A DNA stretch of 64,000 bases from the NCBI GenBank assembly GCA_016795505.1, contig JAEUHH010000016.1:1-64000 (forward strand). The letters are read 5' to 3'. Both the position numbers and the translations under genes were made by a program. The notes below the pieces were generated by a model. That model searched no databases. It was not told where the DNA came from and saw only the letters and a list, made by a program, of their open reading frames with translations. Source of the DNA: Verrucomicrobiales bacterium. Lineage in GTDB: Bacteria > Verrucomicrobiota > Verrucomicrobiia > Verrucomicrobiales > DEV007. Of this stretch, positions 1 to 64,000 are shown one piece after another (positions within the stretch are counted from its first letter, which is position 1; the number at the start of each line of letters is the position of its first letter).

Positions 1-57
1 GAATGCCACGGGATTAGGACGGCTCTTCGGTCCAAATGGGTGTTTCGAGCGAAATAG

Positions 58-165
58 ATGCCGCAGGCATCACAGCTATTAGCCGGTGGTTGAGGAGCGT
101 AGCGACGACACCACCGGATCAAATGGAAAGGAAACCGAGCATCCCGGAGGGATGCCAGCGGGCGA
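58..165 (+). repeat. Dispersed intergenic repeat, copy A1
   Basis: This copy starts at ATGCCGCAGGCATCACAG, continues through an AGCCGGTGGTTGAGGAGCG core and ends near the short palindrome CATCCCGGAGGGATGCCAG. It recurs inverted at 191-285 and direct at 1149-1250. It contains small self-complementary segments (GCCGCAGGC, CATCCCGGAGGGATG). No credible gene overlaps it; a small open frame through it has no family likeness. Function unknown; a REP-like element is my inference. Confidence 0.8.
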
Positions 166-190
166 GGCGGCAGGCGAAATGGCAAGCAGC

Positions 191-285
191 TGGCATCCCT
201 CCGGGATGCTCGAGATGCGGGTGGATGGACCGGTGTTATCGCTGCGCTCAACCACCGGCTAATGGCTGTGATGCCTCCGGCATCC
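191..285 (-). repeat. Dispersed intergenic repeat, copy A2 (inverted)
   Basis: This is the reverse complement of copy A1 with a few changes: TGGCATCCCTCCGGGATG at the left, then CGCTCAACCACCGGCTAATGG and GATGCCTCCGGCATCC at the right. A1 and A2 therefore face each other across about 25 bp and could form a large imperfect cruciform. Confidence 0.8.
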
Positions 286-330
286 AATCGGCAGGGCAAT
301 CGACCCGACGCCCTTAATCCCGTGCCATTC

Positions 331-394
331 CGATCAGACCCTGTTCGATCGGCGATGTGACCGGGTTTGATCGGCGATGTGACCGGGTCTGATC
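331..394. repeat. GATC-flanked dimer repeat, copy 1
   Basis: Three adjacent units of about 22 bp. The first is inverted (CCGATCAGACCCTGTTCGATC) and the next two are degenerate direct versions (GATGTGACCGGGTTTGATCGG). The same family recurs at about 8.5, 12.2, 20.9, 29.8 and 51.8 kb, always between genes. Confidence 0.75.
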
Positions 395-564
395 AGCGAG
401 GCAATTGGGTTGCCAAGCTTCTTGGCTGAGCCGACGCGCCGCCTTCCATCCCATCTGGCATTGGCATTTCGCGATCCGTGAGCTGCCGCCGACATCCGCA
501 TCCCGGAGGGATGCTCCCTGAGTAGCCCGGAGTGAAACTCCAGGTTGGCCGCCAGCATAGCCCC

Positions 565-711
565 CAACCCCGGATGGGGTTGTCCCATGGGGTGAATGCT
601 CCGGCGGCGGGACAACCGCAAAGGACAACCCCATCCGGGGTTGCCGAAGCGCTGGGCGTGTACCAGGGGTCTGCGACCCCTGGCTACTCATGGAGAACCG
701 CTCCGCGGTTC
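565..711. repeat. Cluster of perfect short hairpins
   Basis: Positions 565-585 and 623-643 are a perfect 21-bp inverted repeat, and each arm is itself a hairpin (CAACCCC-GGAT-GGGGTTG). Two more perfect hairpins follow: 663-683 (CCAGGGGTC-TGC-GACCCCTGG) and 695-711 (GAACCGC-TCC-GCGGTTC). There is no T-run after them, so they do not look like ordinary terminators. No gene is visible here. Confidence 0.75.
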
Positions 712-751
712 CGATTGGTGCATGGACGGGCCAGGGCCTCGTGGAGCAAAG

Positions 752-1125
752 CCAAGTCACGCGCGAAACCAGTTCATGCGCGAAACCAGTTCACGCACGA
801 AACCAGTTCACGCACGAAGCCAGTTCACGCACGAAGCCAGTTCACGCACGACGCCAGTTCACGCACGACGCCAGTTCACGCACGACGCCAGTTCACGCAC
901 GACGCCAGTTCACGCACGACGCCAGTTCACGCACGACGCCAGTTCACGCACGACGCCAGTTCACGCACGAAGCCAGTTCACGCACGAAGCCAGCTCACGC
1001 GCGAAGCCAGTTCACGCACGACGCCAGTTCACGCACGAAGCCAGTTCACGCACGAAGCCAGTTCACGCACGAAGCCAGTTCACGCACGAAGCCAAGTCAC
1101 GCGCGAAACCAGTTCATGCGCGAAA
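752..1125. repeat. Array of 22 tandem 17-bp repeats
   Basis: The unit is CCAGTTCACGCACGAMG, with 22 uninterrupted copies in exact 17-bp register. The first two units (CCAAGTCACGCGCGAAA, CCAGTTCATGCGCGAAA) are the same as the last two, so the array has matching variant ends. Interior units differ mainly at the next-to-last base (GAAG or GACG). Because 17 is not a multiple of 3 and the unit has no stop in any forward frame, all three frames stay open and encode the same 17-residue period. That explains the long Arg/Thr/His-rich open frames here, which I do not call genes. There are no unique spacers, so it is not a CRISPR. Confidence 0.9.
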
Positions 1126-1148
1126 CCGGGTCATTCCGAGACCCGTGA

Positions 1149-1250
1149 GATGCCGCAGGCATCACAGCCATTAGCCGGCGGTTGAGGAGCGCAGCGACGA
1201 CACCGCCGGATCTCCATACCCACAAAACAGGCATCCCGGAGGGATGCCAG
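1149..1250 (+). repeat. Dispersed intergenic repeat, copy A3
   Basis: Direct copy of A1: GATGCCGCAGGCATCACAG, then an AGCCGGCGGTTGAGGAGCG core, ending at CATCCCGGAGGGATGCCAG. It sits just after the 17-bp array, so A-type elements flank the whole island. Changes relative to A1 on the two sides of the core (GGTGG to GGCGG, CCACC to CCGCC) are compensatory, which suggests a conserved hairpin. Confidence 0.8.
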
Positions 1251-1320
1251 CCCCCCCGTCCGTTGAGCCTGCCCACGTGAAGGCAATCGTCGGCATCCCA
1301 CAGGCAAAACTCCGTTTTCC

Positions 1321-1402
1321 ACCCCTCGTCGGTTCCGACGAACACCAAAAAAGACTTTTCTACCCCTCGTCGGTTCCGACGAACACCAAAAAACACCCCT
1401 CC
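1321..1402. repeat. Two copies of a 41-bp hairpin-bearing repeat
   Basis: Two direct copies, at 1321 and 1362, of a sequence starting ACCCCTCGTCGG. Each contains the perfect stem CGTCGG-TT-CCGACG followed by AACACC and an A-run. It lies just past the 3' end of the ABC ATPase gene on the other strand. In that direction no T-run follows the stem, so I do not call a terminator. Confidence 0.7.
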
Positions 1403-1468
1403 GCTCCCCCGTCACCGATCATCGGCTTCCCGGAATCTGCGGAAGCCCCCATCCGCCTCCGCGGACGC

Positions 1469-3019
1469 TCACGCTGCCGCGGCCGGGCTGTCGCCGCCGG
1501 TGGCCAGACGCATCACGGCCTCCTCGCTCAGGCGATCACGCGCCAGTTCGCCGGTCAGGCGGCCCTCGTGCATCACCAGGGCGCGGTCCGACATGCCGAG
1601 CACTTCCTCCATCTCGCTGGAAACGAACAGGATCGCGACGCCGGCGCGGGCCAGATCCTCCATCAGCGCGTAGATCTCCTGCTTGGCGCCGACATCGATG
1701 CCGCGGGTGGGCTCGTCGAGCAGCAGCACGCGGGGCTTCATCGCCAGCCACTTGCCCAGCACGACTTTTTGCTGGTTGCCGCCGGACAGGTAGCGCACCA
1801 CCTGCCGGTCGTTGGGCGTCTTGATCCGCATTTTGCCGATCATTTCGGCAGAGATCTCGGATTCACGGCGGCGGTTCAGGAAGCCCCCCGGCCGCCGGTC
1901 GCGCGACAGGCTGGCGAGGCTCAGATTCTCCCGCACCGCCATTTCCAACACCAATCCCTGCCGTTTGCGGTCCTCGGGCGCCAGCGCCAGACCGGCCCGG
2001 ATCGCATCGCGGGGCGAGCGGATCGCCACCGACTCGCCGGCGATGCGGATGTCGCCGGCAACCGCTGGCATCGCGCCGAACAGGGTCTCAATCATCTCGG
2101 TACGGCCCGCCCCGACCAGGCCAGCCACGCCGACGATCTCGCCCGCCCGCAGGGAAAAACTCAACTCATGCCCCGGATGCACCGGCGTGCGCAGCCCCCG
2201 CACTTCCAGCACGACGTCGCCGGGTGTGTGGGGCTGGTGCGGGTAGAACTGCGACAGGTCGCGCCCGACCATGAGGCTCACCATGCGGTCGTGGGAAATC
2301 TCGTCGCGGGCCAGATCGCCGGCATTTTCACCATCGCGGAGCACGGTGACGCGGTCGGCCAGGGCCTTCACCTCGCCGAGCCGGTGGGAAATGTAGATGA
2401 TGCTCACCCCGCGGGAGCGGAGGTCGCGAATCACGGCAAAAAGGCTCTCCGTCTCTTTCTGCGAGAGGCTGGAGGTCGGCTCATCCATGATCAGGATGCG
2501 CGCGTCGATGGACAGGGCCTTGGCGATCTCGACCATTTGCTGCCGCCCGATGGTCAGGTTGCCCACCACCTCGCGCGGATCGATCTGGAGCCCCACCAGG
2601 TCCAGAAAGCGCCGCGACTCGGCGACGATGGTCTTTTCATCGATGAACCCGTGGCGCCGGGGCTCGCGTCCGAGGAAAATGTTGGCTCCGATGCTGAGAT
2701 TCGTCGCCAGGTTCAGCTCCTGGTGGATCAGCGCGATGCCGTGGCGCATCGCCGTCGGCACGCTGTCAATCACCACCGCCCTGCCGTCGAGGAGGATCTC
2801 CCCCGCATCGGGCGTCTGCACGCCGGCGAGGATCTTCATCAGCGTGCTTTTGCCGGCGCCGTTCTCGCCGAGCAGGGCCAGCACCTCGCCCCGCTGCACC
2901 CGCAGCCCCACCCCGCGCAGCGCCTTCACGCCAGGGAATTGCTTCACGATACCGCGCCCCTCGAGGATCGGCGCGGCGGTCTGGCTTTGGCTCTGGCTGT
3001 CGGTCGGTAGGTCGGTCAC
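1469..3019 (-). CDS. Sugar ABC transporter ATP-binding protein, RbsA/XylG/MglA type
   Basis: ATPase that would power uptake of a monosaccharide through a separate permease and binding protein. About 516 aa, the usual size for this double-ATPase family. The first half has a Walker [10 protein letters not shown], at about residues 51-59 and Walker B in [11 protein letters not shown]. The second half has the degenerate first nucleotide site typical of the family, then the signature LSGGNQQK and [14 protein letters not shown] chose a GTG start at 3019 because the open frame upstream has no family likeness. No permease or binding-protein gene is adjacent: downstream is the repeat island, upstream are unrelated frames. 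It is therefore an orphan ATPase here. The substrate cannot be told from sequence. Confidence 0.9.
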
Positions 3020-3166
3020 GCCCTGTCTTTTGCCCCAATCCCCCGCCGCCGTCCAGCCCGAAAGCGCGCCGGTCGGGGGCGGTTGACGGATCCACGGCCA
3101 CGACTTACGATTCGTCCATTGAACCAAAAGACAACAGCGCTGCCCGCTGCGGCACGGACCGGTCAG

Positions 3167-3349
3167 ATGATCGACCCGGCAGTCCTGCGTGCCATCCGCT
3201 TGAAGAACTCCGAGCGCGCCAAGAGGCTCACCCGCGAAGAGAAGATGGAGCAGATGTGGGCACATGGCTCCGAGCGGAGGCTGAATCCCTACTTGACTGG
3301 GCAACGGAAGCTGGTCGGCTTCTCGGCCCGGACGACAGCGCCCGACTGA
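3167..3349 (+). CDS. Small hypothetical frame overlapping the kinase-like gene
   Basis: A 60-residue frame starting [20 protein letters not shown], rich in Lys, Arg and Glu and probably helical. It overlaps the next frame (3256 onward) by 94 bp in a different phase, which is unusual for two real genes. It may be the 5' part of the same ancestral gene, separated by a frameshift near 3260-3340, or a small regulator. I recognise no family. Weak call. Confidence 0.35.
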
Positions 3350-3798
3350 TCGCAGGGCACGAGCGCATAGGTGGCGCCACGGAACACGATGTCTTTTTGT
3401 CCGCAGATGGGCAGCGGGTCATCAAGATCACTATGCCGCCCAACTTTGGCGCGCGCGGCGAAGTGCTCGAGTATGTGCGAAACGCGATCTGGGCAAACGA
3501 GATGTTCGGCGACGACATCCGCCTGGAGGGCATCATCGAAACAGAAGCCGGCCCCGCCATCGTGACGAGCCAGCCTTTCATCGAGGGTCGGGAACCCACC
3601 GTCGACGAAATTTCGGAATGGTTCGAGTCCCAAGGCTACGTCGCGGACGGCTACAACAAATGGCGGCATCCGGAGACAGGCGCCGTGATCGCCGATGCCC
3701 ACTCGGGAAATCTGGTGATGACAGACGCGGGTCTCATACCCATAGACCTCCAGATTCTCAACCCGGGCAGGCAGACGGCTCAAACTGCCGGTCGATAG
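3256..3798 (+). CDS. Polyvalent-protein kinase-like domain protein, possibly truncated
   Basis: About 180 aa. The order and motifs match the kinase-like domain found in phage and plasmid polyvalent proteins. A glycine/His segment, [10 protein letters not shown], leads into a strand with a likely ATP-site Lys (RVIKIT). Then come [23 protein letters not shown], and a C-terminal [12 protein letters not shown] with GLIPIDLQI, equivalent to the catalytic HxxN and metal-binding D of kinases. The start is uncertain: the GTG at 3256 lies within an overlapping frame. No other phage or plasmid genes are nearby, so this looks like an isolated remnant or a domesticated copy. Activity is inferred. Confidence 0.6.
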
Positions 3799-6463
<2,665 letters not shown>

Positions 6464-6552
6464 TTGGGCGATCGACTGCGCGGCCCCGAAATACGTTGCC
6501 GGCAGGGATGCCGGCGCTCCCAGGGTTGGCTTTCCCAGAGGAGGCTCGGGGC

Positions 6553-6582
6553 ACAAAAAAGCGCCAGCGGACAGGCTGGCGC
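6553..6582 (-). terminator. Rho-independent terminator after tRNA-Val
   Basis: Read on the minus strand, a perfect 8-bp stem GCGCCAGC-CTGTCC-GCTGGCGC is followed directly by TTTTTT. It lies 25 bp past the 3' end of the tRNA. Confidence 0.88.
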
Positions 6583-6606
6583 GGCGGGTGGTGATGATCA
6601 GAGAGA

Positions 6607-6681
6607 TGGTGCGCGATGCTGGGTTCGAACCAGCGACCCCCTGCGTGTGAAGCAGGTGCTCTACCACTGAGCTAATCGCGC
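6607..6681 (-). tRNA. tRNA-Val (anticodon CAC)
   Basis: 75 nt. The acceptor stem GCGCGAT/ATCGCGC pairs fully. The D arm is GCTC-AGTGGTA-GAGC, the anticodon stem CCTGC/GCAGG with loop TTCACAC (anticodon CAC, reads GUG), and the T arm GCTGG-TTCGAAC-CCAGC. The 3' end is ACCA, so CCA is encoded. Its own promoter lies upstream and a strong terminator downstream. Confidence 0.97.
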
Positions 6682-6702
6682 GCTCGGTCGCGGAAGGAGC
6701 GG

Positions 6703-6731
6703 ATATTACGCGCCCCTCCCGCTGAAATCAA
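6703..6731 (-). promoter_or_regulatory. Sigma-70-type promoter for tRNA-Val
   Basis: On the minus strand, -35 TTGATT (6726-6731) and -10 TAATAT (6703-6708) are separated by exactly 17 bp. The -10 box ends 21 bp before the mature tRNA 5' end. The segment after it is GC-rich, as in growth-controlled stable-RNA promoters. It lies between the end of metY and the tRNA, so the tRNA need not depend on readthrough. Confidence 0.8.
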
Positions 6732-6787
6732 CCGGAAGCTTGGCGGAAAAATCAGGCCGTTCAGAGCCCGATTCCAGCCGCCGCGGG

Positions 6788-8077
6788 TCATCCCTTCGAC
6801 GCGGCGATGCCGCGATCGATGTCGGCGAGGATGTCGTCGATGTGCTCGATGCCGACAGACAGGCGGATCAGCTCGGGAGTAATGCCGCCGGCCCGCTGCT
6901 GGGCTTCGTTGAGCTGGGAGTGCGTCGTGGTCGCGGGATGGATGGCCAGCGACTTGGCATCGCCGACATTCGCGAGGTGCGAGAACAGGCTCAGGCCCTC
7001 GATGAACTTCTTCCCGGCCGCGGAACCACCCTTGATGCCGAAGACGACCATCGAGCCGCCCTTGCCACGCAGGTATTTCACGTTCTTCGCATACTCCGGG
7101 TCATCCTCCAGACCGGGGAAACGCACCCACTCCACATCGGGATGCGCCTTCAGGTAGCGCGCCACCGCGAGGGCGTTCTGGCAGTGCCGCTCCATCCGCA
7201 GCGGCAGCGTCTCGATGCCCTGGAGCAGGAACCACGAATTATCCGGCGCGATGCAGGCGCCCAGATTGCGCAACGGCACGGTGCGCATCCTCAGGATGTA
7301 AGCCAGCGGGGCCAGCATCTCGGGCAGGTCGTGCCCCCAGCGCAGACCGTGGTAGGACGTGTCGGGCGTGTCGAACAGCGGATGTTTCCCCGCGCCCCAC
7401 GGGAAGCGGCCGGAGTCCACCACCACCCCGCCGATGCCGGCGCCATGCCCGCCGAACCACTTCGTCAGCGAGTGGACCACGACGTCCGCGCCATGGGCGA
7501 GCGGCTGGGTCAGGTATGGCGTGGAAAAAGTGGAATCGACGATGAGCGGGATGCCATGGGCCTTCGCCACGGCCGCTACCGCCTCGAGATCGGTCACTTC
7601 GAGCGCAGGATTCGACACGCTCTCGCAGAAAAGGGCCCGCGTCCGGTCGTCGATGGCATCGGCGAACTGCTGCGGGTCCTGGGAATCGACGAACTTCACC
7701 GTGATGCCCAGCGTCGGCAGGATGTCGTTGAACTGGGTGTAGGTGCCGCCATAGAGATTGCGGGCCGAGACGATGTTGTCCCCCGCCTGGGCGAGATTGA
7801 TGATGGAGTAAAACACCGCCGAAGTCCCCGAGGCCAGCGCCAGACCAGCCATCTCATGGGCGCCCTCCAGCAGCGCGACGCGTTTTTCCAGCACGTCGGT
7901 GGTGGGGTTCATCAGCCGCGTGTAGATGTTGCCCAGTTCGCGCAGGGCGAACAGGTTCGCGGCGTGCTCGGCGGAGTTGAACACATAGGACGCAGTGCGG
8001 TACACCGGCACGGCGCGGGAGTTCGTGGTCGGGTCGGGGCGCTGACCACCGTGGAGGCAGAGGGTCTCGTGTTTCAT
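6788..8077 (-). CDS. metY: O-acetylhomoserine sulfhydrylase (PLP enzyme)
   Basis: Makes homocysteine (or methionine with methanethiol) from O-acetyl-L-homoserine; cytosolic, Cys/Met metabolism PLP family. 429 aa, normal for MetY and longer than the roughly 390 aa of MetB/MetC. The start MKHETLCLHGGQRPDPTTNSR matches the family, as do YTRLMNPT, ALASGTSAVFY, and the PLP lysine in VVHSLTKWFGGHG (Lys206). The GHGAGIGG and SLAIHPATTTHSQL segments are also typical. The start at 8077 is set by the family N terminus; the frame upstream is unlikely to be translated. No other Met genes are adjacent. A hairpin lies in its leader (see findings), but no known SAM riboswitch core was seen. Confidence 0.95.
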   Translation of the reverse strand: MKHETLCLHGGQRPDPTTNSRAVPVYRTASYVFNSAEHAANLFALRELGNIYTRLMNPTTDVLEKRVALLEGAHEMAGLALASGTSAVFYSIINLAQAGDNIVSARNLYGGTYTQFNDILPTLGITVKFVDSQDPQQFADAIDDRTRALFCESVSNPALEVTDLEAVAAVAKAHGIPLIVDSTFSTPYLTQPLAHGADVVVHSLTKWFGGHGAGIGGVVVDSGRFPWGAGKHPLFDTPDTSYHGLRWGHDLPEMLAPLAYILRMRTVPLRNLGACIAPDNSWFLLQGIETLPLRMERHCQNALAVARYLKAHPDVEWVRFPGLEDDPEYAKNVKYLRGKGGSMVVFGIKGGSAAGKKFIEGLSLFSHLANVGDAKSLAIHPATTTHSQLNEAQQRAGGITPELIRLSVGIEHIDDILADIDRGIAASKG

Positions 8078-9103
8078 GGGGATGGGGTTGGGTTTTTGGG
8101 TGGGGTGTTTTCTGATGGAGGTCCGGGGCCGGAATGGTGGCACCGAACTGCCATTCCGTGTTCCGGAAACAGCGACGAATTCGCTCTATAAACGATCAAC
8201 CCAGGAAATTCCAGCCATACGTCAGCCAAACGCAAACCCTATACCCCGTGCAAGAACGCGAAAGGGGCCATGGAGCGCGCTATCTGCTGACATATTTTGC
8301 CCGCCCCCGAAATCGGCGGAACATCTCTGCGAATCGTGCGGGACCCGGGAGCGCTTTCCGGGGGGAAAAGCGATCAAACAGCGAATCGTGAATCGGCTAT
8401 ACCAGGATGCCGACACGGGGACTATGAAGAAGATTGGCGCTGCCAATTTTCTCTATTGAGGCCGCGCAGTTGAGGTGAGCCCGATTCCAATGAGACAGGG
8501 TCTGATCTCCGATGAAAGAGGGTTGAATCGAAATCTGCCAGCCCTGTCATAGCCACCTCATGCAGAGAAGCCGGGGCCAATAAATCGGAGGCGCCCCCCT
8601 CGCCATCGGCCAGAACAATTCTGGTGAGGGAAACGCGCTCACCAGATCGTGTCCAGCCCCTTGGGAATGCACCTTTCTGGTCAAAAACCGCCCTCGCCTT
8701 GTCGATCGAATGGTGTGGTTGGGCCTACTGCGGAGGCGCAACCTTCCGTCGCCTTGGCTGCCAACCACGTATCGACACCTGCCCGCCAGACGCTCCGAGA
8801 CCGCGAAAACCGCAATTTCCAGGCACACGCCCCTACATTCTTTGGACCAAAGCCGCCGACCGGCCCGCTGCGGACGAATCCCCCAATGACTCGAATCCCC
8901 ACCGCCCGCTTTCGGGCCACCGGATTCTTCCGCCCTTTATCAATCAACGATTTACACAATCAAATCTCGCCCATGCCCGCTGCCAACCACCCCCAACTGG
9001 GACCAAACCTCATCGGATCGCTGCTTTCTGTTCAAAATCCCAACACTTCAAAATTCTAAAATTTCTACTTGTCTTGATCCTTAAAAAATTTTAAATTTCT
9101 CTC
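8078..9103. other. 1-kb gene-free interval upstream of metY and the LysM gene
   Basis: Divergent control region of metY (left) and the LysM gene (right). Short open frames exist on both strands, but none shows a recognisable family, a plausible start context or a hydrophobic or helical pattern, so none is called. It contains a GATC-flanked repeat at 8491-8530, a hairpin at 8131-8157, a small palindrome CCAGAACAATTCTGG at 8610-8624, and an AT-rich stretch at 9040-9103 that probably holds the promoter of the LysM gene. Confidence 0.6.
8491..8530. repeat. GATC-flanked dimer repeat, copy 2 (degenerate)
   Basis: TGAGACAGGGTCTGATCTCC followed by GATGAAAGAGGGTTGAATCG: one good and one decayed unit of the family seen at 331, 12152, 20851, 29799 and 51744. 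Confidence 0.7.
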
Positions 9104-10036
9104 ATGAATCGAATCACCCTACCCGTCGCTACCCTTGCTCTCGCGGCCGCCTTCTCGCTGCCGGCGACCGGTGCCGAGCCGGCATCACTTCAGGATCAGG
9201 TCACCCGCCTCGAAAACCGGGTCAAAACCCTCGAAGCCGCCCTCCGGGAACTGACGAAGAACTCTGCCGAGCCCTCGCCGACCGTCACGGGCGGGACCAT
9301 CACTCCGCCCCCGGCACCGCCTGCCATCGACCAGATCTCCGCGAACAAGCCGGCCGCCCCCGAGGCCAAAGTCCACACCATCGCCGCGGGCGAGACGGTC
9401 AGCATCATCGCGGCCAAGTACGGCGTGCCCCGTCCGGAACTGCTGGAGGCCAACGATCTCAAGGAAGGTCAGCAGATCTACATCGGTGACCAGCTTGTGA
9501 TCCCCCAGAACAAGCCGGCCACCCCGAAGGCCCCGCTCACCGGACCGACGCCGGATCGTGTGAACAACCCGACGCAGCCGTCCACCGGCGCCACCACTGC
9601 CTACAAGGTCAAGGCCGGTGACACCCTCACCAAGATCGCCCGCAGCCACGGCACCACCATCACCGCCATCAAGGCCGCCAACCGCCTGAGCAGTGATAAT
9701 CTCTCGGTCGGCCAGACGCTCCAGATCCCGGCCAAGGGCGCCGGCTCCAGCCCGAGCATCGCCACGGACACCCCCACTCCGTCCAAGCCCTCGACCAACA
9801 CCGGTGGAAAGACCGAGCTGGCCAATCTGCTGCGCCCCGACGAGACCTACGGCTACTACACCATCGAGAAGGGCGATACGCTCTACTCTCTGGCCCGCGA
9901 CTTTTTCACCACCCCGGCCGAGCTCCAGCGCCTGAACAAGATGGGCACCAGCACCACCCTGCGCCCCGGCCAGGACGTGGTCGTCCCGACTAAAAAATAC
10001 GAGGCGCATCACAACAAGCTCGCCAACAACGGCTGA
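9104..10036 (+). CDS. Secreted LysM-repeat protein
   Basis: 310 aa. The N-terminal signal peptide is MNRITLPVATLALAAAFSLP with a likely cut after ATGA. A short coiled coil follows (about residues 28-50, LQDQVTRLENRVKTLE). Then come three LysM domains for peptidoglycan binding, at about 87-130 (HTIAAGETVSIIAAKYGV), 166-210 (YKVKAGDTLTKIARSHGTT) and 249-296 (YYTIEKGDTLYSLARDF), joined by Pro/Thr/Ser-rich linkers. No catalytic domain is present, so it is probably a periplasmic wall-binding scaffold or cell-shape factor. The upstream 60 bp are AT-rich and no clear Shine-Dalgarno is visible. A terminator follows at about 10.1 kb. Confidence 0.92.
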   Translation: MNRITLPVATLALAAAFSLPATGAEPASLQDQVTRLENRVKTLEAALRELTKNSAEPSPTVTGGTITPPPAPPAIDQISANKPAAPEAKVHTIAAGETVSIIAAKYGVPRPELLEANDLKEGQQIYIGDQLVIPQNKPATPKAPLTGPTPDRVNNPTQPSTGATTAYKVKAGDTLTKIARSHGTTITAIKAANRLSSDNLSVGQTLQIPAKGAGSSPSIATDTPTPSKPSTNTGGKTELANLLRPDETYGYYTIEKGDTLYSLARDFFTTPAELQRLNKMGTSTTLRPGQDVVVPTKKYEAHHNKLANNG

Positions 10037-10107
10037 CCCCCGTTGCGCCGCTGCCAATTTGTCTCGTGCTTCGTCTCCCGAAGTTGTTGAGACATCGTTG
10101 AGTGGTC

Positions 10108-10150
10108 AAAGGAAAGCCCGGTCCGCGAGTGCGGGCCGGGCTTTTCCTTT
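10108..10150 (+). terminator. Rho-independent terminator after the LysM gene
   Basis: The stem GGAAAGCCCGGTCCGC / GCGGGCCGGGCTTTTCC has one bulge and one G-U pair, a GAGT loop, and runs straight into TTTT. It separates the LysM gene from the TPR gene. The A-rich left flank means it could also work in the other direction. Confidence 0.8.
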
Positions 10151-10209
10151 TCCGGAGAGACATCCTGTGCGACCATCCCGCCACTCCGTTTTTCCCTCCC
10201 CTGCCCCTC

Positions 10210-10983
10210 ATGACATCCTGCCGCACGCTTTTCCTCATCACCCTGCCCGTGCTGAGCCTGCTCCTCGGTCCAGCTCTGGCGCCCGCTCAGGAGCTTTCCC
10301 CGCCCCTCATCGCCGCCCTCGAAGCCGATGACATAGACAAAGTCATCTCCCTCACCGAGGACGCCGCCAAAAATTCACCTCAGGAGCGCATCCGGGCCTC
10401 GGCTTTGCAACGCCGCGGGGCGGCCCATTTTTTTGCGGGCAAGATCACCGAGTCGATTGCCGATTTCGACGACTACCTCGCGATCAACCCCCAGGAGGAC
10501 CCCTATCATTGGCAACGTGGCATCTCCTATTATTACGCAGGCGCTTTTGAAAAAGGCCGCGCCCAATTCGAGCGGCACCAGACGGTGAATCCCCAGGATG
10601 TCGAAAATGCCGTCTTTCACTTCATCTGCGCCGCCCGCGAGCCTGGTGGCTCGGTGGAGAAAGCCCGCGCCGGCTTCATCACCATCGAATCCGACCCCCG
10701 CGTGCCCATGAAAGAGATCTGGGCGCTCTACGCCGGCAAAGGCACCGTCGACGACGTGCTCAAAGCCGCCACCGCCGGCACTCCGGGCGAGGAGGAACTC
10801 CGCAATCGCCTCTGTTACGCCCATCTTTACATCGCCCTCTATCTCGAGGCCTCCGGCGATGCCGAGGGCAGCGCCCGCCATATCGCCCTCGCCGCTGGAA
10901 AATACCGAATGGACCACTACATGGGCAAAGTCGCCCAGGTCCACGCCAAGCTCCGCGGCGTCAAGCCGGAGCCAGCCGAGTGA
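10210..10983 (+). CDS. Exported TPR-repeat protein
   Basis: 257 aa. The signal peptide is MTSCRTLFLITLPVLSLLLG, with a likely cut near APAQE. The body is helical with TPR-like pairs: RASALQRRGAAHFFAGKITESIADFDDYLAINPQ (about 60-95) and DPYHWQRGISYYYAGAFEKGRAQFERHQTVNPQ (about 97-130), then less regular helices to the C terminus. The architecture is like NlpI-type periplasmic TPR proteins, but I cannot assign a partner. I chose the ATG at 10210 because it opens the signal peptide; the longer frame runs back into the terminator. First gene of a likely three-gene run with the methyltransferase (37-bp gap) and the small membrane protein. Confidence 0.85.
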   Translation: MTSCRTLFLITLPVLSLLLGPALAPAQELSPPLIAALEADDIDKVISLTEDAAKNSPQERIRASALQRRGAAHFFAGKITESIADFDDYLAINPQEDPYHWQRGISYYYAGAFEKGRAQFERHQTVNPQDVENAVFHFICAAREPGGSVEKARAGFITIESDPRVPMKEIWALYAGKGTVDDVLKAATAGTPGEEELRNRLCYAHLYIALYLEASGDAEGSARHIALAAGKYRMDHYMGKVAQVHAKLRGVKPEPAE

Positions 10984-11020
10984 ATCCCCCCAGCCTTTGC
11001 CCCGTCCCCCCCGTTCCGCC

Positions 11021-11782
11021 ATGAATCCCCGTTCCCTACCCACCCTGCTGGCTCTCGCCAGCGCCGGTCTCTGCCTCGCCGCCGCCGTGGCTCAGGAGAC
11101 CAAGCCAGCCGCAGCCGAAGCCGCCCCACGCTACACCACCAAGGAGCCCTCCCGCGACGGCACCGGCAAAGTATACATGGGCCGGGAGACGGCACAGGTC
11201 GTCGGTCATGGCGCCGTGCGGTGGCTGGAGCGTCCCGAACGCGAGCGCGAGGAGTTGCCGCTGGAAGTCGTGAAAAACATGGACCTGCGCCCCACCGACG
11301 TCGTCGCCGACATCGGAGCCGGCTCCGGCTATTTCACCTTCCGCATCGCCCCCGCGGTTCCGCAGGGAAAAGTCATCGCCGTCGACATTCAGCAGGCCAT
11401 GCTCGATGTCGTCACCGAGCGCCAGAAGGAAGCCGGGCTCACCAATGTCGAGACCTTGCTCGGCCAGATCGACGATACCAAATTGCCCGCCGGCCAGGTC
11501 GATGCCGTCATCATGGTCGACGCCTACCACGAGTTTTCCCACCCCTGGGAGATGATGACCTCCATCGTGCGCGGTCTGAAGCCGGGCGGCCGCGTCATCC
11601 TGATCGAATACCGGGGCGAGGACCCCACCGTGGCCATCAAGCCCCTCCACAAAATGACCCAGCGCCAGGCCATCGCGGAAATGCGCGCCGTCGGGCTGGA
11701 ACACGTCGAGACCCGCGATTTCCTGCCCAGCCAGCACTTCATGATCTTCCGGAAGCCCGCAGCAGCCGCTTCCCAGCCCTGA
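11021..11782 (+). CDS. Exported SAM-dependent methyltransferase-like protein
   Basis: 253 aa. Residues 1-25 (MNPRSLPTLLALASAGLCLAAAVAQ) form a signal peptide, after which a class I methyltransferase fold follows. Motif I is VVADIGAGSGYFTFRIA (about residues 90-106), an acidic residue ends strand 2 (VIAVDIQQ), and motif IV is DAVIMVDAYHEFSHPWE, then LKPGGRVILIEYRGEDP. Such exported methyltransferase-like proteins occur in Planctomycetes and Verrucomicrobia, but their substrate is unknown, and SAM is not normally expected outside the cytoplasm. The conserved GRETAQVVGHGAVRWLERPER segment precedes the fold. A membrane-anchored cytoplasmic protein is the main alternative. Confidence 0.85.
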   Translation: MNPRSLPTLLALASAGLCLAAAVAQETKPAAAEAAPRYTTKEPSRDGTGKVYMGRETAQVVGHGAVRWLERPEREREELPLEVVKNMDLRPTDVVADIGAGSGYFTFRIAPAVPQGKVIAVDIQQAMLDVVTERQKEAGLTNVETLLGQIDDTKLPAGQVDAVIMVDAYHEFSHPWEMMTSIVRGLKPGGRVILIEYRGEDPTVAIKPLHKMTQRQAIAEMRAVGLEHVETRDFLPSQHFMIFRKPAAAASQP

Positions 11783-11795
11783 TCGCCACCCGGGC

Positions 11796-12158
11796 ATGAC
11801 CACCCGGCGCCTGTCGCTCGTCGTCTGGCTCCTCGCCGTCTGCGGCGCGCTGGCTTGGTGGCCACTGAGCCATCACTACTCCGCCGGATTTGTCGCCACC
11901 GTGCCCCACGGCAAGGGCGCGGGCGAGGCTGGCTTTGCCGTCGTCAGCGGGATGGGCAAGATCGTATCCTACCTCTCCTGGTCATCCCGTTTCTCCCGAC
12001 GGTCCGCCTATTTCGAGCCGGTGCTGCCCCATGAGTTTCCCCATCCCTGGTTCGGCTGGCAGGCGGAGGGCGGGCGGCTCTGGGTTTCGCTTCCGGTCCC
12101 TTTCATCGCCGCACTCCTCGCCGGTGCCGCGGTCTGGCACATTCGGCGGCGCCGATGA
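11796..12158 (+). CDS. Small membrane protein of unknown function
   Basis: 120 aa. Two hydrophobic segments: about 7-23 (LSLVVWLLAVCGALAWW) and about 97-115 (VSLPVPFIAALLAGAAVWH), the latter followed by an Arg-rich tail, HIRRRR. The loop between would be exported. It starts 13 bp after the methyltransferase gene and is probably cotranscribed. No family recognised. A GATC-flanked repeat begins at its 3' end. Confidence 0.65.
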   Translation: MTTRRLSLVVWLLAVCGALAWWPLSHHYSAGFVATVPHGKGAGEAGFAVVSGMGKIVSYLSWSSRFSRRSAYFEPVLPHEFPHPWFGWQAEGGRLWVSLPVPFIAALLAGAAVWHIRRRR

Positions 12159-12198
12159 GACAGGGTCTGATCGGCGATCGAACAGGGTCTCATCAGAC
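12152..12198. repeat. GATC-flanked dimer repeat, copy 3
   Basis: CCGATGAGACAGGGTCTGATCGG, continuing with a second unit GATCGAACAGGGTCTCATC. It lies between two convergent genes and overlaps both 3' ends by a few bases. The inverted flanks CCGAT...ATCGG could form a hairpin. Confidence 0.8.
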
Positions 12199-12897
12199 CC
12201 GCGGCTTCGGGCGACGCGGGGGCGGCAGGGTCGAGCCCGGTTGATTATCAGCCAGGCGGGCAGCGGTCGTGGGCGGACCGGGCAATTCCTTCAATTCGGG
12301 CACCCATTCGACCTCCCCGGTGGATTCTGACTCGGCGGAGATCGGCTCTTCCGGCTTCACTGGCTGGGCCGGACCGACCGACGACTGCTTCGGCAGCGGC
12401 ATGGGCCGGTCGATTTTGACCGGTGGCTTCGGCTTGGCGGACTCTTTGGCCGGGGCCGGCGCCTTCGCCTTGGGCGGCTCCATCAGTGCGGCTGGCACCG
12501 GCGTATCCGGCACGACTCCGATGAGCCGGGTATTCCCCGCCGCGATCTGCTCGGCGAAGAGATTGAGCTGAAAATCCGCCAGGAAGGCTCGCGCCGCCTT
12601 GGCGATGAAATCGACCTCCTCGGCCAGCATGTGCATGACGATGAGGCGGAACTCGCCGTCCTCCACCAGCGTCACGCAGCCGCCGTCATAGCCGAAGCTC
12701 ATCTGGTCGACGCGCCGCTTCTTCTTTTTAAAGTAAGCCTGAATGTCATCAATGGCCGTGACCATGTCGTTCACCCGCGCCTCGGAGAAGGCGAACAGGT
12801 TCACCAGCACTTCGGAGCCGCGGGTCAGGCACACGCCGCAGACGGTGCCGGCATTGCGGAGGGCGGACAGGGGTCCCTGGATGCTTTCCTTGCTCAT
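12193..12897 (-). CDS. Roadblock/LC7-like domain protein with Pro-rich tail
   Basis: 234 aa. Residues 1-120 have the strand-helix pattern of roadblock/LC7-fold proteins (GTVCGVCLTRGSEVLVNLFAFSEARVNDMVTAI, then QMSFGYDGGCVTLVEDGEFRLIVMH and a long helix). Residues about 130-234 are low-complexity, rich in Pro, Lys and Ala. No signal peptide, so cytosolic. It follows a 134-aa gene on the same strand after 19 bp; the two probably form an operon. In other bacteria roadblock proteins act with small GTPases in motility or polarity, but no GTPase is nearby. Family assignment is by fold pattern only. Confidence 0.55.
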   Translation of the reverse strand: MSKESIQGPLSALRNAGTVCGVCLTRGSEVLVNLFAFSEARVNDMVTAIDDIQAYFKKKKRRVDQMSFGYDGGCVTLVEDGEFRLIVMHMLAEEVDFIAKAARAFLADFQLNLFAEQIAAGNTRLIGVVPDTPVPAALMEPPKAKAPAPAKESAKPKPPVKIDRPMPLPKQSSVGPAQPVKPEEPISAESESTGEVEWVPELKELPGPPTTAARLADNQPGSTLPPPRRPKPRV

Positions 12898-12916
12898 CGT
12901 CGTGCCGGGGCGGCGC

Positions 12917-13321
12917 TCATTCGTTCATGTAGTGATTCAGGCCGGCGAGCAGTTCCCGCATTGCCATGCGGCGGTTCACCAAGCCGCCGACCAAGTCGGG
13001 CTTGCGCGGATCGGAATTCGGATCGTAGCGGAAGGCGATGGTCTCATCACCGTCATAGATGACGCCGAAGGCGATGGCGTTCATCTCCAGCCGCTCACCC
13101 ACGATCTGGGCGCACTCCTGCAGGGTCATCAGTTCATCGGCAAAGCGCTCCGTGTCGGCCCGCCCGCTGCGTCCTCGCGCCGCACCACCGGAGACGCGGA
13201 AATAGCGCGGCCGCTGCTTGTCGAGGGCCTCCGTGAGCACGGGATTCGCCTCCGAGCCGCTGGCAGCGGCCGGCTTTTGGGCGGTTTCCGGGGTCGGAGT
13301 GGGTTTTTCCGGGTTGCTCAT
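12917..13321 (-). CDS. Hypothetical protein, partner of the roadblock-like gene
   Basis: 134 aa. The first 30 residues are a disordered Pro/Thr/Ala segment. The rest (ALDKQRPRYFRVSGG... ELMTLQECAQIVGERLEMNAIAFGVIYDGDETIAFRYDPNSD... LLAGLNHYMNE) is a compact alpha/beta domain. The EECAQIVGERL helix followed by AFGVIYDGDETIAF strands is reminiscent of the same roadblock fold as its downstream neighbour, which would suggest a heterodimer. That is inference. It is the first gene of the two-gene unit, with a divergent AT-rich promoter region shared with the pseudopilin gene. Confidence 0.55.
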   Translation of the reverse strand: MSNPEKPTPTPETAQKPAAASGSEANPVLTEALDKQRPRYFRVSGGAARGRSGRADTERFADELMTLQECAQIVGERLEMNAIAFGVIYDGDETIAFRYDPNSDPRKPDLVGGLVNRRMAMRELLAGLNHYMNE

Positions 13322-13554
13322 GGCTTCTTCCCCGTTTCGGGGGGAAATGAAGCGTCATTTTCCCAGAAAAACCGTAAAAGTCGAAGAAAAACGGCTTCCA
13401 ACCCCCTCTCCCAAGTCCGACTGGCGGGAATCGGACAGCGGCGGGAGGCAATGATCTCAATTTCTGCGTGTTGGAGTAAATTTCCAAATTCGAGAACTCT
13501 TTTTTATTATTTTTATTGATTTTTATGGTTTTTATTTCAATTTTAGCCAGTGCT

Positions 13555-15489
13555 ATGAAAAGGGCTCGAGAGTTTTCCTCTGGATTTACCTTCGTGGAGG
13601 TGATGGTGACGGTGACGGTGGTCGGCATCGTCGCCACGGTTGCCTATCTGGCTTTGGGCGATCTGAATCAGGGCGCCAAGAACCAGAAACTGCAATCCGA
13701 CGCGGACAATCTGAATCGCGCGGTGAAAGTCTATCTCGCGAGCGGCGGCTCTCTGGACGGCGCTGACACGGTCGAGGAAGTGCTGTTCCGCCTGAAATCG
13801 GCCGCTTCCTCCGATTCTTCTTACCGCCTGCCGGGTCTGAGCGGCAGCCTGATCGATCCGCGCCTGACGGTGCGAAAGGCGAAAAAGTCGAAAGCCACCC
13901 AGATCGGCACCGTTGAATCGAGAAATCCGAATCAACTTCAACAGATCCAACAGACCGATCAGGTCGCCGGAGATCCGGTGAAGCAGGAGCCCGGCTCTGT
14001 GGCCGCCGGCGCGGAAGAAGCCTCAGACAAATCGGTCACCTGGGACCCGACCACCCTGAGTTTCGTCGTCGGCGACTCCGGCGGCGAGGTGGCGGAATTC
14101 TACATTAACGAAGAATCCACCGGAACGGACGAAGAGCCGGCCACCATCGATCGGGAAGGTGCCATGCTTTACGCCAAGGAGTCGGGCTGGATCTGGGACT
14201 ACTCGGATCGCTCCCCCATCACTCTGCCGCCCGGACCGACGGCGATCGAAGTGACGGCCGGCGCGCCTGACACGACGGCTTCGCCAACCAGCCCACCGGC
14301 ATCGCCGCCGCCCTCGACGCCGAGCCCCACCGTCTCCGGCCCCCTCGCCCAGCCCTATGTCACCGTGCCTGGCGGCTCCTACTCGATCCGCATCTACGAC
14401 CTGTATGTCGCGGCCGTGAATCCCAACCCGCCCGGCTCGTCGAAGCTGGTCTATGCGATCGACTACGGTGCCTGGGTGGACTACTCCGCTCCCGTCAATG
14501 TGCCGCCCGGCTCTGTGCTTAGCGTCCAGGCGATCGCTCTGACTTCCGACTGGTCCGACAGCCGCAAGATCGACGAAAGCTATCAAGCTGAGCCAGATCT
14601 GCTCACACCGCCTGTCATCGGGACATCCCGGAACACCTTCGGTTATCTCTTTGGCCGAACCATCGCCGTCTCTCTGACCAACCCCAATCCCCCGGGGTCG
14701 TCGACCCTGCGCTATCGGCTGGGTGACGGTCCCTGGCAGGACTATTCCGGCCCCTTCAACCTGAGTCGTGCAGATTACCCCAGCGGTGTGCGCATCGAGG
14801 CCGAGGCGGTGCCCTCCAGCAGCCCCTACTGGCTGGCGAGTACGGTGTCAGACCGGGTGCTGACAGTGGCGCCACTGGATCTGTCGTCCAGCACGAGCGG
14901 GGCTTTTTCCACTCCTATCGGATCCGATCAGATCGTCACCAATCTGACCGGCACCGGGGTGGCAGAGTCTTCGCTCTTTCAGTGGGGCGATGTCGCCGTC
15001 CGCGAAGGCGAAACCCGTGTGATGACCCAGAGTTCGCTCGATTTCAACGGGTTGGCGATCGGGGCGATTCAGGAAGGCCAGCGCTTCCAGGTCGGGACCC
15101 TGAACTACTACAATGGCACATCGTATGCATTCGACGCCGCCACGGGCACTATCAGCCTGGCCGTGACCGGTGTCTCCTTCGGCATGGATGTGAACCTCCG
15201 GGCCGATGGCGTGGACCTGAACACGCGGTTCAACTTTGATTTCGAGTTGGTCAACGTGGTCAACATTGAGGACCCCAACGATCCCTGGGCCGATGCCGAC
15301 TTTGTTCGCGTCAACCGGACTCTCGCCACCGAGCGGCTCCAGATCGATGACCGCTACTATGACTTCACCCTGGAGTTCGGTGAAACGACGGACGCCGGCT
15401 TCGCCACTTTCAATGAATTCCACGTGCTCGAGTATGCCGGCGCCGATGTGAAGGTCTACGGGACCTTCAGCGAAGTGCTGTTCCCCTGA
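13555..15489 (+). CDS. Very large pseudopilin with C-terminal beta domains
   Basis: 644 aa. The N terminus is a class III (type IV pilin/type II secretion) signal: short basic leader, then SSGFTFVEVMVTVTVVGIVATVAYLALG with the cut after Gly and Glu at +5. The following NLNRAVKVYLASGG segment is the pilin helix. Usual pseudopilins are 150-250 aa. Here about 480 residues are added: a Pro/Ser/Thr linker (about 235-265), two chitobiase-C-terminal-like beta modules (about 270-345 and 355-435, each with NPNPPGSS...Y...G.W..YS), and a domain resembling choice-of-anchor K (WGD... SSLDFNG... FQVGTLNYYNGTSYAF). Likely a minor tip or adhesin subunit; no assembly genes are nearby. The upstream 60 bp are extremely AT-rich. 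Confidence 0.85.
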   Translation: MKRAREFSSGFTFVEVMVTVTVVGIVATVAYLALGDLNQGAKNQKLQSDADNLNRAVKVYLASGGSLDGADTVEEVLFRLKSAASSDSSYRLPGLSGSLIDPRLTVRKAKKSKATQIGTVESRNPNQLQQIQQTDQVAGDPVKQEPGSVAAGAEEASDKSVTWDPTTLSFVVGDSGGEVAEFYINEESTGTDEEPATIDREGAMLYAKESGWIWDYSDRSPITLPPGPTAIEVTAGAPDTTASPTSPPASPPPSTPSPTVSGPLAQPYVTVPGGSYSIRIYDLYVAAVNPNPPGSSKLVYAIDYGAWVDYSAPVNVPPGSVLSVQAIALTSDWSDSRKIDESYQAEPDLLTPPVIGTSRNTFGYLFGRTIAVSLTNPNPPGSSTLRYRLGDGPWQDYSGPFNLSRADYPSGVRIEAEAVPSSSPYWLASTVSDRVLTVAPLDLSSSTSGAFSTPIGSDQIVTNLTGTGVAESSLFQWGDVAVREGETRVMTQSSLDFNGLAIGAIQEGQRFQVGTLNYYNGTSYAFDAATGTISLAVTGVSFGMDVNLRADGVDLNTRFNFDFELVNVVNIEDPNDPWADADFVRVNRTLATERLQIDDRYYDFTLEFGETTDAGFATFNEFHVLEYAGADVKVYGTFSEVLFP

Positions 15490-15582
15490 TCGCGCCGCAT
15501 CGTATCGGGTTGACCCGGGCCACGGCTTTCCCTTACCCTGCCGGGACAATCGACCGGTCGCGTGCCGGCGGAAAATGCCCGC

Positions 15583-17871
15583 ATGTTCCGGCTTGCCTAC
15601 CAGCCACCCTTTCCCTTCGTCGCCGCCTGCCTCGCCGGCACGCTCTGGCTTCTTTTTGCGAGTCTGACGAGCGCCAATGAGACAGGTGTGGCGTTTTTCG
15701 AAAGCCGCATCCGCCCCGCTCTCATCACCCACTGCTACGAGTGCCACAGCGCGGAAGCGAAGAAGATCAAGGGCGGTCTGCGACTCGACAGCCGGGCTGG
15801 CTGGATGACCGGAGGCGACAGCGGCCCGGCCATCCTCCCCGGAAAGCCGGAGGAATCGCCCCTGTTTGCCGCGATCGCCCATCTGGGTGACCAACCGGAA
15901 ATGCCACCGCGGGAGAAACTGCCGCCGGAGACCATCGCCGATTTCCGTGCCTGGATCGCCTCCGGAGCCGCCGATCCCCGCACCGAAGAGCCGGCCGGAG
16001 CCAGCGACGCCGCGCGCGTGGTCATCGATCTCGAAGCCGGTCGCCGCCACTGGGCATTCCTCCCGCCGATTCAGACCGACCCGCCATCCGTCCGCGATGC
16101 AGACTGGCCACGCGGCGAAATCGATCGCCATTTGCTCGCCCGCCAGGAAGCTGCCGGGCTCTCGCCGGGACCCGATGCCACGCCGGAGGTGCTGGTCCGT
16201 CGGCTGACCTTCGACCTCACCGGTCTGCCTCCCGCGCCGGCCGAAACCATGGCCTTCCTCCTCGACTGGGAACGCGATCCCGATGCCGCCCTTGCTCTGC
16301 TGGTCGACCGCCTGCTCGCCTCGCCGGCTTTCGGTGAAAAATGGGCGCGCCACTGGCTGGATCTCGCCCGCTATGCCGACTCCAACGGCGGAGACATCAA
16401 CCTCACCTACCCAAATGCGTGGCGCTACCGGGACTACGTCGTCGATGCCTACAACCGCGACTTGCCCTACGACCAATTCCTCCGCGAGCAGATCGCCGGG
16501 GACCTCATCGCCGCCGCCCCGGAGCATCCCCGACACGTCGAATCGCTCATCGCGACGGGATTTCTCATCGTGGGCCCCAAAATGCTGTCCGAGCGCGACA
16601 AGGAAAAGATGCACCTCGATGTCGCCGATGATCAGATCGACACCGTCGGCCGGGCCATCCTCGGGCTCACTCTGGGCTGCGCGCGTTGCCACGACCACAA
16701 GTTCGACCCGGTGCCGACGGCCGATTACTACGCTCTCGCCGGGATTTTCCGCAGCACCCGCACCGCCGAGGGCGTGAGGATGAACAACGTGAACGTGTCC
16801 GGCTGGATCGAGCGCGACCTTCCCGGCCCGCCGGGGCAGAAAGCCATGGCCGCTCAGGACCGGCCCGCCGCCGAGATCGCTGACCTGGCCATCCGGGTGC
16901 GTGGCGAACCCGGATTGACCGGCCCGATCGAGCCACGCGGCTTTCTCCAAGTCGCCAGCCTGCCCGGCACGGCCCGCCCCGACATCGCGCCCGGCGAAAG
17001 CGGCCGCCGCGAATTGGCGGAGTGGTTGACCGACCGTCGCCACCCGCTGACGGCCCGGGTCTACGTCAACCGGTTGTGGAGCCAGCTCTTCGGCACCGGC
17101 CTGGTCTCGACTCTCGATAATTTTGGCCCTCAGGGAGAGGCGCCCAGTCATCCCGAATTGCTCGACTGGCTCGCCGTCGACTTCATGGAGCACGGCTGGT
17201 CGACGAAACACACCCTCCGGCGCATCGCCCTGAGCCGCGCCTACCGTCTCGCCTCACCCACGGCCGACCACCCCCGCCCGGCAAGTGATCCAGACGGTCG
17301 GCTCCTCACCCATCAGCATCGCCGCCGCCTGCCGGCGGAGTCGATCCGCGACGCCCTGCTGGTGGCTTCGGAAAACTGGGAATCGGGCTCCGGCGGTTCG
17401 CCAGTGTCCCATCTCGGCGAGCAGGCCATCGCCAACAGTTCCAGCCAGGGCGGCAGCGCCCAAACGACCAGTCACCGCCGCCGCAGCCTCTACCTGCCCA
17501 TGGTCCGGGGCGACATGCCGGATTTCCTCGAAGCCTTCGACATGGCCAATCCCGATGTCGCCACCGGCGAGCGGGCCTTCACGACCGTGCCCGGCCAGTC
17601 GCTGCTGATGATGAACGCCCCCTTCGTCCGCGAGATCGCGGCCGCCATCGCCGGGCGCACCCTTGATGCCTCCCCGCCGGGCAATACCACGGCGGCAATC
17701 GCCGACATCTACCGCAAATTACTGGGACGCACTCCTACCGACTACGAGTCATCTCACGCGCGGGCCTTTCTCGCCGAACTCGAAGCCGAGGAGTCGCTCG
17801 ACTCCCACACCGCCCTAGCGATTCTGGCCAAGGTGTTGACCGGCTCCACCGAATTCCGCTTTCTCGAGTGA
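15583..17871 (+). CDS. PSCyt1-DUF1549-DUF1553 cytochrome protein (compact form)
   Basis: 762 aa. An N-terminal membrane or signal segment spans about residues 11-32. The c-type heme site is CYECH at 51-55 (PSCyt1), with GGDSGPAILPGKPEESPL after it. DUF1549 starts near 170 (IDRHLLARQEAAGLSP... [14 protein letters not shown]... WARHWLDLARYADSNG). DUF1553 starts near 480 (ELAEWLTDRRHPLTARVYVNRLWSQLFGTGLV... PSHPELLDWLAVDFMEHGWS). This family is greatly expanded in Planctomycetes and Verrucomicrobia and often linked to sulfatases or DUF1501 proteins; the biochemical role is unsettled. This copy lacks an inserted carbohydrate-binding or LamG domain and has no DUF1501 partner beside it. I preferred the ATG at 15583 over a GTG seven codons upstream. 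Confidence 0.92.
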   Translation: MFRLAYQPPFPFVAACLAGTLWLLFASLTSANETGVAFFESRIRPALITHCYECHSAEAKKIKGGLRLDSRAGWMTGGDSGPAILPGKPEESPLFAAIAHLGDQPEMPPREKLPPETIADFRAWIASGAADPRTEEPAGASDAARVVIDLEAGRRHWAFLPPIQTDPPSVRDADWPRGEIDRHLLARQEAAGLSPGPDATPEVLVRRLTFDLTGLPPAPAETMAFLLDWERDPDAALALLVDRLLASPAFGEKWARHWLDLARYADSNGGDINLTYPNAWRYRDYVVDAYNRDLPYDQFLREQIAGDLIAAAPEHPRHVESLIATGFLIVGPKMLSERDKEKMHLDVADDQIDTVGRAILGLTLGCARCHDHKFDPVPTADYYALAGIFRSTRTAEGVRMNNVNVSGWIERDLPGPPGQKAMAAQDRPAAEIADLAIRVRGEPGLTGPIEPRGFLQVASLPGTARPDIAPGESGRRELAEWLTDRRHPLTARVYVNRLWSQLFGTGLVSTLDNFGPQGEAPSHPELLDWLAVDFMEHGWSTKHTLRRIALSRAYRLASPTADHPRPASDPDGRLLTHQHRRRLPAESIRDALLVASENWESGSGGSPVSHLGEQAIANSSSQGGSAQTTSHRRRSLYLPMVRGDMPDFLEAFDMANPDVATGERAFTTVPGQSLLMMNAPFVREIAAAIAGRTLDASPPGNTTAAIADIYRKLLGRTPTDYESSHARAFLAELEAEESLDSHTALAILAKVLTGSTEFRFLE

Positions 17872-17883
17872 CCGGCCGGCCGC

Positions 17884-18996
17884 TCAGAGCGTGACCGGGG
17901 TCACAGTGAGTTGCTCGATGCCATCTTCGGTAACGAGATAGTTTTCCTCGATCCGAATGCCGGCCTGCAGGCTGTCATAGTAAAGCCCCGGCTCGACCGT
18001 GAACACTTCACCCGCCTGGAAGGCCTCGTCCCAGTGCGGATTCAGGTGCGGCGCCTCGTGGGGATACAGCCCGATGCCGTGGCCCAGATGATGCCAGAAC
18101 GACCCCGTCGGGTCCACGGCGTCGAGGTGGGCCTTGCACCGGTCATAGAGTGCCCGGCAAGAGGCTCCCGGACGCACCATCTCCTTCACGATGTCAAAAA
18201 CGGCCACGATCGTCTCCCAGGCCCTCATCTGGGCATCGGTAGGCTGCCGGTTCACGGCAAAAGCCCGGCAATTGTCCGCAAAATAGCCCCGGTAGGCCGG
18301 TCCGAGATCCAGAATGTAGAGCTCCCCATCCCGCGCCACCACGCCCTCCCGGGCCGGGCCACCGGGCGAGTTGCACTGGTAATCATTGCCCAACTGATGC
18401 GAGAGCGACTCCCCCGCCTCGGCCACGGCGGCGGCATGGAGTTCGCTGAAAACTTCCAGTTCCGAGACACCCGGTCGGATGATCTCACGCGCGCGCCGAT
18501 ACATGGCATCACTGCAGGCGATGGCCTTGCGGATCATCGCCACCTCGTCGCTTTCCTTGATCCGGCGCAAATCCCACAGCACCGGGTCGAGATCTATCGA
18601 TGCCTCGCCGACCGCCCGCGCCACATGGGTTGGAAACGCGGAAAACTCCGCGCCGATCCTCGCTCCGCTGCGTCCCACCACCTGCCCCAGCGCTTCCGCA
18701 ATCGCCTGCACCGCCTCCATCCGCAGAGTGGCCTGCCACTGCATCGCAAACGTCGCCACCCGGTCGGCGGCATGAAAGGCGGGCTCATGATTCGGCGCGA
18801 TGAGCGTGCAATCGCCATTAAGATCGAGCACCGCCGCCGCCGACATCAACCAATGCGGGCGGAAGCCGGTCAGCCATTGCACATGCTCGCGCGTCACCAC
18901 CACGGCGCGCTCAACGCCTGCTTCGGCCATCCGCTCCCGCAGCCGCCGCTGCCGTGCCCGGCACCCTTCCTCAGTCAATTGTGGCTTCTCAATCAT
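17884..18996 (-). CDS. M24 family metallopeptidase (Xaa-Pro aminopeptidase-like)
   Basis: 370 aa. An N-terminal creatinase-type domain (about 1-145) is followed by a pita-bread catalytic domain. All five metal ligands are present: Asp230 (YILDLGP), Asp241 (FADNCR), His306 (HHLGHGIGLYPHEAP), Glu335 (FTVEPGLYY) and Glu350 (IRIEENYLV). Cytosolic. It is the last gene of a minus-strand run (Gfo/Idh, SDR, peptidase; 41-bp gap to the SDR gene), so its true substrate may be a small compound, as in creatinase-like members, rather than a peptide. The start ATG at 18996 opens the usual N-terminal domain. Confidence 0.92.
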   Translation of the reverse strand: MIEKPQLTEEGCRARQRRLRERMAEAGVERAVVVTREHVQWLTGFRPHWLMSAAAVLDLNGDCTLIAPNHEPAFHAADRVATFAMQWQATLRMEAVQAIAEALGQVVGRSGARIGAEFSAFPTHVARAVGEASIDLDPVLWDLRRIKESDEVAMIRKAIACSDAMYRRAREIIRPGVSELEVFSELHAAAVAEAGESLSHQLGNDYQCNSPGGPAREGVVARDGELYILDLGPAYRGYFADNCRAFAVNRQPTDAQMRAWETIVAVFDIVKEMVRPGASCRALYDRCKAHLDAVDPTGSFWHHLGHGIGLYPHEAPHLNPHWDEAFQAGEVFTVEPGLYYDSLQAGIRIEENYLVTEDGIEQLTVTPVTL

Positions 18997-19037
18997 AACT
19001 TTCCAAGATTCGAAAACGGAAAACGACCTGCCGATCC

Positions 19038-19835
19038 TCACCACGCCGTCCAGCCGCCATCGACGAGCAGATTCTGCCCCGTCACATAGCTGCTGGCATC
19101 GCTGGCGAGGAACACCACCGCGCCTTTCAATTCGTCCGGCCTCCCCATCCGGCCCATCGGTGACTTGGTCTTGAGCCGCTCGACCATTTCCGGATGGGCC
19201 TTGGGCCCGGGGAAGGGTCCGGGCGAGAGGCAATTCACCCGCACGCCGTCCCTCGCCCAATAAATGGCGAGATGCCGGGTCAAGTGGACGATCCCGCCCT
19301 TCAGCGCATGATAAGCCACCGGACTGGCCGGCACCACGCCGGCATAGGCGTCCGGGTAGGATCCGACCACGCCATACATGGAGCCGATCATCACCACGCT
19401 GCCGCTGCCGCCCCTCGCCACGACCTGATCGCGAAAGCGGCGCGCCAGATCAAAATAGGCCGTGGCATTCGACAGCGTGCGGTCGAACTCCTCGCGAGTC
19501 ACCGAAGTCAGGTCCGAGGCATTGGCTTCATGCCCGTTGTTGATGAGGATGTCGATCGCCCCTGCGCGTTCCACCGCCTCGGCAAAGCCACGCTCGACCG
19601 AACCGCCGTCCATCTGATCCATCGCCACGCCGAAATGCGTCGCACCACCCGGATTAGGCAGTCCTGCGGCCGCCGCGGCAGCCTTCTCCGCATCGCGGCT
19701 GGTGACGATCACCCGGGCACCGGACTCGGCCAGCGCGCGGGACATGGCGCCACCCAGCCAGCCGCTGGCACCGCTGATCAGGGCGGTCTTTCCGGTCAGG
19801 TCAAAGAGGCGGGATACGGTCGGTTCGTCGCTCAT
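19038..19835 (-). CDS. Short-chain dehydrogenase/reductase
   Basis: 265 aa, classical SDR. The cofactor loop SGASGWLGGA is at 21-30 with ITVTSRD-type strand 2 (Arg47), so NADP or NAD is open. Catalytic Ser152 (VMIGSMYG), Tyr175 and Lys179 (YHALK) are present. The usual NNAG is NNGHE (99-103). The C terminus is the typical SYVTGQNLLVDGGWTAW. Its start codon overlaps the stop of the upstream Gfo/Idh gene by 4 bp (ATGA), implying translational coupling. Probably oxidises or reduces a sugar or sugar-acid intermediate of the same pathway. Confidence 0.93.
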   Translation of the reverse strand: MSDEPTVSRLFDLTGKTALISGASGWLGGAMSRALAESGARVIVTSRDAEKAAAAAAGLPNPGGATHFGVAMDQMDGGSVERGFAEAVERAGAIDILINNGHEANASDLTSVTREEFDRTLSNATAYFDLARRFRDQVVARGGSGSVVMIGSMYGVVGSYPDAYAGVVPASPVAYHALKGGIVHLTRHLAIYWARDGVRVNCLSPGPFPGPKAHPEMVERLKTKSPMGRMGRPDELKGAVVFLASDASSYVTGQNLLVDGGWTAW

Positions 19836-20836
19836 GGGATGGTGGATTGCCAGTTCGATTCGGCCACGCTGCGATGCGAGGCAAGATTGACTTTCAGGGT
19901 GCGGATGGCGTCCTCCAGCGAACACAACACCTCGCCGCGGCCCTCGATGGCGTCGAGGAAAGCCGCGTTTTGCCGCCGGTAGATCGTGTCACGCTCGGGG
20001 ACATCGACGGGCACGTGATTCCAGGTGCCGTTGGGCTCGGTCATCCACGACCAGCGGCTGTGGGCATACTCGACCCGCAGGGTGCCCTTCTCACAGACCA
20101 CCGTCATGACCACTTCATTGGGATGCTGATAGAGATTCAGCGAATAGGTCCCCATCGCACCGCCGGCATGGCGGGCGAGACTGTGCACGGTATCCTCCAC
20201 CGTCACTCCGTCGAGTGCCTGATGGGCCGCATCGGTGACGATCCGCGCGATCGGCCCCGCGAGCCAGTCGCCGACATTGTACATGTGGGTGATCATGTCA
20301 TTGATCGCCCCGCCGCCCATCTCGGGACGGGCAAAATAGACCTCACGGTAGGCCGGCCGGAGCTGGGCGAACGACTGGCCGCTGGATATGCTGAGTTCCA
20401 GCGGGCTTCCGTACTTCCCGGACGCGATTTCCTCCCGGATCGCGCCCACCGCCGGATGCGCCCGGTGCACGTAGCCAACCGCGACGATGAGATTCTGCTC
20501 CGCCACGATCCGCGCATAATCCCCCACCCCGTCGAGCGACAGGCTCAGGGGCTTTTCCATCATCTGATGAATGCCCAACTCCGCCAACCGGATCCCAAAC
20601 GGGATGTGCGTCGGCGCAGGCGTGGCGACGACAGCAATGTCGTAGCTCCCGCCTGCCAGCGCGGCATCGAGGGAGGAAAAAGCCAGCGCATCGGGAATGC
20701 CATAGCGATCTGCGATCGCAGCGCGCTGGTCGTCGCGCGTCTCGCAGAAGGCGATCGATTCACAGCGGCCGAGGTGTTGGAAGCACCGCAAATGCCGCTC
20801 GCCGATGGAGCCGGTGCCGATGACGAGGAGTTTCAT
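19832..20836 (-). CDS. Gfo/Idh/MocA family oxidoreductase
   Basis: 334 aa. N-terminal Rossmann fold with MKLLVIGTGSIGERHLR (residues 1-17), the conserved VVATPAPTH and HQMMEKPLSLS, equivalent to the catalytic EKP motif (near 95), then a C-terminal alpha/beta dimer domain containing GGGAINDMITHMYNVGDWL, whose Asp and His are the expected active-site residues. NAD(P)-dependent oxidation of a sugar or inositol-like substrate is likely. First gene of the run with SDR and M24 peptidase. A GATC-flanked repeat lies just upstream. Confidence 0.93.
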   Translation of the reverse strand: MKLLVIGTGSIGERHLRCFQHLGRCESIAFCETRDDQRAAIADRYGIPDALAFSSLDAALAGGSYDIAVVATPAPTHIPFGIRLAELGIHQMMEKPLSLSLDGVGDYARIVAEQNLIVAVGYVHRAHPAVGAIREEIASGKYGSPLELSISSGQSFAQLRPAYREVYFARPEMGGGAINDMITHMYNVGDWLAGPIARIVTDAAHQALDGVTVEDTVHSLARHAGGAMGTYSLNLYQHPNEVVMTVVCEKGTLRVEYAHSRWSWMTEPNGTWNHVPVDVPERDTIYRRQNAAFLDAIEGRGEVLCSLEDAIRTLKVNLASHRSVAESNWQSTIP

Positions 20837-20850
20837 AGGATGAGAGGTTT

Positions 20851-20911
20851 CCGATCCAACAGGGTATGATCGGAGGACAGACAGGGTTTCATCGGCGATC
20901 CAACCCTGTTT
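20851..20911. repeat. GATC-flanked dimer repeat, copy 4
   Basis: Two direct units (GATCCAACAGGGTATGATCGG, then GACAGACAGGGTTTCATCGG) followed by an inverted partial unit (GATCCAACCCTGTTTC). It sits between the Gfo/Idh start and the 3' end of the Uma2-like gene. Confidence 0.8.
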
Positions 20912-20946
20912 CTCCGGCTTTGGCAACGGAGGAAATGCGCCGCCGC

Positions 20947-21606
20947 TCAACTGCGTGCCAGAATCTCACGGAGCGCGGCGAGATTGGCCTCTTCGTCAAA
21001 AATGGCGCGCACGGGAACCTCAAAGCCGGGAACGATGTCACTGATCACGGTCCCGTCACCCAGCCGCTCCACTGGCGGATACGCATCTCCCAAGAGCCGG
21101 TAGGGTTCGACGGTCTCGGCATCGGGATCGATGATCCAATACTCGGCCACGCCATGGAAGGCATAGTCCTGAAATTTGATGCCCCGGTCCCGCTGCTCGG
21201 TGGACGGCGACAGCACTTCGACGATGAAGTCCGGGATGGGAAAGCGCAACGTATCGGGCTCGATCATCGCCGACTTGGCCGGGCCGAAGAAGATCACATC
21301 CGGCTCATAGTCGTTTCGCGGGAAGGTGGTCATGGCCTTTTCAATTCGAACCTGACCAAGCCGGTGAATGCTGACAAATGTATCCAACAGCTTGAATATC
21401 CTTTGACTGGCCATCAGATGCCGGTTCGATGCCGGGGAGTGCATGATGACCTCGCCCCGAATGAACTCCCACTTGTGTTCAGGAGTGATGTCGCGATAGA
21501 ACTTTTCACGCAGGCGTTGTTCCCGTCCGAGGGCGCGCTGGGCCTCCTGGATCAACTCCGGCAGCATCGGAGAATCCAGCATCGCATCGAGAATCGTCGA
21601 GTTCAT
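20947..21606 (-). CDS. Uma2 family (DUF820) restriction-endonuclease-fold protein
   Basis: 219 aa. Shows the family order: KWEFIRGEVIMHSPASNRH (about 45-63), a PD-(D/E)xK-like core with YEPDVIFF (about 110), PDFIVEVLSPSTEQRDRGIKFQDY (about 135-158), then GVAEYWIIDPDAETVEPYR. The family is common in cyanobacteria and PVC bacteria; a nuclease role is predicted from the fold only. It stands alone with its own 135-bp divergent promoter region facing the DapA-like gene. Start MNSTILDAML at 21606; the longer frame is antisense to the neighbour. Confidence 0.9.
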   Translation of the reverse strand: MNSTILDAMLDSPMLPELIQEAQRALGREQRLREKFYRDITPEHKWEFIRGEVIMHSPASNRHLMASQRIFKLLDTFVSIHRLGQVRIEKAMTTFPRNDYEPDVIFFGPAKSAMIEPDTLRFPIPDFIVEVLSPSTEQRDRGIKFQDYAFHGVAEYWIIDPDAETVEPYRLLGDAYPPVERLGDGTVISDIVPGFEVPVRAIFDEEANLAALREILARS

Positions 21607-21741
21607 TCTGCGGACAAGGTGCCAGATCGACCCGCCCTTGTAAAGCCGTCGCCCGTCCCCGTCTGCCCACCACGCTCCGTGATTCCGGAAGGCTCCGGGC
21701 TTGCCGGCAGGTCTCCGATCCGCTAAATCGATCTGATTTCC

Positions 21742-22662
21742 ATGACTGCTGCCACGACCGCCTCCCCTGCCCTCGCCGGTGTCCTGCCGGTGTTCCAGAC
21801 TCCCTATCGAGCGGATGAATCGATCGACTTCGAGGTGCTGGCCCGGGAGATCGACTGGCTTTTCGACAAAGGCTCGGACGGGATCGTGATGGCGATGGTC
21901 TCGGAGGTGCTGCGGCTTTCCAGCGACGAGCGGGATCATCTGGCCAAGCAGGCCTGCCACTTGGCGGCCGGCCGCGGAACCTGTGTGATCAGCGTGGGCG
22001 CGGAAAGCAGCCATGTGGCCGAGCGGCACGCCCGCCATGCCGAAGCCTGCGGGGCGACGGCCTTGATGGCCATCCCGCCGGTGTCGATCGGGGTGGATGA
22101 GACGGAACTCGGGCAATACTATCGCCGGCTGCTGGAGACAGTGTCCATCCCGATCGTGGTCCAGGATGCGAGCGGCTATGTGGGCCGGCCGATGTCGATC
22201 GCGTTTCAGGCAAGACTGCTGGATGAGTTCGGGCCGGACCGGGTCCTGTTCAAGCCGGAGGCATCGCCGATCGGACCGCGACTCTCGGCGCTGCGGGATG
22301 CGACGGGCGGAAGGGCCCGGATTTTCGAGGGCACGGGCGGGATTGCCTTGATCGATTCGTATCAGCGCGGTGTCGTCGGGACGATGCCGGGCGCAGATCT
22401 GATCGCGGCTCTGGTGCCGCTATGGCAGGCGCTGCAAGCCGGCGATCTGGCCCGCGCCGCCCGCATCCACGAGCCGCTCAGCGTGTTGATCTCGATGCAG
22501 AACAGCCTCGACGGCTTTCTCGCGGTAGAGAAGCATCTGCTGGTGCGGCAGGGCATCTTCCGCAACGAAATCGTGCGCGGTCCACGTGGCTTCGTGCTGG
22601 ACGAGGAGACGCGGCGCGAGGTGGACCGGGTCTTTGACCGGCTGATGGATGCCTGCGCTTAG
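21742..22662 (+). CDS. Dihydrodipicolinate synthase-family lyase
   Basis: 306 aa, (beta/alpha)8 aldolase family using a Schiff-base lysine. Seen: GVLPVFQTPYRADESIDFE (13-31), the Lys at the end of strand 6 (VLFKPEASP, Lys171), and EGTGGIALIDSYQRGVVGTMPGADL. The Tyr that lies 28 residues before the lysine in true DapA is not there: the segment reads IVVQDASGYVG, with the nearest Tyr at 146. With the sugar-type dehydrogenases next door, a 2-keto sugar-acid aldolase or dehydratase is more likely than lysine biosynthesis. The amidohydrolase gene follows 89 bp downstream on the same strand. Confidence 0.88.
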   Translation: MTAATTASPALAGVLPVFQTPYRADESIDFEVLAREIDWLFDKGSDGIVMAMVSEVLRLSSDERDHLAKQACHLAAGRGTCVISVGAESSHVAERHARHAEACGATALMAIPPVSIGVDETELGQYYRRLLETVSIPIVVQDASGYVGRPMSIAFQARLLDEFGPDRVLFKPEASPIGPRLSALRDATGGRARIFEGTGGIALIDSYQRGVVGTMPGADLIAALVPLWQALQAGDLARAARIHEPLSVLISMQNSLDGFLAVEKHLLVRQGIFRNEIVRGPRGFVLDEETRREVDRVFDRLMDACA

Positions 22663-22751
22663 GAAGCATAGGAAGAAAGCCATCCCGGACCCTTCTATGA
22701 CGCATTTTCCGCCCTTGAGATTGATTTGAGCTTCAACGAAGAGATCCCCCC

Positions 22752-23597
22752 ATGACCATCGATATTCACAGCCACGCCTGGCCGTTTCCGGAGTCATTCA
22801 GCGAGGACTTCATCCGTCAGGCTTCCAGCGCGAAGCCAGGCACGACCGTCGACCTGACGGTGCGATACGAGGACTACGCCGCGGCGGTTCCTGAAGGCAC
22901 GCGCACGGTGGTCTTTGGCGGCAAGGCGAAGCTCTCAGGCGTGTGGGTGGACGATGCCTACATCGCGGACTATGTGGCGCAGCACCCGGAGCGATTGATC
23001 GGCTTTCTCTCGGTCGACCCGACTCAACCGGGCTGGCAGGATGAACTGCGCCACGGTCACGAGACATTGGGGCTGCGCGGGGTGAAATTGCTGCCGATGT
23101 ACGCGGGATTCAAGGCCTGCGATCCATCGCTGGACCCGCTGTGGCGCTACGCGGAAAAGCACGGGCTGCCGGTGCTGATGCACACGGGCACGACTTTCGT
23201 AAAACAGGCCCCGCTGGAGTGCACCCTGCCCCACCTCATCGAACCGGTGGCCCTGAAGTATCCCGGGGTGAAATTCATCCTCGCCCACCTGAGCCACCCG
23301 TGGGAGGCCGAATGCCTCGTGACCATCCGCAAGCACCCGAATGTCTTCGCCGACATCAGCGCCCTGCATTACCGGCCCTGGCAGCTCTACAACAGCCTGA
23401 TGCTGGCTCAGGAATACGGCGTCTGGCACAAATTGCTCTTCGGCTCGGACTATCCATTCACCACGGTGAATGCCTCCATCGACGGCCTGAGGAAACTCAA
23501 CGACATGGTCGCCGGCACCGCCCTGCCGCGGCTGGATGTGGACCAAATCGAGGCGCTGATCCACCGCGACAGCCTGGCGCTGGTCGGGCTGGAGTGA
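22752..23597 (+). CDS. Amidohydrolase-2 family metal hydrolase
   Basis: 281 aa TIM-barrel hydrolase. Metal-site residues: His6 and His8 (MTIDIHSHAWPF), His144 (VLMHTGTTF), His179 (FILAHLSHPWEAE) and Asp233 (LLFGSDYPFTT). This is the lactonase/decarboxylase type of amidohydrolase (aminocarboxymuconate decarboxylase or 2-pyrone dicarboxylate lactonase relatives). It follows the DapA-like gene and faces cstA. With the SDR and Gfo/Idh enzymes it suggests a lactone step: dehydrogenase, lactone hydrolysis, then aldol cleavage. The order is inferred. Confidence 0.88.
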   Translation: MTIDIHSHAWPFPESFSEDFIRQASSAKPGTTVDLTVRYEDYAAAVPEGTRTVVFGGKAKLSGVWVDDAYIADYVAQHPERLIGFLSVDPTQPGWQDELRHGHETLGLRGVKLLPMYAGFKACDPSLDPLWRYAEKHGLPVLMHTGTTFVKQAPLECTLPHLIEPVALKYPGVKFILAHLSHPWEAECLVTIRKHPNVFADISALHYRPWQLYNSLMLAQEYGVWHKLLFGSDYPFTTVNASIDGLRKLNDMVAGTALPRLDVDQIEALIHRDSLALVGLE

Positions 23598-23642
23598 CCC
23601 AACCCGCCGGAGCCGCCGATGCGGCAATCTGGCGATCTGGGA

Positions 23643-25607
23643 TCAGCAGGACCGTCCACCGTCGGTGGCGGGATCCCCCCTTTTTCCGGTGCGCGGCTTC
23701 AGCGGAGGCAACGCGGGTTCCAAGACGCCTTTCGCCCGCGGCCACAGCAGCATGGCTTCGACGATCAGCCAGACTTCGAGGGCGAAAATGAGGCCCGCGA
23801 CCCCGACGAGCAGGAACTGGCCCTTGCCCCACCATTTTACCACATCGGTAAGCATGGCCCAGCCCGGCAGGAACAACATGAACACCATCGGGATGATGGT
23901 GAACACGATGGGAATGCCGCGCCGCCACAGCCAGAAGGAGACCACGAGGAAAGCCAGCCCGCCGAGCAACTGATTGGTCGCGCCGAACAAAGGCCAGAGG
24001 ATGAGACCGCCGGTGCCGATGGTTTCCCAAGTCCACGGGTCACCGGGCTTGGGGAACAGCGCGAGGCAGAAGGCCGTGGTCACGGCGAACAGAGTAGCTC
24101 CATGTTTGTTCGTCAGCCAGGTGAGTGGATTCATCGAAAGGCTCTTCCCGACCTGCCCATGCTCGAACTCCGTGTCGTATCCCTCCGCCGCCATGGCGGT
24201 CGGCGACACTTTGGGCGCGAAAGTGGCGGCGAGTTCCTGCACCACGTATCGCTGAAGGCGGGTGGCGGTGTCCAGCGTCGTCCCCGCGAAGGAGGCGACC
24301 AGCACACCCATCAGCGCGGTGGCCATGACGTGGTTGATGCCGATGGCCTCGAGGAAATTCGCCGAACCGACCACGAAGGCGCCGATGGCAGTGCCGGTGG
24401 CGGTGTTCCAATCCGCATAGAGCTGGCCCCAAATCACGGTGCCCGACGCATCGCCGAACTTTGAAGGCCAGCCGAAGCCGATGCCGGCCGCCACGGCCAG
24501 AATCACCAGCGTGGCGAGGAACCCCTCCAGCAACATCGATCCATACCCAACAAATTGGGCATCACTCTCGGACTTGAGCTGTTTGCTGCTGGTGCCGCTG
24601 CTCACCAGACAGTGGAAGCCGCTGATGGCCCCGCAGGCGATCGTGACGAAGAGAAAGGGAAAAATGGGCGGGGCGTGGAGCGGGCTGGCATTGAACGCCG
24701 GAGCCACCATCTCCAGGGGCATGCGTCCGCCGCCCTCTGCCGGCGAGATCCCGCCGATGAAGGCTGCCGTCCCCAGCCCGACGACGATCAGCGCCAGAGA
24801 ACTGATCAACTGAAGGCTGTTAATATAGTCGCGGGGTTGAAGCAGGATCCACACGGGCATCACGCTTGCCGCGTAGCAGTAGGCGAGCAGCACGGCGACC
24901 CAGACCCAGACCGGCCAGGCGGCGAGCGTCGCATTGAGCTTCTGAATGGCGGCACCGAGCGCGCCGCCGGTCCACTCCATCCCCGGACAAGCCGCTCCGA
25001 ACCAGACGGTCAGATACATCAGCCCGAGCGCTATGATCGAGGGCACCAGCAGGGCTTTGCCCTTGCGGTGAACGGCCACACCGATCCAGATCGCGATGGG
25101 GATCTGGAGAAAGACGGGAAGGATGGACTCGGGAAACTGGGTAAAGACCCGCGCGATGACCCAGCCGAAGATGGCCAGCACCACCCAGAGCGCAAAGAGC
25201 AGGATGAAGAGGAAGAGCAGTCGCGCCCGGGGATTGATGACCCGACCGGCGATCTCACCTACCGTCATTCCGCGGTTCCGCAGGCTCACCACCAGGGTGC
25301 CAAAGTCATGCACGGCGCCGATGAGGATGGAGCCGAACAACACCCACAAAAGCGCCGGCACCCACCCCCACATGATGGCCAAAGCCGGCCCTACGATTGG
25401 TCCGGTACCGGCGATGGAGGTGAAATGGTGGCCGAAAACAATGCTTTTCGACGTCGGTACGTAGTCCTCGTCGTCATTGACTTCGACGCTGGGCGTCACC
25501 CGATCCGGGTCGAGCCGAAAGATCTTCCGGGCCAGCCAGCGGCCATAGGTGTGATAGGCGATCAGATAGAGCACGCTGGCTCCCAGAGCGATGGCGAGGG
25601 TCTGCAT
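23643..25607 (-). CDS. cstA: Carbon starvation protein CstA-like transporter
   Basis: 654 aa multipass inner-membrane protein. Family landmarks: N-terminal YHTYGRWLARKIFRLD, then DYVPTSKSIVFGHHFTSIAGTGPIVGPA (about 48-75), FGSILIGAVHDFGTLVVSLRN (about 92-112), FHCLVSSGTSSKQL (about 340), and FAGTTLDTATRLQRYVVQEL (about 450). Known members import peptides or pyruvate when carbon is scarce. The C terminus is basic and cytoplasmic. The Rpn-like gene lies upstream on the same strand (99-bp gap). Regulation is not visible. Confidence 0.95.
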   Translation of the reverse strand: MQTLAIALGASVLYLIAYHTYGRWLARKIFRLDPDRVTPSVEVNDDEDYVPTSKSIVFGHHFTSIAGTGPIVGPALAIMWGWVPALLWVLFGSILIGAVHDFGTLVVSLRNRGMTVGEIAGRVINPRARLLFLFILLFALWVVLAIFGWVIARVFTQFPESILPVFLQIPIAIWIGVAVHRKGKALLVPSIIALGLMYLTVWFGAACPGMEWTGGALGAAIQKLNATLAAWPVWVWVAVLLAYCYAASVMPVWILLQPRDYINSLQLISSLALIVVGLGTAAFIGGISPAEGGGRMPLEMVAPAFNASPLHAPPIFPFLFVTIACGAISGFHCLVSSGTSSKQLKSESDAQFVGYGSMLLEGFLATLVILAVAAGIGFGWPSKFGDASGTVIWGQLYADWNTATGTAIGAFVVGSANFLEAIGINHVMATALMGVLVASFAGTTLDTATRLQRYVVQELAATFAPKVSPTAMAAEGYDTEFEHGQVGKSLSMNPLTWLTNKHGATLFAVTTAFCLALFPKPGDPWTWETIGTGGLILWPLFGATNQLLGGLAFLVVSFWLWRRGIPIVFTIIPMVFMLFLPGWAMLTDVVKWWGKGQFLLVGVAGLIFALEVWLIVEAMLLWPRAKGVLEPALPPLKPRTGKRGDPATDGGRSC

Positions 25608-25706
25608 AGGTGAATCGCGACTATGTAGAGCATGGGAAGCCCGCCGTGAAAAGACGAATTTCCCGGGGCCGCCGGTCTACATCCCGCGCGAAAAACCAGG
25701 TTCGCG

Positions 25707-26723
25707 TCAGATTGATGCAGCAAACGCCTCGACCGACTCGCAGAGGATGGCATTTCGCAGCAACTCGCGGAGGCGGGTCTCATCGGTCACCACCAGAATC
25801 TTCTCCCGCAGCCCCGCCGGAAGAGTGCCAAACCGGATCGCCAGGGCTTCGATCACATCTTCCTGACGGCCGATGATTCTTCCTTCCCCACGGCCCTGAC
25901 TCTGGCCTTCCTGCCGACCTTCCTGCCGACCTTCCTGCCGACCTTCCTGCCGACCTTCCTGGCGATATCGTTGTGCGAGAGTCATGGCATCAGTGCGTGC
26001 AATGGGGTCACGAATCAAATTTACCTTAGTTTCGAAGGCTTCCTTGTCAATGTCCGCCCCGAGCATGTAGCGCAGCACCGCTTGAAAAACCTCCCGAGGC
26101 ACGGAAAGAATCAACGACTCGTCCCACAGGGGTTCACCCAGCAGATCACCCAGGCGCTCAGCTTTCATCGCCCTCAGGACCAAGATGCCCGACGGGGTGC
26201 CGGGAATGTCCTCGTAGGGCATTCCAGCCAGTTGCACGTGGTGGAAGGCAAAACCGGGAACATGAGCCATCGCCTCGGCTTCGATTCCCCGGGGCAGGTC
26301 GATAAGATCTGCGAAATGGGTCGGGACATCCCACCACTCTCCATTCTGCGACAAGACGACGGGCAAGATGAAAGGCAGCCGCTCGCCTCCCCTCAAGCTG
26401 CGGGCCGCATCTTCCCAAATCCGGACCAGGTAGCGCAGCAGACGCAGGGCGATGAGCCGATCTGGCGTCGTCTGATGTTCAAACAGCACATAAACCAAGG
26501 CCTCTTGCCCGGTAATCGTCACCGAAAACAGCAAATCCGTATGGGAACGCCGATACTGGGAATCGACGAAAGACCCTGGCAACAGTTGCAAAGTTCCCCA
26601 ATCGACCGCCCCTGAGACCGCTGGCGACAATTTGGCCTTGAGAAATGCGGCGGCATTTGCCGGCACCCCGAATGTGGAGGCAAAAAGCATGTCGTGGGGC
26701 TGGTGAATCTCATCCTCGGACAC
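25707..26723 (-). CDS. Rpn/YhgA-like PD-(D/E)xK nuclease with DUF4351-like C terminus
   Basis: 338 aa. The N-terminal nuclease-like domain begins HDMLFASTFGVPANAAAFL, with SHTDLLFSV (metal-site Asp) and VYVLFEHQTTPD (E-x-Q) in the right order, followed by RLLRYLVRIWED. A linker at about 255-285 carries five tandem RQEG units encoded by a 12-bp repeat. The C terminus (EALAIRFGTLPAGLREKILVVTDETRLRELLRNAI) resembles DUF4351. Relatives promote RecA-independent recombination or are annotated as putative transposases. Stand-alone gene; not flanked by inverted repeats. Confidence 0.85.
   Translation of the reverse strand: MSEDEIHQPHDMLFASTFGVPANAAAFLKAKLSPAVSGAVDWGTLQLLPGSFVDSQYRRSHTDLLFSVTITGQEALVYVLFEHQTTPDRLIALRLLRYLVRIWEDAARSLRGGERLPFILPVVLSQNGEWWDVPTHFADLIDLPRGIEAEAMAHVPGFAFHHVQLAGMPYEDIPGTPSGILVLRAMKAERLGDLLGEPLWDESLILSVPREVFQAVLRYMLGADIDKEAFETKVNLIRDPIARTDAMTLAQRYRQEGRQEGRQEGRQEGRQEGQSQGRGEGRIIGRQEDVIEALAIRFGTLPAGLREKILVVTDETRLRELLRNAILCESVEAFAASI
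25906..25965. repeat. In-frame 12-bp tandem repeat in the Rpn-like gene
   Basis: Five units of CCTTCCTGCCGA (last unit CCTTCCTGGCGA), encoding (RQEG)5 on the minus strand. Since 12 is a multiple of 3, copy-number change would keep the frame and only alter linker length. Confidence 0.9.
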
Positions 26724-26815
26724 ACGCCCATCATCCTCACCGGATTGATTGGGTCAATCTCAAAGTCCCATTCCGCCATGGACAAAGCCACCGGCCCGGT
26801 CTACTACCCTGCACC

Positions 26816-28405
26816 ATGACCGCTCCGGAGATTTCCAGCCATTTCACCCTGCTCGACTGGTTCGTCGTCGCCGCCTACATGCTGGTGACCACTTGGATCG
26901 GTCACCGGCTCAGCGGCAAGGCGGCCACCGTGAAAGATTTCTTCCTCGGTGGTCGGACCATGCCGTGGTGGGCAGTGAGCGGATCGATGATCGCCACCGA
27001 GATCAGTGCGCTCACTTTCATCGGCGTGCCCGGCGGCGTCTATGCGGCCAAGGGTGACTGGACCTACCTCCAGTGGGGACTCGGCTCGATCATCGCCCGC
27101 TTTCTGGTCGGCTACTGGCTTGTGCCCTTGTACTATCGCCGGGAAATCTACAGCCCCTACGACTTCATGGGACACCAACTCGGCGAGGGCGTGCGGCGCC
27201 TCGTCACGGGCCTGTTTTCCCTCGGCGCCATCCTCGGACAGAGCGTCCGCGTGCTCGTGACCGCCCTGATCCTCCAGACCGTCACCGGCTGGAGCATGAC
27301 CTGGGCCATCCTGGCCATCGGAGCCTTCGCCCTGCTGTGGACGCTGATGGGTGGCATGCGTACAGTGATCTGGACCGATGTGATCCAGTTTGGCATCTTC
27401 ATCTTCGGCGGCCTGCTCGCCCTCGGCTGGCTGGTCGGTCATCTGGGCTGGAGCGAGATCGTCGAGGTGAACCGCTCCTTCATCACCGGCGAAGGCGTGG
27501 CGGTCGACAAAATGCGTATCTTCGATTTCACCCTGCCCTGGGACGATGCGATGCTGAACTACACCTTCTGGGTCGCCATACTGGCGATGCCTTTCCAGAA
27601 CCTAGCCGCCTTCGGCACCGACCAGCTCATGGCCCAGCGCATCTTTTGCTGCGGCACGCCTCATGAGGCCCGCAAGGCGATGCTGTGGAGCAGCATCTCC
27701 CTGATCGTCACCGTGATCATGCTCGCGGTCGGCTCGGGGCTCTTCGCCTGGTATCAGATCAAAGGCCTGAACCCGGCCGAGGCGGCGCTTTTCGCCAAGG
27801 ACTCCAACTTCGTCTTCCCGACCTGGATCACCACCGTGGTGCCACCGGGCCTGACCGGACTCATCCTCGCCGGAGCCTTTGCCGCCGCGATCTCCAGCCT
27901 CGACTCAGTGCTGGCCGCCCTCTCACAGACCAGCCTATCCGCCATCCTGGGACGCAAGCAGGTGGAAGCCGCGGAACACAGTGGCCGCATGGTGCGCCTC
28001 TCCCGCCTCGCCGTGGGTATCTGGGCAGTGCTGCTCTCCGCCTTCGCCATCTGGATGGCTCACGGCCATGAGCAATCAGAGAACAAAAACCTCATCGATC
28101 TCGCGTTCGGCATGGTCGCCTACACCTACGGCCCGCTGCTCGGCATCCTGCTGGCCGCCGTGTTGCCCGGGCGGAAATGCCTTGCCGGCATCATCCTCGG
28201 CACCGTCCTGTCCATCCTGCTCGTCGCCTGCATGCGACCCGAGCTGCCCCGCCTGTTGGAGGCGCTCGCCATCGACCCGGCCTGGCTCCTCGCCCATCAG
28301 CCGAAAATTGCCTTCCCCTGGCTGTTTCCCATCAATGCCGCCATCACCCTGGCCTGCGCCTATCTCCCGATCGGCAAAGCCACCCAGGCCCATCACGAGG
28401 ACTGA
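26816..28405 (+). CDS. Sodium:solute symporter (SSS/SLC5 family)
   Basis: 529 aa, about 13 predicted membrane segments. Landmarks: early DWFVVAAYMLVTTWIGHRLSGK, then VKDFFLGGRTMPWWAVSGSMIATEISALTFIGVPG (about 41-75), the diagnostic loop after TM1 of this family, and LILAGAFAAAISSLDSVLAALSQTS (about 360-385). The driving ion is probably Na+. Substrate unknown; similar PVC genes lie near sugar-acid or sialic-acid catabolism. Start at ATG 26816. Convergent with the MFS gene 13 bp away. Confidence 0.93.
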   Translation: MTAPEISSHFTLLDWFVVAAYMLVTTWIGHRLSGKAATVKDFFLGGRTMPWWAVSGSMIATEISALTFIGVPGGVYAAKGDWTYLQWGLGSIIARFLVGYWLVPLYYRREIYSPYDFMGHQLGEGVRRLVTGLFSLGAILGQSVRVLVTALILQTVTGWSMTWAILAIGAFALLWTLMGGMRTVIWTDVIQFGIFIFGGLLALGWLVGHLGWSEIVEVNRSFITGEGVAVDKMRIFDFTLPWDDAMLNYTFWVAILAMPFQNLAAFGTDQLMAQRIFCCGTPHEARKAMLWSSISLIVTVIMLAVGSGLFAWYQIKGLNPAEAALFAKDSNFVFPTWITTVVPPGLTGLILAGAFAAAISSLDSVLAALSQTSLSAILGRKQVEAAEHSGRMVRLSRLAVGIWAVLLSAFAIWMAHGHEQSENKNLIDLAFGMVAYTYGPLLGILLAAVLPGRKCLAGIILGTVLSILLVACMRPELPRLLEALAIDPAWLLAHQPKIAFPWLFPINAAITLACAYLPIGKATQAHHED

Positions 28406-28418
28406 TCCGACGGACCTC

Positions 28419-29711
28419 TCAATCCTCCTGGGGCAGCCGCTTCTCGGCATCGAAGCCCAGACAGAACAGGCCGGAAAGCACAAAGGCCACCGCGCAGAAG
28501 ATCAGCGCCTCCATCCAGTTGCCGTCCGTATCGAGCCGCTGGTTCAGCAGCGGCAGCACCCAGATGCCGATCGCGGCCCCGAGGTTGCCCCACATGTTGG
28601 CCCAGCCAAACAACGGCGGCGTGTGTTTGCCGCACATTTCCTGCAACCCCGCCCACAACGCCGGCAGGCCGAAGTCGGTGGAAAATGCCGCCAGCCCAAA
28701 GGCCGCCGTGAGCAGATAGGGATTGTCGAACCACAGGCTCGCCGCAAAGGCCCCCGCCGCCACGAACCGCGATACTGCCAGCGGCAGGATGCGCCCACGC
28801 CGCACACCGAGCCGCTTCACGCAGAGATCGGTGACATAGCCGCCAGCGAACAGACCGGCGATGCCGATGCTCAGCGCCACCGTGTTCAGCGTCTCGGCCT
28901 CGGTCTTCCCGATGCCCTTGGCCTCGATGAGGAACTTCGACATCGACACCGCCACGAAGGCCCAGCCGAGATTGGTGAAAAACTGCGCCGCCGAATTCAT
29001 CCACAGACTCCCGTGGGAGAACGCCAGCCGCCAGGGAAACACATACCGGGCGCCCGCTGCCGTCGCCGACTCCGGCGGCCGATCAGCAGCCAGCAGCGCC
29101 CGCTCCGCCTCATTGACCCGAGGATGATCCTGCGGCCGCTCGCGAAAGACCGACCAGAAAAACCAGGCAAACAGGATGCCGGCAAAGCCATAGAGCCAGC
29201 CCGCCCAACGCCAGTCGCCGAGTGACGCGATCACCGTTACCGTCAGCGCCGGCGCCACCGCGCCGCCCACGCGGCCTCCCAGAGACACGACGCTGCTGGT
29301 GAAGCCCCGCTTTTTCCACTCCGACCACCGGGCCAGCAGACCACTGCTGATCGGGTAGGCGCCGGCCTCCGCCAGGCCGCAGCCGATCCGCGCCAGCAAC
29401 AGGGTCACCGCCCCCACCGCGAAGCCGGTCATCACCGTGAACGCCGACCACAGCAGGATGTAGAGCGACATCAGTCCCCGCGCCCCGAAACGGACCGCCA
29501 GATAGCCGGCAGGCAATTGCCCGAGCGCATAAGCCGCGAAGAAGGCCCCCTTGATCCACCCATCCATCGCCGGCGTCAGCGGGATGTCCGCTTTGAACGA
29601 GTCCGAATTCATGATCGCCGCCATGCAGATTCGGTCGAGATACATCAAAAAGGCCGCCGCCGTGGTGGCGGTGAGGATCCAGTGGCGGACAGCGGTGGGT
29701 TGGGCACTCAT
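28419..29711 (-). CDS. MFS transporter, anion:cation symporter-like
   Basis: 430 aa, 12 membrane segments. TM1 has the ACS-type MYLDRICMAAIM, followed by WIKGAFFAAYALGQLPAGYLAVRFGARGLMSLYILLWSAFT and GLAEAGAYPISSGLLARW, characteristic of hexuronate/glucarate/tartrate-type MFS carriers. Located between catabolic and dehydrogenase genes, which fits sugar-acid uptake; specificity is inferred. Upstream lies a GATC-flanked repeat. Confidence 0.9.
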   Translation of the reverse strand: MSAQPTAVRHWILTATTAAAFLMYLDRICMAAIMNSDSFKADIPLTPAMDGWIKGAFFAAYALGQLPAGYLAVRFGARGLMSLYILLWSAFTVMTGFAVGAVTLLLARIGCGLAEAGAYPISSGLLARWSEWKKRGFTSSVVSLGGRVGGAVAPALTVTVIASLGDWRWAGWLYGFAGILFAWFFWSVFRERPQDHPRVNEAERALLAADRPPESATAAGARYVFPWRLAFSHGSLWMNSAAQFFTNLGWAFVAVSMSKFLIEAKGIGKTEAETLNTVALSIGIAGLFAGGYVTDLCVKRLGVRRGRILPLAVSRFVAAGAFAASLWFDNPYLLTAAFGLAAFSTDFGLPALWAGLQEMCGKHTPPLFGWANMWGNLGAAIGIWVLPLLNQRLDTDGNWMEALIFCAVAFVLSGLFCLGFDAEKRLPQED

Positions 29712-29798
29712 GTTGCCGTCGATGGTGGCCTCTCCGGCAAGTGCCTGTCAACAGCGCAAACCCAGACAAATCCCCCTTCCCCCGCGGTCGGGAGATTT

Positions 29799-29842
29799 CG
29801 ATCAAACAGGGTCTCATCTCCGATCCAACAGGGTCTCATCGG
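29799..29842. repeat. GATC-flanked dimer repeat, copy 5
   Basis: CGATCAAACAGGGTCTCATCTC, then CGATCCAACAGGGTCTCATCGG: two adjacent 22-bp units between the MFS start and the 3' end of the dehydrogenase gene. Confidence 0.85.
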
Positions 29843-29873
29843 AAACGGGCCCCAGCCACAGGAGCCAGCCAGT

Positions 29874-30902
29874 TCAGCCGGTCACCGTGATCTTGCCGAG
29901 GTGGCGGCCTGACTCCAGCCAGGCATACGCCTCCTCGATTTCGCCGACGGAAAACGACCGATCCATCACCGGCCGGAGTTGGTGGGCTGCCAGAAAGGCG
30001 TTCATCCGGGTGAACATCGCCCGGCTGCCCACGTAGATGCCGTGGAGGTCCACATTGCGCGCCACCAGAGGAAAAAGCGAGGCATCCGGCGCGCCAAAGC
30101 CGGACAGCACACCGATCAGCGCGATATGGCCGCCCGCCGCCACCGCCCGCATCGACTGCCCCAACGTGCCCGGGCCGCCGACTTCAATGACGTGGTCCAC
30201 GCCCCGCTTGCCGGTCAAATCCCACACCCGCGCCGCCCAGTCAGGCCACTCCGCGGTGTCGACCGTCTCCCAGGCGCCCCACGCGCGAGCGCGCTCCAAT
30301 TTCTCCGCCGACCGCGAAGTCACGATCACGCGGGCTCCGGCTGCGGTCGCAAGTTGCAGCGCCCACATCGAAACGCCGCCAGTGCCCAGAGCCAGCACGC
30401 TCTGTCCCGGCTGCAGATCCCCTCTTTCAAAAAGGGCATGCCAGGCCGTCAGCGCCGCACAGGGCAGGCAGGCGGCCTCCTCGTCACTCAGATGGGCCGG
30501 TGTCGGCACAAAAGCGCCCACCGGCCCGACCACGCTCCCGGCCAGCATGCCATCGCACGATCCCCCTCTCGCCGCGCTGTGGTAGGCGAGGTCGAACGGA
30601 CCGTCCTGCCAATCGCGGAAAAAACAGCCGGTCACCCGGTCTCCGACCGCGAATTCCGTGACCCCATCGCCCACCGCGACGACCGTGCCCGCTCCATCGG
30701 ACAGGGGCACCACTCCGCCCCCGGCGCTGCTGGCCGATTGACCACGCAGCATCAGGAGGTCCCGATAGTTCAGGGAGCGGGCCGACACTCCGACCACGAT
30801 GTCACCGGGACCCGGAACCGGCTCCGGGCATGGCTCGTACACCAGTTGAAGGGAGCCGGTCGATCCGCCTGGGGCAGGTTGCAGCTTGTATCGCCAGTTC
30901 AT
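29874..30902 (-). CDS. Medium-chain dehydrogenase/reductase (quinone-reductase-like)
   Basis: 342 aa. GroES-like N-terminal domain (SARSLNYRDLLMLRGQ, VVPLSDGAGTVVAVGDGVTEFAVGDRV) and Rossmann domain with the cofactor loop VLALGTGGVSMWALQLATAAGARVIVTSRS (about 185-215). The Cys and His ligands of the catalytic zinc in true alcohol dehydrogenases are absent at the usual place (NYRD instead of a Cys-H pair), so it is closer to the zinc-independent NAD(P)H quinone oxidoreductase branch. Substrate unknown. The 218 bp between this start and tpsB hold no gene. Confidence 0.9.
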   Translation of the reverse strand: MNWRYKLQPAPGGSTGSLQLVYEPCPEPVPGPGDIVVGVSARSLNYRDLLMLRGQSASSAGGGVVPLSDGAGTVVAVGDGVTEFAVGDRVTGCFFRDWQDGPFDLAYHSAARGGSCDGMLAGSVVGPVGAFVPTPAHLSDEEAACLPCAALTAWHALFERGDLQPGQSVLALGTGGVSMWALQLATAAGARVIVTSRSAEKLERARAWGAWETVDTAEWPDWAARVWDLTGKRGVDHVIEVGGPGTLGQSMRAVAAGGHIALIGVLSGFGAPDASLFPLVARNVDLHGIYVGSRAMFTRMNAFLAAHQLRPVMDRSFSVGEIEEAYAWLESGRHLGKITVTG

Positions 30903-31120
30903 GGGAGTTGGTCTGTGCCCTCGCGAGCTGGTTGGCCGCGATCATCTGCCGTTGCGCCATTCCATCCCCCACCACCGAGTGATTTCGACTTCGGACCGGT
31001 CAGATACCAGCCTGTCTTAAGCGCACAAACAAACGCTCTGCAAAACATTCCGGCCCGGATCCTTACCGGGGCGGATTTCCTTTCAAATCAACTGCGGATC
31101 GATCCCGAAATCCCCAAGCA

Positions 31121-33691
31121 TTAGAACGAGGCCCGCGCGCCGATGTGGACGCGGCCATCCTCGCCGTCATCGAAGCCGGACTCGTCGATCTGCCAGCCAT
31201 AATCGAGGCGGACCGTGAGATTTTCCCCAGCCTGATAGCGAATGCCGAGACCCACGCTGCCCAGTGAGATGTGGCTGGGCTCGTTCGGCAGCAGATCGGC
31301 GCTCTTCAGGTAGGCGTAGTCGAGGAAGACCAAGCCAACCATGGAGTCGCGAACATTGTAGAAACCGGCCCACTGCCCGAAGGACACCGGAGGCGTGCGG
31401 AGTTCCAAGCTGGCCACCACGCCGTTGTCGCCGCGCATCACGCGCTGCTCGAAGCCGCGCACGGTGTCATAGCCACCGGCCCCGAGAGTCTCGCTGGCGA
31501 GGAGGTTCGCATTGGAAAGCTGGCCTTCGACCCGTCCCAGCAGGGTCCAACTGCCCGGCAAATCCAACGTGCGCTCCAGTCGGGACCGGGCATACACGTA
31601 TTCGGCGCTGGATTCGGCCCGCTGGGTCTCGAAGGTTTCGTCGTCGTTGCCGCTGGTCATGTTGCCCGGCGCCCAGACGATCTCGTTGTCGAGGCGGGTC
31701 ATCCCGTTGCGGTCGCGCTGGATGACGTTGTAACCGAGGCTGAACTGAATGATCTCGGTGGTCGTGTCGAACACTTCCAAGCGATTGAAGAACAGGTCGC
31801 TGTTACTCGATTTCACATCAAAGCCCAGTTCCAGTTCGTGGGTGAACGAGCTGACCGCCGGCAGCGGCACGGCGTAGCGGGCACCGATCTGGCGATTGAT
31901 GCCGCCGATATCGATTTCCTCACCATCCACGATGACACGGGCGTCCGAACTGACCGTCGCGCCGACCAACGTGATGTAGTGACGCCACGGCAGGTATGAT
32001 GTCCACACGCCGGTGTGCCCCTGCAACTCGGCATCGGTATCGAAGCCGGTCGAGTACTGGTAGCTCAGGATATCCTCGGGACCGAAGAAGAACGGGCCAC
32101 CCCAGTTCACCCCGGTGACCAGGCGATCCTGGCCGAGCAGATCGGTGCCAGAGTCCTCATAGCCAATGTAGAGATTCAAAGGATTCACATCCTCGGTGCG
32201 AAGGATGATGTCGGTGGTGCCATACTCCTGACCGGGGCTGTAAACGAGGTCCACCCGGCGGAACGGATTACGGTTCAGCCACGTGAGGTCCTCCATCAGC
32301 GTGCTCTCGCGAATCACATCGCCCCGTTGCAGGCTGATTTGATCCTGAAGGTAGCTGGTCGAGGTGTAGAGATTGTTTTCGACGATGACATCGCCGAGAC
32401 GGCCTTCGATCACGACCAGTTGCAGGGTCCCACTGGTGATCTCCTGCTCGGGCACAAGAACGTCCACCACCGGGATGTCGCTCTTGCGATAGGCAACGAT
32501 CGCGTCGCGCACCATTTGATTCAGAGACGCCAGAGACATCGGCTTGCCGAGGTAGCTCTCGAACACCGTCGCGACACGCGGCGGGAGCATGATGCCATCA
32601 TTGACGATACCCTGCACACCGCTGGCTCCGGACGGGGAAACATCCTGGGTGCGGGGAATGAGACGAATGCCACCAAGGCTGGACACGAGCGGCTGGGTCT
32701 CGTCGACGGAATCGCTGTTGGCGAGGTCTCCCTGAAGGATGCCCTGCGGCTTGGACACCGGCGTCACTTCAAAAGTCGGATCGCTCGCCGCCGTCTCCGG
32801 GATGAACGGATTGCGCCATGCCCACGGCGCCTTTTTGTCATCGACCTGGCTGAAGTCGGGATTCACCCCACGTTTGATCCATTTCAGGCCCTCGGACTCC
32901 GGCTCCTGCCCTTGGAAGACGATCTGCTGATCTTTCACGAACCGGGCCTTGGAATTGAACGCCTTGAGCGACTTGCCGGTGGGGGTTTCCGGCTGAACGG
33001 CCGGGCCGTTGTAGGCGTAGTAGACCGGCTCCTCCATCTGGGGTCGGTTGGCGGCCTCCAACGCCTTCTGGCGAGCCACTTCGGCTCCGAGGCGCTGCTG
33101 CTCGGCCCGCTCGGCGATTATCTGCGCTTGGGCTTCTTTGACCTGCTTGATCTTGGCCTGTTTCTCGCGATAGCGCTCCATCCAGGTCTTGTCAGAGTCG
33201 GTCCGCAAGTCGGGCATGGAGGGCAACGCAGCGAGGGGCTCCTCCACCACGGGGGCATTCTGGTCCTGCCAGACGCCGGGATTGTCATAAGACTTCAGCC
33301 GATATCCGCTCGGCGTCATGAAGTCCGGCTGCGGGGCGTCGGGATCGGCGGGAATCGGTCGCTTCTGCTTTTCCAGATCCGTGAGACGACGAGCCATCGC
33401 CTTGTCCTCGTCTTCTGGCTCAGGGCCTTTCTGACGAGGTTGCATCCGCTTCTCGGCCTCTTGCTGCTGGATGGCGGCGCGACGCTGGCGCATCCGCTCT
33501 TTGAAGGTCTTCTCCGAATCCTGCCTCAAGTCCGGGGGAGGCGGCAGACTGCCCAGTTCGAGGTCCCGCTTGTTCTGCGCCTCCGAAACCGTGGCTCCGA
33601 AGATGGCCATCGAGAGAATCGCGAACGCGCCGGAGACGCGGCGTCCCTTCGCCACGTCAGACCATTTTTTGAAAATCGCCGTTGTATTCAT
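31121..33691 (-). CDS. Two-partner secretion transporter TpsB (ShlB/FhaC family) with long N-terminal extension
   Basis: 856 aa; usual TpsB proteins are 550-600 aa. Outer-membrane pore for export of the two TpsA proteins encoded upstream. The signal peptide is at about 22-38 (AFAILSMAIFGATVSEAQ). An extra region, about 39-370, is charged and partly coiled coil, with a duplicated module: PDLRQDSEKTFKERM... then TPSGYRLKSYD, and about 107 residues later PDLRTDSDKTWMERY... then TPTGKSLKAFN. POTRA 1 is at about 373-440 (SYLGKPMSLASLNQMV... TLQLVVIEGRLGDV) and POTRA 2 at about 443-510. The beta barrel to the C terminus includes the VRGFEQRV motif of this family and ends in Phe. The ATG at 33691 was preferred over a TTG seven codons earlier. 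Confidence 0.93.
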   Translation of the reverse strand: MNTTAIFKKWSDVAKGRRVSGAFAILSMAIFGATVSEAQNKRDLELGSLPPPPDLRQDSEKTFKERMRQRRAAIQQQEAEKRMQPRQKGPEPEDEDKAMARRLTDLEKQKRPIPADPDAPQPDFMTPSGYRLKSYDNPGVWQDQNAPVVEEPLAALPSMPDLRTDSDKTWMERYREKQAKIKQVKEAQAQIIAERAEQQRLGAEVARQKALEAANRPQMEEPVYYAYNGPAVQPETPTGKSLKAFNSKARFVKDQQIVFQGQEPESEGLKWIKRGVNPDFSQVDDKKAPWAWRNPFIPETAASDPTFEVTPVSKPQGILQGDLANSDSVDETQPLVSSLGGIRLIPRTQDVSPSGASGVQGIVNDGIMLPPRVATVFESYLGKPMSLASLNQMVRDAIVAYRKSDIPVVDVLVPEQEITSGTLQLVVIEGRLGDVIVENNLYTSTSYLQDQISLQRGDVIRESTLMEDLTWLNRNPFRRVDLVYSPGQEYGTTDIILRTEDVNPLNLYIGYEDSGTDLLGQDRLVTGVNWGGPFFFGPEDILSYQYSTGFDTDAELQGHTGVWTSYLPWRHYITLVGATVSSDARVIVDGEEIDIGGINRQIGARYAVPLPAVSSFTHELELGFDVKSSNSDLFFNRLEVFDTTTEIIQFSLGYNVIQRDRNGMTRLDNEIVWAPGNMTSGNDDETFETQRAESSAEYVYARSRLERTLDLPGSWTLLGRVEGQLSNANLLASETLGAGGYDTVRGFEQRVMRGDNGVVASLELRTPPVSFGQWAGFYNVRDSMVGLVFLDYAYLKSADLLPNEPSHISLGSVGLGIRYQAGENLTVRLDYGWQIDESGFDDGEDGRVHIGARASF

Positions 33692-33865
33692 GGGGAATGT
33701 CCGGAAACCCAACCGCCTCGTCTCACCGCCGCCCGGATTCCGGGTTTCGCCAAGCTGTCGGAGCGATTCTGCTTCCTGCGAGAATTCTTCCTTCTAAAAC
33801 GCGCATCTTGAGAGAGTCTGGCAATTTCTTCAAGAAGAATCGGAGGAATTTTTCTGCAAAGAATG

Positions 33866-33896
33866 CCGCCCCGACCGGGTGCGCCGGGCGGGGCGG
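33866..33896 (-). other. Strong hairpin between tpsA1 and tpsB
   Basis: Read on the minus strand: CCGCCCCGCCCGG-CGCAC-CCGGTCGGGGCGG, a 13-bp stem with one mismatch, about 70 bp past the tpsA1 stop. Only a weak T-rich stretch follows (CATTCTTT), so it may be a partial terminator or an mRNA-stability element that lowers tpsB relative to tpsA. Confidence 0.6.
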
Positions 33897-33963
33897 TTAC
33901 TCACGGAACCCAAACGGGTGTCAGAAACTGGATTAGCACGTTGAATATGAGCAAGTTAACCGA

Positions 33964-36900
33964 TCACAGGCCAGGCGTCCCGAACAGATTGTTGCTGCTG
34001 TAGTGGCCCGAGCCGCCGAAGGCCTGAAACTGCCAATAAATGCCGTAGAGACGGCCCAATTGGCGGTAGGCAGCGGCATTTTGCTCGCGCAGATCGGCTT
34101 CTTCCTCCTCATCGGTTTCATCGACCGGGAATCCAAAGATCTCGGCCAGAGACTCCACCGCCTCGGAGTCGTATTGCGCGCCGACGCCGGGCTCGCCATC
34201 GACATCGCCCAAGAGACGCGAGATCAGGCCGATTCCCTCAATGAAGTAGTCGCTACCTCCCAACAGCCACTGATCGTCGCGATCAAAGCTGTCATACTTG
34301 TCGGACCAGATGTAAGGCAGGAAGTCAAACGGCAGAGGAACAACTGGCGGCTCGGGGATGACCGGAACGGGAACACCGGTTCCGCCGCCGCCACCGGACG
34401 GAGTCGGCGGGAACAGGCCCACGGGCGCGATGGCATCATAATACATCGTGTAGAGGTTGGCGCCCGTGCCGCGGTATTCGGCCGTGCCATCACCCAAATC
34501 TCCCGCCGCCAAGGCGACGAGGTTCGGCAAGCCACCCGGAGCGGAAACCGTGGCGACGGAACCGGCAGAGAAATCGGCCGCCGTGCCGACCGAGGTCGTG
34601 ACCGCCGTGCGATTCCACCACAGATCGGGTTGCAGATAGATTTCGTCAAGATCGCCGGCATCGACGCCGCCATTGCGGGTCGGATCCCAGGTGCGTCCCA
34701 GCGTGGCATGGGTGCCGTCGGTGAAATTCGCCCCGGCCGTCCCACCAACACCTCGATAAACCGTCGTGGCGGAGTTAAACCGATTGTTGTCGGCGAGCGT
34801 CATCAGGTTGTTGGTGCGCGCCGGCAGGTAGAAGCGGAGTTCTTCCGAACCATTCAGAGCGCTGGTGAAGACCGAGTCCACTGCATCCAGTGTGCCGGTG
34901 CCGCCAAAGAACGGAATGTTACGGCTGACCCCGATAGTAGTGGTGCCGGAAATGGCCGTCAGAATCGAGGGCAAGAGGCGCGGGTCGTAGTGCCCAACCA
35001 GAGTGCGGTCGAAGAACGCATTCTCACCCACAGCCACCGAGATGTCGCCACTGCGTGAGCCGGTCCCACCGGTCGCGGGCTGGACCACCTGCAACCCGTC
35101 GGGAAGCCAGTCGCCATTGCCGATCATCACGTAGTTGTTGAGGTTCGGCGTGCCCAGCACTCCAGGGGCCGGGTCCGGGTCCTTCCAACCACGCGTCGTA
35201 GTCAGATCATTGCCAACACGGACATCGATGTCGCCCGCTTTCAGGCCAACCACACCAGGGCCACTATGGCCGATCTGGGTGAAGCCCAAAATTGTGGGAC
35301 TACGGAGAAGACCGGGAAGAATATTCTGGGGATTGCCTACAATAGCAACATTCTGATCGGCGCTGTTGCCACCCGTCATGTTCAGATCGTTCCCCACCTC
35401 AACCAGGATGTTGCCAGACTGGTTGGAAACGACCTGCTGGAAGGTAGCAATATTCTGGTAGGATGTGGACCAGTGTCCAATCTTGGCCAGACCATACAGG
35501 GATGCCGCAGGATTACCGACAGAATCGCGAGCAGCACCCTGGGTGCGTTGAGCGGCCGTAATATTCAGATCATTACCGACGGAAACCGTGATATCGCCTT
35601 TCATATCGTCCTCAATCTGGTCCCCACCATGCCCGATGACAGCAGCAGCCGCCACCACCTGAACCACATCGACACCACCGGGAGTATCAATCCATGCCTG
35701 TGAACCAGCCTCAAGAGTCAGATCATTACCAACAACCACATCAATATTACCCGCAAAGCCAGAGGGCCGATGACGCGAATTGCCCACATCGTCAGTGTAT
35801 CCGTGACCCACCTGAGCGTAACTACCCAATTCACCACGACCACCACGCACCACCATATCATTACCCACTTCGACGGAAATATCCGAGAGAGCTACCAATC
35901 CCTTTCGAACGCTGCCATCGCTCAGCACAACCACGTCGTTGTTATCATACACTCCACCATGTCCGATGCGAACGTAATTGGAACGGACCGGCGCACCAAA
36001 ACCCGCCAAACTCAAATTCGTGGTATCACTGGGATCAGCAACCGATGCATCCAGAACAATGTCATTTAGGGCGGTTATAGAAATGTTACCGAAAAGCACC
36101 CCTGCGCGATCCAAACTGAGGTTCGCCGCATCGAAACTATCGCCTGTACCAAACATGTGACCAATGCTGGTGAACCAATTCAGCCCACTGCCACTGGTCA
36201 TATTGATGTTGCCGGCGTTCACGGTGATATCACCCATCTTGTCCTTTGAGTTGTACTGGGCGTTGAGCGAGTTGTTTCTCAAAAGCCCTGTTCGCCGGGC
36301 ACCGTGACCAATGAGAACTTCGACGAAGCGGAGATCATTCAAATTATTCTGGGCAAGATCGAAATTGCGCTTGGCTTGATTTTGATTAATCGCCAATCCT
36401 ACCGGGGAATGCCTCATAATCAGATCGCCACCGGCCGAGACGGAGATGTTTGCCGTATTTCCGCTGATGTCGTAGGTATTCACCTGACTGCCGACCGTAA
36501 TTGTTGCGGTGTTACCCACCACCGTGGCGTCAGCGTTGATTGGCGCAAAATCTGCCGAAGTCGGTGTCACAATGAAATGCGGACCAAACAGGAACTGTTC
36601 ATCCCTAAAAAAGTCACCACCAGATTGGCCGTAACCCTGGGCTGTCTGATGTCCGATCTTGGCGCCACTGTCCCGATAACGACCACCCACCAGCATGACA
36701 TCCCCATCAAAATCAACCGTGATATCTCCCGTATAATAATTTGTCCGAGCCTCATAACCATGATGCCCGATCTGAGCTTGGGCGCGCTGAACGCGGGCTC
36801 CACTGAGATCACCAGTGAAGTCCGGAAGATCAGCATAACCCGGAACATTCTTCGCTGAAGCACCACGCATGACGAGACTTTTCGCCCCAGTCACCGTGAT

Positions 36901-39900
36901 GTCCCCAATGGCCACATTACCGGTTTCCATATCTGTCAACTCGGCTCCTCCATGACCGATTGCTGCGAAGTCGTAAGCGTCGTTCCCGGCGGTAACCTCA
37001 ACCCCGCCATTGACCGCCTTGACAGAAATATCACCAATCATGTTGGTAAAGGTGGGGCTGCGGTTGATCTCGCTACCACCTTCCGTTCCCGTGAGCAGCA
37101 ACTTCGTGTCGAGACTGGCGCTGAGTTCATTGTCTCCGTCGTTACCATCGTTGCCATCAGCACTGCCGTTTTGGATGCGGAGCCGCACGCGATCATCGCC
37201 ATTCTCAGCACCAATGGAGAATCCACGCCCACCATGGCCAATCATGGCGTAGCGGCTGTCTCGCACGAAACGCAGCCCGTCGTAGGCCAGACCATCGACA
37301 TCGTTGGATGTGTTGTAGGTACCTGTCGTGGTGTCGGGCGTGGAGAAAGCGACAATCTTGATGCCGGTGTTTCCGTAACTCTCAACATTGATATCACCCA
37401 CCAACGTCTTGTCCACGGCACCTGAGAAGCCGGGGATATGCATGGGGCCGGCCGGGTGGAAGCCGTCGCGTCCAGTCACCGCCACACCGGCCTGATTGCC
37501 GGCCGTCACAGAATCCACATCCCAAAAGTCCCCATCCCAACGATCCGCTCGGAAATCGGCGGTGTAGGCCCCTCGGGCATCGTCGACCCCATTCGCGTGG
37601 ACAAACAATTCGCCCCGACGGAGGTTCGGGTTGTCAAAATCGGTCGCATTGGCAAAGAATCGGATCTGCATGGACCGGTCCGAATGCGGATTCCAGTAAA
37701 CGTATCCGCCCATCTGGTGACCGATGGCCGCGTAGTTCCGGGTGTGAGCCCCCGCGAGCAACTCGATATCGCCACCGGCCTTCACGTTGATGTCGCCAAC
37801 CACGTTGCCAAACTGTCCGACGCCCAGGTGGCCAATCTGAACCGGCGACTCGGAGTTATTTCCGGTCTCGGGATTAGCCAAGTTGTTGGTGGAAGCGGTG
37901 TTTTGCCATGCCTCCATCCGGATGAGACCAGCCGTGCTGTTGGTGGTACCGGTCAGATTCACTTTCTGGTTGAGGGGATCGTAGTTGACCGTATTTCGAT
38001 CCACTCCGGTCAAGATGTTGATGTTGCCATAAATTGGTGCCAAGCGGGCGATGGATGTGGAAGTGCGGTCGGCGTTTGCCCCATTGGTCGTAAAGAAGCG
38101 AAATGCCTGGGAGTCCAGAATTCCACCGGCCCCAGTATCCCGAAGACTCCGATCAACCCCCCACTGGCTCGAATTTCCGCCATGCCCGATCTGGGCGTAA
38201 TTTTGATGCCGTCCACCACTCTTCATCAGCAAGCCGCCAGTCAAAGCCACATTGATATCGGCCCGGTTCGTGATGCTCTGCCCGGCTCCATTTTCTGGAA
38301 GCCGTCCGCCCAAACCCAGGGGATCGGCACTGGCAGCGTCGATCTGTTGATACCACCAATTGCCGAACACATTGGACGTATACTGGTTGGAGAAGGACAT
38401 GAAGGTCGGATTTCCACCAGTTGAAGTGTTCGATGCATCCAAAATACCGGAACTGTTGACCGCATAGACCCCGTCCGGAACCGTATCACCGTTCATGTCC
38501 CGCATGTATGCCGGCATCGTCGGCAATGGAGTGCCGTTCTGAATGGCCAGCGCCCGCGCTTCCATATAGGCGGTGTATTCGTCGTAATCGAAATAGGCGA
38601 CTGCGGGATCGTTGTCGGCCATGGCCGTGCGGTCGTTCAAGTCGAATGCCGTGTTCGTGTGCACCCCTGTGAATACATCGGTCGCCGAGCCACCCGCCCG
38701 CGACAGAACCGCACCGCTGTCCCGGAAGCCCAAGTGCACAAAATCGGTCTCGCCGGTATCCGCAGCGATCTGGGTCGTGGTCATGATGAGGGTGTTTCCA
38801 GCCACATTGGTGTTGCCATAGCGGGATCCCACTTCGAAGTGGCGATTGAGGGCGCCATCGCCAATCAGGATCGACCCGATCCCATTCCCGAACTGGCCAT
38901 TCTCCACATAATGTTCCCAAACCTGCTCGGGGTTCAAGGCGCCCGCATTGGCGTTGAATTGCCCCGTAAGCGGATTGACATAACCGGGGCTGAACAAACC
39001 GCCCGGCAACAAATCAGCCTCCGATCCCGTCCACCCCGCCAGCAGGTTGATTGATCCGCCTCCGGAAGTGCGGATCGTATTCTGAATCACGATGCTGCCG
39101 CTGGCGAACACGCCAAAATCGGCATTCGAATTGGTCCATTGGATGAAATCGTGCCGCTCGTTTTCGATGCCCGTGTTGGCGAAAGTGATATTGCCGCTCT
39201 CGGTCGCGATGATCACCGAGGTGCCGCTCTGAAGGGTGTCGTTGATGGTCTTGTTGGAGATGATGCCAGGTGCCGCGGGAAGGTTGTTGGCGGATCCCGC
39301 AACTCCGTTGGCCTCCGTATTGGCCACCAGCACGTTGCCGGGGTCGAACAACACCATACCGGCCCGACCCCCGACTGAACTGGCCTCCACCGTACCATTG
39401 ACTGTCAGCGTTTCCTTGCCGGAAACCTCAATCAAACCACCATTCCCCACCGAACCAAGCGCCCTTGCCCGAATATCGCCGTAAAAGGTGGTGTCCTTGT
39501 CGGCCCACACGATCGCGGTACCGCCGTGTCCAGCTGTGGCATCCGCGGAAATCGTGGCCCCGTCTTCCACAGTGGTATTCTGCGCATTGGGGATGGAGGC
39601 GTCCTTACCTTGAAAGCCACCGCCAACATTCACGGCCCCCCCCCGAGTGCGGCCGTCAGCACCGACATCGGCACCGTCACGAATGATGGTGTTCGGAGCG
39701 GTCAGAATGACCCGGCCACCGGCGCCATTGATGCCATCAGAGATCACCGCCCCCTTCACGGACAGTTCCTCGGTGCCTCGGACATTGATCATGCCTCCGT
39801 TGTTGAAACCACTGGAATTGATCACGGAAGTCGCCGCCGTGGAGATATCGGCTCCCCGGACGTCGATCCTGCCGCCATCCGCGGCGGCGCTCGTCGCGTC

Positions 39901-41100
39901 CAGAGTGCCTTCCAGCCCGACCTGCTGACCGGCCACCAAAATCGTGCCCGCCACGCCGCTCGAACCAGCCGCCTGAACCGTCGCGCCCGTAGCCACATTG
40001 ACCGAAGAACTGGTCGGGGAACCGATCGTGATCGACCCGCCGCGGCTACCGTTGGCGCTGACGAGAGCGCCTTCCGTGACGTTCACGATGTCACCCAGCA
40101 CGGTGATGGTACCACCGGGACGATTACCCACGCCATCGGCTTTCACCGTGCCACCGATCTCGGCCTCATCAGCGAGTCCGGCATCAATCATGATTGTTCC
40201 GCCCGAACCGTCGCGATTGTTGGCCTGAATCGTACCCGTATTGACGATCTTGCCACTGGCCGAGCCATCCGCCCCGGTGGCGCTCAGCACCACGCGGCCA
40301 TTGACTCGGCTGGCACCGGTAGCCCGGATAGTGCCGCTGTTGTTCACCGCCAGCGCATAAACATTGCCATGGGCCTTCAACTCGACCGCCGCTCCGGTGA
40401 TGGTTCCGGTATTGTTCACGCCGGTGTTGCCACCGACTCCACCACGAAGAATGGAGATTTTCGCGTCACCGCTGGAGTGAAGCAGAATCTCGCCGCCCGC
40501 ACCCAAGGCCACCGTGCCATTGACGGCACCGATGGAACCATTGTTCTCAACGAAATTACCCATCAAGATCACATCCCCGCCCGCCGAGGAAATGGTGCCA
40601 AAGTTGGTCACACCCGCCGCCGTACTGCCGACGAAGCGCATATCGCCGCCGGCCATGAAGGCATTGGAATCGATGTCGAGCGTCGACAGGACATTCATGC
40701 CACCGATGTCCACCATCCCGCCAGGACCGACGAGGATGCCATTCTGGTTTACCAGAATATGTCCGCCATTGGCTTTGAGGGTGCCGTAAATGGCGGAAGG
40801 ATTGCCCCCGACCACCTTGCTCAGGGCGATGGCACTGGCACTGGGCTGAATAAACTCGGTGATCTCACCTGCCCCGATGGAAAACGACTCCCAATTGATG
40901 ACGGCCCGGTTGCTTTCCTGAAGCACCTTCAGGTGCGCCAGATTCGTCATGTCGATCTGGGCAGCGCCGTGGGTCACCACACCGCCGGTGGGATTGGCCC
41001 AGCCGGTGACCGGAGTCAGCAACAGGCCCGGCGCCAGGATCGAAATCACCCCCGCCTGGAGGGCGGACGCGAGGCGCAGTCGTTTCAGTAGCATTTTCAT
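33964..41100 (-). CDS. Giant two-partner secretion exoprotein TpsA (copy 1)
   Basis: 2378 aa. The signal peptide covers residues 1-35 (MKMLLKRLRLASALQAG...). The TPS secretion domain (about 36-300) has NPTGGVVTHG, NRAVINWESFSIGAGE, GNPSAIYGTLKANGGHILVNQNGILVG and MVDIGGMNVLSTLDI. A beta-helix region with NTGTI-type rungs follows, up to the common exoprotein motif TTFYGDIRARALG...GLIEVSGKE at about 39.4-39.6 kb. The central region (about 34.98-38.23 kb) holds roughly 16 units of (F/Y)-A-x-I-G-H-x-x ... G-D-I-x-V-x-V-G-N-D-L. After a Gly/Pro linker, the C-terminal domain has PFDFLPYIWSDKYDSFDRD, an acidic run, and YGIYWQF...YSSNNLFGTP. No toxin domain is recognisable. It lies 81 bp downstream of the larger copy and shares its transport gene. 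Confidence 0.9.
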   Translation of the reverse strand: MKMLLKRLRLASALQAGVISILAPGLLLTPVTGWANPTGGVVTHGAAQIDMTNLAHLKVLQESNRAVINWESFSIGAGEITEFIQPSASAIALSKVVGGNPSAIYGTLKANGGHILVNQNGILVGPGGMVDIGGMNVLSTLDIDSNAFMAGGDMRFVGSTAAGVTNFGTISSAGGDVILMGNFVENNGSIGAVNGTVALGAGGEILLHSSGDAKISILRGGVGGNTGVNNTGTITGAAVELKAHGNVYALAVNNSGTIRATGASRVNGRVVLSATGADGSASGKIVNTGTIQANNRDGSGGTIMIDAGLADEAEIGGTVKADGVGNRPGGTITVLGDIVNVTEGALVSANGSRGGSITIGSPTSSSVNVATGATVQAAGSSGVAGTILVAGQQVGLEGTLDATSAAADGGRIDVRGADISTAATSVINSSGFNNGGMINVRGTEELSVKGAVISDGINGAGGRVILTAPNTIIRDGADVGADGRTRGGAVNVGGGFQGKDASIPNAQNTTVEDGATISADATAGHGGTAIVWADKDTTFYGDIRARALGSVGNGGLIEVSGKETLTVNGTVEASSVGGRAGMVLFDPGNVLVANTEANGVAGSANNLPAAPGIISNKTINDTLQSGTSVIIATESGNITFANTGIENERHDFIQWTNSNADFGVFASGSIVIQNTIRTSGGGSINLLAGWTGSEADLLPGGLFSPGYVNPLTGQFNANAGALNPEQVWEHYVENGQFGNGIGSILIGDGALNRHFEVGSRYGNTNVAGNTLIMTTTQIAADTGETDFVHLGFRDSGAVLSRAGGSATDVFTGVHTNTAFDLNDRTAMADNDPAVAYFDYDEYTAYMEARALAIQNGTPLPTMPAYMRDMNGDTVPDGVYAVNSSGILDASNTSTGGNPTFMSFSNQYTSNVFGNWWYQQIDAASADPLGLGGRLPENGAGQSITNRADINVALTGGLLMKSGGRHQNYAQIGHGGNSSQWGVDRSLRDTGAGGILDSQAFRFFTTNGANADRTSTSIARLAPIYGNINILTGVDRNTVNYDPLNQKVNLTGTTNSTAGLIRMEAWQNTASTNNLANPETGNNSESPVQIGHLGVGQFGNVVGDINVKAGGDIELLAGAHTRNYAAIGHQMGGYVYWNPHSDRSMQIRFFANATDFDNPNLRRGELFVHANGVDDARGAYTADFRADRWDGDFWDVDSVTAGNQAGVAVTGRDGFHPAGPMHIPGFSGAVDKTLVGDINVESYGNTGIKIVAFSTPDTTTGTYNTSNDVDGLAYDGLRFVRDSRYAMIGHGGRGFSIGAENGDDRVRLRIQNGSADGNDGNDGDNELSASLDTKLLLTGTEGGSEINRSPTFTNMIGDISVKAVNGGVEVTAGNDAYDFAAIGHGGAELTDMETGNVAIGDITVTGAKSLVMRGASAKNVPGYADLPDFTGDLSGARVQRAQAQIGHHGYEARTNYYTGDITVDFDGDVMLVGGRYRDSGAKIGHQTAQGYGQSGGDFFRDEQFLFGPHFIVTPTSADFAPINADATVVGNTATITVGSQVNTYDISGNTANISVSAGGDLIMRHSPVGLAINQNQAKRNFDLAQNNLNDLRFVEVLIGHGARRTGLLRNNSLNAQYNSKDKMGDITVNAGNINMTSGSGLNWFTSIGHMFGTGDSFDAANLSLDRAGVLFGNISITALNDIVLDASVADPSDTTNLSLAGFGAPVRSNYVRIGHGGVYDNNDVVVLSDGSVRKGLVALSDISVEVGNDMVVRGGRGELGSYAQVGHGYTDDVGNSRHRPSGFAGNIDVVVGNDLTLEAGSQAWIDTPGGVDVVQVVAAAAVIGHGGDQIEDDMKGDITVSVGNDLNITAAQRTQGAARDSVGNPAASLYGLAKIGHWSTSYQNIATFQQVVSNQSGNILVEVGNDLNMTGGNSADQNVAIVGNPQNILPGLLRSPTILGFTQIGHSGPGVVGLKAGDIDVRVGNDLTTTRGWKDPDPAPGVLGTPNLNNYVMIGNGDWLPDGLQVVQPATGGTGSRSGDISVAVGENAFFDRTLVGHYDPRLLPSILTAISGTTTIGVSRNIPFFGGTGTLDAVDSVFTSALNGSEELRFYLPARTNNLMTLADNNRFNSATTVYRGVGGTAGANFTDGTHATLGRTWDPTRNGGVDAGDLDEIYLQPDLWWNRTAVTTSVGTAADFSAGSVATVSAPGGLPNLVALAAGDLGDGTAEYRGTGANLYTMYYDAIAPVGLFPPTPSGGGGGTGVPVPVIPEPPVVPLPFDFLPYIWSDKYDSFDRDDQWLLGGSDYFIEGIGLISRLLGDVDGEPGVGAQYDSEAVESLAEIFGFPVDETDEEEEADLREQNAAAYRQLGRLYGIYWQFQAFGGSGHYSSNNLFGTPGL

Positions 41101-41181
41101 GGGAGTGGCGAAAAAAGGGAGCTCAGATTCGAGGATCGTTTCAGCTGTAATTTATTGTCGTCAGACGGGGCCGCGTGACCA

Positions 41182-44100
41182 TCAGCGGCGGCGGCTCACG
41201 GCCGGAACACCGAAGACCCGATAGGAGGAATACTCGTTGGTGCCGATGTTGTAGGTCCAGAATTGACCATACATGGAGCGGGTGAACTTGAGATAGCGGC
41301 CCGATTTGTCCTCCTCTTCCTCTTCCTCGGACTCAGTCTGTGCCGGCCCAAGGCCGAACATGCCGGGGGATTCTTCGAGGATCTCATCGCCCTCGACCCG
41401 GATCCCTTCGTCCCCTTCGTAGGCCTCATTCGAGTCAAGACCAAAGATGCTGAAGAGACCGGCCAGCAGATCACCCCCGAGCATCTCCTCATCGCGGTCG
41501 AAGGAGTCGTACTTGTCCGTGAAGATGAAGGGGAAGTAGTCAAACGGCGGGATCACGGGCGGCTCGACTGGAGGAACCGTCGGAGGCAGGAATCCACCGC
41601 CACCTCCACCGCCCGGACCAGGACCGGGGCCAGGCGGCACAACAGGCTCGGTGGTGCCGTAGTAGATCGTGTAGAGACCGAAACCACTTGGGGAGTAGGC
41701 CCCTTCGGGCACGAATTGGCCATCCGGTTCGCCGAAGGCACCTACCGTGAGTTCATGATCCGTGGCTTCCACCTCGTCCGCACGGGTTCCATCCGGAGTC
41801 GGGGTGCGGGTGTAGTCCGCATTGTTGAAGAAGGCCCCGTCGCGAATGTCGTTCTGGGCCGGAGTCGGCATGTAGAGACGCAGTTCGCCAAAGAAACCGG
41901 CGCCGGCGCTGGTCAGAACCGCATCGGGGTGGATGCTCATCTTCCCGGTTCCCGTGTCATAGGGATCGGTCCGGCTCGCAGCGATGTAGGTGTGGCCCAC
42001 TGTGGAACGGAAAGCACTGCTCCCGGAGTTGACCGGATCGATATGGCCAATCAAGATCATATCGCGATTGGTTCGGGTGTAAGCTTCATCGACATAGGGT
42101 CGGTTGGCCGGATCGGAAAGGGCGACATCGCGACCAACGCTGATGTCGATATCGCCATTGCGGACCGCGGAGCCGCTTCCGCTTCCGCGCTGGCGGTAAA
42201 GGTGGTCTCCGTGGCCGATCTTGGTGTAGTTATTGAAGACCTCATTGCCGTCACGGGTTGAGCGGAACACCTGAACCACTTCCGCGCTCGACCGGGCAAT
42301 GGTCCCTGAGGCTATGTCAGCTGCGATGTCGAGGGGAGCCCCGCCCTGAGCGGTGGAAATCCGGAAGGTGTCCCCCACCACATCCCGCACGAAATATGAA
42401 GTGGTCGTCACCAGACCGCCAACATCCTGAGTCACCCGGATCCGGTCACCCGTCACGAACGTATGTCCCGCCGCAGTAATTCTATCGGTCGCGCCACTAG
42501 CCGTGATATCGAGCAGCTTTTGCATGGACGCCGCCGTGATAGCGCTCGTAAAGGGGATCGGCGCGCCGCCCGCCGTAGTGGACAACTCAAAGGAGTTGCC
42601 ACTGACTGATACGACAAAATAAGTCGTGTTTGCCGCCAGCCCCGTTCCGCCAGTCAGTGCCGTGAAGCGAACCTTGTCGCCTACCTGGAAGCCCGTGGGG
42701 AAAGCCGCCGTCACCTGAGTGCCGACGGGAATAGCCGGTTGGCCGACCCCGGTCGGAACCGTTGGGAAAATACTGAACGCCGCCGTGTTCTCCAGCGTGT
42801 TTGAATAGCGCCACAAGGCGAACGTGGTAGTACCCGCAGTGTGCTGGCGGATGGCCCACAATCCCTGGCCACCCGTCCCCGTGTCGGTGTCAGTGCCACG
42901 GTTCATGAACAGATCACGACCGGCCACCACCTCGATATCACCCGAGAAATTACCGCTCTCTGTTGCAGCAGTGCCACCATTGAGTCCGCCATGACCGATC
43001 TGGGTGAAACCGTCCCGGCTGCCCGCTGCGCCCATCACGATGACATCACGCCCCGCCGCCACACGAATGTCCCCGCGATGATCACCATCGGTGAAGTTGC
43101 CACCGTTACCAATCTGAGCACTGTTCCCACGGTTGACCTGATCGTCATTGGTGGAGAGCGAAGTCGCATCCGCCGTGCCCCCGCCCAGGACCTTTACGTC
43201 TCCCGTGATCGAAACAACCTCAATGTCACCAAAGAAGCCGCCGGTTCCGGGCTGCAGATTCAAATTGCCGCCTTGAGGGTCTGAATCCCAACCACCGTGC
43301 CCAATCTGGGCGTAATTCGCCACCCCATGGGAGATGTGACTGGCATTCGCCAACTCTGGATTGTCCAATTCGCCCTGACTCGACTCGGAATCACGGATTG
43401 GGGATCCGCCTTCGACGATGACATCACCGTGGGCCACCACGGAGACATTGCCATTGTGCTCCGCTCCACGCGTGTTGGCGCCGCCGTTCCCGATCTGGGC
43501 GAACGAGAATCGGGCGCTCTTGCCGCCCTTGACCGTCACTCCGCCTTCGTTGGAGACGAGTGTGATGTCACCGCTCTGCGTGCCGCCATTGGCATAGCCA
43601 CCGTTACCCAGCATCGCGTAGCTGAAGGAAGACCCATCATTGAGGATCACGACCTGATCTCCGTCACCCATGTTGGCAGTGACGGTGCCAGGCTTGCCCG
43701 CCACATGATTATTCATGCCTCCGCCGTGAAGCGTCACGTCACCATCGACATTGACATAGAGGGTGCCGGAACTTCCTGTATCATTGAGCCGGAAGTTATC
43801 GCTGTTCAAATTGCCGGTCGAGTTGAAGCCATCCGAATCATAGCCACCCATCCCGATTTGGGCAAAGCTCTGGGCGTCCTCACCTGCGAGCAGATTGAGG
43901 CCTACTCCTCCGGCGGTCTTGCCACCATTAATGGTGATATTACCCTGATGATCTCCCCGTGAGGTCCACCCACCGTTGCCGATCATGGCGAAGTTGCGGC
44001 TGTTGAAGGAAAAGTTGAGCTGGCTTCTGGTGTCGGTCCCACTGAGACCACCAACGGTGCCGAGACGTTCTTCGAAAGGCGTTGCGTTACCCACACGGAT

Positions 44101-47100
44101 CACACGATCGATCGTGCCATCGCGGCCGTCATCGACGTCGATGTTGAGTGCTTGACTCAAACCCACTTCCAAGTCGATGTCAGTGGCGATCACCTCGACC
44201 CCGCCGCCGGCAGTAATCGAAATATTGCCACGATGCCCCATGGTGTCCCCCTTGAGGGCCAGACTCGAAGTCACCCCGCCATTGGTGTAATCCGAACTCC
44301 GTCCGCCATGACCGATCATGGCGTAGCTGTCCTGTGCCGACATCACCGCAGCCGGCATGTGCCAGCGTTCCCCGCCGACCGGGATTCCATTGACGGTCAT
44401 ATTTCCGCCCAGCAGATTGGTGGTGAAGTTGATTGCCGCACCACCAGCCGTTGTAGACAACTGGAAAGTATTGGCACCCGCGTTGGAATTGATGACGAAG
44501 TAATCGGTATTCACCGCCAAACCAGTGCCACCATTCAAGCTGGTGAAGCGAACGACCGACCCGTCGGCCGGCGGAGCCTGAGTAGCACGATCCCAGACAT
44601 TCGTCCCCTGCCAGATCTGGAAGGTATCCGTAGCCTCACTACCCGAGGTACCGGCGCGATCAATGATGGTGGGAATGCCGCTGAACTGGGAAACGACCGC
44701 TGAAAGCGGCACGATGTTACCCAGCACATCGCGGTAAACAACCGGCGTCGTCGAGTTGGCGGCAATCGGATCGCGGGTCACCACATCCCGAACCGTCGGT
44801 CCGATGGTGCTCTTCTGCGCTGCTTCTATGCGGACATCGCCACCAACATCAATCGTAATGTCAGACGGCCCGAAGGTTCCCAATCCCTCACCAAGCTTAC
44901 CCGATGAGTTGGAAGTCTGCCGCTGCAGGTTAGCCGTGAAGTTCAAGGGAGCACCGCCTGCGGTAGTGGAAACCTGGAAACTGTTCGCGGTGGGAGTCGC
45001 CACGACAAAATAGAGCGTGTTGTTCGCCATGCCGGTGCCCCCGGCGATATTGTAAAACGCCACCTGCTGTCCCACCGCGAAACCATGAGGATTGACGGTG
45101 AAGTAAGTGTCGGTCGCCTGATTTCCCGAGACTTCCAGCAAGGCCCCACCCTGAGTCTGCACCACCGAAGTCGGCCGATGCGCCGTATTGAAGCCGCCGT
45201 GACCAATCTGGGCAAAGTTGAAGAAGCCGTTCAACGCGTCGTCTTCATTAACGCCCAAGCGGGGAGTGCCTCGCTGGTCGGCGTTGACACCCAACGGGTT
45301 CGCCGGGCCAATGTTGTTGCCTTCGATCGATACGCCATCCCAGCCTCCCCTGGCAGCCGCCTTCAAGTCGCCACCGGCGGTGACGTTGATCTCACCCCAG
45401 TGGTCGCCAAATGACTCGTAGCCCCCGTGACCGACCATGGTGAAGCTGGTTTGAATATTCTTCTCGATGCCAAAGGCTTCCTGACCTGGCAGAATCTCAC
45501 CATCCACCTGCCCTGCGGCAAAATCGATGTCGCCGCCAGCCGTGATGTTGATGTCGCCATTGTGGCCTTGCTGATCTGCCGCTGAAGCGCCGCCGCCCAC
45601 CACGGTTGGGTCGAGAATGTCGGCTATCTGACGGTATCCGCCGTGACCAATCATGGAGAAAGCCAAGTTGCCGAAACCGAAGCCGCTGCGGAACTTGATG
45701 TCACCGCCCGCGTTGACAGTGATATCACCAGTGTGGGTTCCCTGGGCCTGATTGGGGCCCTTCAGGGTGCCTTGGCCACCCACGGTTGATGTACCCGTAT
45801 CAGCCAGACCGCCGTGACCGATCATGGCAAAGCTCTGGTTCCGGCCGCCGTAGAATTCGACATTGCCGGTCGCGGAGACTGAAATATCCCCGGTCATGCC
45901 ACCATTCGAAGCATACCCGCCGTGGCCGAGCTGGACAAAGGCGCGATCCCCCACCTGCCGGCGATCAGCACCGCGCTGATCCACCTGCGCGGCGATGCGG
46001 TCGAAAATGACACCGCCTGCACGGGCTTCCACATTGATGTCTCCATAATGATCGCCGGAAGTCAAATTGCCACCATGACCCAGCATCGCGTAGCCGTTGT
46101 CACCAGACGCCGTGAAAGCGACCTTGCCGGCCCCGATCACATTGATATTGCCATTGTGACCGTATGCGCGCCCCGTGGCGGGATTGATCGCGATTCCATC
46201 CCCGGGGTTGCTGGTCGCTGTGGCAGTGGTGGAAGCCACGAAAGTGCCGTCCGGCTGCAGAATCTGGAGTCCCGCCCGCGCAGGCAAGGCCATCAAATGA
46301 TCCGAGTCGACCCCACCATGCCCGACTTGGACATAGGAGAAACCACGCTCGTTGTCCCATGCGCCATCCGCGAAGTTCGTCTTGCTGCCGGCTCCCACCA
46401 AATCAGGAGCAGCCGTGGCTTTCACATCGCCCAAAGTCGTTGTGATATTGATGTCACCACTGTGCTCGCCGCGAATCCGAATGCCGCCATGTCCTATTTG
46501 GGCGAACGCTTGGTCATAGAGACCCGCTTCTACCTCAAGAGCGCCGGCGGTAATCGTGATGTTGCCCGACATATCGCCGATGATGTTATTCAAACCCAGC
46601 ACGGCTCCATCGCCGCGGGTGGCGGGCGTGTTCACGAAATATTGCTGACTCGCACTGGCGTTGGGCGCATCGTCCGCATAACCTCCATGCCCGATCTGGG
46701 CAAAAGTCTCCTGCCGCCCTGCTTGGACGATCACCGCACTGCCGCCGTAAACCGTGATGTTGCCACTATTGGCTCCATCACCAGCCAGCACCTGGCCACT
46801 ATCGCTGCCGAAATCGGTGCCGCCGCGATTGTCCATGTCATCGTCATCTTCCCGCATCCCACCGTGACCAATCATGGTGTAAACCCGGTTCACTGTCTTC
46901 ACACCGTCGGTCGTATTGCTCTGGGGATCCACATACACCGCCACCACCGTCTTGCCGCTGACATTGATGTCCCCGTCCACGATTTGGGATGCCGCATGGG
47001 CGCGAGCTGCAATCACCGCCGGGTCAGCCGCATTGACGACCGTGCCATTGGGAATCGCCAGCGCTCCGAAGAAACTCGTGTCGCGCAGGTCGGTCGTCCG

Positions 47101-49722
47101 GCGATACCCCACTTGGGAAAACTCACCACCAGAGTCACCACCCTTGATGAGCACAGAATCCGCGAACAGGTTCGTCTGTCCCCGGGCGCTGCCCACTTCC
47201 ACAGGCTCGAGATTCGCATCGTTGAACATGATCCGGCTGCCCGCCGCACCCCAGTTCCCAAATTGCCCCACGATCGGCGTTCCATCCGGAGCGATGAAGT
47301 CAGCAGCGCTCACGTAGCTGCTCAGCGCCTGCGGATTGCCCGGATTCGGCAAACCGGCCGGCAACGTACCGTCCCAACCGGCCACCAATGTGATGTTGCC
47401 TGTGCGACCCGCATCAGTCATCCCGTGATTCTTGATGTCGCCATTCACGAAAATATTGTTGTGGGCAAGGAATGTCAGCGAGTTCGGGCTGTCATAAAGG
47501 ACGTTGGCTCCCGCACCGATCGTGATATCGCCCACGCCGCCGACACCGCCGCCCGTATGGACGATGATGTTGTTCAAAGCCAAAAAGCTGACCAAAACCG
47601 CGTCGCTAATGGTGCCTGAACCCGCGCCCACCGTCACATCCACCGGGTCGATCAAAAACACCCCGTTCTGCCCGTTGGCAGCCAGCGTGCTAACCATGCC
47701 ACCCACTTCGAGATCTTCCTTCCCGGACACTTCCACAAAACCACCGTTGCCCGTCGCGCCGAAGGCCTGGGCGGAGATGTCGCCGCGGTAGAAGGTGCTG
47801 CCGTTCGACCACACCACGGCATTGCCGCCGTTGCCGCCTTCCATGGCGTCCACCTTCACGCGGGCACCATCCTGCACCACGGTGCTGGAGGAATTCCGGA
47901 TCGAGCGGTTACGCCCCTGGTAGCTGCCGCCGATATTCACCTCGCCACCGCCGTTCCGGCCCGAGGCATTGATGTCGGCCGCGCTGCCGATGATGACCTG
48001 ATCACCCGTCGTCGTGATCCGTCCGCCGAGGCCGTTCAGACCCGTCGCCGACAGATCGCCCGACATCGTGGTGGTTCCGGCCGAATCCAGCAAAATCGTT
48101 CCACCGCTCGCCCCGCTGGCGTTGACCCCGGCGTCTTCGCCCACATTCACGCCACCGCCGTTGCCTTGGATGATCACACGCCCGCCGGCACCATTCGCAC
48201 CGCGCGCATCAATGGCGCCGTCGATGTTTACCCGGTCGGCATTGATCTGGTTCATCCCGCCGACTCCCTGGCTGCTCACATCGATGCCACCCGTGGCGCC
48301 GACGCTCACCTCGTTGCCATTGATCAGCACCGAGCCGCCCGTGGCATTGGCACCGGTCGCGCTGACCGCGCCGTTCACATTCACCGCGTTGCCGATGAAA
48401 TTCACCCGGCCGCCCGCGTTGCCGCCGTTGGCCGACACCGTCGAACCCGCCGCCGTCGTCACCGTGCCGCCCTGCATCAGGACCGTGCCACCCGCCTGGG
48501 CGCCGTTCGCGGTCACCTGGCCCTGCACATTCACCACACTGGAGCCATTGCCCATCAGTTGGACCGTGCCGCCGTTGCCGACGCTGCCATTCGCCGAAAC
48601 CTTTGCGTTCGGGCCGACCGTGATGGCCGTGGTGCTCTCCGGCGAGCCGAGTTGCACAAAGCCGCCGCTGGCCCCGTTGGCGGAAACGGTCCCGCCCATC
48701 ACATTGACCACATCGCCGAGCACCGTCACCGTCCCGCCATTGCGGTTGCCGCGACCGTCGGCCGCCACGCGGCCATCGACCAGATTCACCGTGCCGCCGA
48801 CACCGCCGTCGATCAGGATCTCGCCGCCGGAGCCATCGCGGTTGTTCGCCTCGATCGTACCGGTGTTTTCAATCGTTCCGCCGGTCGTGCCATTGCCCGC
48901 CGCGCTCAGGATCACCCGGCCATTGCGACGGCTGGCGCCATTCGCCCGCACGAGGCCCGTGTTCTGGATCGCCAGGGCGTAGACGTTACCATGCGCCTTG
49001 AATTCCACCGACGCTCCCGTCACCGTGCCCGTGTTCTTGATGCCGGTCTGGCCGCCCGAACCGGGACCGACGACGGAAATCCGTGAGTCACCGATCGTAT
49101 CGACCACAAATTCGCCGCCCGCGCCAAAGGCCACCGTGCCATCCGGCGCGCCGACTGTGCCCGAGTTGTCGACCATGTTCGCCAGCAGAACCACGTCACC
49201 GCCACGCGAGGTGATGGTGCCCAGGTTCGTCACCGCCGCCGTCGAGCTGCCCTTGAAAGTCATTGATCCTCCGTCGAGGAAGTCCCCGTCGGAGATATCC
49301 AGCGTCGACAGCACGGCCAGACCGCCGATGTCCACCATCCCGCCGCTGCCGACCAGAATGCCGTTCTGGTTCACCAGGATCACCCCGCCATTGGCCTGCA
49401 GGGTGCCCAAAATCGTCGACGGATTCCCACTCACCACCCGGTTCAGCGCCACCGCGTCCTTGCCCGGCTGGATGAACTGCGTCAGTTCGCCCGCCCCGAT
49501 CGAGAAATCCTGCCAGTTGATGATCGCCTTGTTCGAGCTCTGCTGGATCTTCAGATGCCCCGGCGTCAGGTCGTCGATCACGATGCCGCCATGCACCACC
49601 GTCGCCCCCGTGGGATTTGACCGGGCCGCCTGGGGCAGCAGGATGAGTCCGGGCGTCAAGGCCACCAAAATCAGGGCCTGGAGCCGGTGCGCTCGCCGAA
49701 GCATCTTCGTCATCGCCTTCAT
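41182..49722 (-). CDS. Giant two-partner secretion exoprotein TpsA (copy 2)
   Basis: 2846 aa. The signal peptide is residues 1-35 (MKAMTKMLRRAHRLQALILV...). TPS domain: NPTGATVVHGG, NKAIINWQDFSIGAGELTQFIQP, GTLQANGGVILVNQNGILVG, MVDIGGLAVLSTLDI. A long region of short NG/GG rungs runs to the STFYRGDISAQAFG...FVEVSGKEDL motif (about 47.7-47.8 kb). Then come about 20 repeat units keyed by (F/Y)-(A/T)-x-(I/L/V)-G-H-G-G, 13 of them with exact GHGG, at about 42.03-46.9 kb. These are interrupted by four modules ending in x-F-x-(L/V/I)-S-T-T/A-x-G-G-A-x. The C-terminal domain is PFDYFPFIFTDKYDSFDRD, acidic, YGQFWTYN...YSSYRVFGVP. First gene of the tpsA2-tpsA1-tpsB unit; the 257 bp upstream should hold the promoter, but I could not fix a -35/-10 pair. 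Confidence 0.9.
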   Translation of the reverse strand: MKAMTKMLRRAHRLQALILVALTPGLILLPQAARSNPTGATVVHGGIVIDDLTPGHLKIQQSSNKAIINWQDFSIGAGELTQFIQPGKDAVALNRVVSGNPSTILGTLQANGGVILVNQNGILVGSGGMVDIGGLAVLSTLDISDGDFLDGGSMTFKGSSTAAVTNLGTITSRGGDVVLLANMVDNSGTVGAPDGTVAFGAGGEFVVDTIGDSRISVVGPGSGGQTGIKNTGTVTGASVEFKAHGNVYALAIQNTGLVRANGASRRNGRVILSAAGNGTTGGTIENTGTIEANNRDGSGGEILIDGGVGGTVNLVDGRVAADGRGNRNGGTVTVLGDVVNVMGGTVSANGASGGFVQLGSPESTTAITVGPNAKVSANGSVGNGGTVQLMGNGSSVVNVQGQVTANGAQAGGTVLMQGGTVTTAAGSTVSANGGNAGGRVNFIGNAVNVNGAVSATGANATGGSVLINGNEVSVGATGGIDVSSQGVGGMNQINADRVNIDGAIDARGANGAGGRVIIQGNGGGVNVGEDAGVNASGASGGTILLDSAGTTTMSGDLSATGLNGLGGRITTTGDQVIIGSAADINASGRNGGGEVNIGGSYQGRNRSIRNSSSTVVQDGARVKVDAMEGGNGGNAVVWSNGSTFYRGDISAQAFGATGNGGFVEVSGKEDLEVGGMVSTLAANGQNGVFLIDPVDVTVGAGSGTISDAVLVSFLALNNIIVHTGGGVGGVGDITIGAGANVLYDSPNSLTFLAHNNIFVNGDIKNHGMTDAGRTGNITLVAGWDGTLPAGLPNPGNPQALSSYVSAADFIAPDGTPIVGQFGNWGAAGSRIMFNDANLEPVEVGSARGQTNLFADSVLIKGGDSGGEFSQVGYRRTTDLRDTSFFGALAIPNGTVVNAADPAVIAARAHAASQIVDGDINVSGKTVVAVYVDPQSNTTDGVKTVNRVYTMIGHGGMREDDDDMDNRGGTDFGSDSGQVLAGDGANSGNITVYGGSAVIVQAGRQETFAQIGHGGYADDAPNASASQQYFVNTPATRGDGAVLGLNNIIGDMSGNITITAGALEVEAGLYDQAFAQIGHGGIRIRGEHSGDINITTTLGDVKATAAPDLVGAGSKTNFADGAWDNERGFSYVQVGHGGVDSDHLMALPARAGLQILQPDGTFVASTTATATSNPGDGIAINPATGRAYGHNGNINVIGAGKVAFTASGDNGYAMLGHGGNLTSGDHYGDINVEARAGGVIFDRIAAQVDQRGADRRQVGDRAFVQLGHGGYASNGGMTGDISVSATGNVEFYGGRNQSFAMIGHGGLADTGTSTVGGQGTLKGPNQAQGTHTGDITVNAGGDIKFRSGFGFGNLAFSMIGHGGYRQIADILDPTVVGGGASAADQQGHNGDINITAGGDIDFAAGQVDGEILPGQEAFGIEKNIQTSFTMVGHGGYESFGDHWGEINVTAGGDLKAAARGGWDGVSIEGNNIGPANPLGVNADQRGTPRLGVNEDDALNGFFNFAQIGHGGFNTAHRPTSVVQTQGGALLEVSGNQATDTYFTVNPHGFAVGQQVAFYNIAGGTGMANNTLYFVVATPTANSFQVSTTAGGAPLNFTANLQRQTSNSSGKLGEGLGTFGPSDITIDVGGDVRIEAAQKSTIGPTVRDVVTRDPIAANSTTPVVYRDVLGNIVPLSAVVSQFSGIPTIIDRAGTSGSEATDTFQIWQGTNVWDRATQAPPADGSVVRFTSLNGGTGLAVNTDYFVINSNAGANTFQLSTTAGGAAINFTTNLLGGNMTVNGIPVGGERWHMPAAVMSAQDSYAMIGHGGRSSDYTNGGVTSSLALKGDTMGHRGNISITAGGGVEVIATDIDLEVGLSQALNIDVDDGRDGTIDRVIRVGNATPFEERLGTVGGLSGTDTRSQLNFSFNSRNFAMIGNGGWTSRGDHQGNITINGGKTAGGVGLNLLAGEDAQSFAQIGMGGYDSDGFNSTGNLNSDNFRLNDTGSSGTLYVNVDGDVTLHGGGMNNHVAGKPGTVTANMGDGDQVVILNDGSSFSYAMLGNGGYANGGTQSGDITLVSNEGGVTVKGGKSARFSFAQIGNGGANTRGAEHNGNVSVVAHGDVIVEGGSPIRDSESSQGELDNPELANASHISHGVANYAQIGHGGWDSDPQGGNLNLQPGTGGFFGDIEVVSITGDVKVLGGGTADATSLSTNDDQVNRGNSAQIGNGGNFTDGDHRGDIRVAAGRDVIVMGAAGSRDGFTQIGHGGLNGGTAATESGNFSGDIEVVAGRDLFMNRGTDTDTGTGGQGLWAIRQHTAGTTTFALWRYSNTLENTAAFSIFPTVPTGVGQPAIPVGTQVTAAFPTGFQVGDKVRFTALTGGTGLAANTTYFVVSVSGNSFELSTTAGGAPIPFTSAITAASMQKLLDITASGATDRITAAGHTFVTGDRIRVTQDVGGLVTTTSYFVRDVVGDTFRISTAQGGAPLDIAADIASGTIARSSAEVVQVFRSTRDGNEVFNNYTKIGHGDHLYRQRGSGSGSAVRNGDIDISVGRDVALSDPANRPYVDEAYTRTNRDMILIGHIDPVNSGSSAFRSTVGHTYIAASRTDPYDTGTGKMSIHPDAVLTSAGAGFFGELRLYMPTPAQNDIRDGAFFNNADYTRTPTPDGTRADEVEATDHELTVGAFGEPDGQFVPEGAYSPSGFGLYTIYYGTTEPVVPPGPGPGPGGGGGGGFLPPTVPPVEPPVIPPFDYFPFIFTDKYDSFDRDEEMLGGDLLAGLFSIFGLDSNEAYEGDEGIRVEGDEILEESPGMFGLGPAQTESEEEEEEDKSGRYLKFTRSMYGQFWTYNIGTNEYSSYRVFGVPAVSRRR

Positions 49723-49979
49723 CGTTTCTGTCTTTCTAAGGTAAAAGGAGGGGTCTCAACCAAGTCTCAACTCGACCTGACCGCGGGTAACCCGGTAAAA
49801 CCGACCACTTTTGGCAAGAAGCGAAACCTTTGTAAACCATAAAATTTCGCCCGGTGAGTTGCTCTTCTGCAATTCTTGTCACCCCGGAGCCCCCCGTGAC
49901 AGCCCCCGGACACTTTTTTTCGCCCATTTTCCGGCCTCCCAGCCCGCGCCCTTTCCCTTGGGCCTCCGGAAAAGCCCGC

Positions 49980-50489
49980 TCAGGCCTCCAGCCCTTTCGG
50001 GAATAAAAAATCCACCAATTCCCCCTGTCCGTAGCCGACCGCGCCCCAAAAAGCGTCCGGGAGCCGGATTCTTGCGACGGCGCAGGTGGGAAAATCGGTC
50101 AAAACCACCGCGTCCGCCGGCTTCAGCAGCAAATAGGCCGCCTCGTGGATGCCCGGATTGTGGCCGAAGAGGACCGCGCTGCCCGCCGTCTCCTCCAGCC
50201 CCTGCACCACCCGCAGAATTTCGTCGGGTCGCGCCAGATACAGCCCCGCTTCTCTCCGAATCGCCCCAGCGGGAAACTCCAGGCCATCCGCCACCAGCCG
50301 CGCCGTCGTCTCGGCCCGCAGCGCCGTGCTCGTCACCATCAGGTCCGGGCGGAGCCCCCGGGCCGCCAGCGCCGCCGCCATCCGGGGAGCGTCCCGTCGG
50401 CCGCGGTCATTCAGCGGGCGGTCGTGATCGTCCAGACCGGCGTCGGCCCAGTCGGATTTCGCATGGCGGATCAGGGTCAATTCTTTCAT
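49980..50489 (-). CDS. sixA: SixA-like phosphohistidine phosphatase
   Basis: 169 aa histidine-phosphatase fold. The catalytic RHAKSDW is at residues 8-14 (RHG-type motif, His9). DRPLNDRGRRDAPRMA (about 22-37) and the second His in LFGHNPGIHEA (about 110-120) are as in SixA. Members remove phosphate from phosphohistidine on phosphotransfer proteins or act on small phospho-compounds. The start at 50489 gives MKELTLIRHAKSDW, the normal N terminus. Divergent from the lactonase gene (111-bp gap). Confidence 0.92.
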   Translation of the reverse strand: MKELTLIRHAKSDWADAGLDDHDRPLNDRGRRDAPRMAAALAARGLRPDLMVTSTALRAETTARLVADGLEFPAGAIRREAGLYLARPDEILRVVQGLEETAGSAVLFGHNPGIHEAAYLLLKPADAVVLTDFPTCAVARIRLPDAFWGAVGYGQGELVDFLFPKGLEA

Positions 50490-50600
50490 GGGATCGGGAA
50501 AAGGTCGCCCATCCTGCCCCCGATCGCGCCCGCTGGCAATCCCGGTCGCACCGTCAGGTCGTGTATTGACGCCGTCCCGCCATCCGGTAGCCTGTCGTCT

Positions 50601-51746
50601 ATGAAACGCCCCGCCCTCCTCGCCGCCCTCAGCCTGCTCCTGTCTCTGCCCAGCCTCCCCGCCGCCGAGACGCTCGTCTACATCGGTACCTACACCCGCG
50701 GCGATGGTGGCAGCGAAGGCATCTACGTCTCCCGCCTCGACCCCGAAACGGGTCGTCTGAGCGCCCCGGAACTGGCCGCCGCCACCACCAATCCCTCTTT
50801 CCTCGATATCCACCCCTCCGGCACCCACCTCTACGCCGTCTCGGAAGTGCCCGAGCACGAGGGCCAGCCCGGCGGAGCCGTCACCGCCTTCCGCGTCGAT
50901 CCCGCCAGCGGCCGGTTGCAGGCCCTCAACGCCCGCTCCAGCCAGGGCGGCGGCCCCTGCCATATTTCGGTCGATCCTTCTGGCCGCTGCGTCGTCGTCG
51001 CCAACTACGGCGGCGGCAGCACCACCAGCTTTCCCCTCGCCGCCGACGGCTCCCTGCTGCCCGCCGGCAGTCACATCCAGCACACCGGCTCCAGTGTGAA
51101 TCCTCGTAGGCAAAAAGAGCCCCACGCACACTCCGCCAACATCAGCGCCGACAGCCGCCACGCGTTTGTCGCCGACCTCGGCATCGATCAGGTCCTCATC
51201 TACCGCCTCGATCCCGCCGCCGGCACCCTCGCCCCGCATGGCAGCGCCAAAATCGCCCCCGGTTCCGGGCCGCGGCATTTTGCCCTCCATCCCAGCGGCA
51301 AATGGGCCTGGGTCATCAACGAACTCACCCTCACTCTGACCGGCTTCGCCTGGAATAATGAAGCCGGCACCCTGACCGAGATCCAGACCATCGGCACCAT
51401 CCCGGATGCCGACCGCAACCGCGAGGGCCTCTCCACCGCCGAAGTCCGCGTCCATCCCAGCGGCCAGTTCGTCTACGGATCGAACCGCGGCCATGACACC
51501 ATTGCCGTTTTCCGGGTCGATCCCGCCACCGGACAACTCAGTCTGGTCGAAATCGAGCCCATTCAGGGGAAAACTCCGCGGAATTTCAATATCGACCCCA
51601 GCGGTCGCTGGCTCCTTGCCGCCGGGCAGGGATCCAACAGCGTCTCCGTTTTCCGCATCGATCCCGCGACCGGCGCCCTCGAATTCACCGGCCAAAAGAT
51701 CGAAGTCGGCACCCCCGTCTGTATCCGGTTCATTGCCCGCCCCTGA
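50601..51746 (+). CDS. Exported beta-propeller lactonase (6-phosphogluconolactonase-like)
   Basis: 381 aa. The signal peptide is residues 1-21 (MKRPALLAALSLLLSLPSLPA). A seven-bladed propeller of the YbhE/Pgl type follows: ETLVYIGTYTRGDGGSEGIYV opens blade 1, and repeats of (F/V)xxDPxxGxL and HPSGxxxY/V run through. NPSFLDIHPSGTHLYAV, GGGPCHISVDPSGRCVVVANYGGGS and GPRHFALHPSGKWAWVINE are family signatures. The cytosolic relative hydrolyses 6-phosphogluconolactone; an exported copy more likely acts on another lactone. Start at ATG 50601. Confidence 0.93.
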   Translation: MKRPALLAALSLLLSLPSLPAAETLVYIGTYTRGDGGSEGIYVSRLDPETGRLSAPELAAATTNPSFLDIHPSGTHLYAVSEVPEHEGQPGGAVTAFRVDPASGRLQALNARSSQGGGPCHISVDPSGRCVVVANYGGGSTTSFPLAADGSLLPAGSHIQHTGSSVNPRRQKEPHAHSANISADSRHAFVADLGIDQVLIYRLDPAAGTLAPHGSAKIAPGSGPRHFALHPSGKWAWVINELTLTLTGFAWNNEAGTLTEIQTIGTIPDADRNREGLSTAEVRVHPSGQFVYGSNRGHDTIAVFRVDPATGQLSLVEIEPIQGKTPRNFNIDPSGRWLLAAGQGSNSVSVFRIDPATGALEFTGQKIEVGTPVCIRFIARP

Positions 51747-51788
51747 TCGAACAGGGTATCATCTCCGATCGAACAGGGTCTGATCGGA
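51744..51788. repeat. GATC-flanked dimer repeat, copy 6
   Basis: TGATCGAACAGGGTATCATC, then TCCGATCGAACAGGGTCTGA, ending ATCGG: two clean direct units between the convergent lactonase and PVC dehydrogenase genes. The first unit overlaps the lactonase stop codon. Confidence 0.85.
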
Positions 51789-51814
51789 ATCAGCGGCCGT
51801 CCACCCTGGGTAAA

Positions 51815-54304
51815 TCACGGCCTTTGCCGCAAAAAGGCGATCAGTTCGGCGATTTGGGCGGGCGTGACCGAATCGGCGAACACGTCCGGCATCAGCGAGG
51901 CGTTCCGCTGGGTTGAAATGGTGGCCCGCTTCCGCAGCAGGGTGCGTTCAACACCCCCGGGCAGCCGCAGGGTCACGCTGGTCGGGGAATCGGAAACCGC
52001 CACGCCAACGAGCGTCTCGCCCCGTGCCGTTTTGACCACGGTCGTCTCGTAGCCGGGCCGCATCGCCTCGTGGGGAAACAGGATGTCGCGGAGGATCACC
52101 TCGGGCGCGCGCTGAAATTCGGCGTCGAGATCGGGCCCGACGCCGGCTCCGATCCCCTGTGCCCGATGGCAGGCGGCACAAAGCCCGGTGAACAGCCCTT
52201 TACCCGCCGCGGGATCGGCCGGCTGCTTCAGGGCGGCGAGAAAATCGGGCAGCCGTTTTTCCACCGCCGCCAACCGCGCCGCGTCGGGGACCGCCGGCAC
52301 GGGCATTTTCAGAGGGTCTGCGACGGGGCGCGATTCCTCCAAGCCGAGTCTCAAGAGGTTGGCGACGTTATCCCCGGCCTGCTTTCCGACCAGACCGGCC
52401 AGTGTCCGCTCGATCTCCCCGACATCGCCGCGGCCGGCGATGATTCCGGCGAGATGTGCCATGACCCGTCCGCTGTTGCCGGGATCGGCAGCCAGAGCCA
52501 GCAGCAGAGCCGACTCCCGTTGATAAGCCGAACTCGCCACGGCGGCATCCATCCAGTCCAGACTGCCATGACGCCGGGCGAGGGCCTCCAGCACCATCGT
52601 CGCCCGCGGATCGCGGCTCTCACCCAGACTGAGGGCAGCCTGCAAGGCCAGCGGGGGCTCCACGGCATCGACGAAGCCGGGCTCCAACAGATCGCTCTCC
52701 ACCTCAGGGGCCGAAGCGAAGCCGGCTTCGTCGGCCGCTCGCAGCGCCGCAGCTCGAAGGGAGGGATCGGGAGACCGCCAGCCCCGCGTGGCGAATCCCT
52801 CCGGCAAGGCGCCGCGTTCCGCGAGTAAGCGGCGCGCGGTCTGGCGTCGCCAGAGGAGTTCGCTGTCCAGCTCACGCGTCAGGGCATCCCCACCCAGGGA
52901 TGCCAGATCCGGCGCGGATTCGGGGGACGCCCCGGCCGGCTCCAACAGCCAGATCCGGCCGCGGTCCCGGCCGTTGATCACACCATACTGCTGCTGGAGG
53001 TGGCGCGGGATTGCCGAATAGTCCTCGATGATCTCGCGGTAGAAGTCGACAATCGCGATGCCTCCCCAGGGCGTGTGGGTGAGGTTCATGGGATGGAACC
53101 ACGCGTCGCGGGAAGGGAGAAACTCACGCGCTTCCTCCCCTTTCGGCCGTTTCAGGCGGAGCCGGGTGCCCTCGCGAACGATCTCGGCGCGGTGAATCAG
53201 GTTCTGTGCCGGCTCGCAGACGAGGTAGTGCCCGTGCAACCCCGGCAGGACCCGGTCGCGGTAGACGAGAGGGCCGCAGGCAGACGTGAAGTAGCCTGAT
53301 GCGGCGGCATCAGACAGGCTGATCTTCCGGTAAAAGGCGAAATACTCGGCATGCTGCTCCCGCTTGATCCGCCACGGATGGGTCGGGGCGATGGGATGGA
53401 CGCGGGTGTCGTCTCCCGCGATGCCATCGAGCACCGGAGCCGGTGCATCGGGATTGCGCGCGAGATAACGCCAGGCGATGGGCGTGACGAAAAGACCGGG
53501 ATGGGTGGTGGTGGTGACGAAGCGGTCGCCGCCCTCGGTGAACGCCATGCCAAAGGTCTTCGTACTGCCGCTGACCGGCTCGATGGCCGACCCATCGGCG
53601 CGGATGCGGAAATCGGTGGCGGGCAGGCTGACTGGTGTCTTTAACCGCGGACCGGTGATGGTGCCTCCCTGCCAGCCGCGTCCGAAATATATCCACCCGT
53701 CGTCGCCCCAGGTCGGGGCGTTGATCCCCCGCTCCAACGCGCCGGTGCCAAAGCCAGTGAAGAGCGTCTCGCACACATCGGGCCGGTCGTCGCCATCGGT
53801 GTCTTTGAGAAACACAATGTCCGGCGCACAGGCCACGATGATGCCCCCATTTCCCGGAGCGATGCCGTAGGCGGGCGGCAGGCCCTCGTCCCAGATGATC
53901 GCGTCGTCCATCGTGCCGTCCCCGTCGGTGTCACGCAACAACTTCACCGTGCCATGGGTCTCGGCTTCGGCTTTTCGTTTGGCCTCATCGCTGGCCTGAA
54001 TGCGCCGGACTTCGAGATCGAGCCGGCCGGTGCGGTTCAACGCTTCGATGTCGTGATGGCCCTCGACATTGTAGCCATGCAGTTCACAGACAAAGAGCCG
54101 CCCACGCTCGTCCCAACAGAGGCCCGACGGCTCCCGGATGAGCGGCTCGCTGGCGAGCAGCCTGACCGCCATGCCCTCCGGCACCCGCATGGCCAACGCA
54201 CTGTCTGTCGGCGACATTGGCTTCGGCGCGTCGTCCGGCTTGGGGATCTCGGCCTGTCCCGTGGCCAGGAGGAGGGCGCCGATCAGGATGATGGAGAGTC
54301 TCAT
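51815..54304 (-). CDS. PVC-type membrane-bound dehydrogenase with C-terminal cytochrome c
   Basis: 829 aa. The signal peptide is residues 1-18. The N-terminal PVC dehydrogenase domain has a beta-propeller-like fold (GMAVRLLASEPLIREPSGLCWDERGRLFVCEL, DTDGDGTMDDAIIWDEGLPPAYGIAPGNGGIIVACAPDIVFLKDTDGDDRPD, about 45-200). HEAT-like helical repeats follow (about 480-680), then a monoheme cytochrome c with CAACH at 709-713 and the downstream family segment HEAMRPGYETTVVKTARGETLVGV. Probably periplasmic oxidation of a sugar or alcohol, with electrons passed to a c-type cytochrome; substrate unknown. Divergent from btaA (183-bp gap). Confidence 0.92.
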   Translation of the reverse strand: MRLSIILIGALLLATGQAEIPKPDDAPKPMSPTDSALAMRVPEGMAVRLLASEPLIREPSGLCWDERGRLFVCELHGYNVEGHHDIEALNRTGRLDLEVRRIQASDEAKRKAEAETHGTVKLLRDTDGDGTMDDAIIWDEGLPPAYGIAPGNGGIIVACAPDIVFLKDTDGDDRPDVCETLFTGFGTGALERGINAPTWGDDGWIYFGRGWQGGTITGPRLKTPVSLPATDFRIRADGSAIEPVSGSTKTFGMAFTEGGDRFVTTTTHPGLFVTPIAWRYLARNPDAPAPVLDGIAGDDTRVHPIAPTHPWRIKREQHAEYFAFYRKISLSDAAASGYFTSACGPLVYRDRVLPGLHGHYLVCEPAQNLIHRAEIVREGTRLRLKRPKGEEAREFLPSRDAWFHPMNLTHTPWGGIAIVDFYREIIEDYSAIPRHLQQQYGVINGRDRGRIWLLEPAGASPESAPDLASLGGDALTRELDSELLWRRQTARRLLAERGALPEGFATRGWRSPDPSLRAAALRAADEAGFASAPEVESDLLEPGFVDAVEPPLALQAALSLGESRDPRATMVLEALARRHGSLDWMDAAVASSAYQRESALLLALAADPGNSGRVMAHLAGIIAGRGDVGEIERTLAGLVGKQAGDNVANLLRLGLEESRPVADPLKMPVPAVPDAARLAAVEKRLPDFLAALKQPADPAAGKGLFTGLCAACHRAQGIGAGVGPDLDAEFQRAPEVILRDILFPHEAMRPGYETTVVKTARGETLVGVAVSDSPTSVTLRLPGGVERTLLRKRATISTQRNASLMPDVFADSVTPAQIAELIAFLRQRP

Positions 54305-54487
54305 AGCAATGACGGAGACACGGCTGAAGCCGCGCGTTCGCTCCCTACCTTGTATCCTGACAGCGCCGCAGCATCACTCCCGCAATTGCGGCTTGGGGCA
54401 CTTCACTGCCGGATATCTGACGGATTCGTTGCATGACGGTGCCTGCGGAAGGGCGGCGAGTTGTTTAAGAGTCCTTTACCGATCGCC

Positions 54488-55659
<1,172 letters not shown>

Positions 55660-55663
<4 letters not shown>

Positions 55664-56283
55664 GCGACTCCATCGAAGCGGACGCTCCACTGGCGGCTTA
55701 CTACCGCTGGCACGCCGGAATCTACGACCTGACGCGGTGGGCCTTTCTCTTCGGCCGCCGCGATCTGATCCGGGTGGTCTCTGAACGCCTCCCGGCCCCC
55801 CGAAAAGTGCTGGAGATCGGCTGCGGCACGGGCAGCAACCTTGTCTCGCTGGCCAGGGCCTTTCCCCGAGCGGAGATCGTCGGCATCGACCTGTCCCGCG
55901 ACATGCTCGATCGGGCGCGGGTGAAGACCGCCCCATTCGGGTGCCGCATCAGCCTGAGGCACCAGGCCTACCTGGGGCCAATCCGCGGCGACGACCCGGG
56001 CTTCGACCTGATCGTGTGCAGCTACTCGCTGTCGATGATCAATCCCGGTTTCGAGACGGTTCTGGCGGCCTGCCGGGAGGATCTCAGCCGCGACGGTTCC
56101 ATCGCCGTGGTCGATTTTCATGAATCGCGCTGGCGCTGGTTCCGCCGCTGGATGGGTGTGAATCATGTCCGCATGGACGGGCAAATCCTGCGTGAGCTGC
56201 GCTCCCATTTTGAGCCCGTCGTTTGCCGGGTGCACCACGGCTACGGCGACCTGTGGCGCTATCTCGTGTTCGTCGGCCGGTAA
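55660..56283 (+). CDS. btaB: Diacylglyceryl homoserine N-methyltransferase (BtaB-like)
   Basis: 207 aa class I methyltransferase. Motif I is VLEIGCGTGSN (50-60), motif II acidic end VGIDLSRDML, and motif IV DLIVCSYSLSMINPG. The N terminus YYRWHAGIYDLTRWAFLFGRR is typical of BtaB and related lipid methyltransferases. It would add three methyl groups to diacylglyceryl homoserine to make DGTS. The assignment rests mainly on its coupling to btaA; by itself it could be any small-molecule methyltransferase. Confidence 0.88.
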
Positions 56284-56301
56284 AGCCGGCCAGCCGATGG
56301 C

Positions 56302-64000: not shown

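What the first reader, a model, noticed from the sequence alone, without database searches (positions are those of the whole stretch)
32690..33580. TpsB with ~340-residue N-terminal extension containing a duplicated module
Ahead of the POTRA domains lie two copies, about 107 residues apart, of PDLR-x-DS-(E/D)-KT-x-x-ER followed by a charged helix, then TP(S/T)G-x-x-LK-(S/A)-(Y/F). First copy at about 33.54 kb, second at about 33.22 kb, with the TP(S/T)G parts near 33.31 and 32.98 kb. Ordinary TpsB proteins have only a short plug helix there. With two substrates and a duplicated module, one docking arm per TpsA is an attractive idea, but that is inference.
Basis: partly seen in the sequence, partly recalled or inferred. 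Interest (0 to 1): 0.7.

Follow-up and report, generated by a model that had tools for sequence, protein, structure and literature searches.

The report
Repeat-module arms paired with surface proteins
A bacterial secretion channel carries a repeated arm that in related species also exists as a separate protein and usually has about as many copies as there are giant surface proteins encoded beside it, which suggests a docking device for them.

Summary
TpsB at window 31124-33691 (-) has a signal peptide, about 290 residues with two copies (107 residues apart) of a PDLR / charged helix / TP(S/T)GxxLK module, then POTRA and barrel. No Pfam family covers the extension. The module was found in 32 of 74 genomes of one Verrucomicrobiales family.

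The module is not merely part of TpsB. In 10 of those 32 genomes it is a separate gene ending before any barrel; in two, the barrel is missing between the module and a conserved neighbour gene. It goes with an acidic C-terminal tail on a subset of TpsA proteins: all 29 genomes with the tail have the module. At 12 of 34 module contigs that I judged closed, module number equals linked tpsA number in 11 (2:2 nine times, 1:1 twice; 5:6 once). Two outlying genera are discordant, and the independent changes are few.

Best reading: periplasmic docking arms for TpsA C-terminal tails, roughly one per TpsA. Binding is inferred, not shown. A two-tpsA operon without modules or tails shows that two substrates alone do not require the arms.

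The parts
31124..33691 (-). tpsB, 856 aa: signal peptide about 1-38 (by eye), extension about 39-330, POTRA_2 372-430, ShlB barrel 491-768
33246..33553 (-). module 1 (type 1): P motif LPPPPDLR, charged helix (predicted 63-83), T motif TPSGYRLKSY
   Evidence: module HMM hit, 55.3 bits; tree; model (low confidence)
32901..33232 (-). module 2 (type 2): P motif LPSMPDLR, long charged helix (predicted 170-213, pLDDT about 70-80), T motif ETPTGKSLKAF and a possible hairpin
   Evidence: module HMM hit, 97.0 bits; tree; model
33967..41100 (-). tpsA1, 2378 aa, TPS domain 60-286; next to tpsB
33967..34380 (-). C-terminal tail of TpsA1 (about 130 aa)
   Evidence: 37% identity to the TpsA2 tail over 138 positions; tail profile 2.8e-34
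41185..49722 (-). tpsA2, 2846 aa, TPS domain 58-285
41185..41592 (-). C-terminal tail of TpsA2: Pro/Gly-rich linker, acidic helix, C-terminal beta hairpin
   Evidence: tail profile 4.1e-35; model, hairpin block pLDDT 89, rest low

Best explanation
Each module is a periplasmic docking element for the C-terminal tail of one kind of co-encoded TpsA. TpsA is exported N-terminus first through a TpsB; its Gly/Pro-rich linker would span the pore and its acidic helix-plus-hairpin tail would stay in the periplasm, held by a module: by the arm of the same TpsB (as in the window) or by a stand-alone module protein. Extra tpsA genes select for extra modules. Shown: the module's presence with the tail, number agreement at most closed loci, existence and conservation of stand-alone modules. 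Inferred: periplasmic location (from signal peptides and topology), physical binding, retention at the cell surface, and the pairing of module 1 with the adjacent TpsA and module 2 with the distal one.
For: Tail in 29 of 74 family genomes, all 29 among the 32 with the module; none of the 42 module-less genomes has the tail, although 15 of them have TPS-domain proteins. Number agreement at 11 of 12 closed loci (counts entered by hand). In genus g2, single-module genomes keep only type-2 module and only a D-clade TpsA; G021 has four complete type-2 modules and four linked D-clade TpsAs, after joining two contigs by a 55-base overlap. Ten barrel-less module genes; two loci (G028, G059) lack the barrel beside a neighbour gene that follows the barrel in G067, G034, G064 and G069. 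dN/dS of stand-alone modules 0.07-0.17 in four of five pairs, the fifth saturated. Distances, controlled for the barrel, n=10: module 1 with adjacent tail 0.49, module 2 with distal tail 0.39, crossed 0.17 and 0.09; contrast 0.61, permutation p 0.0045. Tails net charge about -13, modules about +2.
Against: No binding evidence. G015 has two tails and one partial module; G018 two degenerate tails and half a module, with no tpsA in the 38 kb fetched around its TpsB; G013 has a third tpsA fragment downstream; G059, G067 and G021 have further tailed tpsA genes not linked to a module; G021 is 5:6. Tail not detected in G066, G069, G077 (last two: contigs cut). Few independent events. Without the barrel control, module 2 correlates equally with both tails (0.47 and 0.47, n=12), and TPS-domain distances show no matched pairing (partial 0.56 and 0.57 for the crossed pairs); 4% of column bootstraps give no contrast. 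The tail profile was built from tails at module loci. Tail and module profiles show no similarity. Both structure models are of low confidence.
Confidence: 0.5

Rival explanations
1. Pre-secretion adaptor: the arm or stand-alone protein binds TpsA in the periplasm before export (chaperone or delivery to TpsB), releasing it afterwards; no lasting tether.
For: Fusion just ahead of the POTRA domains, which are known to receive substrate (PMC5422565, PMC9355242 abstract listing); a free periplasmic form fits; TPS-domain distances also follow module distances.
Against: The feature that separates module-linked from other TpsAs is a C-terminal tail, which would leave the cell last.
Confidence: 0.22
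2. Lineage-restricted spacer or envelope-binding extension with no TpsA-specific role; number agreement reflects common descent of a 2:2 state.
For: Nine of twelve closed loci are 2:2 in related genomes; extension is mostly low-confidence in the model; P motif is proline-rich.
Against: Stand-alone modules persist without the barrel under purifying selection; type-specific loss and expansion with tpsA; exact association with the tail.
Confidence: 0.17
3. The module protein is itself exported and forms part of the surface fibre with the TpsA tails.
For: Stand-alone forms carry signal peptides; tails are C-terminal.
Against: No TPS domain or other outer-membrane export signal seen in the modules; the fused form is fixed to POTRA in the periplasm.
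Confidence: 0.06
4. Generic rule: a TpsB serving two TpsAs needs two docking arms.
For: The window layout alone.
Against: G061:C19 has two tandem tpsA and a TpsB of a 600-aa frame without module; G018:C34 has a tpsA on each side of a short TpsB.
Confidence: 0.05

Closest known systems
TpsB transporters (FhaC/ShlB type, type Vb secretion)
   Same: POTRA_2 and ShlB/Omp85 barrel, linked tpsA genes with TPS domain
   Different: Long N-terminal arm with a duplicated module in place of a short N-terminal segment; the module also exists without the barrel. PMC4104836 (passages seen) and PMC5422565 (passages seen) showed me no such extension.
HMW1/HxuA C-terminal anchor of TpsA in its TpsB
   Same: A C-terminal TpsA segment is thought to stay in the periplasm and lock the protein at the surface (PMC5422565, passages seen)
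   Different: That anchor uses a disulfide loop in the pore; the 28 tails examined hold one cysteine in all, and a separate docking module is present here.
CdrA periplasmic C-terminal tail cut by LapG
   Same: TpsA-type adhesin held by a periplasmic C-terminal tail (PMC5422565, passage seen)
   Different: No docking repeat protein described in that passage; LapG relation not tested here.

Membership tests
TpsB (FhaC/ShlB) | ShlB/Omp85 barrel | tested here: met
   ShlB 75 bits against cut-off 22.7
TpsB (FhaC/ShlB) | ShlB-type POTRA ahead of the barrel | tested here: met
   POTRA_2 40.5 bits, residues 372-430
TpsB (FhaC/ShlB) | linked TpsA with TPS secretion domain | tested here: met
   both tpsA genes, 83 and 99.6 bits
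TpsB (FhaC/ShlB) | short N-terminal plug helix | tested here: inconclusive
   a long arm lies there; the model has helices at 63-83 and 170-213 but low confidence; plug helix recalled from the FhaC literature
HMW1/HxuA-type C-terminal anchor | cysteine pair making a disulfide loop | tested here: not met
   one cysteine in 28 tails
HMW1/HxuA-type C-terminal anchor | C-terminus kept in the periplasm | not testable with these tools
   needs protease protection or fractionation
CdrA/LapG retention | tail cleaved by LapG | not tested
   no LapG search was made

The most novel reading that the evidence does not exclude
A third partner of two-partner secretion: a repeat protein, free or fused to TpsB, whose module types and copy number set which and how many TpsA exoproteins of a locus are held, each module type reading one tail type.
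Probability: 0.35. Interest if true: 0.75.

Novelty: new variant of a known kind. Interest (0 to 1): 0.6.

Why it matters
How one TpsB handles several TpsAs, and how TpsAs without a disulfide anchor stay on the cell, are open. Here nature offers loci with one, two and about five modules, with and without the barrel, so the role of a TpsA tail receptor can be tested directly. It also points to an unnamed family pair (module and tail) absent from Pfam and NCBIfam as searched.

Tried and rejected
Homology of tail and module: none by hhalign. Known domains in module proteins or tails: NCBIfam none of five, Pfam only matches under the curated cut-offs. Two-substrate rule: rejected by the control loci (eight regions chosen by eye). 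Structure of the arm: low-confidence model only, so no fold search was made; the tail model likewise. Operon signals: promoter- and terminator-like sites no more than in shuffles. A divergent module beside unlinked tailed tpsA genes: a motif scan of 12 contigs found none apart from a half-module protein on G021:C4. That scan's regular expressions missed many real T motifs, so motif order was read from the sequences. In the mirror test G000 and G013 were left out beforehand, because their two TpsAs group together in the TPS tree.

Full report
WHAT IS THERE. The TpsB of the finding is an 856-residue protein (window 31124-33691, -). Residues 1-38 look like a signal peptide (by eye). Residues 39-330 hold two modules: P motif (PPPDLR / SMPDLR), charged helix, spacer, T motif (TPSGYRLKSY / TPTGKSLKAF). 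POTRA and ShlB barrel follow. Upstream on the same strand stand two tpsA genes, 33967-41100 and 41185-49722, each with a TPS domain, and each ending in a Pro/Gly-rich linker and a related tail of about 130 residues (37% identity over 138 positions). The own genome has four TpsBs but one place that matches the module profile.

DISTRIBUTION. The extension profile matches 32 of 74 genomes of the family and 33 of 386 drawn from the order. The one outside the family, G289, has a locus at zero tree distance from that of G013; I take it for the same locus, perhaps misbinned. A scan of 84,980 species' genomes found 22 loci, all titled as Verrucomicrobia or groups within it; but only one peptide pattern was used there, the G003 and window loci are not among the 22, and more divergent forms would be missed.

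FUSED AND FREE. Of the 32 genomes, 21 have the module fused to a barrel, 10 have a module ORF that ends before any barrel (G021, G028, G058, G059, G062, G063, G066, G077, G079, G081), and one (G070) is cut by a contig end. In 8 of the 10 a tpsA lies on the same contig; in G077 and G081 it does not. G066 and G081 end close to the module, so only the absence of fusion is sure there. All 10 genomes have at least one ShlB match elsewhere, which could serve as the transporter (inference). In G028 and G059 a short-chain dehydrogenase-like gene follows the module within 200 bases; the same gene follows the barrel in G067, G034, G064 and, cut by the contig end, G069. A relaxed search for barrel remains in the ten contigs gave two weak matches inside tpsA ORFs of G021 (E 0.0003 and 0.001) and one at E 0.58 in G059. 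So the barrel was lost there and the arm kept (or, less likely, the reverse). dN/dS of the free single modules is 0.17, 0.12, 0.14 and 0.07 in four pairs; a fifth pair has saturated dS and was dropped. Two of the four also have dS above 1, so the values are rough.

THE TAIL. A profile of TpsA tails from module loci matches 29 of 74 genomes. All 29 are among the 32 module genomes; the three without a detected tail are G066 (a shortened tail by eye), G069 and G077 (contigs cut). The 2x2 table is 29, 3, 0, 42; among the 47 genomes with any TPS-domain match it is 29, 3, 0, 15; within genus g2 it is 21, 3, 0, 9. Fisher's p values (1.6e-17, 1.1e-9, 5.7e-6) ignore kinship. The tail profile was trained on tails at module loci, which helps this agreement, but the search was free to find tails anywhere. 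Hits in G009, G015, G018 and G023 are weaker (E 2e-12 to 1e-4).

NUMBERS. One search shows 34 contigs with modules. I judged 12 loci closed (no TPS hit beyond the array; G083 and G066 closed on the tpsA side only; G034 and G021 joined over contig ends by overlaps of 25 and 55 bases). Counts, entered by hand: 2:2 in G000, G028, G034, G061, G067, G079, G080, G082, G083; 1:1 in G062 and G066; 5:6 in G021. G079 has T-P-T-P, counted as two. In genus g2, TpsAs fall into a P clade (next to the module gene) and a D clade (distal) by TPS domain. Single-module genomes have only type-2 modules and D-clade TpsAs (by TPS domain in G062 and G066, clade support 0.69; by tail in G058, G062 and G063). G021 has four complete type-2 modules and four linked D-clade TpsAs, plus two near-identical P-clade ones; the fourth D gene is split over the joined contigs. 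G079 has one complete type-2 module and one D. These are about two independent changes, so the agreement is suggestive.

RESULTS AGAINST. G015: two tails on other contigs, one partial module. G018: half a module, two degenerate tails elsewhere, no tpsA in the 38 kb fetched around its TpsB. G013: two tailed tpsA upstream and a tpsA fragment downstream at the contig end. G003: of its linked tpsA genes one, of 4584 aa, lacks a recognisable tail. G059, G067 and G021 have tailed tpsA genes at other places without a module nearby. Most other loci are cut by contig ends and say nothing on number.

CO-DIVERGENCE. With barrel distances held constant (10 genomes), module 1 follows the adjacent tail (0.49) more than the distal (0.17), module 2 the distal (0.39; 0.37 in the first run) more than the adjacent (0.09). 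The contrast 0.61 has permutation p 0.0045, jackknife range 0.48-0.87, and 4% of column bootstraps at or below zero. Without the control (12 genomes) module 2 follows both tails alike (0.47, 0.47). TPS-domain distances do not show matched pairing. I expected the pairing from the loss and expansion pattern before the test, but the sample is small.

CONTROL LOCI. Eight regions around other TpsBs or TpsAs, chosen by eye, show no module and no tail. G061:C19 has two tandem tpsA before a TpsB of a 600-residue frame; G018:C34 has a tpsA on each side of its TpsB. Several TpsAs there end in another shared C-terminal sequence.

STRUCTURE. AlphaFold2 gives the TpsB a mean pLDDT of 52.7, pTM 0.37; the arm is mostly under 50, with helices 63-83 and 170-213 better. 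The TpsA2 tail: mean 61.9, pTM 0.23, a helix at 89-105 and a hairpin at 110-125. Tails are acidic (mean net charge -14.0 and -11.9), modules slightly basic (+1.4 and +2.1), and the tails hold one cysteine in 28.

READING. The arm most likely docks TpsA tails in the periplasm. It works like a TpsA anchor receptor; it is not a member of the HMW1/HxuA disulfide anchors. The TpsB itself is an ordinary member of its family apart from the arm. Literature: passages of PMC5422565 and PMC4104836 were read; all other papers were seen as search listings only. Seven searches of the open-access library listed no paper that I could recognise as describing such modules; subscription papers are not covered.

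Noticed in passing
G021:C4:32561-32947 (-), in L119: A 129-residue secreted-type protein with one PPLPDLRTP motif and a coiled-coil-like end, without T motif or TPS hit in the 20 kb fetched.
   Followed up: partly
L194, L197, L199, L200 (G061, G083, G028, G067): TpsAs served by short TpsBs share another C-terminal sequence (LL..QL.D....EL..AL), so tail type seems to go with TpsB type.
   Followed up: no
G000:C56, 70001-105000 (L049, L050): The TpsB closest to the window's (48% identity) has no TpsA-like hit in the 35 kb searched; such orphans might serve barrel-less loci.
   Followed up: no
window 33967-49722: Both TpsAs carry many scattered copies of an IGHGG-type motif (read).
   Followed up: no
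L035, L041, L043, L044: In G003, G025, G009 and G023 a tpsA lies downstream of the long TpsB; these form a TPS-domain group of their own. The G003 copy is 4584 aa.
   Followed up: no
G289:C365 (L104): Locus at zero tree distance from G013's, although binned to another family; possible contamination.
   Followed up: no
window 59074-61866 and 56305-57831 (-): PSCyt1/PSCyt2/PSD1 and DUF1501 proteins near each other, and a YhgA-like transposase at 25710-26723.
   Followed up: no
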